Positions 1-64,000 of a stretch of 64,000 nucleotides of DNA are shown one piece after another. A model generated the notes under the pieces. It had not been told where the DNA came from, did not search any database, and saw nothing but the letters and a program-made list of their open reading frames with translations. Position 1 is the first letter of the stretch. Each line of letters begins with the position of its first letter. The translations under genes and the position numbers were made by a program. This DNA comes from Deroplatys truncata (lineage: Eukaryota; Arthropoda; Insecta; Mantodea; Mantidae), in NCBI GenBank assembly GCA_030765065.1, contig CM060990.1, positions 278,035,341 through 278,099,340 on the forward strand, given 5' to 3'.

Positions 1-582
1 CATTGACAACCCTTTAAGCATGTCGACATTGGTTACACCCTCTTCCTAAACCCTCGAAGACACCGCCAGGTTATTTCAATGCCACTACCCTAATGTGAAT
101 AAAATATTGTAGCGTATGTGTGTGCACTGTCGGGTCGGACACATTATTGCTGTGTATAATATATTGCTGAACTAATTATTTCGTTTGTAACTTTGAATTC
201 TTTTCCGGCGCGGCATACTTCCCTCCACACATCTTACAGCTCAAACCTTCAAACGAAACGCCGACGATGGTTACGACCCTTTTTCTAAAGCTACAGACGC
301 CGCTGTGTTATTTGAATACCTCACCCTAAACTGAGTGAAATAGGGAAAATAACTGCACATTGACAACCCTTTAAGCATGTCGACATTGGTTACACCCTCT
401 TCCTAAACCCTCGAAGACACCGCCAGGTTATTTCAATGCCACTACCCTAATGTGAATAAAATACTGTAGCGTATGCGTGTGCACTGTCGGGTCGGACACA
501 TTATTGCGATGTATAATATATTGCTGAACTAATTACTTCGTTTGTAACTTTGAATTCTTGTCCGGCGCGGCATACTTCCCTC
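1..582. repeat. 357-bp tandem duplication
   Basis: The segment beginning CATTGACAACCCTTTAAGC at position 1 recurs at 358 with the same order of landmarks (TGTCGACATTGG, CACTGTCGGGTCGGACAC, TCCGGCGCGGCATACTTCC). The period is 357 bp. The second copy stops matching at about 582, where it reads into AAGGGGGG instead of CACACATC. The first copy may extend left of the window, so the array could be longer. Only scattered mismatches are seen, for example TTGCTGTGTATAAT against TTGCGATGTATAAT. No coding potential is recognised. It is probably the end of a satellite array. Confidence 0.8.
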
Positions 583-2934
583 AAGGGGGGTGAAGGCAAG
601 TTGAGGGAAGAGTCTCTTATTTTATAGCGTGGGTCTGTGAGGAGCGTCAATCTATAGTAGGTCTTCTGAGCGTATCATTTGTACGTAGGAGTGCGTGTTG
701 CCGTGTGTATGCGTGGGGCATCTCCCCCAGTGTTTGCCTGTAACCTTTTTGTGTACAATGTAGGGCACCTTATTAATTATAATAAACCAGAGTTAAATGT
801 GAATTTATATGTATTATTTATAAATATCCCACGCCCGCTTAGTTTTGTGCAGCAAGTTCTTGATATCTATTTGTGTGCCTCCGTGTCTACGTCCCCAACG
901 TTTATGCCGGGGTAAATAAATGTAATATATTAGCTGCAAACCTTTCGGCCTCACCCCGGTGCATAACAATATACAGCAAACATTTGCCAACCGGTAATCC
1001 TTAAATCAAAGCCCACAATGGTTACGCCCCCTTTTTTAAAAAACCCAAGAAATACCGATAGCGCAAAAGTATGCTAATGAGGTAATTAAGTACTTGCATC
1101 CCTACCTCGAGTTGTATGGAATATGTCGTACATTTCACTAACTTGAATATCTCATTATTTCAATAGGATACCGGCTACTGCGCCTGCTATCGATTAAATC
1201 TAATATAGTGTACAATTATAAAAATATAGAATGTAATATAACAAAAACATGCGATTTTTTCAAGTGTTCAATGACGGCCTCTGTTTCCACCTATCGGTAA
1301 CTATAAATAAAGAAATAACAAATTTAAACATAATCCCCTACCGCCTAAATAATTACAAGTCTATAATGACCGACGGCACATTCCTGTATGCGTTTAGGAG
1401 TTCGTTAGTGATTACTTTGCAATTCACATGTATATTCATAATAAAAACTTCCCCAATGAATGTTACAACGTGCAATCCCTCAAAGGAGAGAGAGAAAAAC
1501 ACACACACACACACACACATTCATTCAAATGCATTACCTTATATATGATGCTAATGCGCAAGCGGCCCACTCAACGCGCCTCTGCGCTTCAGAGAATGGC
1601 TTACCTATGCGTTACCATACCTCGTCTGAATGTCTGCTATTAGGACAGGAAGGGCAAGCTGGCGCAGAAAATGAGCAAGATGGCGGTCACGTGTTATCTT
1701 GGGAATACTAGCTGAGGTAGTCTGGAGAGCACAGGGTTGAAGGTATTCGAAGGCGGGTCTAGGAACAATTTAGTGTTCACTGGATATGAGTAGCACCTGA
1801 GGCGTTATTATCCACATATTAGTATATATAACATATATAATTTATGCATTACAACTCTCATATCTATATCTATTATACTTTATTTGATGCTATTTAGATT
1901 TTTTGTAAAACATGTAAAGGAAAACTTCCACGGTGATTTTTAGCGAAGTAAAGACAAGAAGAGAAAGTTGACAAGAACCCTCACCAGACAAAGACGCTTT
2001 GTATACGCTACAAACAAGAATGACATATACACGATGCTTTAGGAATCTCAGAACAATATAGAAACAGGGGATTTTTCTTTTGTATATAGCATCGTGACTA
2101 GGTATTGAATTAGAATTGCGGAGAAAGCTTTTAATTTCGGCAATTATCGCAGAGTCCGGTTGAAGGCAGCCAACAACAAAATTCTAAATAATTTTAACAG
2201 CGCCAAGAGGATTTAGTATAAAATAGGATGCAGAAAGATTCAGTCAGCCAGTGCATCTCAACCTATAAGACAAGATCCACGTCTGTCAATGAGCCGATTC
2301 CGCGCCAAAACCGCATGTAGTCCTTGTGAAGTGCTTTATTAATAGGTAAGTGATGCTTTGCATTTTTATAGAAACCGCTCAAGTGATTTAATTAGTAATG
2401 AACACAGGCAAAGTAAAACGTGGACAGCTTCAGTGATATAATCTTAAAAGTAGTGGAAGTTCGCCTAAGAAACAAATTAAACCAAGAATGTACCGTACTC
2501 TTCTGTTCATGTCTAACATTTCTGTATCAGTGCAACAGACGTTAACCACAAGGCAATAAACAGTGTTGTAATTTATTTCTTCTGTGTTCATTTTAACTAA
2601 GTAATTCACGTATCACACCCAGGGGGGTCTCTTCCCGCAAAGTTTTCGCTTGTACTGCTTTCGGTCCGCCTGCTGCATGACGTCATCGAGAGTGAAGTTT
2701 TTGCTAGCTAGTATTCTGCACCGTACTTTTCGGCATGAAAGTTCGGATAATATTCTCGTTATACGATCTGTTTCGACCCTATACTACTTGAAACAAAATC
2801 GCATCTATAACTAGACTTAGTCTTGGAAATAATAAACACAAACCTGTCTTTTTACAGCTAAATACCCAACTGGCGCCAATTTCATTTCTCCTGGAAATAT
2901 TCACTAAAAGGCTGTCGATATATGAAATTTGGTC
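583..2934. other. Unassigned AT-rich DNA, no gene recognised
   Basis: No recognisable protein or RNA gene is seen. Open frames here (for example 679-915 and 1249-1548) are short, of low complexity and without family resemblance. A CA microsatellite lies at about 1499-1519. A consensus CRE palindrome (TGACGTCA) sits near 2679 inside a locally GC-richer patch, but no gene start follows that I can support. Confidence 0.5.
1499..1519. repeat. (CA)n microsatellite
   Basis: About ten uninterrupted AC dinucleotides, preceded by a purine run (GAGAGAGAG). A simple sequence repeat only. Confidence 0.9.
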
Positions 2935-2935
2935 T

Positions 2936-2992
2936 TGTATGTATGTATGTATGTATGTATGTATGTATGTATGTATGTATGTATGTATGTAT
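2936..2992. repeat. (GTAT)n microsatellite at the LINE 3' end
   Basis: About thirteen units of GTAT. It abuts the 3' end of the minus-strand CR1-like LINE. CR1-group elements often end in, or insert next to, short tandem repeats, so this is probably the terminal repeat of that element, possibly expanded after insertion. Confidence 0.85.
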
Positions 2993-3069
2993 TTATTTAT
3001 TCTGCAATTGGGTACTTCCCGGTGGCAGAATTAAACCGTACAAAATTGACATCACCATGACTAGCTTAT

Positions 3070-3102
<33 letters not shown>

Positions 3103-3164
3103 CAAGACTAACAATACAAAATGATTAATTTTAAATATTAACGAAGCTTTTAAAATCCCTAATT

Positions 3165-3500
3165 ACTGAACCATTTATAGTTTACTTAACTATTCACAAT
3201 TACTTAACTATTCACCATTTACTTCACTATTCACAATTTACTTCACTATTCACAATTTACTTCACTATTCACAATTTACTTCACTATTCACAATTTACTT
3301 CACTATTCACAATTTACTTCACTATTCACAATTTACTTCACTATTCACAATTTACTTCACTATTCACAATTTACTTCACTATTCACAATTTACTTCACTA
3401 TTCACAATTTACTTAACTATTCACAATTTACTTAACTATCTACAAAGTACTTAACAATTTACAAAGTACGTAACTATTTTCGAGGTACTTAACTATTTAC
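3165..3500. repeat. 19-bp minisatellite in the LINE 3' UTR
   Basis: About a dozen head-to-tail copies of TTCACTATTCACAATTTAC, perfect in the middle and degenerating at both edges (TTAACTATTCACAATTTAC, TTAACTATCTACAAAGTAC). It lies between the RT stop codon and the 3' end of the minus-strand LINE, so it belongs to the element's 3' UTR or expanded there after insertion. Confidence 0.9.
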
Positions 3501-3588
3501 AATTGGTCCTTATATTTAGTTACCAGTATTTTCAACCTGGTAGTGTCAACTTTAATAGTATAGTTTGTGAAATGAGTACACTAGTTAA

Positions 3589-5724
3589 TTAACCAACATT
3601 TATTCTGCTAATATTATTTCTGAACTGCTTTAAGGTCAGAGGACAGCCCTGAAAGGCTGCTACAGGCAATTCATTCCATTCCTCAATGGTTCTATTAACA
3701 AAAGAAAATTTTCCCACGTCGGTTCTGCACTTTCTACCCCTAATTTTAAACAGATGATCGTTTCGACCGTAGTGTGCTGGATTCTCTAACCTTTCTCTAA
3801 CATCCGCCCAAGCATTTGAACCAGTATAAGCTTTAAATAACGCAACTAATCTATGTTTTTTACGCCTAACTTTTAGCGGTTCCCATTCATTCTCTTCACC
3901 TTTTGTAAACCCAAAATCTTTACCTCTCCTTATGAATTTTATAGCCCTTCTCTGTACTTTTTCTAAGGAATCAATCTGATTGACTCTGTATGGGTCCCAA
4001 CATGCTACTCCATATTCCATAACCGGCCGCACTAACGATTTGTAGGCTAGTTCCCTGGTCTTTGCGCTCCCCTTTTTCAGTATTCTCATTACGAAATGCA
4101 ATGCTTTCCACGCTTTCCTAGATGTACTATTTATCTGTTCCCCCCATCCAGCATTACTTGACAAGCACACTCCCAAATATTTGCAGCTGTCCACCTGTGG
4201 AATTGGTTCCCCGCCCATTTGATAGTTATGTATAATCTTCCCCTTAGTTCTGCTAAAAACAATGGACTTACTTTTCCCAGCATTAATTGTCATTTTGTTT
4301 GCTTCGGCCCACCGCCTGATTTCATTTAGGTCGTCCTGAAGAGCAGTCTCATGCATGGAATTCCTAATCTTATTGTAAATAATACAATCGTCTGCGAACA
4401 GTCTTATCTGGCATTTAATGTTTATATGGATATCATTAACAAAGATAAGAAACAGTAACGGGCCCAGTACCGAGCCTTGGGGCACGCCCGAACTTACGGT
4501 CCCCCCTTCTGACAGTTCTCTACCTACTCTTACTCTTTGCGTCCTCCCTTTCAAAAATGGTTCTACCCACAATACAACGCGATTATCAAGTCCCGCATTT
4601 GCTAGTTTCCGGATGAGTAAACTATGTGGCACTACGTCAAAAGCTTTAGAAAAATCTATCACCACTGCATCAGTCCTTCCCCCTGCATCCACCTCATCTG
4701 CCAAATCTTGAATTAATGAAGTTGTTTGACTTTCACATGAATACCCGGATCTAAACCCATGTTGCGCTTTGTTGAACCACTGTTTGTTTTCTAATTCCTC
4801 CCGTATGTATTCTGCAATTAGATGCTCCATTACTTTACACACTACCGACGTTAGGCTGACAGGCCGATAATTATTTATTTCTGTTTTATTACCCCCTTTG
4901 TATATTGGAACTACAATAGCGGATTTCCAGTCTTCCGGTAGTGCACGGTTGTTAATTGACATGTTAAACAAGAGCATTAGGTAGGGAATCATGGCTTCTC
5001 CCCCTATTTTTAATATTTCAGTAGGTACGTTGTCCGGCCCTCTTGATTTTCGATTCTGTAGCATCTTGATCCTTTTACGTAATTTTGGCGCCATTATTTG
5101 AAATAGCGATTCTCCACCACTCCTATTTTCCCGTTCAGGACTATCATCCATTTGATGAAAGACCGATACAAAATGTGCATTTAATATGTTCGCCTTTTCC
5201 TTATCATTTATTACGGCAGCCCCGTTAACTTTGAAATCTGGTATGCCTTCTTTATTACCCCTGCGTCTCCTCACATAATTGTAAAATGCTTTCCATCCGT
5301 CACTTTCCTTATTTAAAATTTGTTCTAAGAACCGCTCCTGCGCTTGCAACTTTTCGTTTTGTAAATTCTTGGTTAATTCTTTAAATTTAATAAAATGCCA
5401 TTCTGATTTCCTCCTTTTATGATACGCGCGCCTTGTTTTCCTTTTAAGTGACCTAATACGTTTTGTATAAAATTCTGGATCAGCGTTATTTTTCATAACT
5501 TTAAAAGGTACATGTTTCATAATTGCTTCCGAAGTAAGTGTTTTGAAACTAGCCCAGGCTTCATTTACACTAGTGGCAGATTTTACGAAAGACCAATATT
5601 GCTCGCGTAGAAAATTCTGAATAGCAGCCCCGTCCGCTTTCTGGAAATTCCAGCTAATTGATGTTTGTTCTAATTCAAACCGGTTCAATCGTCCCCCCCC
5701 CAGCTTACTTCTAATTGCACACAA
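3589..5724 (-). CDS. CR1-like LINE ORF2, reverse transcriptase part
   Basis: This open frame of 711 codons encodes a LINE reverse transcriptase for target-primed reverse transcription. In order it shows a linker region, the RT fingers with a YRPVSLTSV stretch, a DFSKAFDVV stretch (first catalytic Asp), VPQGSVLGPLLFL, and the catalytic FADD box near plus-strand 4390-4401, followed by thumb motifs (SKYLGVCLSS-like) and a C-terminal tail ending in a WNELPVAAF-type block common in CR1/jockey-group elements. The catalytic residues look intact. The true ORF2 start lies upstream in the endonuclease; the Met at 5724 only follows a frameshift in the C-run at 5694-5701. Confidence 0.93.
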   Translation of the reverse strand: MCAIRSKLGGGRLNRFELEQTSISWNFQKADGAAIQNFLREQYWSFVKSATSVNEAWASFKTLTSEAIMKHVPFKVMKNNADPEFYTKRIRSLKRKTRRAYHKRRKSEWHFIKFKELTKNLQNEKLQAQERFLEQILNKESDGWKAFYNYVRRRRGNKEGIPDFKVNGAAVINDKEKANILNAHFVSVFHQMDDSPERENRSGGESLFQIMAPKLRKRIKMLQNRKSRGPDNVPTEILKIGGEAMIPYLMLLFNMSINNRALPEDWKSAIVVPIYKGGNKTEINNYRPVSLTSVVCKVMEHLIAEYIREELENKQWFNKAQHGFRSGYSCESQTTSLIQDLADEVDAGGRTDAVVIDFSKAFDVVPHSLLIRKLANAGLDNRVVLWVEPFLKGRTQRVRVGRELSEGGTVSSGVPQGSVLGPLLFLIFVNDIHINIKCQIRLFADDCIIYNKIRNSMHETALQDDLNEIRRWAEANKMTINAGKSKSIVFSRTKGKIIHNYQMGGEPIPQVDSCKYLGVCLSSNAGWGEQINSTSRKAWKALHFVMRILKKGSAKTRELAYKSLVRPVMEYGVACWDPYRVNQIDSLEKVQRRAIKFIRRGKDFGFTKGEENEWEPLKVRRKKHRLVALFKAYTGSNAWADVRERLENPAHYGRNDHLFKIRGRKCRTDVGKFSFVNRTIEEWNELPVAAFQGCPLTLKQFRNNISRINVG

Positions 5725-5734
5725 TGGTGGTCAC

Positions 5735-6365
5735 TGATACCTGGCAAGACCTCACATTCAGCAAACAAAGACTGAGGCCTGCATAAAAATACATCTAGTA
5801 AGGCTGATTGCCGAGTACTTGTGTTAATGACTTGCAACAACCCCTGTTCCCAAACCAGAAAATTAACAATTAGACTTCGCCTCCTATTAACTGACCTTTC
5901 CAGTTTACATTTGGCAGATTTACATCCCCTGCTACAATAACGTTTCCCTTTACGGAAGAGATTTTTTCTATTAATTTATGCAACGTTTTGTGATTAGATT
6001 CGCTAGGTGGTCTGTAGCAAGCTATTATTGTTATATTATTACCCTCGTTTTTTTTTATCAATAATTTCAATTGCCATAATCTCTACATCCTCTTCTACCC
6101 ATAGCGCTTTGCTTTGTAACTCTGACTTAGCGCAAATAAAAATTCCCCCTCCCCTTCCGTCCCTGTCCCTCCTAAACACCCTGTAATCTGAGCTGAAAAC
6201 TTCCGCATCATTTATATCAACATTTAGCCATGACTCCGTACCTATAATTACATTTGGATTACATATCTCCATTAAATTCCAAAACTCTACAACTTTATTC
6301 ATAATACTACGGCAATTTACCTGTAACAGCCTTAAAAAGCCAGGCCCTACCTGTGAATCTTCGTT
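5735..6365 (-). pseudogene. CR1-like LINE ORF2, endonuclease part, frameshifted
   Basis: The apurinic-type endonuclease (exonuclease-endonuclease-phosphatase fold) of ORF2 is readable but split over three frames. One frame (about 6360-6039) carries the N-terminal core with GTESWLN and GGGIFICAK. A second (6070-5870) carries ACYRPP and VAGDVNLPN. A third (about 5880-5700) carries the terminal SDHH motif. The first shift lies in a T-run near 6050. The frame overlaps the end of ORF1 by a few bases, as is usual in this group. The breaks imply that this copy cannot make a working ORF2 protein. Confidence 0.85.
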
Positions 6366-6380
6366 TCTCCGAGGTTTTTG

Positions 6381-7256
6381 TCACTGTTGCTTCTGCCGCT
6401 TGCTGCCATCGCTCCACGTCGTCACCCTCCCGAACAAAGCCGCCAACTTCGAAGATCCACTTCGGTTTAAGTGCACACCGTCCCGTCCGTAGTCCCAGTC
6501 TTCAATCCACGAATTTGGGTCCAGAAACTTCGCGCCCAGTCGCTCCGCTACCCATGCATACGAGTCGTTTACCTGCATTATCTTCCTCCAGTTGACATCG
6601 CGTCGTCTCAAAACTCCACTAACGACGATCTTCGCTGAGGGAAATAGCTGCCTTGTCCGTTTAACTAAGTCGTACATGTCTCCCATCACGTAGTTTACAC
6701 TTCTCCGCAGGTCATTGCTCCCAACGTGCAATACAATCGTCTTATAGCTGTCTTCCATCTCCTCTTGCTTTTTCTCGATTTCCCCCAGCAGTCCTTCAGT
6801 CCTTATGCCAGGATAGCAAGCTACCTCTGCATTCGGGTTTCCCGCATTTCTCACAATAGAGTCTCCGACTATCAAACATGGTTTCCCCTTTTCTTGTCCA
6901 TTTTCTTTCCTGAGCTCCCTGAGTTGGCTATTCTCTTCTTCTAACTTCCGAATTTTCTCTTCCGCGCGTTTGAGCTTCTCGCGTAACACCCGTGCTTCTT
7001 CTTGCAGCTTCTCCAGTTTCTTCCGATTTGCGATGACCGTTTCAGTTCCCCTACAGTCCTTACATTCCCAGTTTCCTTCGATGTTCTGGTCCCTCTTAAT
7101 TTTTTGGCAGCCAAAATGGTACCACTTCGCGCAGCTGCTACATTGTAGTCCTGTCCTTAAAGCTTTGTTAGAGCTCCCACATCCTTCATCAGTCACAGGT
7201 CCTGGGTTTAATTCAACACCTCCTATCACAAGCAAAATTACTAAAACAAACGCCAT
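6381..7256 (-). CDS. CR1-like LINE ORF1: 2A-like leader, PHD-like finger, coiled coil, esterase
   Basis: The 291-residue protein is open throughout. Residues 1-11 are hydrophobic and are followed by GGVELNPGP at 12-20, matching the viral and LINE 2A ribosome-skipping signature except that its leading Asp is Gly. A Cys/His cluster at about 27-70 (CSSCAKWYHFGC, then CKDC) resembles a PHD finger. A charged heptad-like coiled coil covers about 77-122. The C-terminal half is an SGNH/GDSL esterase-like domain with LIVGDS (nucleophile Ser), HVGSND and DGVHLN (Asp/His). ORF1 proteins of this group bind element RNA in the RNP; the role of the esterase is uncertain. The start is chosen because the hydrophobic leader plus 2A-like motif begins right at this Met. 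Confidence 0.9.
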   Translation of the reverse strand: MAFVLVILLVIGGVELNPGPVTDEGCGSSNKALRTGLQCSSCAKWYHFGCQKIKRDQNIEGNWECKDCRGTETVIANRKKLEKLQEEARVLREKLKRAEEKIRKLEEENSQLRELRKENGQEKGKPCLIVGDSIVRNAGNPNAEVACYPGIRTEGLLGEIEKKQEEMEDSYKTIVLHVGSNDLRRSVNYVMGDMYDLVKRTRQLFPSAKIVVSGVLRRRDVNWRKIMQVNDSYAWVAERLGAKFLDPNSWIEDWDYGRDGVHLNRSGSSKLAALFGRVTTWSDGSKRQKQQ

Positions 7257-7390
7257 AAAATAACACTTGGACGTTACGTTCGTCCTACCTAATACCTGAC
7301 TACCTGCTATCCACGATCACCTACCCGTCCGCATTCCGATCCTTGCTCGGTAAACCATCAACTCCACCCCCATGGCCGCTACTTGTCTTG

Positions 7391-10061
7391 AGGGATGACT
7401 TACAGCATATATGTTATTCAAAGAAAGAGAGATATGTAGATATAAAGCAGATATTTGTTATATTAAAGTTGTTCAGAAGCTCTAAGTTGCATGCTTTAAA
7501 ACCATTTTCTTAGTTTATGCTATTGCTTGACTTTAATTATATTATGTTAAAGAAAACCAATAACACATTATTCGGCCAATTTTAGCAACGAAAATAAAAT
7601 ACGTTATACGCTATATAAAATTCAATGTTATACGCCATCGGATCTTAAACTTTGATTCGAAATTAAATTGTATTGTTTGTTTATGGATTGTGAAAAACGC
7701 AGCTTAATGAGAGAAACTGTATGTTGATCATGCTATTATGTAATATGATTTAAACATAGCAGTTTTAAAAGTCATGATAGCTGAAAACTTGATATATGTG
7801 CATTTTTTCCGAGACTTTTTTTTCGCGTCTAGGTAAAAACATGAATAATCGACTTATACATATGAAACTGTGCCCACATGCTGAAAAACAGTTATCTGTA
7901 CAGCAAGTCTTGAAAATATCCTCCAATTTTCAAATAAACCGAATTTACAGAGTAGTGCACATTCGAATGATGTGTTCAGAATTTGCATATTTTGGCTTCA
8001 TTATTTAGGCTGAGAATGTGCTTATACAAACCTAGTTTGTTAATTATTTCTGGTATAAAGTTGTTTTAATTTTTTTAATTAATGAATAATTAATTGTACA
8101 TAGTTCCCATTTGATCCTTCCTACTTTAAAGAGTAAGAACAAGGATGCGTCTAGCCTTAATATTTTGGAGATATTAATTTTAGAACAACCTTTCCTATAT
8201 ACTTTAGTATACGCTCGCAACCAATACCCTTAAAAGCACACAAATGTAATGTTTTCACCCACGGGAAACTGGGTGCTGTTAAAAGGAGGTGTATTAGTGA
8301 ATTGCACTGGCGATCATTGAAACATATTACACTGATTTTAAAAGGAGGTAGATCTAAGGAACTTGCCAATTGTAATTAGGTGCCTATGTTATTTAGTATT
8401 TATGCAAGGAAAGTGCAATAACTAACTCGTATTTTAGTTTTCGTTATTTTGTATAAAACATGGACACATTTCACACCAAACTGGCAGGAGAGGCTTTACG
8501 AAACAAATAAATATTATGTGAGCAAATACAGGGGAGATGAACGTAAATACATGAAAGGAAATAAGGTCAGAGCACTGTTTTATAAGCAGGGCCCGGATTT
8601 TGATGACAATTTTTTTTTAAAATGACTACATTTGTTTTAAAATGACTTTGTAATTGCAAAAAATTATCTAAAATGAGATTTATTTGATTTACTAAAATTA
8701 GTGTACAGAAAGTTATAAACTGGTTAATATATTGATATAACTCCTATACAAGAAGAAAAAATAAGTAAAAGAGCAGTGAAAATGTTCTTGTTCAAAGAAT
8801 CTGAAAAGAAAAGAAAATTTTCTTTCTTTCCTTTTCAGATTCTTCAAACAAGTAACAACATTATTTTCTTTGCTTTTCAGATTCTCCAAACAAGAATATA
8901 GAACAAATATATTTTCAATGAACTTTCTAACTTATTGTGTTTTTAAACAGGTCTTACAAAAGTGTAGCATTAACTCTTTTGAGAACTCACAATATGCAAT
9001 GTTTATTGCGAATGAAGAGGATTTCACAGTCCATGTCATACATAAATAAGAGCAATACGCACTTAAGCAAAAAAGGGAAAACTGACCTCATCCCTAATTT
9101 TGGACATGAATTCATAACAGTAATTATACCTGTTTCCCTGACAATAACCATCTCTCCACCCACAAGCAACTCTTTCCAGACCAACCAATAATCTTTGTAT
9201 ACTCTATACTTATGTAAGCAAATTACCAAATAAAGAGGCAAAGGACAAAGAAATTACAAATTAATGATGTAATATCGAAAAAAAGATTATCCAAAATAGA
9301 AAACTTGAAACTACCAAAATGACCTAATATATATTTTCTTAATATGGGACCCATGATAAGGATTTATTTACACTTAAGCTATACCTTTATTGCACGAATT
9401 AAAAGATTGCATGTCATCAGAATCTGGATCATGCTTATATGATACTTGGTCTTCAAATAGCTTCTGCTCACAATAATTACTGTTTAATACGCATTCCTGA
9501 GGAATATAAAGAACTTTCTTTTTGGCAGGTAGGCCGACTCATAACATGAAAACAGATGTAATGCGGGCCAAAGGTATTCTTCCCTGAAAATGGCAAGCTT
9601 TTCCAGGTATATAATTCTTTACAGAACCACAGTGGACGGAAAAAGGTTGTTAAACTTTGGCTGTAAGAGCAAACAGCATTTCCTTTGAAATAATTATGCC
9701 GCTCAACTGCGTAAAAGGCAACAGATATTAAACTGAGCTTCTCTTCGCTTTAAAAGTCACGTATACAAGGGCAATAAATCAAGATGTACTCATATATCGG
9801 AAGGGAATATATGCTACTGGCTTTATTTTGAAAGTATAATATATTTTTATCTGTTTTGGTAAATTATCCTACTTTACCTCGCTATGTTGGCGGAAACTTC
9901 ACAACTTAACAACAGATGTACGAAAGTGCATTGTTCCTTATCACTCAGTCATATACCACCCCACCACTTCAACAAATAAGTTGCGCACACATATTTAAAC
10001 TAGAATCTTGAATATAGATTCAGTTTTCTCTGCTTTGGTGATGTGTTTAAGTCGGTTTGCA
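7391..10061. other. Unassigned AT-rich DNA with one palindrome
   Basis: No gene is recognised on either strand. Short frames at 7796-8008, 8157-8369, 8937-9191 and 8987-9241 have no family resemblance. The notable structure is the palindrome at 8787-8852, listed separately. The segment just before the THAP frame, about 9900-10060, could hold its promoter but shows no clear TATA element at a fixed distance. Confidence 0.5.
8787..8852. repeat. Perfect-looking palindrome plus a third arm
   Basis: The left arm starts CTTGTTCAAAGAATCTGAAA and the right arm ends TTTCAGATTCTTCAAACAAG, giving an inverted repeat with arms of about 31 bp and almost no loop. A degenerate third copy of the right arm (TTTTCAGATTCTCCAAACAAG-like) follows at about 8864-8898. 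It may be a MITE remnant or a replication-slippage product. No target duplication is obvious. Confidence 0.8.
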
Positions 10062-10337
10062 ATGAGTGAGAACGTTAAGAGTAGAATGTATTGTGCTGTA
10101 GCACAATACCGTAATTACGGTTTTAAAACGGTTAGTGTGAATTATCACACATTTCCAAAAAATGAGCAATTAAAGCGCGCGTGGGTGTCTCGCTGTAAGC
10201 GTACTGACAAATTTAACGCCGATAATTCACGTGTATGTTCAGTGCACTTTCTTCCTAGTGACTATAAACGGGATTTGAAGAGTGAACTTTTAGGTTTGCC
10301 GGTTAAGAAAATTCTGCTCCCAGATGCAGTTCCGTAG
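10062..10337 (+). pseudogene. THAP-domain fragment with a lost zinc ligand
   Basis: The frame encodes a THAP zinc-dependent DNA-binding domain of about 85 residues: N-terminal Cys (MYC), a HTFP turn, the conserved Trp (KRAWV), CSVHF supplying the Cys-x2-His ligands, and an AVP end. The second Cys of the usual C-x2-4-C pair is a Tyr here (AVAQYRN), so the C2CH site is incomplete. A stop codon follows AVP directly. A consensus-like splice donor (CAGGTATGT) sits at about 10400, 60 bp beyond the stop. THAP domains occur in host transcription factors and in P-element-type transposases. I see no transposase downstream. It is either a host gene exon that has been broken or a transposon relic. Confidence 0.7.
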
Positions 10338-11435
10338 CAGCTCATTCCCAATTGGCATGGATATGCACTTAGTGAAGGTCCAAATACAAGTGGAATGCTG
10401 CAGGTATGTATTTTTCATTTTTACATCCTGTAACAGAATAATGTATTCTGGAATTATTGTTTTCATTTCTTACGGTAAAAAAAATACACCAGCATATCCA
10501 TTTAGCGATTCCTTTAGAGTAGTTGTAAATTTTCCTTTAGTACTAAAGTAATGTATACTTGAATCTCTTGTAGCGCCTACAGTTTACGTTGAAGTACTGG
10601 ATGTGTTCCAGTAGTTTTGTTTATACGTAAATATATTACTAATGTAATGCAGTTTCCATTCGTTTTGCTTTATGGTTAGCCCACAATGTTTGTAGAAAGC
10701 TCTGAAATAGTATACCTTTAAAAAAAACTGGAAGAACGTGCTAATAATAAACAATTGGGAGTTAATCGGAAGGAATTTAGTGTGTTCACTGCGCTGTGTA
10801 TGTATTCCGCGCGCTCGTCTTCACTCTCACTTACGTCACCGGCGGGCAGCCAATGGCAGCTCCCACCCCGGAGTGGCTCACCTTAGTTATCTAGCCACAT
10901 TGTATCACACCTATGAGATCTCCAACTTGTCTAATCCTTGCAACCGCTGAGTACGGAGCCAAAATTAACACTACAGCGACGACGACAACATCTACAAGAG
11001 ATTCCTCCGCCACATCATAGACTGCTGAGATAAAGGAGAAGACACGAATATCCACGTAAAGGGGCAATTGATGACAATAAATTTATAAGAATGGAACTTC
11101 AGCGACTTATCAACTCTAATTGCTGGGAGACACCTGGACACCCACGTACACTATATGCGTATGTTTGCAGTTGGGAATTCTGTACTGCGTATCTGATATT
11201 TATTTTTATTTATTTATCTGTGCTAGCAATCTTCCTTAGAATATGGCTATACATCAGCCCAAGCTGTTATCTTGCCATATTCTACCCATATTGCTTTCTT
11301 TTTATAACATAAAAAATTTATAATAATAATATAATAGTAGTAATACCAAGAGGATAATCTGATAATCTAATAATACTAATTTTATAATAATAATCATAAT
11401 AATGATAATATAATTACCTATCTTAACATCTCATG
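10338..11435. other. Unassigned DNA after the THAP fragment
   Basis: No gene is recognised. About 10790-10900 is locally GC-rich with a CCAAT sequence (GCCAATGGCAGC) and could be an old promoter, but no supported transcript start or coding exon follows. AT-rich trinucleotide runs (TAA/AAT) cover about 11310-11420. Confidence 0.45.
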
Positions 11436-12573
11436 ATGAAATTAATTCACATCTCTTTTTATTGTCCATAATCATTTCTTTTTTACTTTGGACATGTACT
11501 CTCCTACCTTTTTATTATTCTTGTTAAAAATCTTGCTTAAGGCTACTTTCCTGTCCAGTTTTAACCATTTCCCATTTATAGCTTGCTTTCTCCAATGCTG
11601 TGTAGCTTTACAATCAAACACGATGTGTTCTAATTCTTCTCTTTCCCCACATATTGGACACTGGTTCTGTGGGAACCCATTTCTCATTCCTATTAGTCTC
11701 CATACACCTGCTCGTACCCAAGCTATACTCTTCTCTTTGTTCCTTATTTGAGTAATCCACATACTGTTCTCTAGCCCATACATTTTTTATTAATATATAT
11801 GATTCCAAGGAACTTTTCTTCCCGATGCTACTAAATGCATTTTGTATCTCTATATCTTCAAACCTCCCCCTAGCTTCTTTCCAAAACTCTTAACATTATT
11901 TTCCCTCCTCCAAATTTCTCTCAGACCACTATTTTCCAAGTTAGTTCGTGTACTATAACTCGACCCGTTTTTCTTTAAGTTCCTTTCTTGAAATTCCAGA
12001 CACTGCCTCAACAAGTTTTTCTCTTCTAAATTTAAGTCTATACCAATATTTAAGAGCTCTCTCCATTGTTACCCCTTTCTCCCCACTCTCTGCATCTCAA
12101 TTAGAGCAAATTCCTTTACTGTGGCATTTGGTAAGCCTAAAACTTCTCTCCAAAAACTCCTATGTACCATATCTATCACTTCCCAGCCTTCTCCTACTCC
12201 ACATATTTCACTTCCATATAACATTTTTGCTTCAACTACTGTGTTATATTTTCTCTAGCCATTTAACATTTATATCTGGTATTCTATATTTACACCCTCT
12301 AATCGCTGACATTGCCTCTTTCCCCTTCGACAATACCAGTTTCTTCTGTTTCTCCCATTTTCCACCCCATCCATTTTGACCTCTAAGTATATATAATTTC
12401 TGACCACGTTATATTTTCTCTCCATTCTTCCACTTTTCATACTGTCCAGTTTAGCACCTTTCTCAAACACTATGATTCGAGTCTTCTCTTGGTTTACTTT
12501 CAGATTCCATTCATCGAAGTATTTATTAATTTTCTGTAGGGATCTGATATATGTTTTTCTATGATCATATACA
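11436..12573 (-). mobile_element. LINE 3' fragment, 5'-truncated
   Basis: On the minus strand, the frame at about 12581-12270 resembles the RT thumb region (a stretch beginning NKYFDEWNLKVNQEKTRI), and the frame at about 11783-11472 ends with a zinc-knuckle-like cluster CPICGEREELEHIVFDC characteristic of the C-terminus of several LINE ORF2 proteins. Many stops and frame changes lie between them. The 5' boundary coincides with the mariner at 12574, so the rest of the LINE is missing. The clade is not assigned. Confidence 0.7.
11472..11783 (-). pseudogene. LINE ORF2 C-terminal zinc-knuckle region
   Basis: The 103-codon remnant carries CPICGEREELEHIVFDC followed by a Trp-containing helix (TQHWRKQAI). 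This Cys-Cys-His-Cys arrangement sits after the RT in many insect LINE ORF2 proteins, where it probably helps bind element RNA or target DNA. No catalytic residues lie in this part. Neighbouring frames of the same element follow upstream on the minus strand. Confidence 0.65.
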
Positions 12574-13863
12574 AGGTGCATTCAAGTTATAACACCTCCA
12601 ATTTGTTTTCTCAGAACAGGAAACAGATAGAAGCACACGGTTTGTTTTAAAGTAAACGGGCACTCTTTGCCAATGCGTGACAGAGATGGCAGCACTGTAT
12701 GTCACGCAGAACCTCTCGTGGCAACGGTGAGAGTGAGGATCGTTTTGTATACTTAAAATTTTCATTACATGACCAACGTGTAATCATGCGTTATCTCCAT
12801 TTGCGTGGTGTGACACCGATTGAAATTCATCGACAGTTAAGTGAGACATGTGGTGATGGTGTAATGGATGTGTCTAATGTGCGTTTGTGGGTGCGACAGT
12901 TCAAAGAAGGCAGAACGCCGTGTGACAACGAACCAAGAGAATCTCGGCCTCGGACAAGCCGATCTGATGACATGATCAAGCAAGTGGAAAAACGTGTTTT
13001 GGAGGATCGCCGAATGACTGTGTTTAACAGATCGCCTACACAGTTGGCATTTCCGTGGGATCTGTGCACACAATCCTGCATGGCGACCTGAAAATGCGAA
13101 AAGTGTCCTCCAGGTGGGTGCCATGAATGCTGACGGATGATCACAAGGCTGCGCGCGTGGCATGTTGCCAGGCAATTTTGACGCGAGATGAAGTGAATGG
13201 CACTTTCTTTTCGTCAATTGTGACAACGGATGAGACGTGGATGCCGTTTTTCAATCCAGAAACGAAGCGCCAGTCTCCTCAATGGAAGCACACAGATTCA
13301 CCGCCACAAAAAAAACCGGTAAGCGCCAGTGCTGAAAAATTGATGGTGGCCATGTTTTGGGACAGCGATGGCGTAATCCTTACTCATTGCGTTCCAAAGG
13401 GAACCGCGGTGGCAGGTGCACCCCACGAAGATGTTTTGAAGAAGAAACTCCTTCCGGCATTGCGCGAAAAACGGCCGAAAAAGGCTGCACGTGTGCTCTT
13501 TCACCAAGACAACGCATCGGGCGAACGTTACACAGCAGTTTCTTCGTGCAAACAACTTTGAAGTCATTCCTCATGCTCCCTACTCACCCGACCTGGCTAC
13601 TAGCGACTTTTGGCTGTTTCCGACGATGAAAGACACTCTCCGCGGCCGCACATTCACCAGCCGTGCCGCTATTGCATCAGCGATTTCCCAGTGGACAAAA
13701 CAGACTCCAAAGAATCGTTCCAGCGGCCATGGAATTATGGCGTCGACGTTGCGAAAAATGTGTACGGCTGCAGGGAGATTACGTCGAGAAGTGACACAAG
13801 TTTCATAATTTCCGTGTGATTAGTCAGTGAGAAAAAAATAGGTGTTATAACTTGAATGCGCCT
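12574..13863 (+). mobile_element. mariner element A with inverted repeats
   Basis: The left end reads GCATTCAAGTTATAACACC (12579-12597) and the right end reads GGTGTTATAACTTGAATGC (13841-13859), an exact 19-bp inverted match with slightly different outermost bases. TA dinucleotides flank the ends approximately (12570-12571 and 13863-13864), as expected for Tc1/mariner insertion, but the exact left boundary is uncertain by about 3 bp. A broken transposase lies inside. The element sits between the 5' break of the LINE fragment and the start of the TTAGG-rich repeat. Confidence 0.9.
12699..13808 (+). pseudogene. mariner A transposase, broken into at least three frames
   Basis: The N-terminal helix-turn-helix part (about 12699-13090) includes the paired-type segment WVRQFKEGRTPCDNEP. 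The catalytic core follows at about 13127-13560 with TTDETWM (first Asp) and FHQDNA (second Asp), and at 13491-13808 with YSPDLATSDFWLF, the mariner signature holding the third Asp of the DD34D triad. All three Asp codons survive, but a stop and frame changes near 13090 and 13540 break the frame. The protein would cut and paste the element at TA sites if it were whole. Confidence 0.88.
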
Positions 13864-15472
13864 AGCCCAGCCCCTCCTCTCATCTATTCTATTCTGTCAA
13901 CGTCTAACTAGCGTAGACCTCACCCAATGTAGCCCTAAGCTAGGACATTTCCTTCGTTTCTGAAGTATTTTGTCGTATTTTTAGAGCGATTTTCAGGCAC
14001 TGGAACAGCTATTGTCGGGCATTATAGGGCATTTCTGCCATTCCTGCAGGTATTTTCGAATATTGGCATACGCTTTTAGCACACTTTGGAACACTGGTAT
14101 GGGCATTTCAGGCAGTTCATTGCATTTCGAATGTTTTAGAAACTATAGCACGTACTTTCAGGAGTTGGTAAAGATTTTAGGACATTTCGGGACATTTTGA
14201 ACGTATTTTATATCGTCTTTAATTCATTTTACTCTCTTCCAGGCATATATGGCATTTCGAAGCTGCTTTAGGCGCTGGAACGGGTATCTTTGGTAGTGTA
14301 GGCACTTATATGAGCATTTCAGGGCATTTTGAGCGGTGGAACAGCTATTTCAAGCTCTGGTACACGTATCTTGGGGCGCTGCTACACGCATTTTGAGGCA
14401 CATTTCGGGCCATTTTACGCACTTTAAAGGTATTTCCGGAGTAGGACAAGTCGTTCGAGCTCTGGTAGAGGTAGCTTAAACACTAATACAGGTATTTTGG
14501 GGGTCTTTATGTACACTTTAAACTATCTGGAGCCATACAACTGTATTTTGACACGAATTTCTCACGTTTTCTAGTAGTTTGGCACTGTTTTCTAGATCAT
14601 TTGCTATGTCTTAAAGTTGTTTCTCTCGTCTTTACAGTGACTTGCTATGCTTTACAAGAATGTTATAGTACTTTAGGAGTTTTTCATCCTTTTACAACAC
14701 TTTTTCACTCGTTTTGAATACTTTATGAGCATTTTGTCCACTGTTAAGAGTACGTTTCATATACTTTTCTAAATCTTCTGTAAACTTCTGTATGTGAACT
14801 GCTAACGTGAGAGACGAAGAGGGATAAACTGTACATGGTTTATACTCTTTCTGGGGCATATTCAACTAACCTAACGTATCACCAACCATTCTAAACTATC
14901 CTGGACCATCCTATCACCTATTCTATCCTGCCATTGTCTAACCTAGCCTAATCATAACCATTCTAACCTATAACGGACCATTCATTATCTATTCTATCCT
15001 GCTATCTTCTACCCTAACCCTGTACCGAAATTCCTACCCAGAACTAACATCTCCTAACACGATACCAACCATTCTAATCTAAACTAGAGCATTCATTAGA
15101 ATCTACTGTATCGTACCATCGTCTAACTTAGCCTAGCACTGAACCGCCAAACCTGAGCTATCGAACACTAACCTAACCTTGACCATCCTCTCAACTTCTA
15201 AGGTAAGCTAATACAAACCTAACCTGATACCAAAAATTCTTACCTAAAATAGATCAACCTAATCTATTTCATTCTGCCAGTGTCTGCCCTAACCTCGCAC
15301 CAAATATCCTAACCTAACCAAAAGGTAAAAATTTTAACCAAACGTAAGCACAAAAAATGTAACCCAACGCCACCTTAATGTAACCTACCCTAACCTAAGC
15401 AATCTGATGGTAAGCTCACTTAAGCTAACCTCACGTCCATAACTTAGACAATCAGTATGCACGCCTAGCCTA

Positions 15473-15506
<34 letters not shown>

Positions 15507-15637
15507 GTATTCTAACCTAACTTAATCTGAGATGACTGTGTATCTTCTAGTGGGATTGTTGCGTTTTATTACTTGAGAGTTTTATGTTGACGTACCTTTA
15601 TTTTCAGATTTATTTTCGTTGCAGTATATCCCCTTAT

Positions 15638-15690
15638 CTGGCCTTAATACCAGCACTAGAAATTATTCCTAGTGCCAGAGATAATGCTTT
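15638..15690 (+). repeat. Conserved hairpin motif of the large repeat (copy A)
   Basis: The segment GGCCTTAATACCAGCACTAG plus AAATTATTCCTAGTGCCAGAG contains the inverted pair CACTAG/CTAGTG around a short AT loop. Near-identical segments occur at about 44924-44962 (reverse complement) and about 60297-60331, all at an equivalent place in the repeat. It is the best-conserved piece of an otherwise degenerate repeat. Confidence 0.75.
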
Positions 15691-16130
15691 CCACATCCTT
15701 TATTCTTATTCTTCACGTCTGCACCATGTAAGCGAGTAATAGTGGCATCTTTGCTTACAGCAACCCACTACTGAAACAAACATCACCGCCATTGCAGCAA
15801 TCCCATCATATAGCAAACACGCCCAGACGAACCCTAACCTCGCTAGACAGTCAATTAGCCGCCTATTCAACCCTATACAACCTAATTACATCCATGTTAA
15901 ACTAACCCAATCTTCGGCAACAGTCCTCTCATTCGTTCTGTCCTGTGAACCTAAAACTAACCTAACTCCAAACCATAACCCACCGTAATAGGCCAACGGC
16001 CCTGTCATAGTCTACCTTAATCCGGTACCAAGCATGATAACCTAGCTAAACCACCCTCTAATTATCTATTCCACCCTAGTATTGCCTAACCTAAGCTAGT
16101 CTACTCCCCTTACACCAGCTATCCTATGTC

Positions 16131-16425
16131 GTCCTCCATGGTGTAGTGGTTACCACGATAGCCTCTAGTTCCTGAGGTTGCGGGTTCAAACCCGGCAGAG
16201 GGCGATGGATTTTTCGGGCGTAAAAATCCTTAGCATGGCTTCCTTCGGAAGGGAAGTAAATTCGGTGGTCCCGTGTCGTAGATTTACGGCACGTAAAAGA
16301 GCCTCAAGCCTGATAAAGAGGCCTATGGGAAAAAATTACCTGTCTTTCACGCCCAATACAGAATGGGACACTAAGAACCACAGCAGTTAAAGAGCGTCCA
16401 TATATAAACCTCAATTTAGTTTTAG
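16131..16425 (+). mobile_element. tRNA-headed SINE, copy 1
   Basis: The head (about 16132-16203) resembles a tRNA: an A-box-like TGGTGTAGTGG and a B-box GGGTTCAAACCC. The body carries TCGGAAGGGAAGTAAA and TAGATTTACGGCACGTAAAAG, and the 3' end is AT-rich (CTCAATTTAGTTTTA). RNA polymerase III would transcribe such an element from the internal boxes. Three relatives occur on the minus strand at 25935-26233, 31083-31265 and 62828-63094. It interrupts the CCTAACC block of copy A. It is not a tRNA gene: the acceptor stem does not close and the body continues for over 200 bp. Confidence 0.88.
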
Positions 16426-18763
16426 CTATCCTATCTGCAATCACCTAGCTAACCCGAACCACCCGTGTTGACCTAACCTAGTCTTAGCTAACCGTCCTCT
16501 CATCATTTTCCAATCCTGTCATAACTTAAAACTACCTTAACTCTAAACCATGCTAACCTAACATAATAGACCAACGGTCCTGTCATCTTCTACCCTGATT
16601 CGATACCAGTCAAGATAACATAGCTAGACCATCTTCTAATGACCTATTCTGCCTTAGCCTAGCCTAGCCTATCGTTACACCAGCTATCCTTTCCTACACA
16701 CCTAAATTAACCTGATCCCTCCTATGTTAATCTAATGTAATCTTAGCTAACCGTCCTCTCGCCATGTATTCTATCCTGTCATAACCTAAAACTACCCCAA
16801 CTGCAAGCCATGCTAACCTAATAGGATAACCTCTCATTATCCACCCTATCCTAACCTAGAAGGGCGTTCTTATTCCCTAATTCGAGAGACTATCATTACC
16901 TAAACGATTCCTTAAATCAGTAACTTTGGTTGCTTTTACAGGAATTTGCACATTCTGCAAGTATCACTCTCGTTTTGCAGCCATTTCATTTACTCAATGG
17001 ACGTTTTGTGTACATTTACAACCGTTTCGTAATGCTTTACAAGCATTTCTCTAGGTTCTAGTGATTTGTGACGTCTTCAGTTTTTTCTACACTTTTTACA
17101 GGCATTGTGTGTATCTTTACAGTCATGTTGCTATGTTTTCATGGTCATTTCATGAACATTTATAGTAATTTCCCGGAGTTTTACACCTTTACAGTGATCT
17201 TTGACACTCTTTTCAGTTCCTATATTCATTTTGTTATATTTCTCAGTAGTTTCAATAGCGGCTCATGGTCATTAACCAGCACAAGCACTGTCATGCCCAC
17301 CACCAAAACAAACATCGCCATTACACCATTCACAACCATCATCATCCACCAAAATAAACACAACTACACGAAACCTTTCGTCGTCTATTTTATACTGTCA
17401 TCGATTACCCCAACCTGATACCAAGCATGTTAAGTTAGTCTAGACGGATTCTATTTTTGACTAAATGGAGCGCCTCTTATCACCTAAGCGAGTCCTTATA
17501 TAATTAATTATGAGCATTTGGGTTACGATTCTATGGTCTTTTAGTACTTTTAAGGTTATTTTGCGTACTACTAGGGCACTTTTCATTGCGTACTAGTATG
17601 GCAATTTTCATATCTTTTTCAGCATTTTGTATAATTTTGAATACTTTATGGCACTTTCTCCAGACGTTATGTTGATTTATGTAAGGTTAATAATTGTATT
17701 GTCAGATTTATTCAGATTTATAGATCGACGTCTCTTCTCTTTTATGAAGGATTAAGACTCCTAGATTGTTTCAGCGTTCTTCTTTTTCTACATATCGGTA
17801 GTATGCATATTTTGTGCGTTGAAATTTATCAAGACAGATTATATATCAAACATAAATGTTTTCGTTTCATCTCCCTCCTTTATGTAGTTCATTCATAAAA
17901 CATTCTCTTTTCTATTCCATCGTTTTAATTTTTAATGTTTTTCAGTCCTTTCTCTTTACTTTCATTGCATTCATCTTTATCTCTTTTATGCCTCTAATCC
18001 TTTTATCTTTTCTCTGCCTCGTCCATTCATTAGTCGTACTTATTTCCCTTTTCTGTTTCCATCCATTACTTCTTTCTTTTTCCTTTTGTTCTTTCCCCTT
18101 TTCATTACATGCATATTTAAAGCACATCCTCGAAAAATTTGCATCATCCGTACACTATCATCACTTACAAGTATCATAAGCATCAACACCATCACCATTC
18201 GATGAAAAACACACCAAATAAAAATTAAGATAAAGGACTATAATCACCAGCGCCACTATCATCAGTACAGTTATTTACAAACATCGCAAGCGCACACACC
18301 ACCAAAACCATCACTGCGACCTTTAACTTAGAAAGTATTAAATCAATCAAAATTGAGCACAACATAACCAGCAAAACATTAACTTAAAAATACAAACAAT
18401 AAAAGAGGGGTAAAAATAAAAGATGCAAATAAAGGACCACTCTGAAAACCAGAGTCACCAGCATCATAAGAATCTCCACCATTCCCATAAAAATAAAATA
18501 CAAGCACAACAAAACAAGTTAAGAGCTACAAAGCTAAAAAATTAAGAAAACGACAATCACAACCAGCGCACCACTACCACAGTCATAATCAAACACATTT
18601 ACCATAACTATAAAACGAAAATTAAAAAATAGTAACATAAGACTCACTACAAAAAAACCCGCTAACACCATCACCATCAACGGAATACTTTAGAAGTAGC
18701 AAATATAATAGCTACGCAAGCCATTTTCTTCCCTTGTTTAATTCGTTTCCTTCATATATTCTA

Positions 18764-20036
18764 CGAGGCGCATCCAGAAAGTAAGTTTTCCTATTTTTTT
18801 AAAACAAAGAAAACCTAGTTACACGAAAAACCTTATCGACAACAGATACAGCAATGTTTGAGCTATTTTACGACAAATTTCACCACAAAAATTGACACAC
18901 TTGTCATATCGTGGGACCAACTTTTGTATTCGTGTGGCGTAGAAGTCTGCCGCCTATAATGGAACCAGCGTGTAACAGTCGTCTTCAGCTCTTCGCCGTT
19001 GTCAAAACGCTGACCGGAGGATAGGAATTTCTTGACGTCCAAGAAAAGATAGAAATCGCTTGGCGCAAGATCAGGATTATATGCTGGATGATCAAACAGC
19101 TCCCAGATGGAACTCCTGCGGAACAGCTCTGTGCGCCGAGCCGTATGTGGACGAGCATTGATATGCAGCAGCACATCTATAGTAAGCACTCCATGCCTTT
19201 TGTTTTAAATGGCACGTCGCAATTTCCAGTCTTTCACAATAACGGTCAGCGTTCAGTTTCACCTCTGGGCAGGAAGCCAATGACCCTACTGCCCTTCGTG
19301 TCCCAGAACACCATGGGCATCACTTTCTGCACCGACAGTCTGCTTGAATTTCGTCTTAACCGGAGATCCACTGTGACACCAATGCATTGACTGCTGCTTG
19401 GTTTCCGGGATAAAGTGCGAAATCCACGTCTCATCGCCCGTGACGATCCTGTCGAGGTACTCGTCATCATACCGCTGCAGAAATGTCAGTGCTGCTCCTA
19501 AACGTTTCGTTTTGTGCTCGGGTGTCAGGTTTTTCGGCACCCACCTAGCAGACAATTTCATGCAACACGGATCGCGATATCTGCGGAAAATGGCTGCTGA
19601 GCTCCGTAATCGTGAAGCAACGGTTCTCCAAATGCGCTACCGCACCAGCTTAACAAGATCATCATTGATGAGAGACGGTCGCCCACTGCGCTCTTCATCA
19701 TGGACACTTTGACGACCTTCGGAAAATTGCCTACACCAGCGACGCACCATCTGTTTGCTCATGATGTTCGGCTCGTAGACCTGACAGAGCCGACGATGAA
19801 TTTCGATCGGCGCTATGTTTTGCGCAGGAAGCAACTTTATCACTGACCGAACCTCACAGGCGGAGGGAGAACGAATAAGAGCCGTCACTGCTGCTGCGCT
19901 ACTAGCACCAGGCGAGACCTGTCCGGCCGACATATGATTGATGTCTTAGATCTGTTACGCATGTGCAATTTTCCCAGCTAAATACGTTTAGCTTAAAGGA
20001 AACAAAACCAGGAACTTACTTTCTAGATGCGCCTCG
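18764..20036 (-). mobile_element. mariner element B, TA-flanked
   Basis: The ends are CGAGGCGCATCCAGAAAGTA at 18764 and the complement of CGAGGCGCATCTAGAAAGTA ending at 20036, one mismatch in 20. A TA dinucleotide flanks each side (18762-18763 and 20037-20038), the expected target duplication. The element is 1273 bp, a normal mariner length, and carries a broken transposase on the minus strand. Confidence 0.95.
18863..19933 (-). pseudogene. mariner B transposase, broken
   Basis: The minus-strand pieces are ordered as a mariner transposase. 19933-19637 is the helix-turn-helix domain (IEIHRRLCQVY, WCRQFSEGR). 19561-19286 carries VTGDETWISHF with the first catalytic Asp. 19189-18863 carries a degraded INARPHTA block and YNPDLAPSDFYLF with the third Asp. 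The block that should hold the second Asp reads HINARPH, so that Asp is lost (expected at the Asn-Ala motif). At least two frame changes separate the pieces, so the copy is inactive. Confidence 0.9.
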
Positions 20037-20132
20037 TATTATTTTGTTTTCACACTTTTTCATTTCTTCTCTCCGTCTTTTCTTCGTTTTCCATAGCAAC
20101 AGTACGCAATATGAAATTCTTAAATAATTAAT

Positions 20133-20345
20133 ACTTAGTGGAATTAATTGTTCTTTCACACAAGCCGTGTGTTGGACAAGATTGGAAAGGTAGAATCAGA
20201 TGACTGAAAAATTCAATGCCATAGCCGGGATTTGAACCACGGATCTCCCGGTCTCCGTCCAGTTGCTCTAACCACTGAGCTACCATGGCAACATGCCGGC
20301 ACGCCATTAAATTCTCCAGCTGACTCGCATTTTTCCCGGTAAACC
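20133..20345 (-). mobile_element. Second tRNA-SINE family, copy 1
   Basis: On the minus strand a tRNA-like head (about 20290-20218) has an A-box TAGCTCAGTGG and a B-box GGTTCAAATCC, followed by a tail ending in a stretch like AACAATTAATTCC. The frame reading WLEQLDGDREIRGSNPG is a familiar by-product of such heads and is not a gene. A truncated copy lies 320 bp away at 20455-20597. It is unrelated to the SINE at 16131. Confidence 0.75.
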
Positions 20346-20454
20346 ACAAGGAGATCTAAAACTGTATTGAGATGTCATACTCCAATGGCGACTTACATTC
20401 TTTGTAAGTACTTAAGTCCCGGGCTTTTAGTTTCAACCACTATTAGGTCAATTA

Positions 20455-20597
20455 ATGGAATCAATTGTTCTTTCACACAAGCCGTGTGTTGGACAAGGTT
20501 GGAAAGGTAGAATCAGATGACTGAAAAATTCAATGTCATAGCCGGGATTTGAACCACGGATCTCCCGGTCTCCGTCCGGTTGCTCTAACCACTGGCA
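20455..20597 (-). mobile_element. Second tRNA-SINE family, truncated copy fused to a LINE
   Basis: The sequence repeats 20133-20285 closely (same ACACAAGCCGTGTGTTGGAC and GGATTTGAACCACGG) but stops within the A-box region at GCTCTAACCACTG. It then runs directly into the I-type LINE at 20598. Both parts have the same orientation, so the join looks like a chimeric retrotranscript or a deletion junction. Confidence 0.75.
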
Positions 20598-22860
20598 CTC
20601 AGGCGACGTAACACCGACGGACGCGCCGATGAATAGACAATGCACCCGTAATCAAGCTTGGATCGGACCAAAGAGCGGTAAAGATGTAAAGGACGGTCCG
20701 ATCAGCTCCCCAGGATGTGCTACTTAAAACACGTAAAATATTAAGAGAACGGTCACACTTTGCTTTCAAAAACGAAATGTGCGAAGTACAGCTCAGGTTT
20801 TGATCAAAGATGAACCCCAAAAATTTCACCTCGTCTGCAAATGGAAGGACCTCAGGCCCAAGATGGAGAGAGGGCGGACGGAAAGCCTTCCGGCGCCAGA
20901 AGTTGATGCAGACGGATTTCTCGGCGGAGAAATTCAAGCTGTTGGCGTTACTCCAGGCGTAGAGACGGTCGATACAGCTCTGCAGACGGCGTTCGAGCAG
21001 ACAGGTCCGCCGTGAACTGCAATAAATGGCAAAATCGTCGACGTAAACGGACGAAGAAATGCCAGGTGGAATAGAAACAACAATGGGGTTGATAGCAATC
21101 GCAAAACGTGTGACACTGAGTACAGAGCCCTGCGGTACTCCGTTCTCTTGAATAAAACGACTAGAAAAAAACCGAGCCCACACGTACACGAAAGGCGCGG
21201 TCTGTCAAACTCCCGAAGAAATATGGGAAGACGACCGCGGATATTCCATGCGTGAAGTGTACGTAAAATGCCGCCCCTCCAACAAGTGTCATAAGCTTTC
21301 TCCAGGTCATAAAACAAAGCCACGGTTTGACACTTTCTCAGAAATCCATTCATAATATACGTTGACAGGGACACCAGGTAGTCGACGGTAGATCGATGGC
21401 GACGAAATCCGCACTGAGCGTTCGCCAGAATTTTCTGAGACTCAAGCCACTGTCAACCGCCCGTTGATCATGCGCTCCATCACCTTGCAAATGCAACTGG
21501 TGAGAGAGATAGGGCGGTAGCTGGAAGGTAGTTGGCGATCCTTCCCAGGCTTAAGTATAAGGACAACGGTGGCTTCGCGCCAAACTGAAAGAAAAACGCC
21601 GCCCTGCCAAATACGGTCATAGACCTGTAAGAGAAAGAGTTTACTGTCGGCTGAAAGGTGCTTTAACATCAGGACATGAATGCCGTCCGGCCCAGAAGCG
21701 GAGTGCCTCGGTAAAAGGAGGGCGTGCTCCAGTTCACTCATTGTGAAAAGCTCATAATAACACTTCTGATTTGGAGACCGAAAACTATAGGTCACGGAAT
21801 AAGCAGGTCTTTGAGAGTGCGAAAGCCGGCGCAATAATGGTCAGAACTGGAAACCGCCTCAAAGGCAGCACCCAGAGTGTTAGCAACGGCAGCCGGATCC
21901 ACTATGGTGGCATTGGAAACCTTAAGGCCAGACACAGTACAATGCGACACTTTACCGCAGAAACGACGAAGTTTATCCCAAACAACAGAGGAAGGCGTGA
22001 AACGATTAAGACTCGACAAAACAAGTCCAAGATGCCTTCTTGCTATCCTGAATAATGCGACGAGCCCTGTCGCGCGATTGTTTAAAAGTAACCAAATTAT
22101 CAAGTATAGGGTGTCGCCGAAGCACCCTGAGTGTAGCTCTACGGGCGCGAACGGCGTCCCGACAGTCCTCTAACCACCACGGTACAGGAATACGCCGAGG
22201 GTGGGAGAACGAACGGGGAAAAGTGCGTTCGGTGGCAGATAGGATCGTAGACGTAAGGTGCTGCACCATTTGGTTCACGTCAGTGAAGGACTGGTCCACA
22301 AAAGACACGAGGCTGGAATACAGTCAGCAGTCGGCTTTAAGGAATTGCCAGGTAGGTGCTCTGGAAGGCTGGAAGTGGTGAGACAAAAGAGAAACGATGC
22401 AGGGGTAATGCTCGCTGGAGTACGTGTCAGCGACGACGTTCCACTGCAGACAAGGAGCAAACGGCAAGGTCCAAGTGAGAAAATGTACCAGAAGAATCAG
22501 AAAGAAAAGTAGGCTCGCCTGTATTGAGTATGGAGAGGCTGAACTGATAAAAAATATCGGAAAGGAGAGTTCCCATCGCACAAGCCCTCTGCGACCCCCA
22601 CAGGGGGTGATGGGCATTAAAATCTCCCAACAGAAGAAATGGTGTTGGGAGAGCGCACAAGAGATCGCGAATGTCACGTTAGCGAGGGGAGACGATGGAG
22701 GTGAATAGAAGGAGCACAGAGAAAAGAAAAAGCCGGGTAATTCAATCCTAACGGCAACAGTTTGCAAGTCGGACGTTAAGTGTGAGAGGCTGAAAATGAA
22801 CGTCGTTACGCACTAATAACATGACACCTCCATGAGCAGGAGATCCCTCCAGTTCTTTTA
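20598..22860 (-). mobile_element. I-type LINE fragment (EN and RT)
   Basis: The minus strand reads, from high to low coordinates, an endonuclease segment (LLGDFNAHHPLWG near 22630-22590), the EN-RT linker (22308-21792), and RT blocks (21834-20600) including YRPISLTSC, FYDLEKAYDT, NGVPQGSVLS and SVYVDDFAIYC. The VDD catalytic pair is intact near plus-strand 21025-21045. Several frameshifts and stops break it (for example around 22310, 21440 and 21190). The combination of YDLEKAYDT and VDDFAIY is what I associate with the I/Nimb-type clades. The C-terminal RNase H region and 3' UTR are missing. Confidence 0.85.
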
Positions 22861-23099
22861 AATCTCTAGCAAATTTCAAAGAGCCTCTCGCTGCCATTTG
22901 TCGATTTTTAAGCAACGTTCTAACCAACCTTTTACGCTAGCAGACGACATCAACAATGTAGAACAAACAATTGCTAAATCGATAGTTCAGAGTTCACACG
23001 TTGGAGCCATAGGTCATAATGCGTCTATTATTGTAAAAGTTGTAGTTTTATTTTCTTTTAAGACTGTTTATCCCATAATATAACATTCGAAGATATAGC
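22861..23099. other. Short unassigned spacer
   Basis: AT-rich sequence between two LINE fragments. The plus-strand frame 22898-23083 has no recognisable family. I see no clear repeat boundaries. Confidence 0.4.
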
Positions 23100-25120
23100 A
23101 TTATTTCCTGAGTTTATCTTTGATCTTATTTCCTTTTCTTCTTTTCCATCTTGTGCAATCTTTACTTCCAGGTATTCACATTCCCCTGTTTAATTATCCC
23201 CATTTCGTCTTGCAGTACCAAATCTTGACGAACATCTCCAACGGTCATATATTTGGATTTATCCATATTTACTTTTAGGCCCCATTTGTTGTATTCTTGA
23301 ATCAATTTCCTTGTAAGATATTATACGTCTTTATACTCTTGAGCAAGAATTAATTGATCTGCAAATAGCAGGGAGTACATTGTTGAGTCATCATCTATTG
23401 GAATTCCAGTATTTTCACCCTTATTTTTCCAATCTTCTATAGCCTTTTCTTGTAAAGTTTATATAATGTAGGATATACACAGCATCGTTGTCGTAATCCT
23501 TTATTAACAAAAAATAAGTTTGACAAATATTTTCACATTTTTACTTTTACTTGTCCATTTTGTATAAATGTTGAATTGCTCTTATTAAAATAGATCTAAT
23601 TTCAGTCATTTTAAAGTAAACCATAATTGTGATAATTGCACATTATCATAGACTATTTCTATATCAATGAACACCAACTGGAGGGGTTGTATTCTAGCTG
23701 TTTTCTTCGTTATTATCTACCGTAAAAAATATATGATCAATAGTTGATCTGCCTGCTCTAAAGCCTGACTGTTCTGCTTCCAAATCTTTGTATTGTAGCT
23801 CAAGGAACTGCTTAATTATTTTACCATATAGGCTATTTATTGTATTGCCTCTATAGTTTCTACATTCATCTTTACTGCGTTTTTCAAGTATTGTGGAACA
23901 TATCCTAGTTTCCAATCTTCCGGAACATCCTCACCATTCAGGTATTTTAAAATAAATCTCTCAGTTATTCGTATAAATTATCTGTTCCATGATCTAGCAA
24001 TTCAGCAGTATACCTCTAATCCCTGGTGTTTTTGCACATTTTAACTTTATTACTCCATTTACAATTCTAAGTGCATATACTCATTTCATTTTTCATTAAC
24101 TTCTTCCCCCACTGTACTCACATACTGTTCTCTGTTTTCCACCAACAATTCCTTAAAATGCTTTTCCCATGATTGAAAATTAATATATTTACAAAACACT
24201 TCTTTATCATTTCTTCTAAATATTTTTAAACTCTTCCAACCTTCTGCATTCCTTTTTCCTCCAATGAATTCTTCTGTCTTTTGATATGTTTTCCCCAACT
24301 GTTGTTTTTCGCTTCTGATATTTATCTTAATCATTGCTTGTTTTCTAAGTTCTATTTTATCTTCTAAGTCCTTTGTGTTAAGTCATTTTAGATAAAGATC
24401 TCACTTTAACTTTACTTCCATTTCTGTTTTCTCATTCCAATAATAATACCTATTCTCTTTTTAACTGTTACATTTTCCACCAATAGCTTCTTTTGCAGCT
24501 TCGTGTATTTTATTCAAAATGTACTGCTATCCAATTTGCGTAGAACCAAATGTTTCTGTTAATTTCTCATTCAGTCTTTTCTTACACAGGTAAACGGTGC
24601 TTTCAAGTTACATTTATAAGCGCTTATTTGTTTTTTGTTATTGCCCTCAATTTGAACTACTCCTCTATTCACTTATAAAAGCAAATAGGATTTTGGAATT
24701 TATTAAGAAACTGTCACCAAATGCTACCCCTCTATACGCCCTCACATCTTTCACGTTTAATTTCGTTTTTTAGCTAAAACGTAATCAATAACTGATTTCA
24801 GTTGAAGTGTATCCTGGTATGTTGTAAATCTATGGGTATCCTATGCTGATAGTAACCATTTAATATTCTTACGGAATTCTGTTTACATATGTCAACAAAT
24901 CTATTACCATTGTCATTCACTGTCTTCTCCACATGGACCTACAATTTTACTTTGTTTTTCCTTCCTTATTAAAATCATCTGCAATTATAATCTCCCTTCC
25001 GTAACCAATTCCTTCTATTACTCTGTTTAGTTTATTGTAAAATTAATCTTTTTATAACATGATTCTCATCACTGCTATGTAAACTGCTAATATTGTAACT
25101 ACGGTCATATAAGTATATGT
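23100..25120 (-). mobile_element. Decayed LINE fragment (EN and RT)
   Basis: The minus strand shows, from high to low coordinates, eroded endonuclease sequence (about 25080-24650, with a VNDNGNRFVDIC-like stretch), a linker (24334-24086), RT fingers and palm (23915-23694, LEAEQSGFRAGRSTIDHIFF), a degraded active-site block near plus 23340-23375, and a thumb-like segment (about 23300-23200). The catalytic box reads LFADQLILAQ, where one Asp of the usual FADD pair is missing. Stops and frameshifts are numerous. The clade is not assigned; an RTE- or R4-like origin is possible. Confidence 0.75.
23694..23915 (-). pseudogene. LINE RT palm fragment
   Basis: The 73-codon remnant contains CRNYRGNTINSLYGKI and EQSGFRAGRSTIDHIF, blocks found in the fingers and palm region of LINE reverse transcriptases. 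The catalytic FAD box lies about 330 bp further along in another frame. It is the best readable part of the element. Confidence 0.75.
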
Positions 25121-25239
25121 TACATTTTACCATATCTAAATTTAATAACTCTTAAATAATTACGATTAAAGCGGCCAAATAAAAAGTAAACAAATGTTCT
25201 AGTCTTGAAATATCACTACAGTAATAATTATATGGGTGA

Positions 25240-27150
25240 TAGATCGAGTACCAAAGGGTGGATTTCAGAACTAAGGGGCCTAAGACAGATAGAATAAGGC
25301 TGAAACGCTAGCTATTATTGCGAAGAATTAATTACGAAATACTTTTATTTATGAAATATTACTTGGTTCGACTCTAGAAGCTTTGTACAACTCAGAAAAA
25401 AATACTTTACACGGGATTAGGGTGAAATGTAATTGTTTTCCACCAATATGAAGTATTTATCATCTAAGGATTTTCATACTGCATAATGATGCTATGGAGA
25501 ATTAAGAAAGGACGGAAAGAACGAATAAAACGGGTGAAAACTAGTAGAATATTTGAAACGAATGAAAGAGAAAGAAAATCGGTTACTTTACTTTTTGTTT
25601 GCTGCTTCTTAAGCATTGTGGTGATGGTGTTAAGGTTTGCTGTAATGAGTCTTTTTTTAACGTTTCTTTGTTTTATGGTTGTGTTAAATGTATTTGATTG
25701 TGATCGTGGTGGTGGTTGTTGTTTACTGTTTGATTGCCCTGTTAGCTTAATTTATTTTTGTAGCCTTCTATTTATGTTTGTGCTTGTTTCTTATATTTTA
25801 TGGGAATGGTGTTGATTCTTGTGGTGATGGTTGTGATAGTAATCCCTTATTTTCAATGTTGACTTTACCCGTTTTGTTTTATTTTTCAAGTTAATGCTTT
25901 GCTGATTATGTTGTGCTTATTTAATATTTTTCTAACTTAATCATTAAATTGGGTTTCTTATTTATGGACGCTCTTTGGCTGCCGTGGTCCTTAAAGTCCC
26001 GTTCTATATTGGGCGCAAAGGATCCGTAATTTTGATCAGAGGCCTCTATCAGGCTTGAGGTTCTTTTACGTGCCGTTAATCTACGACATAGGACCACCGG
26101 CTTTACTTCCTTTCTAAAGGAAGCCATGCTAAGTATTTTTACGCCCAAAAAATCCATCGCCCTCTGCCGGGTTTGTACCTGCAATTTCGGGAACCAGAAG
26201 CTAGCACGTTAACCACTACACCACGGAGGACGACTTCTAACTTAAAGGTCGCATGATGGTTTTGTTCGTGTTTGTACTTGTGATGTTTGTAAATGTTTAT
26301 GATGGTAGTGGTGGTGGTGCAGGTGGTGGTGGTTACAGTCCGTTTCCTTACTTTTATTGCCTTATTTTTTGTACTTTTTATGCGAATGGTGATGGTATGT
26401 ATACCTGCGGTACTTTTAAAGTGATAATGGTAAGTACCGATGATGTAACTCTTTTGAGGATGCGGTAAGATATATGAATATAATGAAAAAATTAGATAAA
26501 CAACAAAGGAAAGATTTATTGGATGGAAACAGAAAAGAGAAATAAATGACTAATGAACGAACGAGGGAGAGAGGATTAAAAGTTTAGAAGCATAAAAGAG
26601 AAGTAACGATGGATGCAATGAACGGAAACAGAAAGAGTAACGCAAGATTAAAATGATGGAACAGAAAAGAGAAAGAAATATTAATGAAATGTATGAAGGA
26701 GGGAGAAAAAAGAAAAACAAGAAAGATTTAATGGATGCAAGCACAAAGAGAAACAAATATGAATAATGAATGAACGAAATTTATAAAAAGTGAGAAAAAG
26801 GAAGACTTAATGGAAGGAAGCAAGAAATATGAATGAAATAAATTGAAGAGAGCAGGGTGGTGGGTTTGCTTGTGATGGTAACGCTAATGCAGATGAAAGT
26901 AGTTTCTGTTTCTATGGTAATGGTTTGCTGCTTATGCTTAGCTTAATTTGGGCTTATTTTATTCACTTTTTTTAAAAAATTAAAGGTGACTAGCGGTTTT
27001 ATTGGAGTCTATGCTTGAGATGATTCTAAATGATAAGGATGAGTATGGTTGAATGTAACCTTTTCGGGGATGTAATAGGAAATATGAATGTAATGTATTA
27101 AAGGGAGAACAAATCAGAGAAAGGAGTGAAAACGGGGAAGCGGTAAAGAG
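25240..27150 (-). repeat. Large TTAGG-rich complex repeat, copy C (inverted)
   Basis: This block is the reverse complement of the last part of copy A (about 17840-18720): GTGGTGATG-rich DNA, and a GA-rich part (about 26460-26830) matching the CT-rich part of A, for example GGATGGAAACAGAAAAGAG against CTCTTTTCTGTTTCCATCC-like sequence. It carries a SINE at 25935-26233. Frames such as 25486-25815 and 26253-26468 are by-products of the simple composition and are not genes. Confidence 0.65.
25935..26233 (-). mobile_element. tRNA-headed SINE, copy 2
   Basis: Reverse-complement relative of the element at 16131: the right end (CCACGGAGGACGAC) is the tRNA-like head, the body contains TTTACTTCCTTTCTAAAGG and TACGTGCCGTTAATCTACGA, and the left end is the AT-rich tail. 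It looks full length, with scattered substitutions (for example the B-box region reads GGGTTTGTACCTGC). Confidence 0.88.
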
Positions 27151-27564
27151 AAAGGTAGTATATAAATGCGAATTTTAAACGCTCTTAATATGCAGGAATT
27201 TGCAACTAATATGTTAATTAATGTTCCCCTTCCATATGCTAACTCCCCTGGTACCTTTGTGGTAACGGGGATCATAAATTTTGTAATGTTTAATGAAAAA
27301 AGGTTGACAGGTAACATGCATCCGTGTTATTTAGGTCATTCACATCCTGTCAAAGGGGACAATGGGCTGTAAAATATTATGCTTTGTCATACTCGCCGAC
27401 AAAGAGCAGACGCACGGCGCCATACCCATAACACCGGGCCACGTTCATTACCAGAGACTCCCTGGGAGCAATAATTTTTCTTGTATTGGTTTGCTGGAAT
27501 GTCAGGTAACATGCACCTGTCATCATCGCCGACAAAAAAGGCAGATGCGTGACCCTAAAGCATT
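27151..27564. other. Unassigned spacer with short direct repeats
   Basis: Two diverged direct-repeat units are visible: GGTAACATGCATCCGTG at about 27310 against GGTAACATGCACCTGTC at about 27505, and CGCCGACAAAGAGCAGACGC at about 27393 against CGCCGACAAAAAAGGCAGATGC at about 27527. The plus-strand frame 27166-27372 has no known family. No gene call. Confidence 0.45.
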
Positions 27565-28440
27565 AACATTCATACGTTTTTCCCTACTCACTTTTTTCCA
27601 CATCAGAGATTTCTCTACTCTTCTTCCATTAACATTCATGCGGTTTTCCCCACTCGCTCTTTTTTGACTTCACAGAGATTTCTACACACTCATCTTCCAT
27701 TCCCTCTAACACGGTTTTCTCGGCGCACTCTTCTTCCATTACCATTCATACGGTTTTTTCTACACCCTCTTCTTCCGTTGATACTCGCACGGTTTTCTCT
27801 GCACTCTTCTTCCATTAACATTCATGCGGTTTTCTGTATACATTCTTCCATTCACACTCTCACGGTTTTCTCGGCGCTTTTCTTCCATTAACATTCATAA
27901 GGTTTTTTCTATACATTCGTCTTTCATTCACACTCACACGGTTTTCTCTGCACACTTTTTTCACATCACAGGGATTTCTACACACACTCTTCTTCCATTA
28001 ACATTCACACGTTTTCCCCACTTTTTGCATATCATAGGGATTTCTATGCACTCTTCTTCCATTCACATTCATACAGTGTTCTCTATGCCCTCTTCCATTC
28101 ACACTCAGTTTTTCTCTGCACACTCTTCTTCCAGTAACATTCATACGGTTTTCCCTACTCACTTTTTTCAACATCAGGGATTTCCACAAACACTCTTCTT
28201 CCATTAACATTCATACGTTTTCCCCACTCTTTTCTTTCAATCACAGGGATTTCTCTACAAACTCTTCTTCCATTAACATCCATACGTTTTCCCCACTATT
28301 TTCTCTCACATCACAGGGATTTCTCTACACACTCGTCTTCCATTACATTAACATTCACAGATTTTCCCTACTCTCTTTTTTGCACATCACAGGAATTTCT
28401 CTACATTCTTCTTGCATTAACATGGGACGCACGAACAGAT
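27565..28440 (-). repeat. Satellite resembling truncated C2H2 zinc-finger units
   Basis: Imperfect tandem units of about 69 bp carry two half-modules each, seen on the plus strand as CATTCATACGGTTTTC and CACAGGGATTTCTCTACACAC. On the minus strand the units read AGAGAAAACCGTATGAATGT and AGAGAAATCCCTGTGATGTG. In one frame this gives words like RKPYEC followed by WKKSV and RNPCDVKK, which parallel the linker and first half of a C2H2 finger; the helix and His pair are absent. Stops interrupt every unit, so it is not a coding array. A short outlying piece lies at about 29425-29570. Origin from a zinc-finger gene is inference. Confidence 0.6.
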
Positions 28441-29424
28441 AACGTCATACTTAACAGGCAATGAGAACTGCCGTGTATTCATGTTCAGGCAGAGAAATTT
28501 AAAGTAGCAGTTTTAAAATATGCAACACGATTGTACATTAGTATCGCAATATAAGTAACCTCACAGATCATTAATGTTAAAAATTAATTGCGTAAGGGAA
28601 ACTCATGTATGACTATTTCGATACGTAGTACTATAGTACCGGGGTATCTAGACGTAAATAGCATTGGAAATTATGACTTTGCAGAATTCAAATGACGACA
28701 CCTATACATAAAAAACGAGATAGATTCGGATGAAGAAGACCCCGGAACCTTCCCCCAAGCAGGCAGCATTCAGAAAAACATTGATGTATGTTCATATCTA
28801 GAAACAAATCTTTGTTTCATTTCCCTGTAACCTAACAAAATGTAATTCTACCCAGGCTACCGCATTCACATGATTTTCACCCCACACATTTTTATAGCTT
28901 GTGTAAATGCATTACGGAGATACTCTGAGAGGGAGAGGGGGAATTGAAACAAGTAGGGATAGAAATGCTGAGGGCTTCTGCGCATGTGCAGCAGGTGATA
29001 ATTTCATTGGGTGCAATAATTGCGTGTCATGTAAACAACTACACAAAGACGCGCATGCCCAGTAACGGGCTTAGGCTTCAATATAAACGCTAACGATACT
29101 TTTTAGAATCATTGTGAGTTTATTAACTCTGCATTAAAATTAAAACACTCGTGTGCTGTAGTTTTAATTGAAGTGAGAGTCATTTCTTTCTACACAGCAT
29201 TCATCATTAATACAATGCAAGGCGAGTGAGGTTTTACATAAATATAGAAATCAGTGTTGATTTTTTACGATGCATTTAATTTTGTTTAACGATACAGTGC
29301 ATGAAAGACGAATCTGTGCAAGAAAATCACATTTTTATCTTGACTTCAACGTTTAAACAATTATCTTCGAAATTAAATTCTTAAAAATGTAGAGCTTTCT
29401 TCACTACTGCAAATTTCGTTAGAC
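28441..29424 (+). promoter_or_regulatory. Candidate promoter region and partial exon/intron duplicate upstream of the OB-fold gene
   Basis: TGCGCATGTGCA (28979-28990) and GCGCATGC (29051-29058) resemble NRF-1-type palindromes. TATAAA lies at 29082-29087 and a TCATTG initiator-like site 27 bp downstream at 29109. ATGCAAG follows at 29215. The same order and spacing (TGCGCATGTGCA, TATAAAA, TCATAG, ATGCAAG) occurs at 54295-54455. Separately, 28786-28855 has intron-like borders (GTATG...CCCAG), and the sequence before its acceptor matches the end of the intron at 30089-30381. All promoter statements are inference from motif and spacing. Confidence 0.45.
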
Positions 29425-29570
29425 TCTAAAGCATTAACAATCACACATTTTCTCTACACACTCTTCAACCATGAACATTCATATGTTTTCCATACTCAAT
29501 TTTTTTCATCCTCACAGTGATTTACTCTTACATTCACAATCACACAGATTTCTCTACATACACGATCGTC
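29425..29570 (-). repeat. Outlying piece of the zinc-finger-like satellite
   Basis: The words CATTAACAATCACACATTTT, CTCTACACACTCTTCAACC and CACACAGATTTCTCTACATAC match the satellite at 27565-28440. The 28441-29424 segment appears to separate the two parts, either by insertion or by loss of intervening units. Confidence 0.6.
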
Positions 29571-29809
29571 ACAAACTAACACTTCTACCATGCAACCGAA
29601 TCTGTACGAAGACCTACGAGTATCCCCGAACACAAAGATGCATACACACAAGTCACTTGCACACATACGCATAAATATGCTTACAAAAACGCATTCATGT
29701 AGCAACACACACACACACGCACCCACAATGGTTCTACGTTCTTTCCACGGGAATGCATTGAAAAAATAATTCATGATCAATGTCAGTGTGTTTAGCACAT
29801 AGACTTAAG

Positions 29810-30597
29810 ATGGCTGAAGCGAACAGTTTCTTGCCGGCTCGGAGAGTTCAAGATCTCAAAATAGGCATTACATGCGAGATAAACGCCTTAAAGAGAGCTC
29901 AATGAAGATACGGTACCAGGATCGTATTTTCGCTGGAGGATTGTCAAGTGTTCTTGCCTAAACGATATAATTGGATAACCGACAAAGAGCTTGCAGAAAT
30001 GCCAGGAAAATTATATTTGGTACACAATTGTATGACAGAGATGGGGAAATTTAAGACATGTAAATTGGCTTTTGTGCCCACAACGAAGGTATGTAGAAAT
30101 GGCAAACTTAAATATTCAATGTTTTCTTATTTTACAATGACAAAAAATTCATAAATAAAACAGCTGTCTCATTGATATTACATATAAAAGATACAATCCA
30201 TTGAATTTACATATAAAAGACACATGCTAAAGAACTTATAAAAAAATCATGAAATCACAATGCCACATGTTTTGAATTCAGTTATTATATATATCGCATT
30301 GAAATAACGTCTGATCTGAGTGTTTATGAAAATCTTGTTTCATTTTCCATGTAACCTAACAAAAAATGTGATTCTTTTCAGGTTACCTTCACTTCCAAAA
30401 GCATGATTTCTAAGACTTTCATTGTGCAATGCTTCAGATGGAATAAGGGGAAGAAGAACAAGAGCAGATTTGCAGATCTGGAAAGGATGCCGACATTCTT
30501 TGAAGTTAGAATAACCACCTCACCGAAACATGCAATAAGCGCACGCAAGGACGTCTACATACTGAGAAGCCCCAATGTTAAGATAGGATTCTTATGA
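29810..30597 (+). pseudogene. OB-fold-like small protein gene of an endogenous virus, two exons, one stop
   Basis: The frame starts at the ATG at 29810. Exon 1 (29810-30088, 93 codons) has an in-frame TGA near 29900, directly followed by RYGTRIVFSLEDCQVFLPKR, a core I associate with short OB-fold, probably ssDNA-binding proteins carried by endogenous insect DNA viruses. A donor (AAGGTATGT at 30089) and an acceptor (TTTTCAG ending at 30381) are in phase 0. Exon 2 (30382-30597) adds 71 codons of basic sequence ending KIGFL and a stop. The product would be about 164 residues. The capsid-like genes lie about 1.4 kb downstream on the other strand. The fold and ssDNA role are inferred from remembered family resemblance; exon 2 is not recognised. 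Confidence 0.55.
30089..30381 (+). other. Apparent intron of the OB-fold-like gene
   Basis: GTATGT at the 5' edge and ATTCTTTTCAG at the 3' edge, 293 bp, phase 0. The sequence before the acceptor (GTAACCTAACAAAAAATG) recurs as GTAACCTAACAAAATG at about 28826-28842, before another intron-like acceptor. Splicing is predicted by eye only. Confidence 0.5.
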
Positions 30598-31900
30598 CAT
30601 TCCAGTGCATATAGTGAAAAACACGGGCAATTTTGTATACATTCCAATGCAATAGCTGAGTTAGTTCGAGCGAGTCTCCCTATATTCAGCGAAAATAAGA
30701 ATTGGGAGCACTAATTTAAATGATTGTGAGAACAGTTCTTAAATAGTGATAAGACTTGTAATTTAAAAAGACTTGAATCCTGTATACGTTAGCAGTGTCA
30801 AGACTATTTGCAGTGAGGGAAAAAAACGATGAAAATAGAGACATTCATTTCAATAATGGCAATGGGTTTTTATTTTCCCCCACTCTACCTTTCCTAAGCT
30901 GATATAGATATCATTATGAAAAAATAATTCATTAATTACATGAAATCAATGCATTATATATGCATTGTTCTCGGGAAAAAATCAAATAAAAATACTATGC
31001 TAAGCGCATGGGTACTGCTGAAAGAAAATTTGCAGGTCTCAGGATAAGTACACAGTCACAGCCAGAGACCCGAGTTTAAATTAAACTAAATTGAGTGTTA
31101 TTTATGGACGCTCTTTAACTACTATGGTCCTTTGTGTCCCATTCTATAGTGACACGGGACCACCGGCTTTACTTCCCTTCCGAAGGAAGCCACACTAACG
31201 ATTTTTACGTCCGAAAAAATCCATCGCCCTCCGCCGGGTTTGAAACCGCGACCTTGGGAACTAGAGGAGTTTGAACCTTAGCGATGCGAGTGTGCAGGTT
31301 AAAAAAATGCCTGATACTGTTTCATCATATATGGAAGAAGACATTACCGGCCCTGGATACCTAAGCACTCAGACACAATCAGAGACCCGAAGCTAAAACT
31401 TAGTGTTCCATACTAATATACTATGCTAAGCGCATGCACATAGCTGAAAGAAAATGTTGGTTTCAGGATACCCAAGTATATGCTCACATCCAGAGACCTT
31501 AGTTTGAGCCTTTGCGAGACGATCTTGTAGGTTAAAAAAATTATAAAAAATGAAGAGTATCATTTCATTCCTGCAATAGCATGGTTTTGTTTTCTTTCCC
31601 TCCACCCTCCCAAAGCATTCATGTCGTCTGTTAAGCCAGTATGTTATGCCACATCTCTGTTATGCCGTAAGAGCTGTATTGACAATGTAGCTAATATATT
31701 TTCTAAATGAATCACGTGACAAAACTCGATCCGATGACTTTCCACATTAGGAAACTAGCCAAATTTAAGTGAATACACTGGGGGGGGTGAAAGAAACGAT
31801 TTAGGTAACCTAACCATTGCATGTGTAACGCCATATTCAGGAGCGAATAGTTGGAGGCGGAAAGTACTGGAAATTGTGTGATAAAAAATCATAAAAAAGA
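30598..31900. repeat. Imperfect direct repeats with a SINE fragment
   Basis: Segments around 30855-31075 and 31420-31620 repeat each other loosely: TACTATGCTAAGCGCATG occurs at about 30993 and 31420, followed in both by GCTGAAAGAAAAT and then a CAGAGACC word; a further CAGAGACCCG lies near 31380. The SINE fragment at 31083-31265 falls between them. No gene is recognised. About 31660-31900 is unassigned. Confidence 0.5.
31083..31265 (-). mobile_element. tRNA-headed SINE, copy 3 (truncated)
   Basis: Shares TTATGGACGCTCTTTAACTA, CACGGGACCACCGGCTTTAC and CCTTCCGAAGGAAGCCA with the other copies. About 75 bp of the middle of the body is deleted and the A-box end of the head is missing; only the B-box side (GGGTTTGAAACCGCG) remains. 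Confidence 0.8.
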
Positions 31901-31974
31901 ATGAAGGTGTGCTTTTGCAACTTCTTGTATTCATTAAAAATCCTTAATTTCCTAATGAAAAAGAAATCCTTACA

Positions 31975-33205
31975 TTACAATAAAAGCTGTATCACACGAG
32001 TCAGAGGCTTGTATGTAAATACTTTATCAGGAATTATCAAAAAATACAATGAGGGCTGTATAGGGATATTTGCAACAGCTGGAATTTCTATTCTGATGTT
32101 GACAGCTCCATTTACAGTTTCCTCAGGTTGATGCGAGCAATCTATAACGAAGATAGGGGCATATTTAAGAAAATCTTTTCTCTTCAATAAAGGGTAATTC
32201 TCTTTTTCATAATAAGAGGTTTGAAACTTTGAGTAGTTGTCATACAATGATGCAAATCTAGAGTTTCCAAAGTCCGAGTTCATGTCGTGGTATGGATAAC
32301 ATTCACTATTAAGATAAAGACTTAAATTAGTTGTTACAATGATCAAAAGGGGAACAGTCTTTAGATGCATTACTCGATCTTGTAGTCTGAGCACCTAAAA
32401 TCACAAATCTCGGCTTCTCCATTTTTGATGTGGTGCCGACATTCCTAGTGGATGATTTAGTTTGCGGCACAGCAGGCTGAGTATGCAGATCCGTAGTTCT
32501 AAAGGGGAGAAACAGCGGCTTGACAATCTTGAGGATTTCAACCTTTTCAGCATCAGAAAGTCGAATCAGACATTCTCCACTCGATTCGTACAAGTTTACT
32601 AGTAGCACTCTCTTCACCCTGAGGCGCTATAAAGCAATTTTAGAGTCCTTGGATCGAATCAGCACCAACTCAAACTTGCTATTGAGTATGAGCTCCTTGT
32701 GGTCAACAAATTCCAGAAGCATCGAAAGCGGTACTATAGCATTGAAGGCTCCATTTGCTGCATGTACAATGTCAATGTCTTCTCCAGGGTAGCACCATTC
32801 AGCCAGCAGACGAGCAGATTCCATTGGGTTGAGAGCAGCATAGTTGTTTAAAGTTGATGTGATCCCTGGTTTTATGGTTCGATCAATAGTTAAGCCATTC
32901 ATGTCCAGTCGAATCTCCTCAAACATGAATGCAATAGAGTTATTGGCAAGCTTTGCAGTAGTAGCAGCTCTATTAGGTTTAGTAATACTTCCCTCGATGT
33001 ATAGATAACTTCCATTACGTAAAGTATATAAATTCTCAGCTTGACAAGGGATTCCAATCTCGTCATTAGCGTCCAGAGCTGATGTATAAGACAAAAACAC
33101 ATATTCCTCTTTGGTGATCTCGTTGTCGAACCTCGATGTCTCGGTAACATTGAAGATGCCCATGATTATAGGATTCTTAAACCCAATGCCTGGAGGAACT
33201 CTCAC
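31975..33205 (-). pseudogene. Endogenous double-jelly-roll (DJR) capsid-like gene, two lesions
   Basis: The reading frame runs from 33205 to 32627, meets a TAG stop, continues in the same frame to about 32345, then shifts frame and continues to 31975; the total is about 400 codons. Recognisable blocks are FMFEEIRLDMNG (first jelly roll), a GAFNAIVPLSMLLEF stretch, ELVLIRS, EKPRFVILG, then in the second part SLYLNSECYPY, FQTSYYEKENYPLL and FVIDCS. Together they match the family I know as DJR-like proteins, widespread as uncharacterised or virus-derived genes in insect genomes and thought to be major-capsid-like. Only one stop and one frameshift are obvious, so it is a mildly decayed endogenous viral sequence. 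The penton-like gene lies just upstream in the same orientation. Confidence 0.75.
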
Positions 33206-33298
33206 TTGAATGATGTTAACGCACTAGTTGTCAATGGTGGAGCATGGAGTGTGCGTCGAATCATCCCATTATTATATCCTCGACGCTGCTGATTTCTT

Positions 33299-33935
33299 CT
33301 AAAATCTATTGGCAGTGCGACGAATGTGAAGTCTTATGCTTATATCGTTGTTTCTAAAGTCAATTATGTTACCGTTATGGTCCACTATACTAAGACCGAT
33401 TTGCTCTATGATGTAGGTGTTAATGAACGGTAGGTAAATTGGATTCGATGGTTCTTGAGAAATGTGATATCCAGACAGAACAGATGAGAAACAAAACTCA
33501 TAGATCGAGTGCCCCCCGCTTTTACGATCGATGAAAGAGACTTGCAATACTGCACTCGATTCGTATGATGCTCACCTTAAATATATTACCAGGAAATCAG
33601 ATTCGGCAAGCTAATTAGCTGGAATAACTTTATTGTCCCTAAAAACTAATAGTGATACTATAGGAAACGCATTGGGGAAAAATCAACGGTGAAAGGGCAT
33701 TTAATTTAAGTCTTCATGGCATTATTAATAGGTCTAATAAAGAAGACATTCACATCCACGCCTTGCTTATCTCTCTGATGTATTCATTAATATTAGGAAT
33801 CTCGTAAGTTCCATAGGATATATCGATGACCTTAATTTCATCATTGTAAATGTATTGAAATGGATTATTACTCTGATCACCATTGGGAATGGAATAGAAG
33901 GTTTCAAGAAAATCAATAGAGCAATCTCATAATGC
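33299..33935 (-). pseudogene. Endogenous penton-like (single jelly roll) gene, decayed
   Basis: The minus-strand 5' part (about 33935-33770) reads an NNPFQYIYNDEIKVIDI-type segment and a GTYEIPNINEYI segment; after several lesions, the 3' part (33547-33299, open) reads GHSIYEF, NPIYLPFINTYIIEQIGLSI and a DFRNNDISIRLHI end. The block order and position directly upstream of the DJR-like gene match the companion protein usually found with that capsid-like gene in insect genomes, which I interpret as penton- or minor-capsid-like. The middle (about 33770-33550) is degraded. The family assignment is from remembered resemblance; the structural role is inference. Confidence 0.6.
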
Positions 33936-33939
33936 CACT

Positions 33940-35691
33940 TACGGACTCTCAGCAGAGGGAGATTCAGGTATGTAGTAAGAACAGATTCGTTGATGGCTTG
34001 GTTGTGATGGCTGTGCTAGTGATCAATACAGTAGTGGTGGGAATGAATGAGAAGGGACAAAGAGAATTTGATCCTTTATTTAAGGTCGTGGTAATGATGT
34101 CGGTTAAAGCTTCAGTTGTGCTTATGGTATTTGTTAATCTGTTAGTGGTAATGATGGTGATGTTGGTTTGTTTATGCTTGCCTCTGCCATTGCTATGGGA
34201 CAGTTTGCCCGTTTACAAGCGTTTTTATATAGGGGTTATAAGGCAAGTTTGGACGTGTCGGAGAGAGCCAGACATTGTCTGCCTGTTTGGCTATAACGTC
34301 ATATGGGGTTAATACATACAGACTCTAAAGTGAGTGATATGCAGCAAACCCCGGCTTTATGTAAAAGTTTTGAGCTTAACTACTCAATTGGATACCGGTC
34401 ACGTTATATAAAAGGTATATGTTCGTGAAAGGCAGGAGTTTGAGAGATATAAACACCGTTTCAATGGTAACTTGAAGGCTCGATTGGGTTGAAAGCATAT
34501 ATAAACGAAAAGCATTTAGATAATTAGGTATTCACGAATGTTATATATATACAATTTGTCTTCATAAAACTTCCACATACATAACATGCATACTACCGAC
34601 AGCTAGAAATAGAAGTACGCTGAAACAATCTAGGAGTCCCAATCCCTCATAAAAGAGAAGATACGTCCATCTATAAACCCGAATAAATCTCGCAATGTGC
34701 TAATTAGCCTTATACAAATCAACACAAAATCTGAAGAAAATTCCGTAGTTCTCAAGATCACTGTAAAAATGCACAAAATACTGAAAACTATATGAAAGTT
34801 TTCATAAAAGAAGGCAAAATAACCTTAAACGTGCTAAAAGACCATAGAAACTTAACAAAAAATGCTGATAATTATGTGGTGTAAGGACAAGAGGCGCTCA
34901 ATTTAAACAAAAATATCATCTTCTAAGCTAACTTAGGTAAACATGGATACATAACGAGAGGACGGTTAGCTAAGACTAGGTTAGGTTAGCATGGAAGGGA
35001 TCAGGTTAGCTTAGGTGTGTAGGAAAGGATAGCCGGTGTAAAGACAGTTTAGGCTAAGGTTATATAGGGCAGAATAGGTGATTAGAGGGTGGTCCAGCTA
35101 TGTTACCTTGGCTGGTATCGAATCAAGGTAGAAGATGACAGGACCGTTGGTCCATTAGGTTAGTATGGTTTGGAGTTACGGTAGTTTTAGATTATGACAG
35201 GATAGTACACATGACGGAGAGGACGGTTAGCTCAGATTAGGTTAACATGGGAGGGACCAGGTTAACTTAGGTGTGTAGTAAAGGATAGCTGGTGTAAGGA
35301 CAGTTTAGGCTAGCTTAGGTTGGTTTATAATAGGGCAGAATAAGCGATTAGAGGATGGTCTAGATGCTAATTTGCCTAGTACTGAATCAGGGTAGAGAAT
35401 GACAGGACCGCTGGCCTATTATGCTAGGTTAGGTTGGTTTGTAGTTACGGTAGTTTTCGATTACGACAGGATAGAAAAAATGAGAGGACGGTTAGCAAAG
35501 ATTATGTTAGGTTAACGTGGGGAGATCAGGTTAAATAGGTGATGGCAGGATGGGATAGCTGGTGTAAAGAGAGTTTATGCTAGCTTAAGTTAGGCAATGA
35601 TAGGGTGGAATAGATAATTAGAGGATGGTTTAGCTAGGTTATCATTCTTGGTGCCGGATTAAGGCGGAACTATGACAGGGCCGTTGGCCTA
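33940..35691 (-). repeat. Large TTAGG-rich complex repeat, copy B left part (inverted)
   Basis: Reverse-complement counterpart of copy A. About 33940-34330 is the GTGATG-rich block, about 34580-34690 the unique tag (CAATCTAGGAGTCCCAATCC), about 34700-34910 the CATTTT block, and 34940-35691 the TTAGG-rich block. The segment at 35580-35691 matches the complement of about 15986-16105 closely (for example AGGGTGGAATAGATAATTAG). It is interrupted at CCTA by the LTR element and resumes at 44551. The frame 33932-34312 is not a gene. Confidence 0.75.
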
Positions 35692-36623
35692 TGAAGTAGA
35701 ATATTTTTAGGTAGTTGGAAGATGCTTCATGTTTATATGCACCACGTATGGAAGCCAATTTGTCGCGGTCACTTCGTGTTATCTATTGCTGAGCGCCTGT
35801 TATTGTTTTATTATTTTGCATTTTGGGTACACTGTGCTCCGGCTAGCTATTATTTCTCGGTCGAGCACATCTCTTGAACAGGTGTGTAAACGGAAAGGAT
35901 TTGTTACTCAAAGATAACACTGATAAAAGAATTTGTTTTTACACTTTTATTACCGTCACAATTAAGTTCACATATTGATTCGTGATACACGCCAAACTGA
36001 AACTGTTATATTTTCTAATATCACTATAATCACTTATTTACTGCACATTATTAATTCGCGTTTCACATTTATAACAAACTTTAAGACGCGAGAGATTCTG
36101 TAGAATTGCGACGTGTACTTTATGTATGCTTTCGTTGAACTACGCGACGTGTAACCCGCGAACGATTCTGATGAACTAACTGTGCGACGTATAACGCGTG
36201 AATGCTTCTGTTGGACTGACGAAATCTGCCTCTGACTTTAGCTTTTTATACCCCCACACCCCGATATGCCTAAAGATTATAACCGAGCTGCTATTGGTTA
36301 ATAAAACGCGCCAACATTAGCGTCTATTTTTATATCCAATCAAAAAATTACGAAAACATATGCTCTAGGGAAAATATTCCCGCTATTTCTACGAAAAGCG
36401 CGCCAATCTGACGTCATTTGTTTGTCTCTTCTAATTAATATTCAACTCACCCCCTCGCACATTGTTATCCGCTCCTATTGTCAGTTTCAGTGAGGCCGTG
36501 TAAACTTATTTCCTAACAATGCTTATAATTAACAAACATTTCAAATCAATGTCATACAATAATGCTTATTTACACTACAATCACTCTGGCATTTACATTA
36601 TTGTGATACAAATTACTGCCACA
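35692..36623 (-). repeat. 3' LTR of the LTR retrotransposon
   Basis: The 932-bp repeat reads TG...CA on the minus strand (TGTGGCAG ... CTACTTCA). It matches 43619-44550 with about a dozen mismatches by eye (roughly 1 percent). A flanking CCTA at 35688-35691 repeats at 44551-44554. The 62-codon frame found in both LTRs is a by-product. Confidence 0.95.
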
Positions 36624-37465
36624 TATGCCCCACTAGAAACATAATTATAAATATTTACAACTTGTTTGGAAATTTTATAATTGGGTTTTTAGTCTCCTGA
36701 ATCTTGGAACACACGGTATTTATCACTTGCACTTAACACTGCACACGCATTTAACACACGACATATATATTTGCCTTTTTCTCGCCACTATTTACTGGCT
36801 CTAGTCTAATGTGTTTATATATATATATACATCTGACATTACAAATTTTTATAGCAAATACTGTACCCTGAATTATTTAGTTACTGTTACAAAATGGTTT
36901 ACTTTCTTAGGTTGTTTACATAAAAATTTATACATTCAAGATTTTTAACCTGGTTCATTTTGTAATTATTAAACATGTTTACCAAAATATTCATCATCTA
37001 CACAAATATATTTACATCTCTTAAATCTAGATACAAATTCGCATTATCTATGTGCTACATAAGTGTTTTGTTTTAATTGTTTACCCCTTTTTTATATTTT
37101 GTACTTTATATTCACAATACTCTTGGAATTATATCTACGTACTTTTACTTTAATATAACATTAAGTTTTAATTATTACATGCTTCATTTCAAATGCTGTT
37201 ACAGTTTACTAAGAAAATGTTCTTTTTCCCCTTTAAACATTTATTTTTGGCCTGAATTTATTTCTTTTTTCTTATTACATACATAGTTAACCCCCTTACA
37301 TTCCAATACTTTGTTTTGCAGTTCAGCTTTAACTATCCTGGATCTACTTTTCATCATCTTGGTCATTTGTTTCATCTTTATCCTCATTGTTGTATGGTTT
37401 CAGCATCTCAATATGGAACTTTCCAATGGCTTTTCGAGTTGTTGGGTTACATAATTCATCCTCCC
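36624..37465 (-). other. 3' internal region of the LTR element
   Basis: AT-rich DNA between the 3' LTR and the inserted LINE. On the minus strand a purine tract, CTAGTGGGGCATA, directly precedes the 3' LTR (about 36624-36636) and could be the polypurine tract. Near 37465-37345 a short frame rich in acidic residues ends at a stop and may be the end of pol. The rest shows no gene. Confidence 0.5.
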
Positions 37466-38080
37466 CTAGGAGCCACAGGACCTTGCAGTTGGTGGGAAGG
37501 CTTCCGTGTACCAGTGATTTACTAAGCTGTGCTGGTAGAGGTACTCATGCCAGAGAGGTTCGTAATGAGGTACCAGACTAAGAAGTGGCTCAACAGAAAA
37601 TCCAACCCAAAGGGTCTCCCAGTTGGAGAACCTTGAGGGACTCCCAGCTGGAGGAACTTCCAGGGGCTCTGGTCCACCCAATCCAAGGTGGGAATGCATC
37701 GTGCCGAGGGATGAATGGCACTGGGGTGGTAAAAAATGCAGTGTCGTGAACGATCTCTTCAGGGCACCAGGCGACACCCTGAAGTAATTAGCCTTCCCAA
37801 TATATACGGGGCTCTGTATTGGGTGACTTTTATTTCCCTGCTACTCGTGGGACCAATATGGACCAAAATGAAATATCACCAAGGCGGGTGAGAGAGACTC
37901 TCCAGTTGAGAGAAATCTCTCACCTGACAAAGAAAAGTCAAGTGACAGAGACTCTCCAGCAGACAGAAATCTGTCACTAGATAAACAAATGGGTGCAACA
38001 GCATCTGGAATTAATAGAATGCACCTGGACACTAAGAAGTTGTCAGGGGCAGCTAGAAGAAAAATAAAAAAGCTAAGAAA

Positions 38081-38889
38081 ATGAGTGAGGGCACGGGTAA
38101 TGTAAACCCACAGAGTAAAGGGGTGGAGGTCCGTACTGATCCAGGGACTTCTAAAAGAACCAGGACAAGTGTGGATACTCCTCCTTCGGATAAAGTCAAA
38201 CCTGTTAAGAGGCCTAGGGGCACTGAACCTGGTGTCACTTACAGGGAAGCTTTGGCCGCTTTCAAGAGGGCAATTTTTGAAGAGTTCTATCCTGAGAGAA
38301 AGCTGATTGGGGAGGACATTCGACCCATTCAGGCTGAGACTCTGAGGAAGATAGATGAGGCGCCAACCAGTGAATCTCTACCTAAACTCAGGTCCTTTGT
38401 CTACAGGATTGGGCTCTGATATATTATTGTGATGATGAGCAGTCATGTAACTGGCTCCAAAAACATATTCAGGGAGCTAAAATCAAGGAGAGATTAGTTC
38501 TCAAAGTAGTAGATCCAAAAGATCTACCTAAACCAGTCAAGGTGGCCCTTAGGACTCGGGACATTACAACTGATGATCCTAAGGTGCTGCTAAGACGCAT
38601 TCAAAGATTAAACCAGGAGCTGAATATAGAGCACTGGAAAATCATTGATAAGCAGGCAGACTCCTCTGGTCAACGCCTAATCTTAATGGTGGACCAAGAG
38701 TCTGCTAAGAAGATAAAGGAGCTTGGCATGTCGGTCTATACCGGGGTAGACAGGGCCCTTTTTAAGATCCTGTCTGACCCGGAGGGGAAGGCAGTAGCAG
38801 ACAAGTCCAAGAAGGCAGGCAGCGATGGCGGAGACAGTCCGGAGACGATGATAGGGGACTCTGGAGGATCCGCATCGGGTACTGCTTAA
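38081..38889 (+). pseudogene. R1-type LINE ORF1, one frameshift
   Basis: The first frame (38081-38419) has a charged N-terminus and the segment TYREALAAFKRAIFEEFYPE. After a frameshift near 38410 the second frame (to 38889) continues with NWLQKHIQGAKIKERLVL, LPKPVKVALR and LNIEHWKIIDKQ, resembling the DUF4780-type RNA-binding region of LINE ORF1 proteins. No CCHC knuckles are seen. It ends 5 bp before the ATG taken for ORF2. Confidence 0.75.
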
Positions 38890-38894
38890 GGTAG

Positions 38895-41385
38895 GTGTTG
38901 TGGGTTAATGCAATTATGAAAATAGTTCAAATTAACTTGCAGCACTGTAAGGCAGCTTCAGCCATTCTAAGTAAGAGACTTGTTGAAGACAATGTTGATA
39001 TTGCTCTCATACAGGAACCTTGGCTCTTCAGAGGTTCAATTAAAGGGATCAGTTGTACTAAGGGCACTATATATAGACCTAGTAATAATAATCCAAGATC
39101 ATGTATTTATGCTAAGAATTGGATAAACGCATTGCTTCTTACTGAGCACTGTTCCAGGGATGTAACTACAATCCAAACAATAGTGGAGGAGGCAGGAGAG
39201 AGAAGAGTTTTAATACTCTCTTCCGTCTACCTCCCTTACGAAGACTCTGATCCACCATCGATAGCGGTGAGGGACCTTGTGACCCACTGCGGAGAGTATG
39301 GAAAGGAGTTAATCCTGGGGGTTGATGCCAATGCACACCACACACTGTGGGGGAGCACTGATATCAATCCCAGAGGAGAAAAGTTAATGGAGTACTTGGT
39401 GAGTACAAACCTTAATATTCTAAATCGAGGTAATGAACCAACCTTTGTAACTTTGCGAAGGGAGGAAGTCATTGACATAACGATAGGGACTAATATTATT
39501 GAGAACCTAATTTCAAGTTGGCGTGTATCATCGGAGATCACTCTCTCTGATCATAGATGCATATGCTTCAATATCAAAGCACAAGTCACTCTACCAGTGA
39601 TTTACAGAAATCCGAGGCAAACTGACTGGGACGGATATAGACGAGACCTATCAGCATTGACATCGGGTATCTCAAGGAACATTCGTTCGATATTGGATGT
39701 GGAGTTTGCCGTTGATGAAATACAACGGTCAATTCTCCTATCCTATCATCAAAATTGTCAGCCTAAGGTAGCTTACTCGCCAAGGCTTGTGCCTTGGTGG
39801 ACTAAAGAGTTAAGCAGACTTAGGAAGAAAGCAAGGAAATTATTTAGACTTGCAAAAAGAACTGGTGATTGGGATTCATATAGACAAGCCCTCACCAATT
39901 ATAACAAAGAAATACGTAAAGCCAAAAGGATTTCGTGGAGGGAGTACTGCCAGGGGATGGAGAATGTTCCCAGCAGTGCAAGATTCATGAAACACATGGC
40001 AAAGGGCGTACACACAGTCTGGTTGAGACGCTCCTGCAACTTGCGAGGGCTCACTTTCCAGACTTTAAGGTAGACAATGACAGCAATTCTGTGAAGGGGC
40101 AACCAAATCTGGACCATCCTTCTTTGGACAGAGAGGATTGGAACCTAATCAGGAGCGTAGTCAATGTCACTAAAATACGATGGGCTGTCAAGTCGTTCGG
40201 ACCATATAAATCGGCAGGCCCAGATTTAATCATCCCTGCTTTTCTACAATATGGTATTGATTCGGTTCAATCCCTACATTGTGGTATTTTTAGTTTGTCT
40301 AGCCTATGGATATATAGCCATGGCTTGGAGACAAACAAAGGTGGTGTTTATACCTAAACCAGGGCGTCCTAGCTAAGCCCAGGCCAAGGCTTATCGCCCT
40401 ACAAGTCTCTCCTCTTTTATGCTTAAAACTCTGGAGAGGTTAGTGGATAGGCACATTAGGGATTATGTTTTAATGGAACATACATTAAACAAGTACCAAT
40501 TTGACTATCAAACAGGGAAATCAACGGAACCAGCACTTCATCAAGTGGTCTCGACTATTGAGAAGGCGCTTAATACCAGAGAAATAGCCATTGGTGCTTT
40601 TCTTGATATTGAAGGTGCGTTTGACACGTGACGAACGCCCTCTATGGAGACGATGTACCTTCACTTCTTTGTGAGTGGATACGTTTTGTCTTACAACATA
40701 GGAAGATAACCATGAATCTATGTGGGGAGACGCTGGATGTGTCCACGGAGAGGGGCTGCCCGCAGGGGGGTGTTTTATCACCCCTGCTATGGAACCTTGT
40801 AGTGGACACACTTCTTTGCGCACTCAATAGTGCTGGTTACTTCACAGTTGGTTTTGCAGATGATATTGCAATAATCATAAGAGGGAAATTTCCTCACACA
40901 GTTTCTCAAGTGCTACAAATGGCGCTTGAGAAAGTGGAAGCTTGGTGCAAGATGAATAATCTAACTGTTAATCAAAGCAAAACAGTAGTGGTACCCTTCA
41001 CCAGGAGAAGGGGGCCTGATTTAACCAGACTCTCTCTCTCTTTTGTGAAGTAGTGCCCTATTCAACACAAGTTAAATATCTTGGGCTTGTTTTAGACAAG
41101 AAATTAACCTGGAAACATCACATAGAATTATGTATTACCAAAGCCTACAGAGTCCTTTGGACATGTAGAGGTATGCTTGGTAAGACATGGGGTCTGAAAC
41201 CTAGCAGTGTATTGGATATACACTGCCATGGTGAGACCTATATTCTCTTATGCCGCACTGATGTGGTGGCCTAGAGTTAATTTAAAGGTGTGCATAAAGG
41301 AACTCTGTAAATTACAGAGGACCTTCTGCATTTCAATTATGGGAGCCTTCAAAACTACTCCAACTGCGGCAATGGAGATGCTGTC
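38895..41385 (+). pseudogene. R1-type LINE ORF2: endonuclease and reverse transcriptase, broken
   Basis: The endonuclease is intact over about 38925-39570: QINLQHCKAA, ALIQEPWL, LGVDANAHHTLWGS and TLSDHRCICF carry the Asn, Glu, Asp and His of the active site. The linker to the RT continues to 40073, then the frame breaks. The RT fragments are 40419-40631 (DIEGAFDT with the first catalytic Asp), 40628-41053 (RGCPQGGVLSPLLWNL and GFADDIAI, both Asp of the pair intact) and 41053-41385. Breaks occur near 40030, 40350, 40630 and 41050. GCPQGGVLSPLLWNL is characteristic of the R1/LOA group. The RNase H or zinc-knuckle end is missing. Confidence 0.88.
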
Positions 41386-41389
41386 GACC

Positions 41390-43183
41390 TGGTCTCCCAT
41401 CTATCCCCGGTCTTTCAAAACTTGGAACGTATGATTGGTACCGTTGTCTGGTATTATTCTCATGACGTCTGTCTTGTCCTCTACTTTGGTTATAATAACT
41501 ACCTTGGTAATTTCGTCTATCTCGCACATCTAAAAATCTATGCTCCCACTCTCGAGATATATCTTCTTCCTGTTGTTCCAAAGCTGTCATTAATTCTGTC
41601 ATCTCATAGATACTACGTGGTTTTCCAATTAATAAATAATTTTGTATCCTTAAAGGATAATGCCTTGTGAGCAAACTCACAAAATCTTCCTCATTGATTG
41701 GAGGTGACAAGTTCATAACCTGACTTGCATGTTTCAGTAAGTAATCAGTCATTGATATTCCCTCTCGTGGATCAAATTGACCATGACTAAGCATTGCCCG
41801 TATTCTGTGCTGTACCGTAACATTCCAAAATCTGTTCATGAATAGCCTCTTAAAGGATTCATATGAAATTTCACACCCTGATACCATTTGTAACCAATCT
41901 AAAGTTTTCTGGTCGAAACATCTTTTGATAACTATCATTTTCAATGCTTCCGGTATCTTTTTAATTTGAAAATATTCTGACAAGTCTGCAATAAACTGTA
42001 CTGGGCTGGAGTTTTCATTAAATTTTGGAAGCGGAAAATCACTTAAGATATGATTATAGTTTAGCAAATCCCCTGCTCCCATATTTAAATTCTCTAGTGT
42101 TACTTGTGCACTCTGAGTTTCAGCATGAACTATAGATGAAGCCGCCGCACCACTCACATTATTAGTCATACCTGAGGAACTACCTCTATCATTATTCTGC
42201 ACATCAGATACATTAACATCACATATATTTACCCTTGAATTCAATTCTAACCTATTTACAGTACCTTGCAGACTTTCTATTGTTTGTTCCATTTTTTTAT
42301 TATTCTCATTTTGAACAGCTTGGTGCTTGTTAATTTCAGAAGTTAGTTTTTGATTCAAATCTATAGACAAGACTAACTTCTTCAGACAATTTATTTCTTT
42401 GCGTTTCTGACTCCTTCTGTATTTCAGATATCTCCCCTCTGAAATTAGCTTGCACCTGAATTAAATCTGCATTCATCTCTCTTAGCTCACTTGAAATGCT
42501 ACTCATTCGACTTCCTAACTCTGTACATTTTACACTAACATGTTCAAACTTGGTATCAACCTCACTTTTTTGGTTAGATATTTCCCTGCTCATGTCTGAC
42601 ATTTTGTTTGAAACTTTCCCTATCTCATTTCCTATCATTTCCTGATTTTCATTTCTCATTCTTGTCATACTGCTATCTAGCTCCATAAATTTCTTTTCAA
42701 TTTCTTCCGTTTTGTTCTAAGCTCTTACCAATATATTCCCTCAATTCCCTATTATTCTTTTCCATATTCTGAGTTAGTTTTTCTAATTTTTCACTAGTCT
42801 TACCAATATCTTCCCTCAATTCCTATTATTCTTTTCCATATTTTGAGTTAGTTTTTGTTCTAAACTCCTATCAATATCTTCCTTTAATTGATCTGATTTT
42901 TGCTCTAATTTCTCAATATTCTTTTCCATATCTTCCCTGTTTTGATCTAATTTTTGCTCTAATTTCTCAATATTCTTATTTACTGTTTCGCCAAAATTTC
43001 TCAACATTTCCATCATACCAGCATTAAAATTAACATTTCCTGCTATTCTATTCTGACTTTCTTCACTAAAATTTCCTCCCTCAAATCCTACATTGTTTGA
43101 GCTATTTTCTGTAACCTGTATTGAATTACAGCTGTTACATTATCTCCCTCCATAATTGTTTCTTCAGTATTATTAGTGGACAT
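41390..43183 (-). pseudogene. LTR retrotransposon gag-like gene, frameshifted and 3'-truncated
   Basis: The start codon at about 43183 begins MSTNNTEETIMEG. A long coiled-coil region follows over 43016-42336 in more than one frame; at the DNA level it contains local tandem repeats (QKLDQNREDMEKNIEKLEQK). The main open frame (42370 to about 41400) carries the retrotransposon gag capsid segment, with FPLPKFNENSSPVQF, a FMNRFWN stretch and MTDYLLKHASQVM, then an RNA-binding basic tail (RDRRNYQGSYYNQSRGQ). It then runs into the antisense R1 LINE near 41390, so the nucleocapsid end and pol are lost. It would package element RNA if it were whole. Confidence 0.75.
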
Positions 43184-43524
43184 CGTTTTTTTAATCCTAC
43201 CACTTCTCAAGAACATTTAATTTCTCACAAGTTTTTTTTTGGATACAAAAAAAATGTTACAAATTTCTAACCTTTCTGATGCTATCTGATGATGTTGCTT
43301 TGATGTCCAGATTCCTGCCCCTCTCTCCTAGATGTATATGTCGCCTCTACGTCGTACTACGATGAATCTGCGTCGTCTCGCTGTTTTTCTGTCCTGTAGT
43401 TGAATTACCTCTGTTGCCTTTTAATCTCGTAGTTACGATGTCCCCTCATCCGCGTCGACGGTCGTTCTGGAGGTTGTTTCTGGAATCTGCGTCTTGTAGT
43501 TAATTTCACTGCTCCATTCGCTCC

Positions 43525-43600
43525 ACGTCCTGGTTTCTTCGCCCCTTCCTGGTTATTTCGCTCCTTCCTGGTTAATTCGCCCCTTCCTGGTTAGTTCGCC
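43525..43600. repeat. Short tandem repeats next to the primer binding site
   Basis: About four units of roughly 20-22 bp (TTCGCCCCTTCCTGGTTAAT with variants) lie immediately 3' of the primer binding site in the LTR element's leader, on the minus strand. The last unit runs into the primer-binding-site complement itself. Confidence 0.8.
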
Positions 43601-43615
43601 CCACGTTGGGCGCCA
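43598..43615 (-). promoter_or_regulatory. Primer binding site, tRNA-Lys type
   Basis: On the minus strand, TGGCGCCCAACGTGGGGC begins 3 bases inside the 5' LTR. It is complementary to the 3' end of a tRNA-Lys as known from retroviruses and Gypsy-type elements. It fixes the element's orientation as minus. Confidence 0.88.
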
Positions 43616-43618
43616 ATT

Positions 43619-44550
43619 TGAAGTAGAATATTTTTAGGTAGTTGGAAGATGCTTAATGTTTATATGCACCACGTATGGAAGCCAATTTGTCGCGGTCACT
43701 TCGTGGTATCTATTGCTGAGCGGCTGTTATTGTTTTATTATTTTGCATTTTGGGTACACTGTGCTCCGGCTAGCTATTATTTCTCGGTCGAGCACATCTC
43801 TTGAACAGGTGTGTAAACGGAAAGGATTTGTTACTCAAAGATAACACTGATAAAAGAATTTGTTTTTACACTTTTATTACCGTCACAATTAAGTTCACAT
43901 ATTGATTCGTGATACACGCCAAACTGAAACTGTTATATTTTCTAATATCACTATAATCACCTATTTACTGCACATTATTAATTCGCGTTTCACATTTATA
44001 ACAAACTTTAAGACACGAGAGATTCTGTAGAATTGCGACGTGTACTTTATGTATGCTTCCGTTGAACTACGCGACGTGTAACCCGCGAACGATTCTGATG
44101 AACTAACTGTGCGACGTATAACGCGTGAATGCTTCTGTTGGACTGACGAAATCTGCCTCTGACTTTAGCTTTTTATACTCCCACACCCCGATATGCCTAA
44201 AGATTATAACCGAGCTGCTATTGGTTAATAAAACGCGCCAACATTAGCGTCTATTTTTATATCTAATCAAAAAATTACGAAAACATATGCTCTAGGGAAA
44301 ATATTCCCGCTATTTCTACGAAAAGCGCGCCAATCTAACGTCATTTGTTTGTCTCTTCTAATTAATATTCAACTCACCCCCTCGCACATAGTTATCCGCT
44401 CCTATTGTCAGTTTCAGTGAGGCCGTGTAAACTTATTTCCTAACAATGCTTATAATTAACAAACATCTCAAATCAATGTCATACAATAATGCTTATTTAC
44501 ACTACAATCACTCTGGCATTTACATTATTGTGATACAAATTACTGCCACA
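43619..44550 (-). repeat. 5' LTR of the LTR retrotransposon
   Basis: 932 bp, near-identical to 35692-36623. Differences include GCTTAATG against GCTTCATG and AGACACGAG against AGACGCGAG. It would hold the element's promoter. The flank CCTA at 44551-44554 completes the target duplication. Confidence 0.95.
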
Positions 44551-45350
44551 CCTATTACGCTAAGTTATGGTTTGGAGTTAACAGTTTTAGGTGCATGGCT
44601 AAGATTGGATTAGGACAACAGGATGTAATCAGATTGGGTTAGGATCAACGTTAAGGCCGTTTAGACTATCTTAGGTTAGGCTATGATAATGCATATAGGT
44701 GTATATATGAGTAGGTGATTATTTGATGGTCTAGCTAGGTTAAGGTCCGTCTGCTTGTGGTTGCTTTACTGGATGATGGCTGGGATTGATCCAATGGCGA
44801 TGATGCTTGTTTTAGTAGTGGGTTCCTGTAAGGAAGGATTCAACTATTTCTCGCATTATTTTTGCTGACTTGAGAATAATAAGAATAAAGCACCTGGAAT
44901 GCGTTAACTATGGCACTAAGAATAATTTCTAGTGCTGGTATTAAGGCCAGATAAAATGAGAGACGCCAACTCACAAAATAAAACTCAAAATAACGCTACG
45001 TTAACCTAAAACCTCTAATTAAAACCCTCAAACAATAAACATGAATAAAATGCAAGCATTTTACTAAACACAAATATAGACTAGCTTAACCACCAGTTTT
45101 TAGGTTTTGGTTATTTTTGTTAGGTTAATGTTGGCTACATTAGGTAAGGTGCTCGGTGCGCGGTTACGGGAGACGATGGCACGACAGAATAGATGAGAGG
45201 ATGGTCTAGTTAGCTTACGTTAGAATACTCTGTGCTACGTTAGCGTAGACCTTCGTAGGATAAAGTAGATAAGGAATGGCCCAGTTTAGGTTAGAATAAA
45301 TTGCTCTCAGGTTAGGTTAGTGTCGGATACCTCAGGTTAGATAAATTCAG
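44551..45350 (-). repeat. Large TTAGG-rich complex repeat, copy B right part (inverted)
   Basis: This continues copy B after the LTR insertion: TTAGG-rich blocks (44555-44740 and about 45110-45340) around the GATGATGCTTGTTTTAGTAG segment and the conserved hairpin (about 44924-44962: CTAGTGCTGGTATTAAGGCC). The uninterrupted target is visible within the family at about 35424 (CTGGCCTATTATGCTAGGTT), confirming that the LTR element split this sequence at CCTA|TTA. Confidence 0.75.
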
Positions 45351-45654
45351 TAGGCCATGTCGCTGAAAAACTTTTTAAAGAAAAAGACTTTGGTTTAAGT
45401 CGTGCCTCGGCTTTGTAACCACCATATCTGAAGATAGATGCAAACTTAAGCGATGAGACTGAACTCGTGAATTGCGTGTTAGCAACGCTTTTCTTAAATA
45501 TAGTAAGGTATTTATTAAAATATTAGCTTTCTAACCAAACACAAACTGATTCTATATCTGTTGCCAACTGCTTTGGGGAGCAAACAAAAGCGAAGCTTGT
45601 TTTTTTGTTTACTGCAACAATGAGTATGTTTTCTGGCACTCCTCTTTAAAATAA

Positions 45655-46705
45655 ATGGGGAGAACCAAGAGCGATTTAGATCCGGTTAAGTCCATTAAGA
45701 ATTACATACGTGCTCCGAACTTAAAATTGAAGGAATCTAATAATGTTTCAGCAAGCATGACAATGTCACTGTCAATCGATGACGATACTCATAGGAATGA
45801 AAATACTTCCCTTATGGACATAGAAAATCATGAAATGGAACATCATTGCCCCATTCTTCTACAGCACCAAATGGAAAAAGATTGCGGGTTATAAATCACT
45901 CAAAGTGGCAGCAAGATGCGGTGCCATCTAATAAGCTGAACACGTGCATGTTATATGAAGTGCACAATGCATCACACACGTAGTACTTATGGCTTACCAG
46001 CTTAAAATAGGTTTGCAGCACTGAGCAACCTAGAAAAGCCAGAAAGCAAATGAGACTACTAGATACACATACAGCTAAAACTCAACCTATCTTTGTAACA
46101 GGTCTTAGGAATAACCAAGAATTTAAAAAGTAATGGACTCTAAAAAGAAATACACATTAACTACAATTAGATCAGGACATCTTGTAAAATTGATGTCAGT
46201 GGACAGCTACAAACAAATTAGAGAACATTTCTTAACAGAAAACATCAATCACTATACTTATCAATTGAAAACATAACAGTATATAGGAATGGTACTTACA
46301 GGAATGCACTACAGAGGATGTAGAATGATGAAATAATTACGCACACTAGACACACAGTCAGAAATACAGTAAATGTGTTGCATCGGCTACAAAAGAGCCT
46401 CTGGTTTTTTTTCACCTACCTAGAACCTGCTTCTAATAAAACAATATTTGACATGAAACACTTAATAATACGATAGTAACTTTCGAGCCACCACACACAA
46501 AAAGATGTTCAATCTCTGACCACTGTCAGAGGTTTGGACATACCAAGAACCACTGCAATCGTCCTTACAGATGCGTTAAATGCGAGTGCGATCATCCGAC
46601 TGCCACCTGTAAGAAAAACCTTAACACTCCGGCTACCTGTGTAAACTGTAACCAAAATCATCCTGCAAGTTATAGAGGATGTGAGACACATAAGGAACAT
46701 AAGTA
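45655..46705 (+). pseudogene. jockey ORF1 (gag-like) with CCHC knuckles
   Basis: The first 79 codons are open (MGRTKSDLDPVKSIKNYIRA...). After several lesions, three zinc knuckles can be read at about 46510-46705: CQRFGHTKNHC, RCVKCECDHPTATC and CVNCNQNHPASYRGC. This triple CCHC cluster near the C-terminus is typical of jockey ORF1 nucleocapsid-like proteins, which bind the element RNA. A minus-strand frame covering the same bases is a by-product. Confidence 0.8.
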
Positions 46706-46989
46706 GAAGATATTACCACCCCTTAGGGGGAAACGTATTCCAACAGCTAACACACCACCAGTTCAGGCGCGTATCACAACACAAAGTCCTACTACATAAT
46801 GGAAGACTTATGCAGAGATGACAAAAGACAACAAATTCAAATAAGGAAACCACACAACTGCTCTCTGCTATAGAACAGATGTTCACGAGGTTTGAAAAAA
46901 CAGTGGAAAAATTATGGACAAAATGGATAGAATGTTCGACCTGATCAAGACCATTGCCAGCATAAAACAAAATACCTAAGGCTCTAAAA

Positions 46990-47613
46990 GACTCATCATG
47001 GAATGCAAACGGCTTGTCTGAACGCAGACAAGAACTAGAAATGCTCTTAAAACAGAAAATACAGACATCATGCTTATTTCTGAAACTAGATTTACGAACA
47101 AAAACTATTTAAGAATGCCAGAATATGTAACACACACTAGAAACCACTCTTTAGCAAAACTCATGGATGAACTGTCGTTATAAGGAATTCAATTGTTCAT
47201 CATGAAACTTCAGCACGATCGACCTCCTGCAAGGCACAAGCATAAATGTGAGCACACCACAAGGTCCCCTAATTATTTCATCCATCTATTGTCCTCCTTG
47301 ACATCATATAGACAAAGTAGTATTTGAAGCCTTTTTCGAAACACTAGGAACAAAGTTCATTGCAGGAGGTGACTGGAATGCAGAGTACTTTTTGGGGATC
47401 TCGATTAACTCCCACCAGAGACCGACAACTCACTTTTGTAATGTCAAACGATGACATACAGTTTATAAACTGGAAAGCCAACGTACTGGCCATAGCATAC
47501 ACATAAAATACTGGACCTAATCGGCTTCTTTATAACAAAGGGGATTTCACCTAACTACCTGTCAATTGTCATGCTTTGACTTGTCTTCTGATCATTCTCC
47601 TGTAATAATGACA
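46990..47613 (+). pseudogene. jockey ORF2 endonuclease remnant
   Basis: The start reads WNANGLSERRQELEMLL, the usual N-terminal endonuclease block; a PLIISSIYCPP-like and a GGDWNAE-like segment follow in shifted frames; SSDHSPVIMT, the terminal active-site His block, ends just before TTAA. The piggyBac element is inserted immediately after it. Many frameshifts. Confidence 0.7.
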
Positions 47614-47974
47614 TTAACCGTCCATCAGGCGCGCGCTTTGGTAGAACACCGATGATCGCGAGAGGCCTAGTAGACCCGCGCTATATTTTTGTTGTTATTG
47701 CTTGTATTTATTTTTTCTTTCATTTTCCTTCTTTTTCTATGTTTAGCTTTATTTACGTTAAGTATACATGGCTTTTATTAGTAGGTATCATCTGACAAGC
47801 TAAAATATGAGTACATATACATTATAAATTGTGTTACAATAAGTGTAAAGAAATATATTGCCATTTTCAGGTATACATACAAATTGTAATTTCAAATGTT
47901 CAGTTGCTCAAAATCATTTACTACCTCTCCCGTGTTTTCCCCGACTAAGCAACTATCGCAAATAATTTTAGCAT

Positions 47975-49330
47975 GTTTGCTCAAATAGAGGGAGTGTTGC
48001 ATTTCCCACATGCATATTTAGTTTTGCAGTTCCTTTTGTCTTTGTTGCAGGGTTCAAGTCATTTCCTTTTCAATGTGGATAGCGGTATATTTGGCAAGCC
48101 ATTTGCCACGGATTCTTCCGATTTATATTTTGCCATAAGACCTTTCAAATCACTGGGTAGATTTGATACGGTTCCCTCCTTTGTAAAGTGTTGCGACAGT
48201 AAAGCTTTCAAATGCTCCTGCCTTGGGTAATATTTATTTTGGTTTCCAAGGAAGATAACCCTAGAATTAATACCTGCAATTTTCAAGATATGATAAAAAA
48301 ATTACCATGAGCCACCTTCTTGTTGTTATGGCTGCTTTGTATGTAACACCCAGATTATCTAATACATCAACTCCAGATTTAGTGCCGTTGTAATGCAGGA
48401 TTATTTCAGGCCTTTTCTCAGCACCTTCTGATAACTGTTCGGACGAAACATGTAGACTTGAGAGCAAAACTACCCTTTTTTGGAATATATGAAACAAGTG
48501 TTAGATTTATTGTGAAGCCAAATACAATTTCGTTGTTGACTGCAACCTTTTGGAGAAGTTAAATTAGTTGGTAATGTTTTTCTGTTTTTGGTTCGCACTG
48601 TAGCGACGAAAGAAAGTTCTTTTGCGCAATTCATTGACGAGCGATACACTAGTAAGCCAATTATCTGCAGTAACGTTTCATTCAGTGCCAGAGATTGGTT
48701 CAGTTAGTCTCAGCACTACAGCCTCTGCTGAATTAGTCTGCAAATATGGTCCGTCCGGCTGCTGTCCACAATAAATCTCATATTAGTGGTATAAAGCAGT
48801 TTTGCATCACTCAGAATATTTTTATGCCATACCTGTTTGGCTTGAATGATATATATGTTGTCTAAAATCACATCGACCACGAAATGCCTGTAACTGTTCG
48901 TCGACAGTGAAATTTTGTCCAAGAAAATAATGCTTCTGACAGTTGTTCAGAAATAACGTAAACATTTCTCTAACTGCAGAAAATTTATCCAATCTTCGTC
49001 GCTCCAGTCTTGAGCTTTTGTCAGCAAAGCGAATTCAGCGTATTAGAAAAGTGAATCGCTTTTTCGATACAGCCATTCGAAATAGAGGCATTCCAAGATA
49101 ATCGATTCTCCAAAAATCATGAATATTCTGTCGTTTACCACGCAAAATTCCTGTCAGGTACAATAAGCCTAGGAATACTTTTAATTCTATTGCATCTGTA
49201 GGACTGCTGTCTCTTTCACGATCAAATTTGTGCTGCACACTGGTGATATAAGTATGTGAGCGTTCAACAATCAAATTATATCTTCGGTAAGAAAAGGTTC
49301 CAACAATCAATTTCCGTTTTCGCATTTTTG
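47975..49330 (-). pseudogene. piggyBac transposase, broken
   Basis: From high to low coordinates: 49325-49035 reads ELKVFLGLLYLTGI and MPLFRMAVSKKRFTFLIR; about 48920-48885 reads NFTVDEQLQ with the first catalytic Asp; 48922-48716 reads ILSDAKLLYTTNMRFIVD; 48497-48267 reads SGVDVLDNLGV and TRRWLMVIF, matching the GGVD region with a late catalytic Asp; 48286-48059 and on to about 47975 lead to a Cys-rich end (CNKDKRNCKTKYACGKC), the usual C-terminal zinc domain. Several stops and frameshifts separate the pieces. The N-terminal part lies beyond the hAT insertion. Confidence 0.88.
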
Positions 49331-49457
49331 GCAGCTACTACACCAGGAAGTTTGGTCAATATATTGTGAGCCCTTGTCTATGTTATTTACCAAGGTGGTT
49401 TTTTTTTTTTTTTCATTTTGTTCCATCTCTTCCTGTAAATAATCACAGAATGTAGTC

Positions 49458-49459
<2 letters not shown>

Positions 49460-49488
<29 letters not shown>

Positions 49489-49489
49489 T
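49460..49489. repeat. (AAT)n microsatellite
   Basis: About ten AAT units within the piggyBac element, just outside the hAT target site. Confidence 0.85.
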
Positions 49490-49501
49490 TACTGTGATAA
49501 G

Positions 49502-51747
49502 TAGGGCTAGGATTTTTATGATAGGGCATATATTTTTTGGTAGGACTGACATGCTCCTTAAATACATATAAATGCTTCTTATGAAACAGCGAAATGAATT
49601 AACCTAGTTTGTTAGGTCATATTTTTGCATATATGGCCATTTCTCTCTGATAGAGCATATTTTAGTAAGTAAATGGTCATATTCGTCATATTTTCACTCT
49701 TTCAAGAAGAAAAGAACTTTCTCATGCAATTTATTTATTCCGTGTTACATTTCCCAGAATTGCGCACCTCATTTTGTTTCCTGGAAAATGGCAAGTATCT
49801 ACATTCCTTCACTGTTTCCTTTGAATTCACAATATGGACTTCACCCTTACGCATCAGTGAGTTTGTGTAAGCTATTGTTACTCTATGAACAGGTATCTGA
49901 TTAAGTCATTCTGGACTCTGGACTGCAGACAAGTGTCTAATTCACTCATTGTGTTATTCAGTCTTATTGAAGTCGTAAGCGTGTGCAGTACAGTTCAGAA
50001 AAAATGCCTAAAGTGAAGCAAAATGTTCAAGTAAAACTAAAAAGGTTTGTGTCTCAATATGGTGAGAAAGTATTTTCAAGTGATGGTAAAATACTCTATT
50101 GTAAACTGTGTGACGTAAGAGTAACTGCGGAGAAGTCATTTAATGTTCAGCAGCATGTGGCAACACAAACGTGGAGTACAACGGATTGAAAATGAAAAAA
50201 CACTACAGCAAATGCTCCTAGGGGAATCCCGCCAGTCTTATTCACCATTCTGCTAAGAACTTTGTACAGCTTTCCTTTGTGCTGATATTCCCTTAAGTAA
50301 ACTAAACCATCCTAAATTTCGTGAATTCTTAGAAAAATACACAGGCAAACCTCTTCCTGATTTTTCTACATTAAGAAAGAACTTTGTCAGCCGAAGCTAC
50401 GAAAAAACAATACAACAAATCAGACAACAGCTCGTCAATAAAAAAAATTGGGTATCAATTGATGAAACTACAGACTCTATGGGAAGATATACTGCAAATG
50501 TCATTGTGGGAACTTTGAAAGAAAATGGTCCAGGCGAAAAGTTTCTAATAAACTGTGAACATTTAGAAAAAGTAAATTTTTCCACCATTTCTAAGTTGTT
50601 CGACATATCTATGGGTGCCATATGGCCCGAAGGTGTTAAGCATGGCAATGTACTTCTCTTCGTAACGGATGCTGCACCTTATATGGTGAAAGCTGCCGAT
50701 TCTCTAAAAGCGTTTGTACAGTAAAATGGTGCATGTGACTTGTTTAGCTCACGCCTTGCACCGAATTGCAGAGGAGATTCGTAGTAAATTCAGTGACGTT
50801 GACAAATTTATTGGATGTGTCAAAAAGATATTTTTGAAAGCCCCTTGACGTGTTGTAGCATTTAAGTTGTTAGCTCCAGACATTCCCTTGCCACCATCTC
50901 CCATTTTGACAAGATGGGGTCCTGGGTTGCTGCCAGAACTTCAACGTTGTGAAAAGCAACATTGATTCATTCGATAGCAATAAAGCTACTTCAATCGGAC
51001 TAGCTCAAGAATTAATGTCTAATGGTGAAATTTCAGGCAAACTTTCATACATAAAATCAAATTTTGGATTTATTCCAGCTGTCATAACTGCTTTGGAGGG
51101 CTCAGAAGTGCCACTGGTGAAGCAGATAGAACAAGTGAAAAAAGTTGTGAATAAATTAGAGGGTGTTTGTGGTAAAGTGGGAAAAGAAGTGTCAAAGAAA
51201 ATGGAAAAGGTGTTAGAAAAAAACGAAATGTGTTCCATTTCAATGATTTTGTTGGGTGAAAAGTTCTCTCTTAATCATTCAGATTTAGATTCAAATGATA
51301 TTGTTCATTTTAAATATGCTCCTCTTGTGTCAGCTGAAGTAGAAAGGAGCTTTTCGAAGTACAAGGCTTTATTGGCTTACAATAGGAAATCTCTTTCATT
51401 TGAAAATTTACACAAGGTATTCATTGTGTATTGCAACTCAGAGCTTATATGAAGTAGAATGAGGATGTAAAAAAGCACATAGGTTCCTATAATGTTAATA
51501 AAAATCATACTGGAATGTCCAATTGCATAGTTTAGCTTGCTTCTCATGTGCATTTTATTCTCAAATAAATAGTTCATTATCAAAATTGACTTACTAATTT
51601 ATTTTACAGTAGAAATTTTACCTCATTTTAATATTGTTAGGTCATATTTATTATGTTATTGTGCATATTTTGGTAAATGTTTGGTATAACAGCATATTCT
51701 TTTGTGCATATTATGGTGATTTTTAGGTCATAAATATCCTAGCCCTA
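49502..51747 (+). mobile_element. hAT-type element with an 8-bp target duplication
   Basis: The ends are TAGGGCTAGGATTTTTATGA and the complement of the right end, TAGGGCTAGGATATTTATGA. GTGATAAG flanks both sides (49494-49501 and 51748-51755), the 8-bp duplication typical of hAT. The length is 2246 bp. A transposase-like gene on the plus strand is broken by a few lesions. It is the youngest layer in the jockey/piggyBac/hAT nest. Confidence 0.95.
50004..51452 (+). pseudogene. hAT transposase, broken
   Basis: The N-terminal part (50004-50189) has a BED-like zinc site (YCKLCDVRV followed by a His-rich segment, QQHVATQT), after which the frame shifts. The core (50479-50724) contains SIDETTDS just upstream in the same frame and VLLFVTDAAPYM; a frame change at about 50722 leads into CLAHALHRIAEEI, typical of the hAT Cys-x2-His block. 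The C-terminal part (50949-51452) contains the dimerisation region, VSAEVERSFSKYKALLA and FENLHKVFIVYCN. The family resembles CGGBP1-associated hAT transposases. Lesions near 50170, 50722 and 50850 inactivate it. Confidence 0.88.
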
Positions 51748-52289
51748 GTGATAAGCATATGATGTTATAAAATACATGTTATCCCACAACCTTCTTTCAT
51801 GGTCATCTTCATGATCAGTTTCAGAATCTAAAGATCTCGTTTCGAGTTTATCTTCAAAATCAGAATCACCTGATTCATATAAGTTGTCATCCACGGGAAG
51901 GCATCATCATCACAAAGCAGACTCTTCTTCCAAATCCTTCGGATTTTGTAGATCTACCTTTTACTCGTGTTCATGACGAAGCAGCAACAGATCCTTGCAA
52001 TGGCAAAGCAATATTGCACAACTAATGATGAAAAAATCTGTCAGCAATATGCAACGAGATCAGGCGCGCGGGGTCTGGTTGACCTGTGCGACACGTAACT
52101 GCTGATTAGTCATTCTTTCGGCCAAACAAATAAACAAATAAGGTTGCTGCAGCAAACAATCCAGCAAGGTGTAATGTTAGATGTCCTAGTCAGGCAATTT
52201 CATAGGTGCGTTCGTTCGAAAATTATAAAATTTAAATATTGCCAGGGGTCTCTCAGGCCCCTAGCGACCAACGGAGGGTTAAGCACCAG

Positions 52290-53960
52290 TATAACTATGA
52301 AACAAACACCACTCATTCATTCTATACAACCGATTAACAAACTGCTAATCACTTTCAAGAAATCACAGAGCAACGCATAAACTTAAACATTAGCCTTAAA
52401 ACATCTGAAGAAATAAAACACATTGCCAGCCTTACCATGGTAATTCATTCCGCTGTATGGAAGGACATTCCAGCACTGAACCACAATTCCTAATCTGTTA
52501 ATAAATATCCCCGAACTCTTCGCGAAAAAACTAAAACGTCGAAAACTGGCAAAACAGAAGATATCCTAAAGATGAAATTTATTCAACAGAACTTCACAAG
52601 AGTTTATTTCAATCCTTTCCTTCCAACATTAAAAAAGATGAGGAGATGCATGAATATCTCCACACTCCTTTTTAAATGTCATTCCAATTACAACTATATC
52701 ATACACGGAGACAATAACAGTTATAAATCCGTTACATGAAAAGAAGCCCCAGAATGTGATCTCATCACTGGACGAATAATCCAGGAGTTACCATTCAATG
52801 CAGTAATACTGATTACCTTTATTTTTAATGCTATACTAAGAACTGGTTACTTCCCCAGAGTTAAGAAAATGGAAAACAATACACATACTAAAACCTCCAA
52901 ATGAAATAAAATCTAACCGGTAAATTAGCTTGCATCTAAAACTCTCTAAATTATATGAGAAATTACTTCTGATTAAATTAAAACCTCATTTGTCTTCATT
53001 CATTTCCAGTTTCCAATTTGGATTCAAACCACAACAGTCCACAATTGAATACATGGAAGAACTGAGGTCATCAACCGCGTATTTCAAGAACGACGGTACT
53101 GTTCAGGCGTATTTCCCGTTGTGCATTTGATAAGGTTTGGTATACCGGAAGATGTTAAAGATTAAGAAATCCTTGTCACATCATTTCTATATATGACTAC
53201 AATCTTACTCAGGAAAAATATACTTTCAAGTAGAATTCCAAAAAAAAAAAAAAAAAAAAAAATTACAGCGCATTTTCCTATATAGTCGTGCATACCACAA
53301 AGTAGTGCCCTAGGATCAATTCTATATATCTTGTACACTGCAGGCCTACTAACAAACCCAAACACGGCCTTAGCAACGTTTACAAATGACAGCTATTCTT
53401 TCAGTTGATCCAAATATGACCAAAATACTGCTTCCCAAATTGTACAAGATCATCTGTTTAATGTAGAAATCAGGCTTAAAAATTGAAGAGATAAAAGTCA
53501 AAGGTCACCATATAACGTTTACACTCAGAAAAACCTTCTGTCAGCCTGTTACTCTGGATAATCAGACAATTCCAGAAACGCAAGACGTGAAGTATCTGAG
53601 TATGTACCTTGATCGACGGCTTGCCTGAAAAAAAACCACATATGGACTAAACGTAAACAATTAAATTAAAACACACAAAATACACTGGCTTCTTGGACCT
53701 AACTATCAGTGGCAAGCAAACTAACCATCTATAAAACTATCCTTGAACCAGTATGGACATATGCAATTCAGTTATGGGGTACAGCAAGCAACACAAACAC
53801 TGAGATACTAGAATGCTTTAATCAAAAACTCTCAAACATTGTTAATATTCCCTAGTACATCAGAAATAAATACATTTACCACGATTTACAAATTCCAACA
53901 GTCAAACAGGAAATCACAGCACATAGTACCTCCTACCAGAAACGTCTCAGACGTAATCAC
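52290..53960 (+). pseudogene. jockey ORF2 reverse transcriptase remnant
   Basis: The sequence resumes after the piggyBac. Readable RT blocks are about 52870-53130 (HILKPPNEIKSNR, SLHLKLSKLYEKLLL, FQFGFKPQQSTIEYM), about 53290-53400 (the QG-LG block reading IPQSSALGSILYILYTAGL, and LATFTND in place of the catalytic FADD) and about 53700-53960 (KLTIYKTILEPVWTYAIQLWGTAS). Stops and an A-run at 53239-53262 interrupt it. The loss of both active-site Asp residues confirms that it is dead. Confidence 0.8.
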
Positions 53961-54236
53961 AATACACTGGTGATAAATTTACCAAACAGCACCAATCAAA
54001 CAACCAAACAACCAACCAACCAAGCGACTACAGAGGAGCCAGGTTTACAAATTGCTTTACAGATTTTGACAATTATAAGCAAATATATAAGCCCATGGCC
54101 ATAGCTTGTAAAAATAACTTGCAACGTTATCATTTTACTTATTGTTCAATTACTGAACAGATTACAACTTTGCAGATATGTTAAAATAAAACAACAGACC
54201 ATAGAAATAGGGGTGGGGCAATCTTTCAGCAATCAA

Positions 54237-54894
54237 ATCATAGCTGCTACATAGCAAATGTCAAAAGAGGCGGAAGCAGACATTTTACCTCTTTTGCGCA
54301 TGTGCAAGGTCTCCAAAAATGCGTATAAAATGGCCGCTTTGATCCGTTTTCCTCATAGCTGTATCTCTATCTCGTCTGGGCATCAAAACTATTCCTCAAA
54401 GACTCAATGCTTAAGCGATCTACTTGAAATCTATACTACAAATTGAAAATGCAAGGTAGGTATTTTATTTTTAAATAATGCTTAAAACAAATACATAACT
54501 GTGACAGCATATAGTGTCTTTCTGAAGTGAAATACTTTAATTCTAATTTCACCCCCAAAAACAAACAAATCAACCAAAAAGAACGTTGCCCTTACAATAA
54601 AAACTCTGATAAATTATAAAAGTGTTAATTGAAGCGACGTCTCGCTATAGGAAAAAAGCAAATACGAATGCATTTTCTCCTTATATTTGAGACAGGTATA
54701 TTTTCCTAAAGAAAGGGATCTAAATGGTCATTCCAGTGCTATAATGAGTAGTGAAATATTGTCTTTAATCCGCGTTACATATTCCAAGCTTATTTATTTT
54801 TGTTTAAGCAAATTACATGCATTTCTTAAATGCTTTCACACGCTCTTTAAAGCTAATATACAGCAACTACTTTAATGAACAAAATATATTCAGG

Positions 54895-54895
<1 letters not shown>
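54237..54895 (+). pseudogene. Second, eroded copy of the OB-fold-like gene with its promoter
   Basis: TGCGCATGTGCA (54295-54306), TATAAAA (54324-54330), an initiator-like TCATAG 29 bp on (54353) and ATGCAAGGTAGGT (54449), a splice-donor-like context, repeat the layout seen at 28979-29221. Downstream, near 54690, the plus strand reads QVYFPKERD followed by an IMSSEIL stretch, which parallels QVFLPKR and the following part of the gene at 29810. The upstream half of the domain is too eroded to read in one frame. Interpretation as a diverged second copy is inference. Confidence 0.4.

Positions 54896-54898
<3 letters not shown>

Positions 54899-54938
<40 letters not shown>
54899..54938. repeat. 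(AT)n microsatellite
   Basis: About twenty uninterrupted AT units directly left of the Tc1-like element, providing many TA targets. Confidence 0.9.
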
Positions 54939-54941
<3 letters not shown>

Positions 54942-56469
54942 CTGGTGAGCAAAACCTAAGGACGAAAGTAATCTTCGCATTCTGTGACACTGCCGAGTAA
55001 TATAGTTCGATGAAACTTGAATCATACATAGAGGGAAATGCTACGGTATGCTACAGTAGGCAACTAAATGAAATATGCAATGAGACGAACAGAAATGCCA
55101 CTTTTATTCATAAACCATAAGCTGCACTTAAGTCAATACCGCATATGATTGCCCTGTAGATTTACAGAAAGAGATGCATGCTGCTTAAAAGGGTATATGA
55201 TCACCACGGACAGCAATGCATGCTCTGCATCGTGCTCCCATGCTGGCCACAAGGTTGGTAAGCAGTTCTTGTGGTTGGGTGTTCCATTCCTCCACCAGCG
55301 CTGTTGACAACTGTTGGATGGTGGTTGGTGTATGTGGATGTGATGCAATGCGTCTCCCTAAAGCATCCCACACGTGTTCGATGGGATTTAAATCGGGGGA
55401 ACGCGCAGGACAGTCCATTCGCCGAATATCCTCTCGTTCCAAGAGATCCACTACCAGCGCAGTTCGATACGGTCGCGCAGTCATCCATAAAAATGAAGTC
55501 AGGGCCGACTGCACCCCTGAAAAGACGCACATGGGGAAGGAGTGCAGTATCACAATAACGTTGACCAGTGAGCGTACCGTGTTCAAAGATTTGGAGGTCG
55601 GTGCGCCCATGCAACATTATGCCTCCCCAAAACCATAACACCCGGACCACAAAAACGATCATGTTCAAGGATGTTCCTGGGTTCATTACGTGTTCCCACC
55701 TCTCGCCAGATGAGGGTACGTCGAGAATCACTACTTAGACTGAATCTTCTCTCATCCGAGAAGAGCACGCGACCCCATTTTTCGTTGGTCCAAATTTGAT
55801 GCTCTTGGGACCATCGCAAACGGTGCCGCGGATGTCAATGGAACACAACATACCGGCCGTCGGGCAGAGACCACCGATGTGTAGTCGCCGTGCCACTGTG
55901 TATCGTGAGATTGCGTGCCTAGCTGTCCTGTTAAATGTGGTTGCAATTGCACCCGCTGTTTGGCGTGGATACCTTCTTGCCTGTTGCAAAATGTAGCGGT
56001 TATCTGCTGCTGTAGTTGAGCGTGGTTGACCACCACCTCTCCTTGGGACAGCAGTGTCGGTGGTTTGGAAGGTTCCCCATGCACGTGAAACAATGCTGTG
56101 AACAATTCCAAACTCCTGAGCAACACTCGTCACACTTCGACCTTCTTCCAGTTTTCCGATGATTCTTCCCCGTGTGAAGTCATCCAAATGGTGTCTACGG
56201 GCCATGTTGCAATGAAGAACACTACTACAGTGCACTAACAGCTCGCTAATTGCCACACACCATCTTGTCCTGTAACGTCAACTGCCCCGTGTTGCGGGAT
56301 CAGACACATTTGGCACTATAGGCTCGCTACTTACGGCATGTGTCGTCCAGCTTTCTGTGTATGTATGAGACCTCTGGCAACATGTTCCCGCACCTTCATC
56401 TATTTTCACCAAGTAGTTCATTTGTTATGTCACTTTATCCATCTCGTCCTTACGTTTTGCACACCAGCG
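54942..56469 (-). mobile_element. Tc1-like element
   Basis: The left end reads TACTGGTGAGCAAAACCTAA and the complement of the right end reads TACGCTGGTGTGCAAAACGT, followed on both sides by AAGGACGA. The inverted repeat is diverged but clear, and TA-rich DNA flanks both ends. A broken transposase is on the minus strand. It abuts the mariner-like element starting at about 56477. Confidence 0.82.
55185..56205 (-). pseudogene. Tc1-like transposase, broken
   Basis: From high to low coordinates: a helix-turn-helix region (56205-55900; LDDFTRGRIIGKLEEGRSV, RYTVARRLH), VLFSDERRFSLSSDS (first catalytic Asp, near 55760), FIFMDDCA (second Asp, near 55490), and SPDLNPIEHVWDALG (the Glu of the DD34E triad, near 55385). 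The pieces lie in three frames. The triad is preserved, so decay is mostly by frameshift. This family pastes into TA. Confidence 0.9.
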
Positions 56470-56477
56470 TATATATA

Positions 56478-58345
56478 CAGAATGAATCACCTAAAACCTG
56501 CACCGCAAATATTTCGGAAATGGAAAGTGCTATTGTGCAGTTTTCACAGCATTGATTGGTATTCAGGGGCTCGTACATTTAGCCTATACACAGATTTTAA
56601 TAATTCTGAGAAAGTGTATTTTTTGAACAAACATACAAATTTTAAATGGAACAATGCCAGTTACATCAACAGAATAAAGGAACGGTAAATTAAAATGTCA
56701 ATGATCTTTGTTGCAGGATTCTAGTGCAAGTGGTTTATAAGAAATGGTATTTTAAAAAGTTTCCACCCCGACAATTGTTTGTCCCATTCAACCTGCTTAG
56801 TTGCTAGATACGATGTTATGTTTGTTTGCATTGCTTTCTCTTCATTGATTGCATTGCGACTTTCTGGTGTTAGTTTGTGACAGTTCAAGCAGTAAGTCGT
56901 GAGTGGAAGATGGGGTTTAGTAATGCAGAAAAAGCCGACATGCTCATGGTGTATGGAGAGTGTAGGAAGAATGCAGTTCGTTCCTGTACGGTGTATGCGG
57001 AAACGTATCCCAATAGACGTCAACCATCTCGGCAATTGTTTATCAACCTCTTCAACCAATTACAAGAAAGTGGTACTGTAACACCTAGAAAACGTAACAG
57101 AAGCAAACCAGTGACTGGAGAAGAGGCAGAAATTAATGTTTTGGATGCCGTTGCAGTAGATCCGCAAATTAGTTCCCGCACTATCGCACGTGGAAGTGGC
57201 ATAAGTCAGGCAAGTGTACTGCGCATTCTCCATCGACATAGGTTCCATCCCTATCACATCTCTCTCCATCAAGAGCTGCATGGAAACGATTTTGAGAATC
57301 GTGTTAACTTTTGTACATGGTCACTAAGACATAATACTCCAGATTCATCATTATCTTGTTTAGTGGTGAGGCAACATTTACTAATCATGGACAGGTAAAC
57401 CGCAGAAACATGCGCTATTGGTCTGTTAACAATCCCCATTGGCTTCGTCAGGTGGAACGTCAGCGTCCATGGAGTTTAAACCTGTGGTGTGGGACCGTGA
57501 ACCATCAGCTCATAGGCCCTTTGTTCATAGAAGGAACAATGAACTCGCACAAGTATCGCAGCCTCCTGACAGACCATCTGCCACAAATGCTAGAAGACGC
57601 TCCTTTGCAGACTAGGAGGAACCTGCGGTACCAACATGATGGCTGTCCAGCCCATAGTGCACGAAGTACCACAGTTTGTTTTAACGGATTGTTTCCAAAT
57701 CGTTGGATTGGACGAAGAGGACCTGTACCTTGACCGGCCTGTTCAACGGATCTGACCCCTTTAGACTTTTTTCTGTGACGAAGGCTGAAAGACACTGTCT
57801 ACAAGGATATACCAACTACACCAGACGATATGAAACGAGTATTACTGCTGCCTGTCCCGAAATTTCCGCTGAAATGCCAGAACGGTGCAGCAGTCTTTCT
57901 ATAGCAGACTGGAAGCGTGTATTGAAGCTGCCGGTGGTCATTTTGAACACAACGTTTGAAGGGCTATGTTCTGTTTACTTGTAAGAATCCACAGAAGTAT
58001 TGTAATTCCCTTTTGTTTCTCTTTGGTTTGTGCTACCACAGGTTGTACAAGTGTCGGTGCCTAAAAGTTTCAAAATAAGATTTCTCGTAAACTACTTGCA
58101 CTAGAATCTTGCAACGCCACTGACATTCTAATTTACAATACCTTTATTCTATTGATGTAACTAGGCCTTATTCCATTTAAAAATTGTATGTTTGCTCAAA
58201 AATACACTTTCTTAGTATTATTAAAATCTGTTTATACGCTAAATGTACGAGCCCCTGACTACCAATCACTGCTGGGAAAACTGCAAATCAATAGCACTTT
58301 CCATTTCAGAAATGTTTGCGGTGCAAGTTCTAGGTGTATCACCTG
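56478..58345 (+). mobile_element. mariner-like element with very long inverted repeats
   Basis: The first roughly 280 bp (56478 to about 56770) match the reverse complement of the last roughly 285 bp (about 58055-58345): shared words include AAATGGAAAGTGCTATTG, CAGGGGCTCGTACATTTAG and GATTCTAGTGCAAGT. The outermost ends (CAGAATGAATCACCTAAAAC and the complement CCAGGTGATACACCTAGAAC) are more diverged. A transposase lies between them on the plus strand. Classical mariner ends are about 30 bp, so these are unusually long. Confidence 0.9.
56877..57985 (+). pseudogene. Transposase with a DUF4817-type N-terminus, broken
   Basis: The first frame (56877-57398) has FSNAEKADMLMVYGECRKNA and NRRQPSRQLF, the helix-turn-helix (DUF4817-like) region common in insect transposase-like genes, then a second helix-turn-helix (ISSRTIARGSGISQASVLR). 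The catalytic part follows in 57356-57733, with LFSGEATF-type sequence where a catalytic Asp would be, a WCGTVNHQLIGPLF block and QHDGCPAH (second Asp). The last block (about 57745-57800, TDLTPLDFFL) holds the third Asp in a shifted frame. First Asp to Gly loss and at least two frameshifts make it inactive. Confidence 0.82.
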
Positions 58346-58374
58346 GTGTGTGTGTGTGTGTGTGTGTGTGTGTA
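58346..58374. repeat. (GT)n microsatellite
   Basis: About thirteen GT units directly at the right end of the long-TIR element, probably part of or next to its target. Confidence 0.9.
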
Positions 58375-59739
58375 GCAGATCTTATACCTTTATTCTAAAA
58401 TTCCAAGAGCCCTAAATTTAAGTGAAACATGGATCGAAGTTGTGTTAACATAACTTTTTCCTGGTATTAAATTTTGATTCCATAAGCTTCATATTTTTAC
58501 TCCACCCTATTGTGCAACGCACTAGTCAAGTGATGTTTTCAGTACCGGAAGGAAAACTGTTTTCGGTGGCTAATAATTTAACACAAGGAAAGGTTTAACC
58601 GCACATGAACTTACGCCTGTTTGTTATACCTGTTATGCAATCAGTATACCTCCTTCCGTAGAAGGGGTTTATGTTCACGAATAACAAAGAAAAATAGAAT
58701 AAATTATTTAACACCCTACCTATGGATACGCTACAAAGAAAACTTACGAGACAATATGTCGTTACAAACCGTGTTAGGTAACAAAGAATGAAAAGGTCAA
58801 TTACAGACACCATTTATCGGTTACATTTATACTGTATAGTATGTATTAGGAGAAGCAGTAGTTGCCCTATAGTTATTGGCAGGGTAAGGTTCCAGGACAC
58901 CTTAAGAGCGAAGCGAAGTGTACTGTGCAACATGTAGGATGGAGTGAGGTGGCGCATTGGAGTTTTATTTACCTGGGAGGCCGTGTACAATCCGCTCCGT
59001 GACTTGAGGTATAACACATCTTCTATGTAACAGCTTCAAAAGGTACCTCAAGACTATTCACCACTGCTCCATTTAGGTATCCAGAAACTGAATCCAACTT
59101 GCCTGATACTGAAAAAGCGAAAACACTATTCCAATTGCAGTAATCCCAACCCCAGCAGCACACCGGCGACATATTTGTTTACACCAAGTCACCATCGGTG
59201 GTGATGCACATACACATTTTCTGAAATGTTTTTTTTTTAGCGTAGTCTATTATTACACTGTTAACTACAGTAATTCGCACAAAATAAAAACTTACTCGAA
59301 GACATTTGGTGATAGTTTCATTGTATGTGCAAATAATATTAAATATATGCAAACTAAGTTAATGTCTGTACTAAAACATGCCTTGTATTTTAAAACTAAA
59401 CCATATAACCTCTCATTCGTCACACATACCTAATGTAAAATACGAAAATATTCTCCTTTGGATTCTAGTGCATGTCAGTAGACAAAATAAGAGTGATCCA
59501 GCGAAAGGATGATATGCATATACTTGAAGAAAGGGAAGGAGGGGAAAGGAGTTCGACAGAGGGGCCTGAAAGTATGCCGGGAGGCTCAGTATGGCATATA
59601 CATGTGTATGTACAGTATATATGTAAATGCATGTTTGATGTGTGTTGTAAGACACGTGGATGTATATCTTAACATGTTTGTATGTTGCACGACGTATGTA
59701 TGCTGCGATATACTTCTATGACCAATACATCTAACCCAA
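58375..59739. other. Unassigned AT-rich DNA
   Basis: No recognisable gene on either strand; short frames (58595-58813, 58814-59017, 59472-59672) show no family. A T-run lies near 59229-59237. TATA/GTAT-rich DNA near 59600-59700 gives by-product frames only. Confidence 0.45.
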
Positions 59740-60480
59740 ACTAAGTTAACATATCTCAGCTTTCCTATGCTAACCTACTCTACACCACTTAAACTAAGCT
59801 AATCTCACGTTACCAACCAGACTTTCCTCAAAAACCCAAACTAACCTAGATTCAGCTAACCTAACATAACCTGACATCTAAGCCAAATTAACCTATCACT
59901 GCCTAGTCTCAACCTCGCTTCACCTTAAAACCTAAGTTAAGTTAACCTAACCTCAGCTAACTTGGTCCTTTGTCAATATGACGGCAGTAATTTGTTTATA
60001 TTTTTGCAACATTTTTTACACTGAGGTAAATTAAATAGGGATTACAATCTTCCTGAGCAAGGTTTCCGATGCAGCTATTCTAACATATAGCAAGAGCTTA
60101 TTTTGAGCTATTTTTGCGCTTTATTCAGGTTTCATTTCTGTTTATTTCTGATTCTTTTTAGTTTCAGTTCATTGGGGATATTTTCAAGTTACTTATGACA
60201 ATTTCGATTTATAAACAGTTTGGTAGTGGTTTATTAGTATAATTTGTAGTTGATACACGTTTATTGATTGGTGTCTCTCCTCTTTTATCTGGGCTTGAGA
60301 CCAGCACTAGAAGCTATTCCTAGTGGCAGAGTTACCACCCTCCTAACCGGTTTTCATTCTTCGTCATGCATTTTGTATGTAAGTGATGAAGTAAAAATAA
60401 TTTTCCGTACTTAAGACACGGAGATCAACATCTCCAGATGTGTTACCTTCTATTATGCACTAGTCACAATGTCATAAGCA
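59740..60480 (+). repeat. Large TTAGG-rich complex repeat, copy D (partial)
   Basis: A CCTAACC-rich block (59740-59970) is followed by the equivalent of block 3 of copy A, including the hairpin motif at about 60297-60331 (ACCAGCACTAGAAGCTATTC, CTAGTGGCAGAG) and the following TTTTCATTCTTCGTCATGCA segment. It is more diverged than A or B. It ends where the polymerase remnant begins. Confidence 0.7.
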
Positions 60481-60484
60481 TATG

Positions 60485-63400
60485 CAGATAATCCGAAACA
60501 ATGTGTTGCTGAGACTGGAAAAGGTTCTTTGGTATTTTTGTGATTTCGTAAGTCCTAAGACAATCCACACATACATCAAATGTGGTGTATTTCTTAAAAG
60601 TGTAACTTTGATGCCTTTATATCAAATCTCCATCAATAACGAGAACATACATTTTGGTCGGATACCGAAAAAGCTTATTTTTTCCTATTCGTTTCAGCTT
60701 TAAATGTTCCCATAAGTCTTTTGTTTTGTGTAGAATGACATGCATGATTTACAGAATAATCAGTGGTATCTAGATGCCCTAGAAAATCTAGTTTATCCTC
60801 TTACACGTCTCTAGTTCTTGTCAATCGAGGAGTCTATTCTATTAAAGAGCTTGAGCTATTCAACTCCCCAATACGGTAATAGCGCATCATACTGATATAA
60901 GTTCATAAGGGGTCTAATACACTCTTACCAATTTACGAATACATATGCGTTAAGCCATACTAACATCAGCTACGTTATGACCGCATATGATTTATCAATA
61001 AATATCGGTTTAGCAAACAACCATTCTAGAGTCTTCACGTGTGTTGCAGATCCTATGTCCATAACTTCACCTAAAATCTTGCATAGGTTTCCAAATATGG
61101 CTTTGTTAAACAACTTGTATACCTCATTTAAAAAAAATCATTTCTTGCCTGTTGCAGCTGCTGCTAAATTCAAAGTAAGGTTTCAACCATTGCGACTGAT
61201 GAAACTGAAGTACCCCACGTACTTCTGTTAATCGTAATCCACGCGAGAGAGCCTATTTTAAAGTCATGTAATGAACTACATATTCTTCTCACTTTCAAGA
61301 TGGGAAATAAGTTTCTTTTATGATGCCTCCTAAGGTTTAATATACTCTGGCAGAAAAAGCAAATTATAGACATAACAGAGCTCTGAAGGATGATCCACAG
61401 GTACTTCTAAATTATACCCAAACGGAGCATATACTTTTAATGATTCTGTGTGACAGTTCGGACCATTCCACTCAAAAGCACAAGCCATGGGATAACTTAT
61501 AGCCCACCCTAAAGGATATTTTTGTCTTCGTAAGTAATAAATCAGGTTTCTGAGGATCCCACTGCTCCATGTAAATAGATGTTATTTGCTTCAGGATAAC
61601 GATGGGAAACTTGACATAGGCGCCTCCTATACCAGAGTACATCATGAGAAAATTACCATAATCAGTAATAAGTAACTCAATCTCAAATTCCGGTATATAG
61701 CAGCACAGGATCCGACGAAAATCCAGGTTATGTATAGCAATTGCAGAATCACTATTGCGCGTTTCTAGTGTTCCTTCTCTGTACGTTCCAAAAAAAACAT
61801 CTCAGAGGAGTACATCAAGTTAGGAAAGGATTTCTATATTAGTCTAAGCATCTTCTTTTAAAATGTTCCCATAATCGTTCATTTGTTTCATTCCGTTTCT
61901 TCTAGAACGCTTTCGTCGGCGGTAGGCCTATCCCGCTCAACGCATCCTATGAAGTAATCATACGAGAATACTCCCTTACGTGTCATCAAACTCAACTTGT
62001 CTTTTCCAAAGTACTTCACTGTTTCAAGCTGTTTTATGTTTTACTAGCTCTCCCAGGCCTACACCAAGTAAACGAAATGTGTTTACAAATCCGAGGTTAA
62101 TATCCCCAACATACTTTGAGAAGTACACGTAGTTTTCTTATGAATTCGGTACAATATATCGCAAACTGATAAAATTAATGTGAATCACACCCGCTCAACT
62201 TCAACTTATGCACGAAAATTGGAATATAATCGGGAGTTTTGAATGCCAGATTACACTTAGGTGCACTTCCACAATATTCATTCTTTTCATGATCGTAAAC
62301 TCTTACTTTCCATTTCTGCACTGGGAATTCTTTACCATACAATTGGCACAGTGTAGATGACCCGAAATACTTGTATTGTTTTGCTAGTTTTAGGGTTTAC
62401 ACATATATGCCATCGATTTTCTTTAGTAAACTGCGTACTTCAACTTCTCAACTGCATTATAACCTCGCTAAACATATCGTTCTAAAAGAACATCCGTTTC
62501 TAGGTGAGCAACAGATTTTGAAATTTTAACACAAGCAAAAAGCTCTTTGGAGAATAGTTCTGATATGCCGCTCTATAACTCATATCAGCATTTGGTGAAC
62601 ATGCGCCATATGGAGTGAGAATGTTCGCAAAATCTGCATAGATGACGTATGGTAGTTTCAGCGTCCTCCCCAAAGTTTAAATTGGACAATTGATTGATTC
62701 TTACCGGGCATAATACCCCTAGTAATACCACGGTGTCTACAAAATTCTGTTTCTCCAATTTTTCCAGTCCACCTTCGCCATATTGATTGCGAAAATGAAC
62801 CATTTTTGCATGTATACATCCTTATATTAAATTAAATTTAGTTTTTATATATGGACGCTATTTAACTGCTGTGGTCTTTAGCGTCCCATTCTATATTGGA
62901 CGTGAAAGACCGGTAATTTTGCTCAGAGACCTCTTTACCAGCCTTCAGGTTCTTTTACGTGCCGTAAATCTACGACACGGGACCACCGGCTTTACTTACC
63001 TTCCGAAGGAAGCCATGCTAAGAATTATTACGCCCGAAAAACTCCATTGCCCGCCGCCGGGTTTAAACCCGCGAGCTTGGGAATTAGATACTAGCCTGAT
63101 CCTTCCATTAAGATATGGTTTTCTGGTGTAGAATAAGATTGAAACCTTTATACACATACTGTGATGGTGATTAAAGACATCACTTAGCAGTAGCAAATGA
63201 CGAGGCTAAGAAGCTCTTCAGTAACTATCTTTACAGGAAACAGTTAATGTTTTACATCCAGTGGAGAAACATTAACACATCTTATTAATCTTTTTCAAAT
63301 TTTGGGATTTCTTCCATAGAGAAAAACAAAATTACATAAAACATCGTGCTTATCTTCCAGGTCTCTTTAATTCCTGACAACTTGGAGATTGTTTTGCACG

Positions 63401-63950
63401 ATTTTTTCCAGGACAGCGTACATAAAACATTTCTCATCACTGAGATTAGGATTTAGTCATTAGCTTCCACAGCTGATGGTAGTGGAACACAGGTGTTTCC
63501 GCGAAGAGGGTTACGCTTATAAATTCTAAGCCGAACGCCTTCAACAGAAAGAAAGACCAACTGCTACCCTTAAGCTAACATTGCTCCATTTCTCTAACAG
63601 TTTTGAATTTCGTTTGTAATGGGACATTTAAATCAGTCTGAAGACAGCGCGGCATCAAGAAATGGATATTGAAAATGATTAATCGCATATTCTTGTGAAT
63701 CCTCATTTCTTTTTAAGCAGCTTTAATGATCCGTTAATTACAGAGAATAAAACATTTGCTTATAACGTCCTTCAAATGCTGTTTTATAATGGCATGTTGC
63801 ATTTTTCGACTAAATCGACAACAGCTGATAACTCCTATGTTGGGTTTTAATTCTCCTCTTACAGCTGATTTACCTGCATGCCACTTCGTGTGGTCGACCC
63901 TTATACTTGTAGTTGAAGAATCTATCATATGCATTCACTTGAAGAGCTGC
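60485..63950 (-). pseudogene. Decayed family-B DNA polymerase of Polinton/adintovirus/bidnavirus type
   Basis: Successive minus-strand blocks keep the order of a protein-primed-type viral polymerase B. About 63545-63478 reads NPLRGNTCVPLP (N-terminal conserved block). About 62320-62235 reads WKVRVYDHEKNEYCGSAPKC, a zinc/HNH-like segment before the exonuclease. About 61985-61955 reads RKGVFSYDYF. About 61695-61600 carries a GIGGAYVK stretch. About 61512-61470 reads LGWAISYPMACAFEW, the region of the first catalytic Asp motif (not preserved). About 61200-61090 reads the motif region ending KAIFGN. About 60725-60690 reads NKRLMGTFKAE, and about 60590-60555 reads TTFDVCVDCLR. Stops and frameshifts are very frequent and I cannot find the DTDS active-site motif. 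A SINE interrupts it at 62828-63094. The N-terminus probably lies beyond the window. Long dead. Confidence 0.7.
62828..63094 (-). mobile_element. tRNA-headed SINE, copy 4, inside the polymerase remnant
   Basis: Relative of 16131-16425 on the minus strand: the tail is at 62828 (AAATTTAGTTTTTATATATG), the body includes TACGTGCCGTAAATCTACGA and TTACCTTCCGAAGGAAGCCA, and the tRNA-like B-box side is at about 63055 (GGGTTTAAACCC). The A-box end is cut. Polymerase blocks lie on both sides, so it inserted after the viral sequence did. Confidence 0.88.
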
Positions 63951-64000
63951 CTGCAGGACACCTCATTACGTCTCTCAAGAGCTTCTCAGAAAAGTTTTTT

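What the first reader, a model, noticed from the sequence alone, without database searches (positions are those of the whole stretch)
31975..33935. Adjacent penton-like and double-jelly-roll capsid-like genes: an endogenous DNA virus module
Two minus-strand genes sit head to tail in the order known for insect-integrated DJR-virus modules. The capsid-like gene has only one obvious stop and one frameshift over about 400 codons, so it is either a recent integration or was under selection for some time. Seen: block order and short motifs (EIRLDMNG, ELVLIRS, EKPRFVILG, FVIDCS). Known: proteins with this block order occur widely in insect genomes as uncharacterised DJR-like proteins. Inferred: virion-capsid origin.
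Basis: partly seen in the sequence, partly recalled or inferred. Interest (0 to 1): 0.9.

Follow-up and report, generated by a model that had tools for sequence, protein, structure and literature searches.

The report
Decayed insect-type viral capsid gene remnant
This stretch of animal-type DNA holds a broken leftover of a virus shell gene, probably with its partner gene next to it, a kind of viral fossil already reported from insects and ticks.

Summary
On the minus strand three stop-free pieces (33223-32630, 32626-32330, 32394-31978) each match Pfam PF21738, double jelly roll-like domain, above its cut-off (E 7e-25, 2.9e-11, 2.7e-30), in order, over profile 2-103, 130-209 and 210-315 of 316. 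The penton-like gene (33926-33302) is less certain: no family hit reaches its cut-off; position fits, identity rests on recall. No PolB or Walker A motif was found in six frames of the window. The module lies in a 7.8-kb stretch that splits one arm of a long inverted repeat, among mobile elements. Best reading: a decayed remnant of the structural module of a polinton/adintovirus-type DNA virus. Such remnants are reported from the Colorado potato beetle and ticks (PMC9963324, PMC10675110; passages). No usable fold, dN/dS, host name or copy count could be obtained. Ordinary; interest low.

The parts
32630..33223 (-). Capsid-like gene, piece 1 (198 aa open frame); residues 91-194 match the DJR-like domain, residues 1-90 lie outside the match
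   Evidence: PF21738 E 7e-25, 88.3 bits, profile 2-103; 41% identical over 46% of its length to P0001, a 114-aa database protein that bears PF21738
32627..32629 (-). In-frame stop codon breaking the capsid-like gene
32330..32626 (-). Capsid-like gene, piece 2 (99 aa open frame), same frame as piece 1
   Evidence: PF21738 E 2.9e-11, 43.6 bits, profile 130-209
31978..32394 (-). Capsid-like gene, piece 3 (139 aa open frame), another frame; followed by the stop 31977-31975
   Evidence: PF21738 E 2.7e-30, 106.1 bits, profile 210-315 of 316
33302..33926 (-). Penton-like (minor capsid-like) gene, badly broken; longest pieces 33926-33753 (58 aa) and 33571-33302 (90 aa)
   Evidence: Open frames; directly upstream of the capsid-like gene on the same strand; no family above its cut-off; label by position and recall
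26720..34546 (.). About 7.8 kb carrying the module, between two parts of the right arm of a long inverted repeat (approximate edges)
   Evidence: Left arm 17431-17853 matches 34935-34538 and left arm 17857-18333 matches 26719-26235: adjacent on the left, 7.8 kb apart on the right

Best explanation
The locus is a decayed, integrated remnant of the virion-building module of a polinton/adintovirus-type double-stranded DNA virus. [quoted passage not shown] The virus DNA, or part of it, entered the germ line of an animal, probably an insect. It now lies as a fossil with both genes broken and without a recognised replication or packaging gene in the 64-kb window. Shown: the capsid family, the gene order, the breaks in the capsid-like gene, the setting among mobile elements. 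Inferred: the roles in the virion, the penton identity, the virus group, the route of integration, neutrality and the host.
For: 3 of 3 capsid-like pieces match PF21738 above cut-off, in order and in register across the stop. The only database homologue bears the same domain. Frame breaks are visible. Neighbours include reverse transcriptase and transposase frames. Published gene order: the penton gene lies immediately upstream of the capsid gene in virophages and in some Polintons such as P-9_NVi, though in Polintons more commonly one gene away (PMC4028283, passages). Published precedent: more than 1000 contigs assigned to Adintoviridae, with similarity to structural proteins too, from Colorado potato beetle data (PMC9963324, passages); 453 adintovirus integrase-derived insertions in Ixodes ticks (PMC10675110, passages).
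Against: No PolB motif and no Walker A motif in six frames of the window (motif scan), and none of 10 pieces of 24-34 kb chosen by eye (one of them already) has a Pfam match above its cut-off, so the virus group rests on the capsid and on precedent. NCBIfam gives nothing for five pieces and PHROGs one chance-level hit (E 0.038). The fold could not be tested: models of pLDDT 36 and 44. Pattern-based searches found no relative in IMG/VR (pieces 1 and 3, the 90-aa penton-like piece, P0001 and alignment A1) or GTDB genomes (A1), and tblastn of piece 1 none in phage records; these collections hold few animal sequences.
Confidence: 0.8

Rival explanations
1. The capsid-like gene was taken over by the host and kept for some time as a cellular gene, for example interfering with virus assembly, and was lost only recently.
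For: It carries 2 breaks in 1243 nt while the penton-like gene seems to carry more in 625 nt: P = 0.21, 0.10, 0.046 and 0.02 for 3, 4, 5 and 6 breaks there, single comparison.
Against: The count for the penton-like gene (6 by my reading) depends on a family consensus recalled from memory; the test is uncorrected. Both genes are broken now. No orthologue is available.
Confidence: 0.06
2. The module comes from a DJR-capsid virus lineage of animals that is not a polinton and lacks pPolB, as most polinton-like viruses do.
For: No PolB or Walker A motif in the window. PMC11071308 (passages) states that polinton-like viruses mostly lack pPolB and RVE integrase.
Against: Absence from a decayed, interrupted fragment says little; the arthropod precedents that I saw in papers are adintoviruses.
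Confidence: 0.15
3. Only the capsid-like gene is viral; the upstream broken frames are chance or another gene, not a penton. (This concerns the neighbour only and can hold together with the best explanation.)
For: No library supports the penton label: DUF7743 at 20.1 bits is below its cut-off of 27; PDB sequence search best E 0.31. Frames of 58 and 90 aa are not unusual in length: the median longest frame of simulated 7.8-kb regions is 111 aa.
Against: Same strand, directly upstream; the broken region of about 208 codons is near the 227 codons given for the Tlr penton (PMC4028283, passages); it resembles a protein family that I recall from insect genomes (recall, no call).
Confidence: 0.15

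Closest known systems
Pfam PF21738, DJR-like_dom (double jelly roll-like domain)
   Same: Three pieces of the gene match it in order between profile positions 2 and 315 of 316, each above the curated cut-off
   Different: Broken by a stop and a frame change; the first 90 residues of piece 1 lie outside the match
Polintons / adintoviruses (Adintoviridae, renamed Eupolintoviridae; PMC12451622, passages)
   Same: DJR capsid-like gene with a candidate penton gene directly upstream, as in P-9_NVi (PMC4028283, passages), integrated in an animal-type genome
   Different: No PolB or Walker A (packaging ATPase) motif in the window, integrase and protease not profiled over the whole window, no terminal inverted repeat of its own recognised; all may be lost
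Endogenous adintovirus sequences of the Colorado potato beetle and of ticks (PMC9963324, PMC10675110; passages)
   Same: Adintovirus-related sequences in arthropod genome data; similarity to structural proteins in the beetle

Membership tests
PF21738 DJR-like domain | Profile score above the gathering cut-off of 27 bits | tested here: met
   88.3, 43.6 and 106.1 bits for 3 of 3 pieces
PF21738 DJR-like domain | Both halves of the domain present and in order | tested here: met
   Profile 2-103, 130-209, 210-315 of 316 in gene order
DJR major capsid protein | Two stacked jelly rolls in the fold | tested here: inconclusive
   Model of piece 1 with one homologue has pLDDT 36; no fold search was made on it
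Polinton / adintovirus | Protein-primed PolB | tested here: not met
   None of four PolB motif patterns in six frames of the 64-kb window (motif scan only, not a profile; the gene may lie outside the window or be lost)
Polinton / adintovirus | FtsK-type packaging ATPase | tested here: not met
   No Walker A motif in six frames of the window (motif scan only)
Polinton / adintovirus | Retrovirus-like integrase and Ulp1-type protease | tested here: inconclusive
   No integrase or protease family among the 35 different pieces given to Pfam, which are a part of the window's frames; loose patterns gave 5 protease-like and 3 zinc-finger-like matches that I take for chance
Polinton / adintovirus | Terminal inverted repeats (feature recalled) | tested here: inconclusive
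   No inverted pair of 15 bases or more reported within 26600-34650; the larger inverted repeat 15.8-18.8 / 25.5-35.7 kb seems older than or independent of the module, because the module splits one arm
[quoted passage not shown]
   33926-33302 minus, directly upstream of the capsid-like gene
[quoted passage not shown]
   No Pfam, PHROGs or NCBIfam hit above cut-off; model pLDDT 44
Insect endogenous virus | Host is an insect | not testable with these tools
   The genome search did not answer in 9 of 9 tries; no call names the organism

The most novel reading that the evidence does not exclude
The capsid-like gene outlived its penton-like neighbour because the host kept it for a while as a working gene, such as a decoy that spoils the capsids of related viruses, so the locus would be a recently lost case of capsid co-option in an insect.
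Probability: 0.05. Interest if true: 0.5.

Novelty: new member of a known kind. Interest (0 to 1): 0.2.

Why it matters
It adds one fossil to the record of DJR-capsid DNA viruses in animal-type genomes and places a member of the 'DJR-like' Pfam family next to what may be a penton gene. Compared with intact relatives it would help tell whether that family is simply the adintovirus capsid. By itself it changes little.

Tried and rejected
Relatives: pieces 1 and 3, the 90-aa penton-like piece, P0001 and the alignment A1 in IMG/VR, a degenerate DNA pattern (its one match, L001, lies opposite a long open frame of what looks by eye like a phage contig and is unrelated), A1 in GTDB genomes, piece 1 in phage records: no relative. 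Piece 2 was not searched in these. Protein database: one 114-aa relative for piece 1, none for piece 3, none for the small plus-strand frame 29906-30151. PDB by sequence: nothing for piece 1, chance-level hits for the 90-aa penton-like piece and piece 3 (E 0.31 and 0.043). Structure: two AlphaFold2 models, pLDDT 36 and 44, so no fold search was made. THUMP (E 0.043), DUF6005 (0.16) and phrog_31104 (0.038) were rejected as below cut-off or chance. The idea that the large inverted repeat is the virus's own terminal repeat was held less likely, because the module splits one arm of it. No paper was found with PF21738 or with 'DJR-like' and 'insect' together in the held library; this says nothing about papers not held.

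Full report
What is there. The minus strand between 33935 and 31975 carries two broken genes, head to tail. The downstream one consists of open frames of 198, 99 and 139 aa (33223-32630, 32626-32330, 32394-31978). The first two share a frame and are parted by one stop at 32629-32627; the third is in another frame. All three pieces match PF21738, 'Double jelly roll-like domain', each above the curated cut-off: 88.3, 43.6 and 106.1 bits against 27. The profile positions run 2-103, 130-209 and 210-315 of 316, in the order of the gene. The 26 codon positions between the first two matches equal the 26 missing profile positions, which puts the stop inside a formerly continuous frame. In 400 simulations of the surrounding 7.8 kb with its dinucleotide make-up none had an open frame of 198 aa or more, while 40 had one of 139 aa or more; the profile matches, not the lengths, carry the case for the shorter pieces.

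The upstream gene. From 33926 to 33302 the same strand holds a 58-aa frame and a 90-aa frame; I assign shorter stretches in other frames between them by recall. Nothing in Pfam, PHROGs or NCBIfam reaches a cut-off or convinces; the best is DUF7743 at 20.1 bits, under its 27. The position immediately upstream of the capsid gene fits virophages and some Polintons, though in Polintons the penton gene is more commonly one gene away; the broken region of about 208 codons is near the 227 codons of the Tlr penton (PMC4028283, passages). I also recall similar proteins in insect genomes, but no call shows this. I therefore call it penton-like with moderate confidence.

State of decay. With one stop in 1243 nt and 3.8% of point changes making a stop, about 0.021 substitutions per site have passed since constraint ended (95% range 0.0005 to 0.118). 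That proves neither a recent integration nor a period of selection. The penton-like gene looks more broken: 2 breaks in the capsid-like gene against 3, 4, 5 or 6 in half the length gives P = 0.21, 0.10, 0.046 or 0.02. My own count is 6, but it leans on recalled sequence, so I treat it as a hint only. dN/dS was not possible: the only relative found is P0001, a 114-aa fragment with the same Pfam domain, 41% identical over 46% of piece 1 (44% in the alignment).

Surroundings. A motif scan over six frames of the 64 kb found no Walker A motif and no match to four PolB motif patterns. Ten pieces of 24-34 kb chosen by eye, one of them already, gave no Pfam match above its cut-off. Neighbours are mobile elements: reverse transcriptase at 3592-5730 and 20602-21204, a mariner-type transposase at 13127-13558, a piggyBac-type fragment at 49038-49334, and a Tc3-type match just under its cut-off at 55738-56277 (29.6 against 31.5 bits); the element names are my reading of the Pfam families. 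A long inverted repeat encloses the region: 15.8-18.8 kb on the left against 35.7-34.5 and 27.2-25.5 kb on the right (one search lists blocks of 80 nt or more, tandem arrays left out). Two blocks that touch on the left (ending 17853, starting 17857) are 7.8 kb apart on the right (34538 and 26719), and the module lies in that gap. The simplest reading is that the module-bearing DNA was inserted into one arm, though the inner edge is blurred by degenerate repeats (similarity goes on weakly to 26846) and no inverted pair of 15 bases or more was reported within the stretch. A loss from the other arm is not excluded.

Function and kind. In DJR viruses, trimers of the major capsid protein form the facets and a single jelly-roll protein fills the vertices (PMC4028283, passages). 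By that analogy the ancestor's two genes built a virion. Today the capsid-like gene is broken and the neighbour more so. The most likely source is a polinton/adintovirus-type virus, because these are the DJR viruses that the papers I saw report from arthropods: more than 1000 contigs with similarity to integrase, polymerase and structural proteins in Colorado potato beetle data (PMC9963324, passages), 453 integrase-derived insertions in Ixodes ticks (PMC10675110, passages), and adintoviruses associated with Drosophila samples (PMC8363768, passages). The family is now called Eupolintoviridae (PMC12451622, passages). The replication and packaging genes that define the group were not found here, so I do not file it as a member, only as most probably derived from one.

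What could not be done. Structure models were too poor to use (pLDDT 36 and 44). The founding adintovirus paper (PMC8502044) and a 2024 review (PMC11426020) were not held.

Verdict. A correct observation and a sound reading of the capsid gene; the penton label is likely but unproven. The thing is an ordinary viral fossil of a known kind.

Noticed in passing
15830-18767 and 25541-35750: Long, complex inverted repeat around the module (blocks mostly 70-89% alike), with the right arm split by about 7.8 kb; its outer part holds tandem units of about 260-270 bp
   Followed up: partly
29777-30151 (+): A protein-like open frame (82 aa, 29906-30151) on the opposite strand 1.8 kb past the capsid-like gene; it reminded me of small proteins beside such capsid genes (recall), but no Pfam match or database homologue was found
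   Followed up: partly
35692-36623 and 43619-44550: Two copies of a 932-bp sequence at 98.8% identity
   Followed up: no
27561-28423, with a further piece at 29430-29556: Degenerate tandem array of about 70-bp units inside the same 7.8-kb stretch as the capsid-like gene
   Followed up: no
16128-16418, 25945-26234, 31083-31267, 62829-63088: Dispersed short repeat of up to about 290 bp, 81-90% alike; one copy lies in the inverted repeat's left arm and one 0.7 kb downstream of the capsid-like gene
   Followed up: no
41336-42460 (-): Open frame of 375 aa that looks by eye like a retrotransposon gag protein, without a Pfam match at E 0.001
   Followed up: partly
6384-7316 (-): Open frame with PHD finger and GDSL lipase matches upstream of a reverse transcriptase frame, probably the first protein of a non-LTR retrotransposon (recall)
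   Followed up: partly
20135-20277 and 20452-20594: 143-bp repeat, 96.5% identical, the first copy overlapping a tRNA-Ser (GGA) gene at 20216-20290
   Followed up: no
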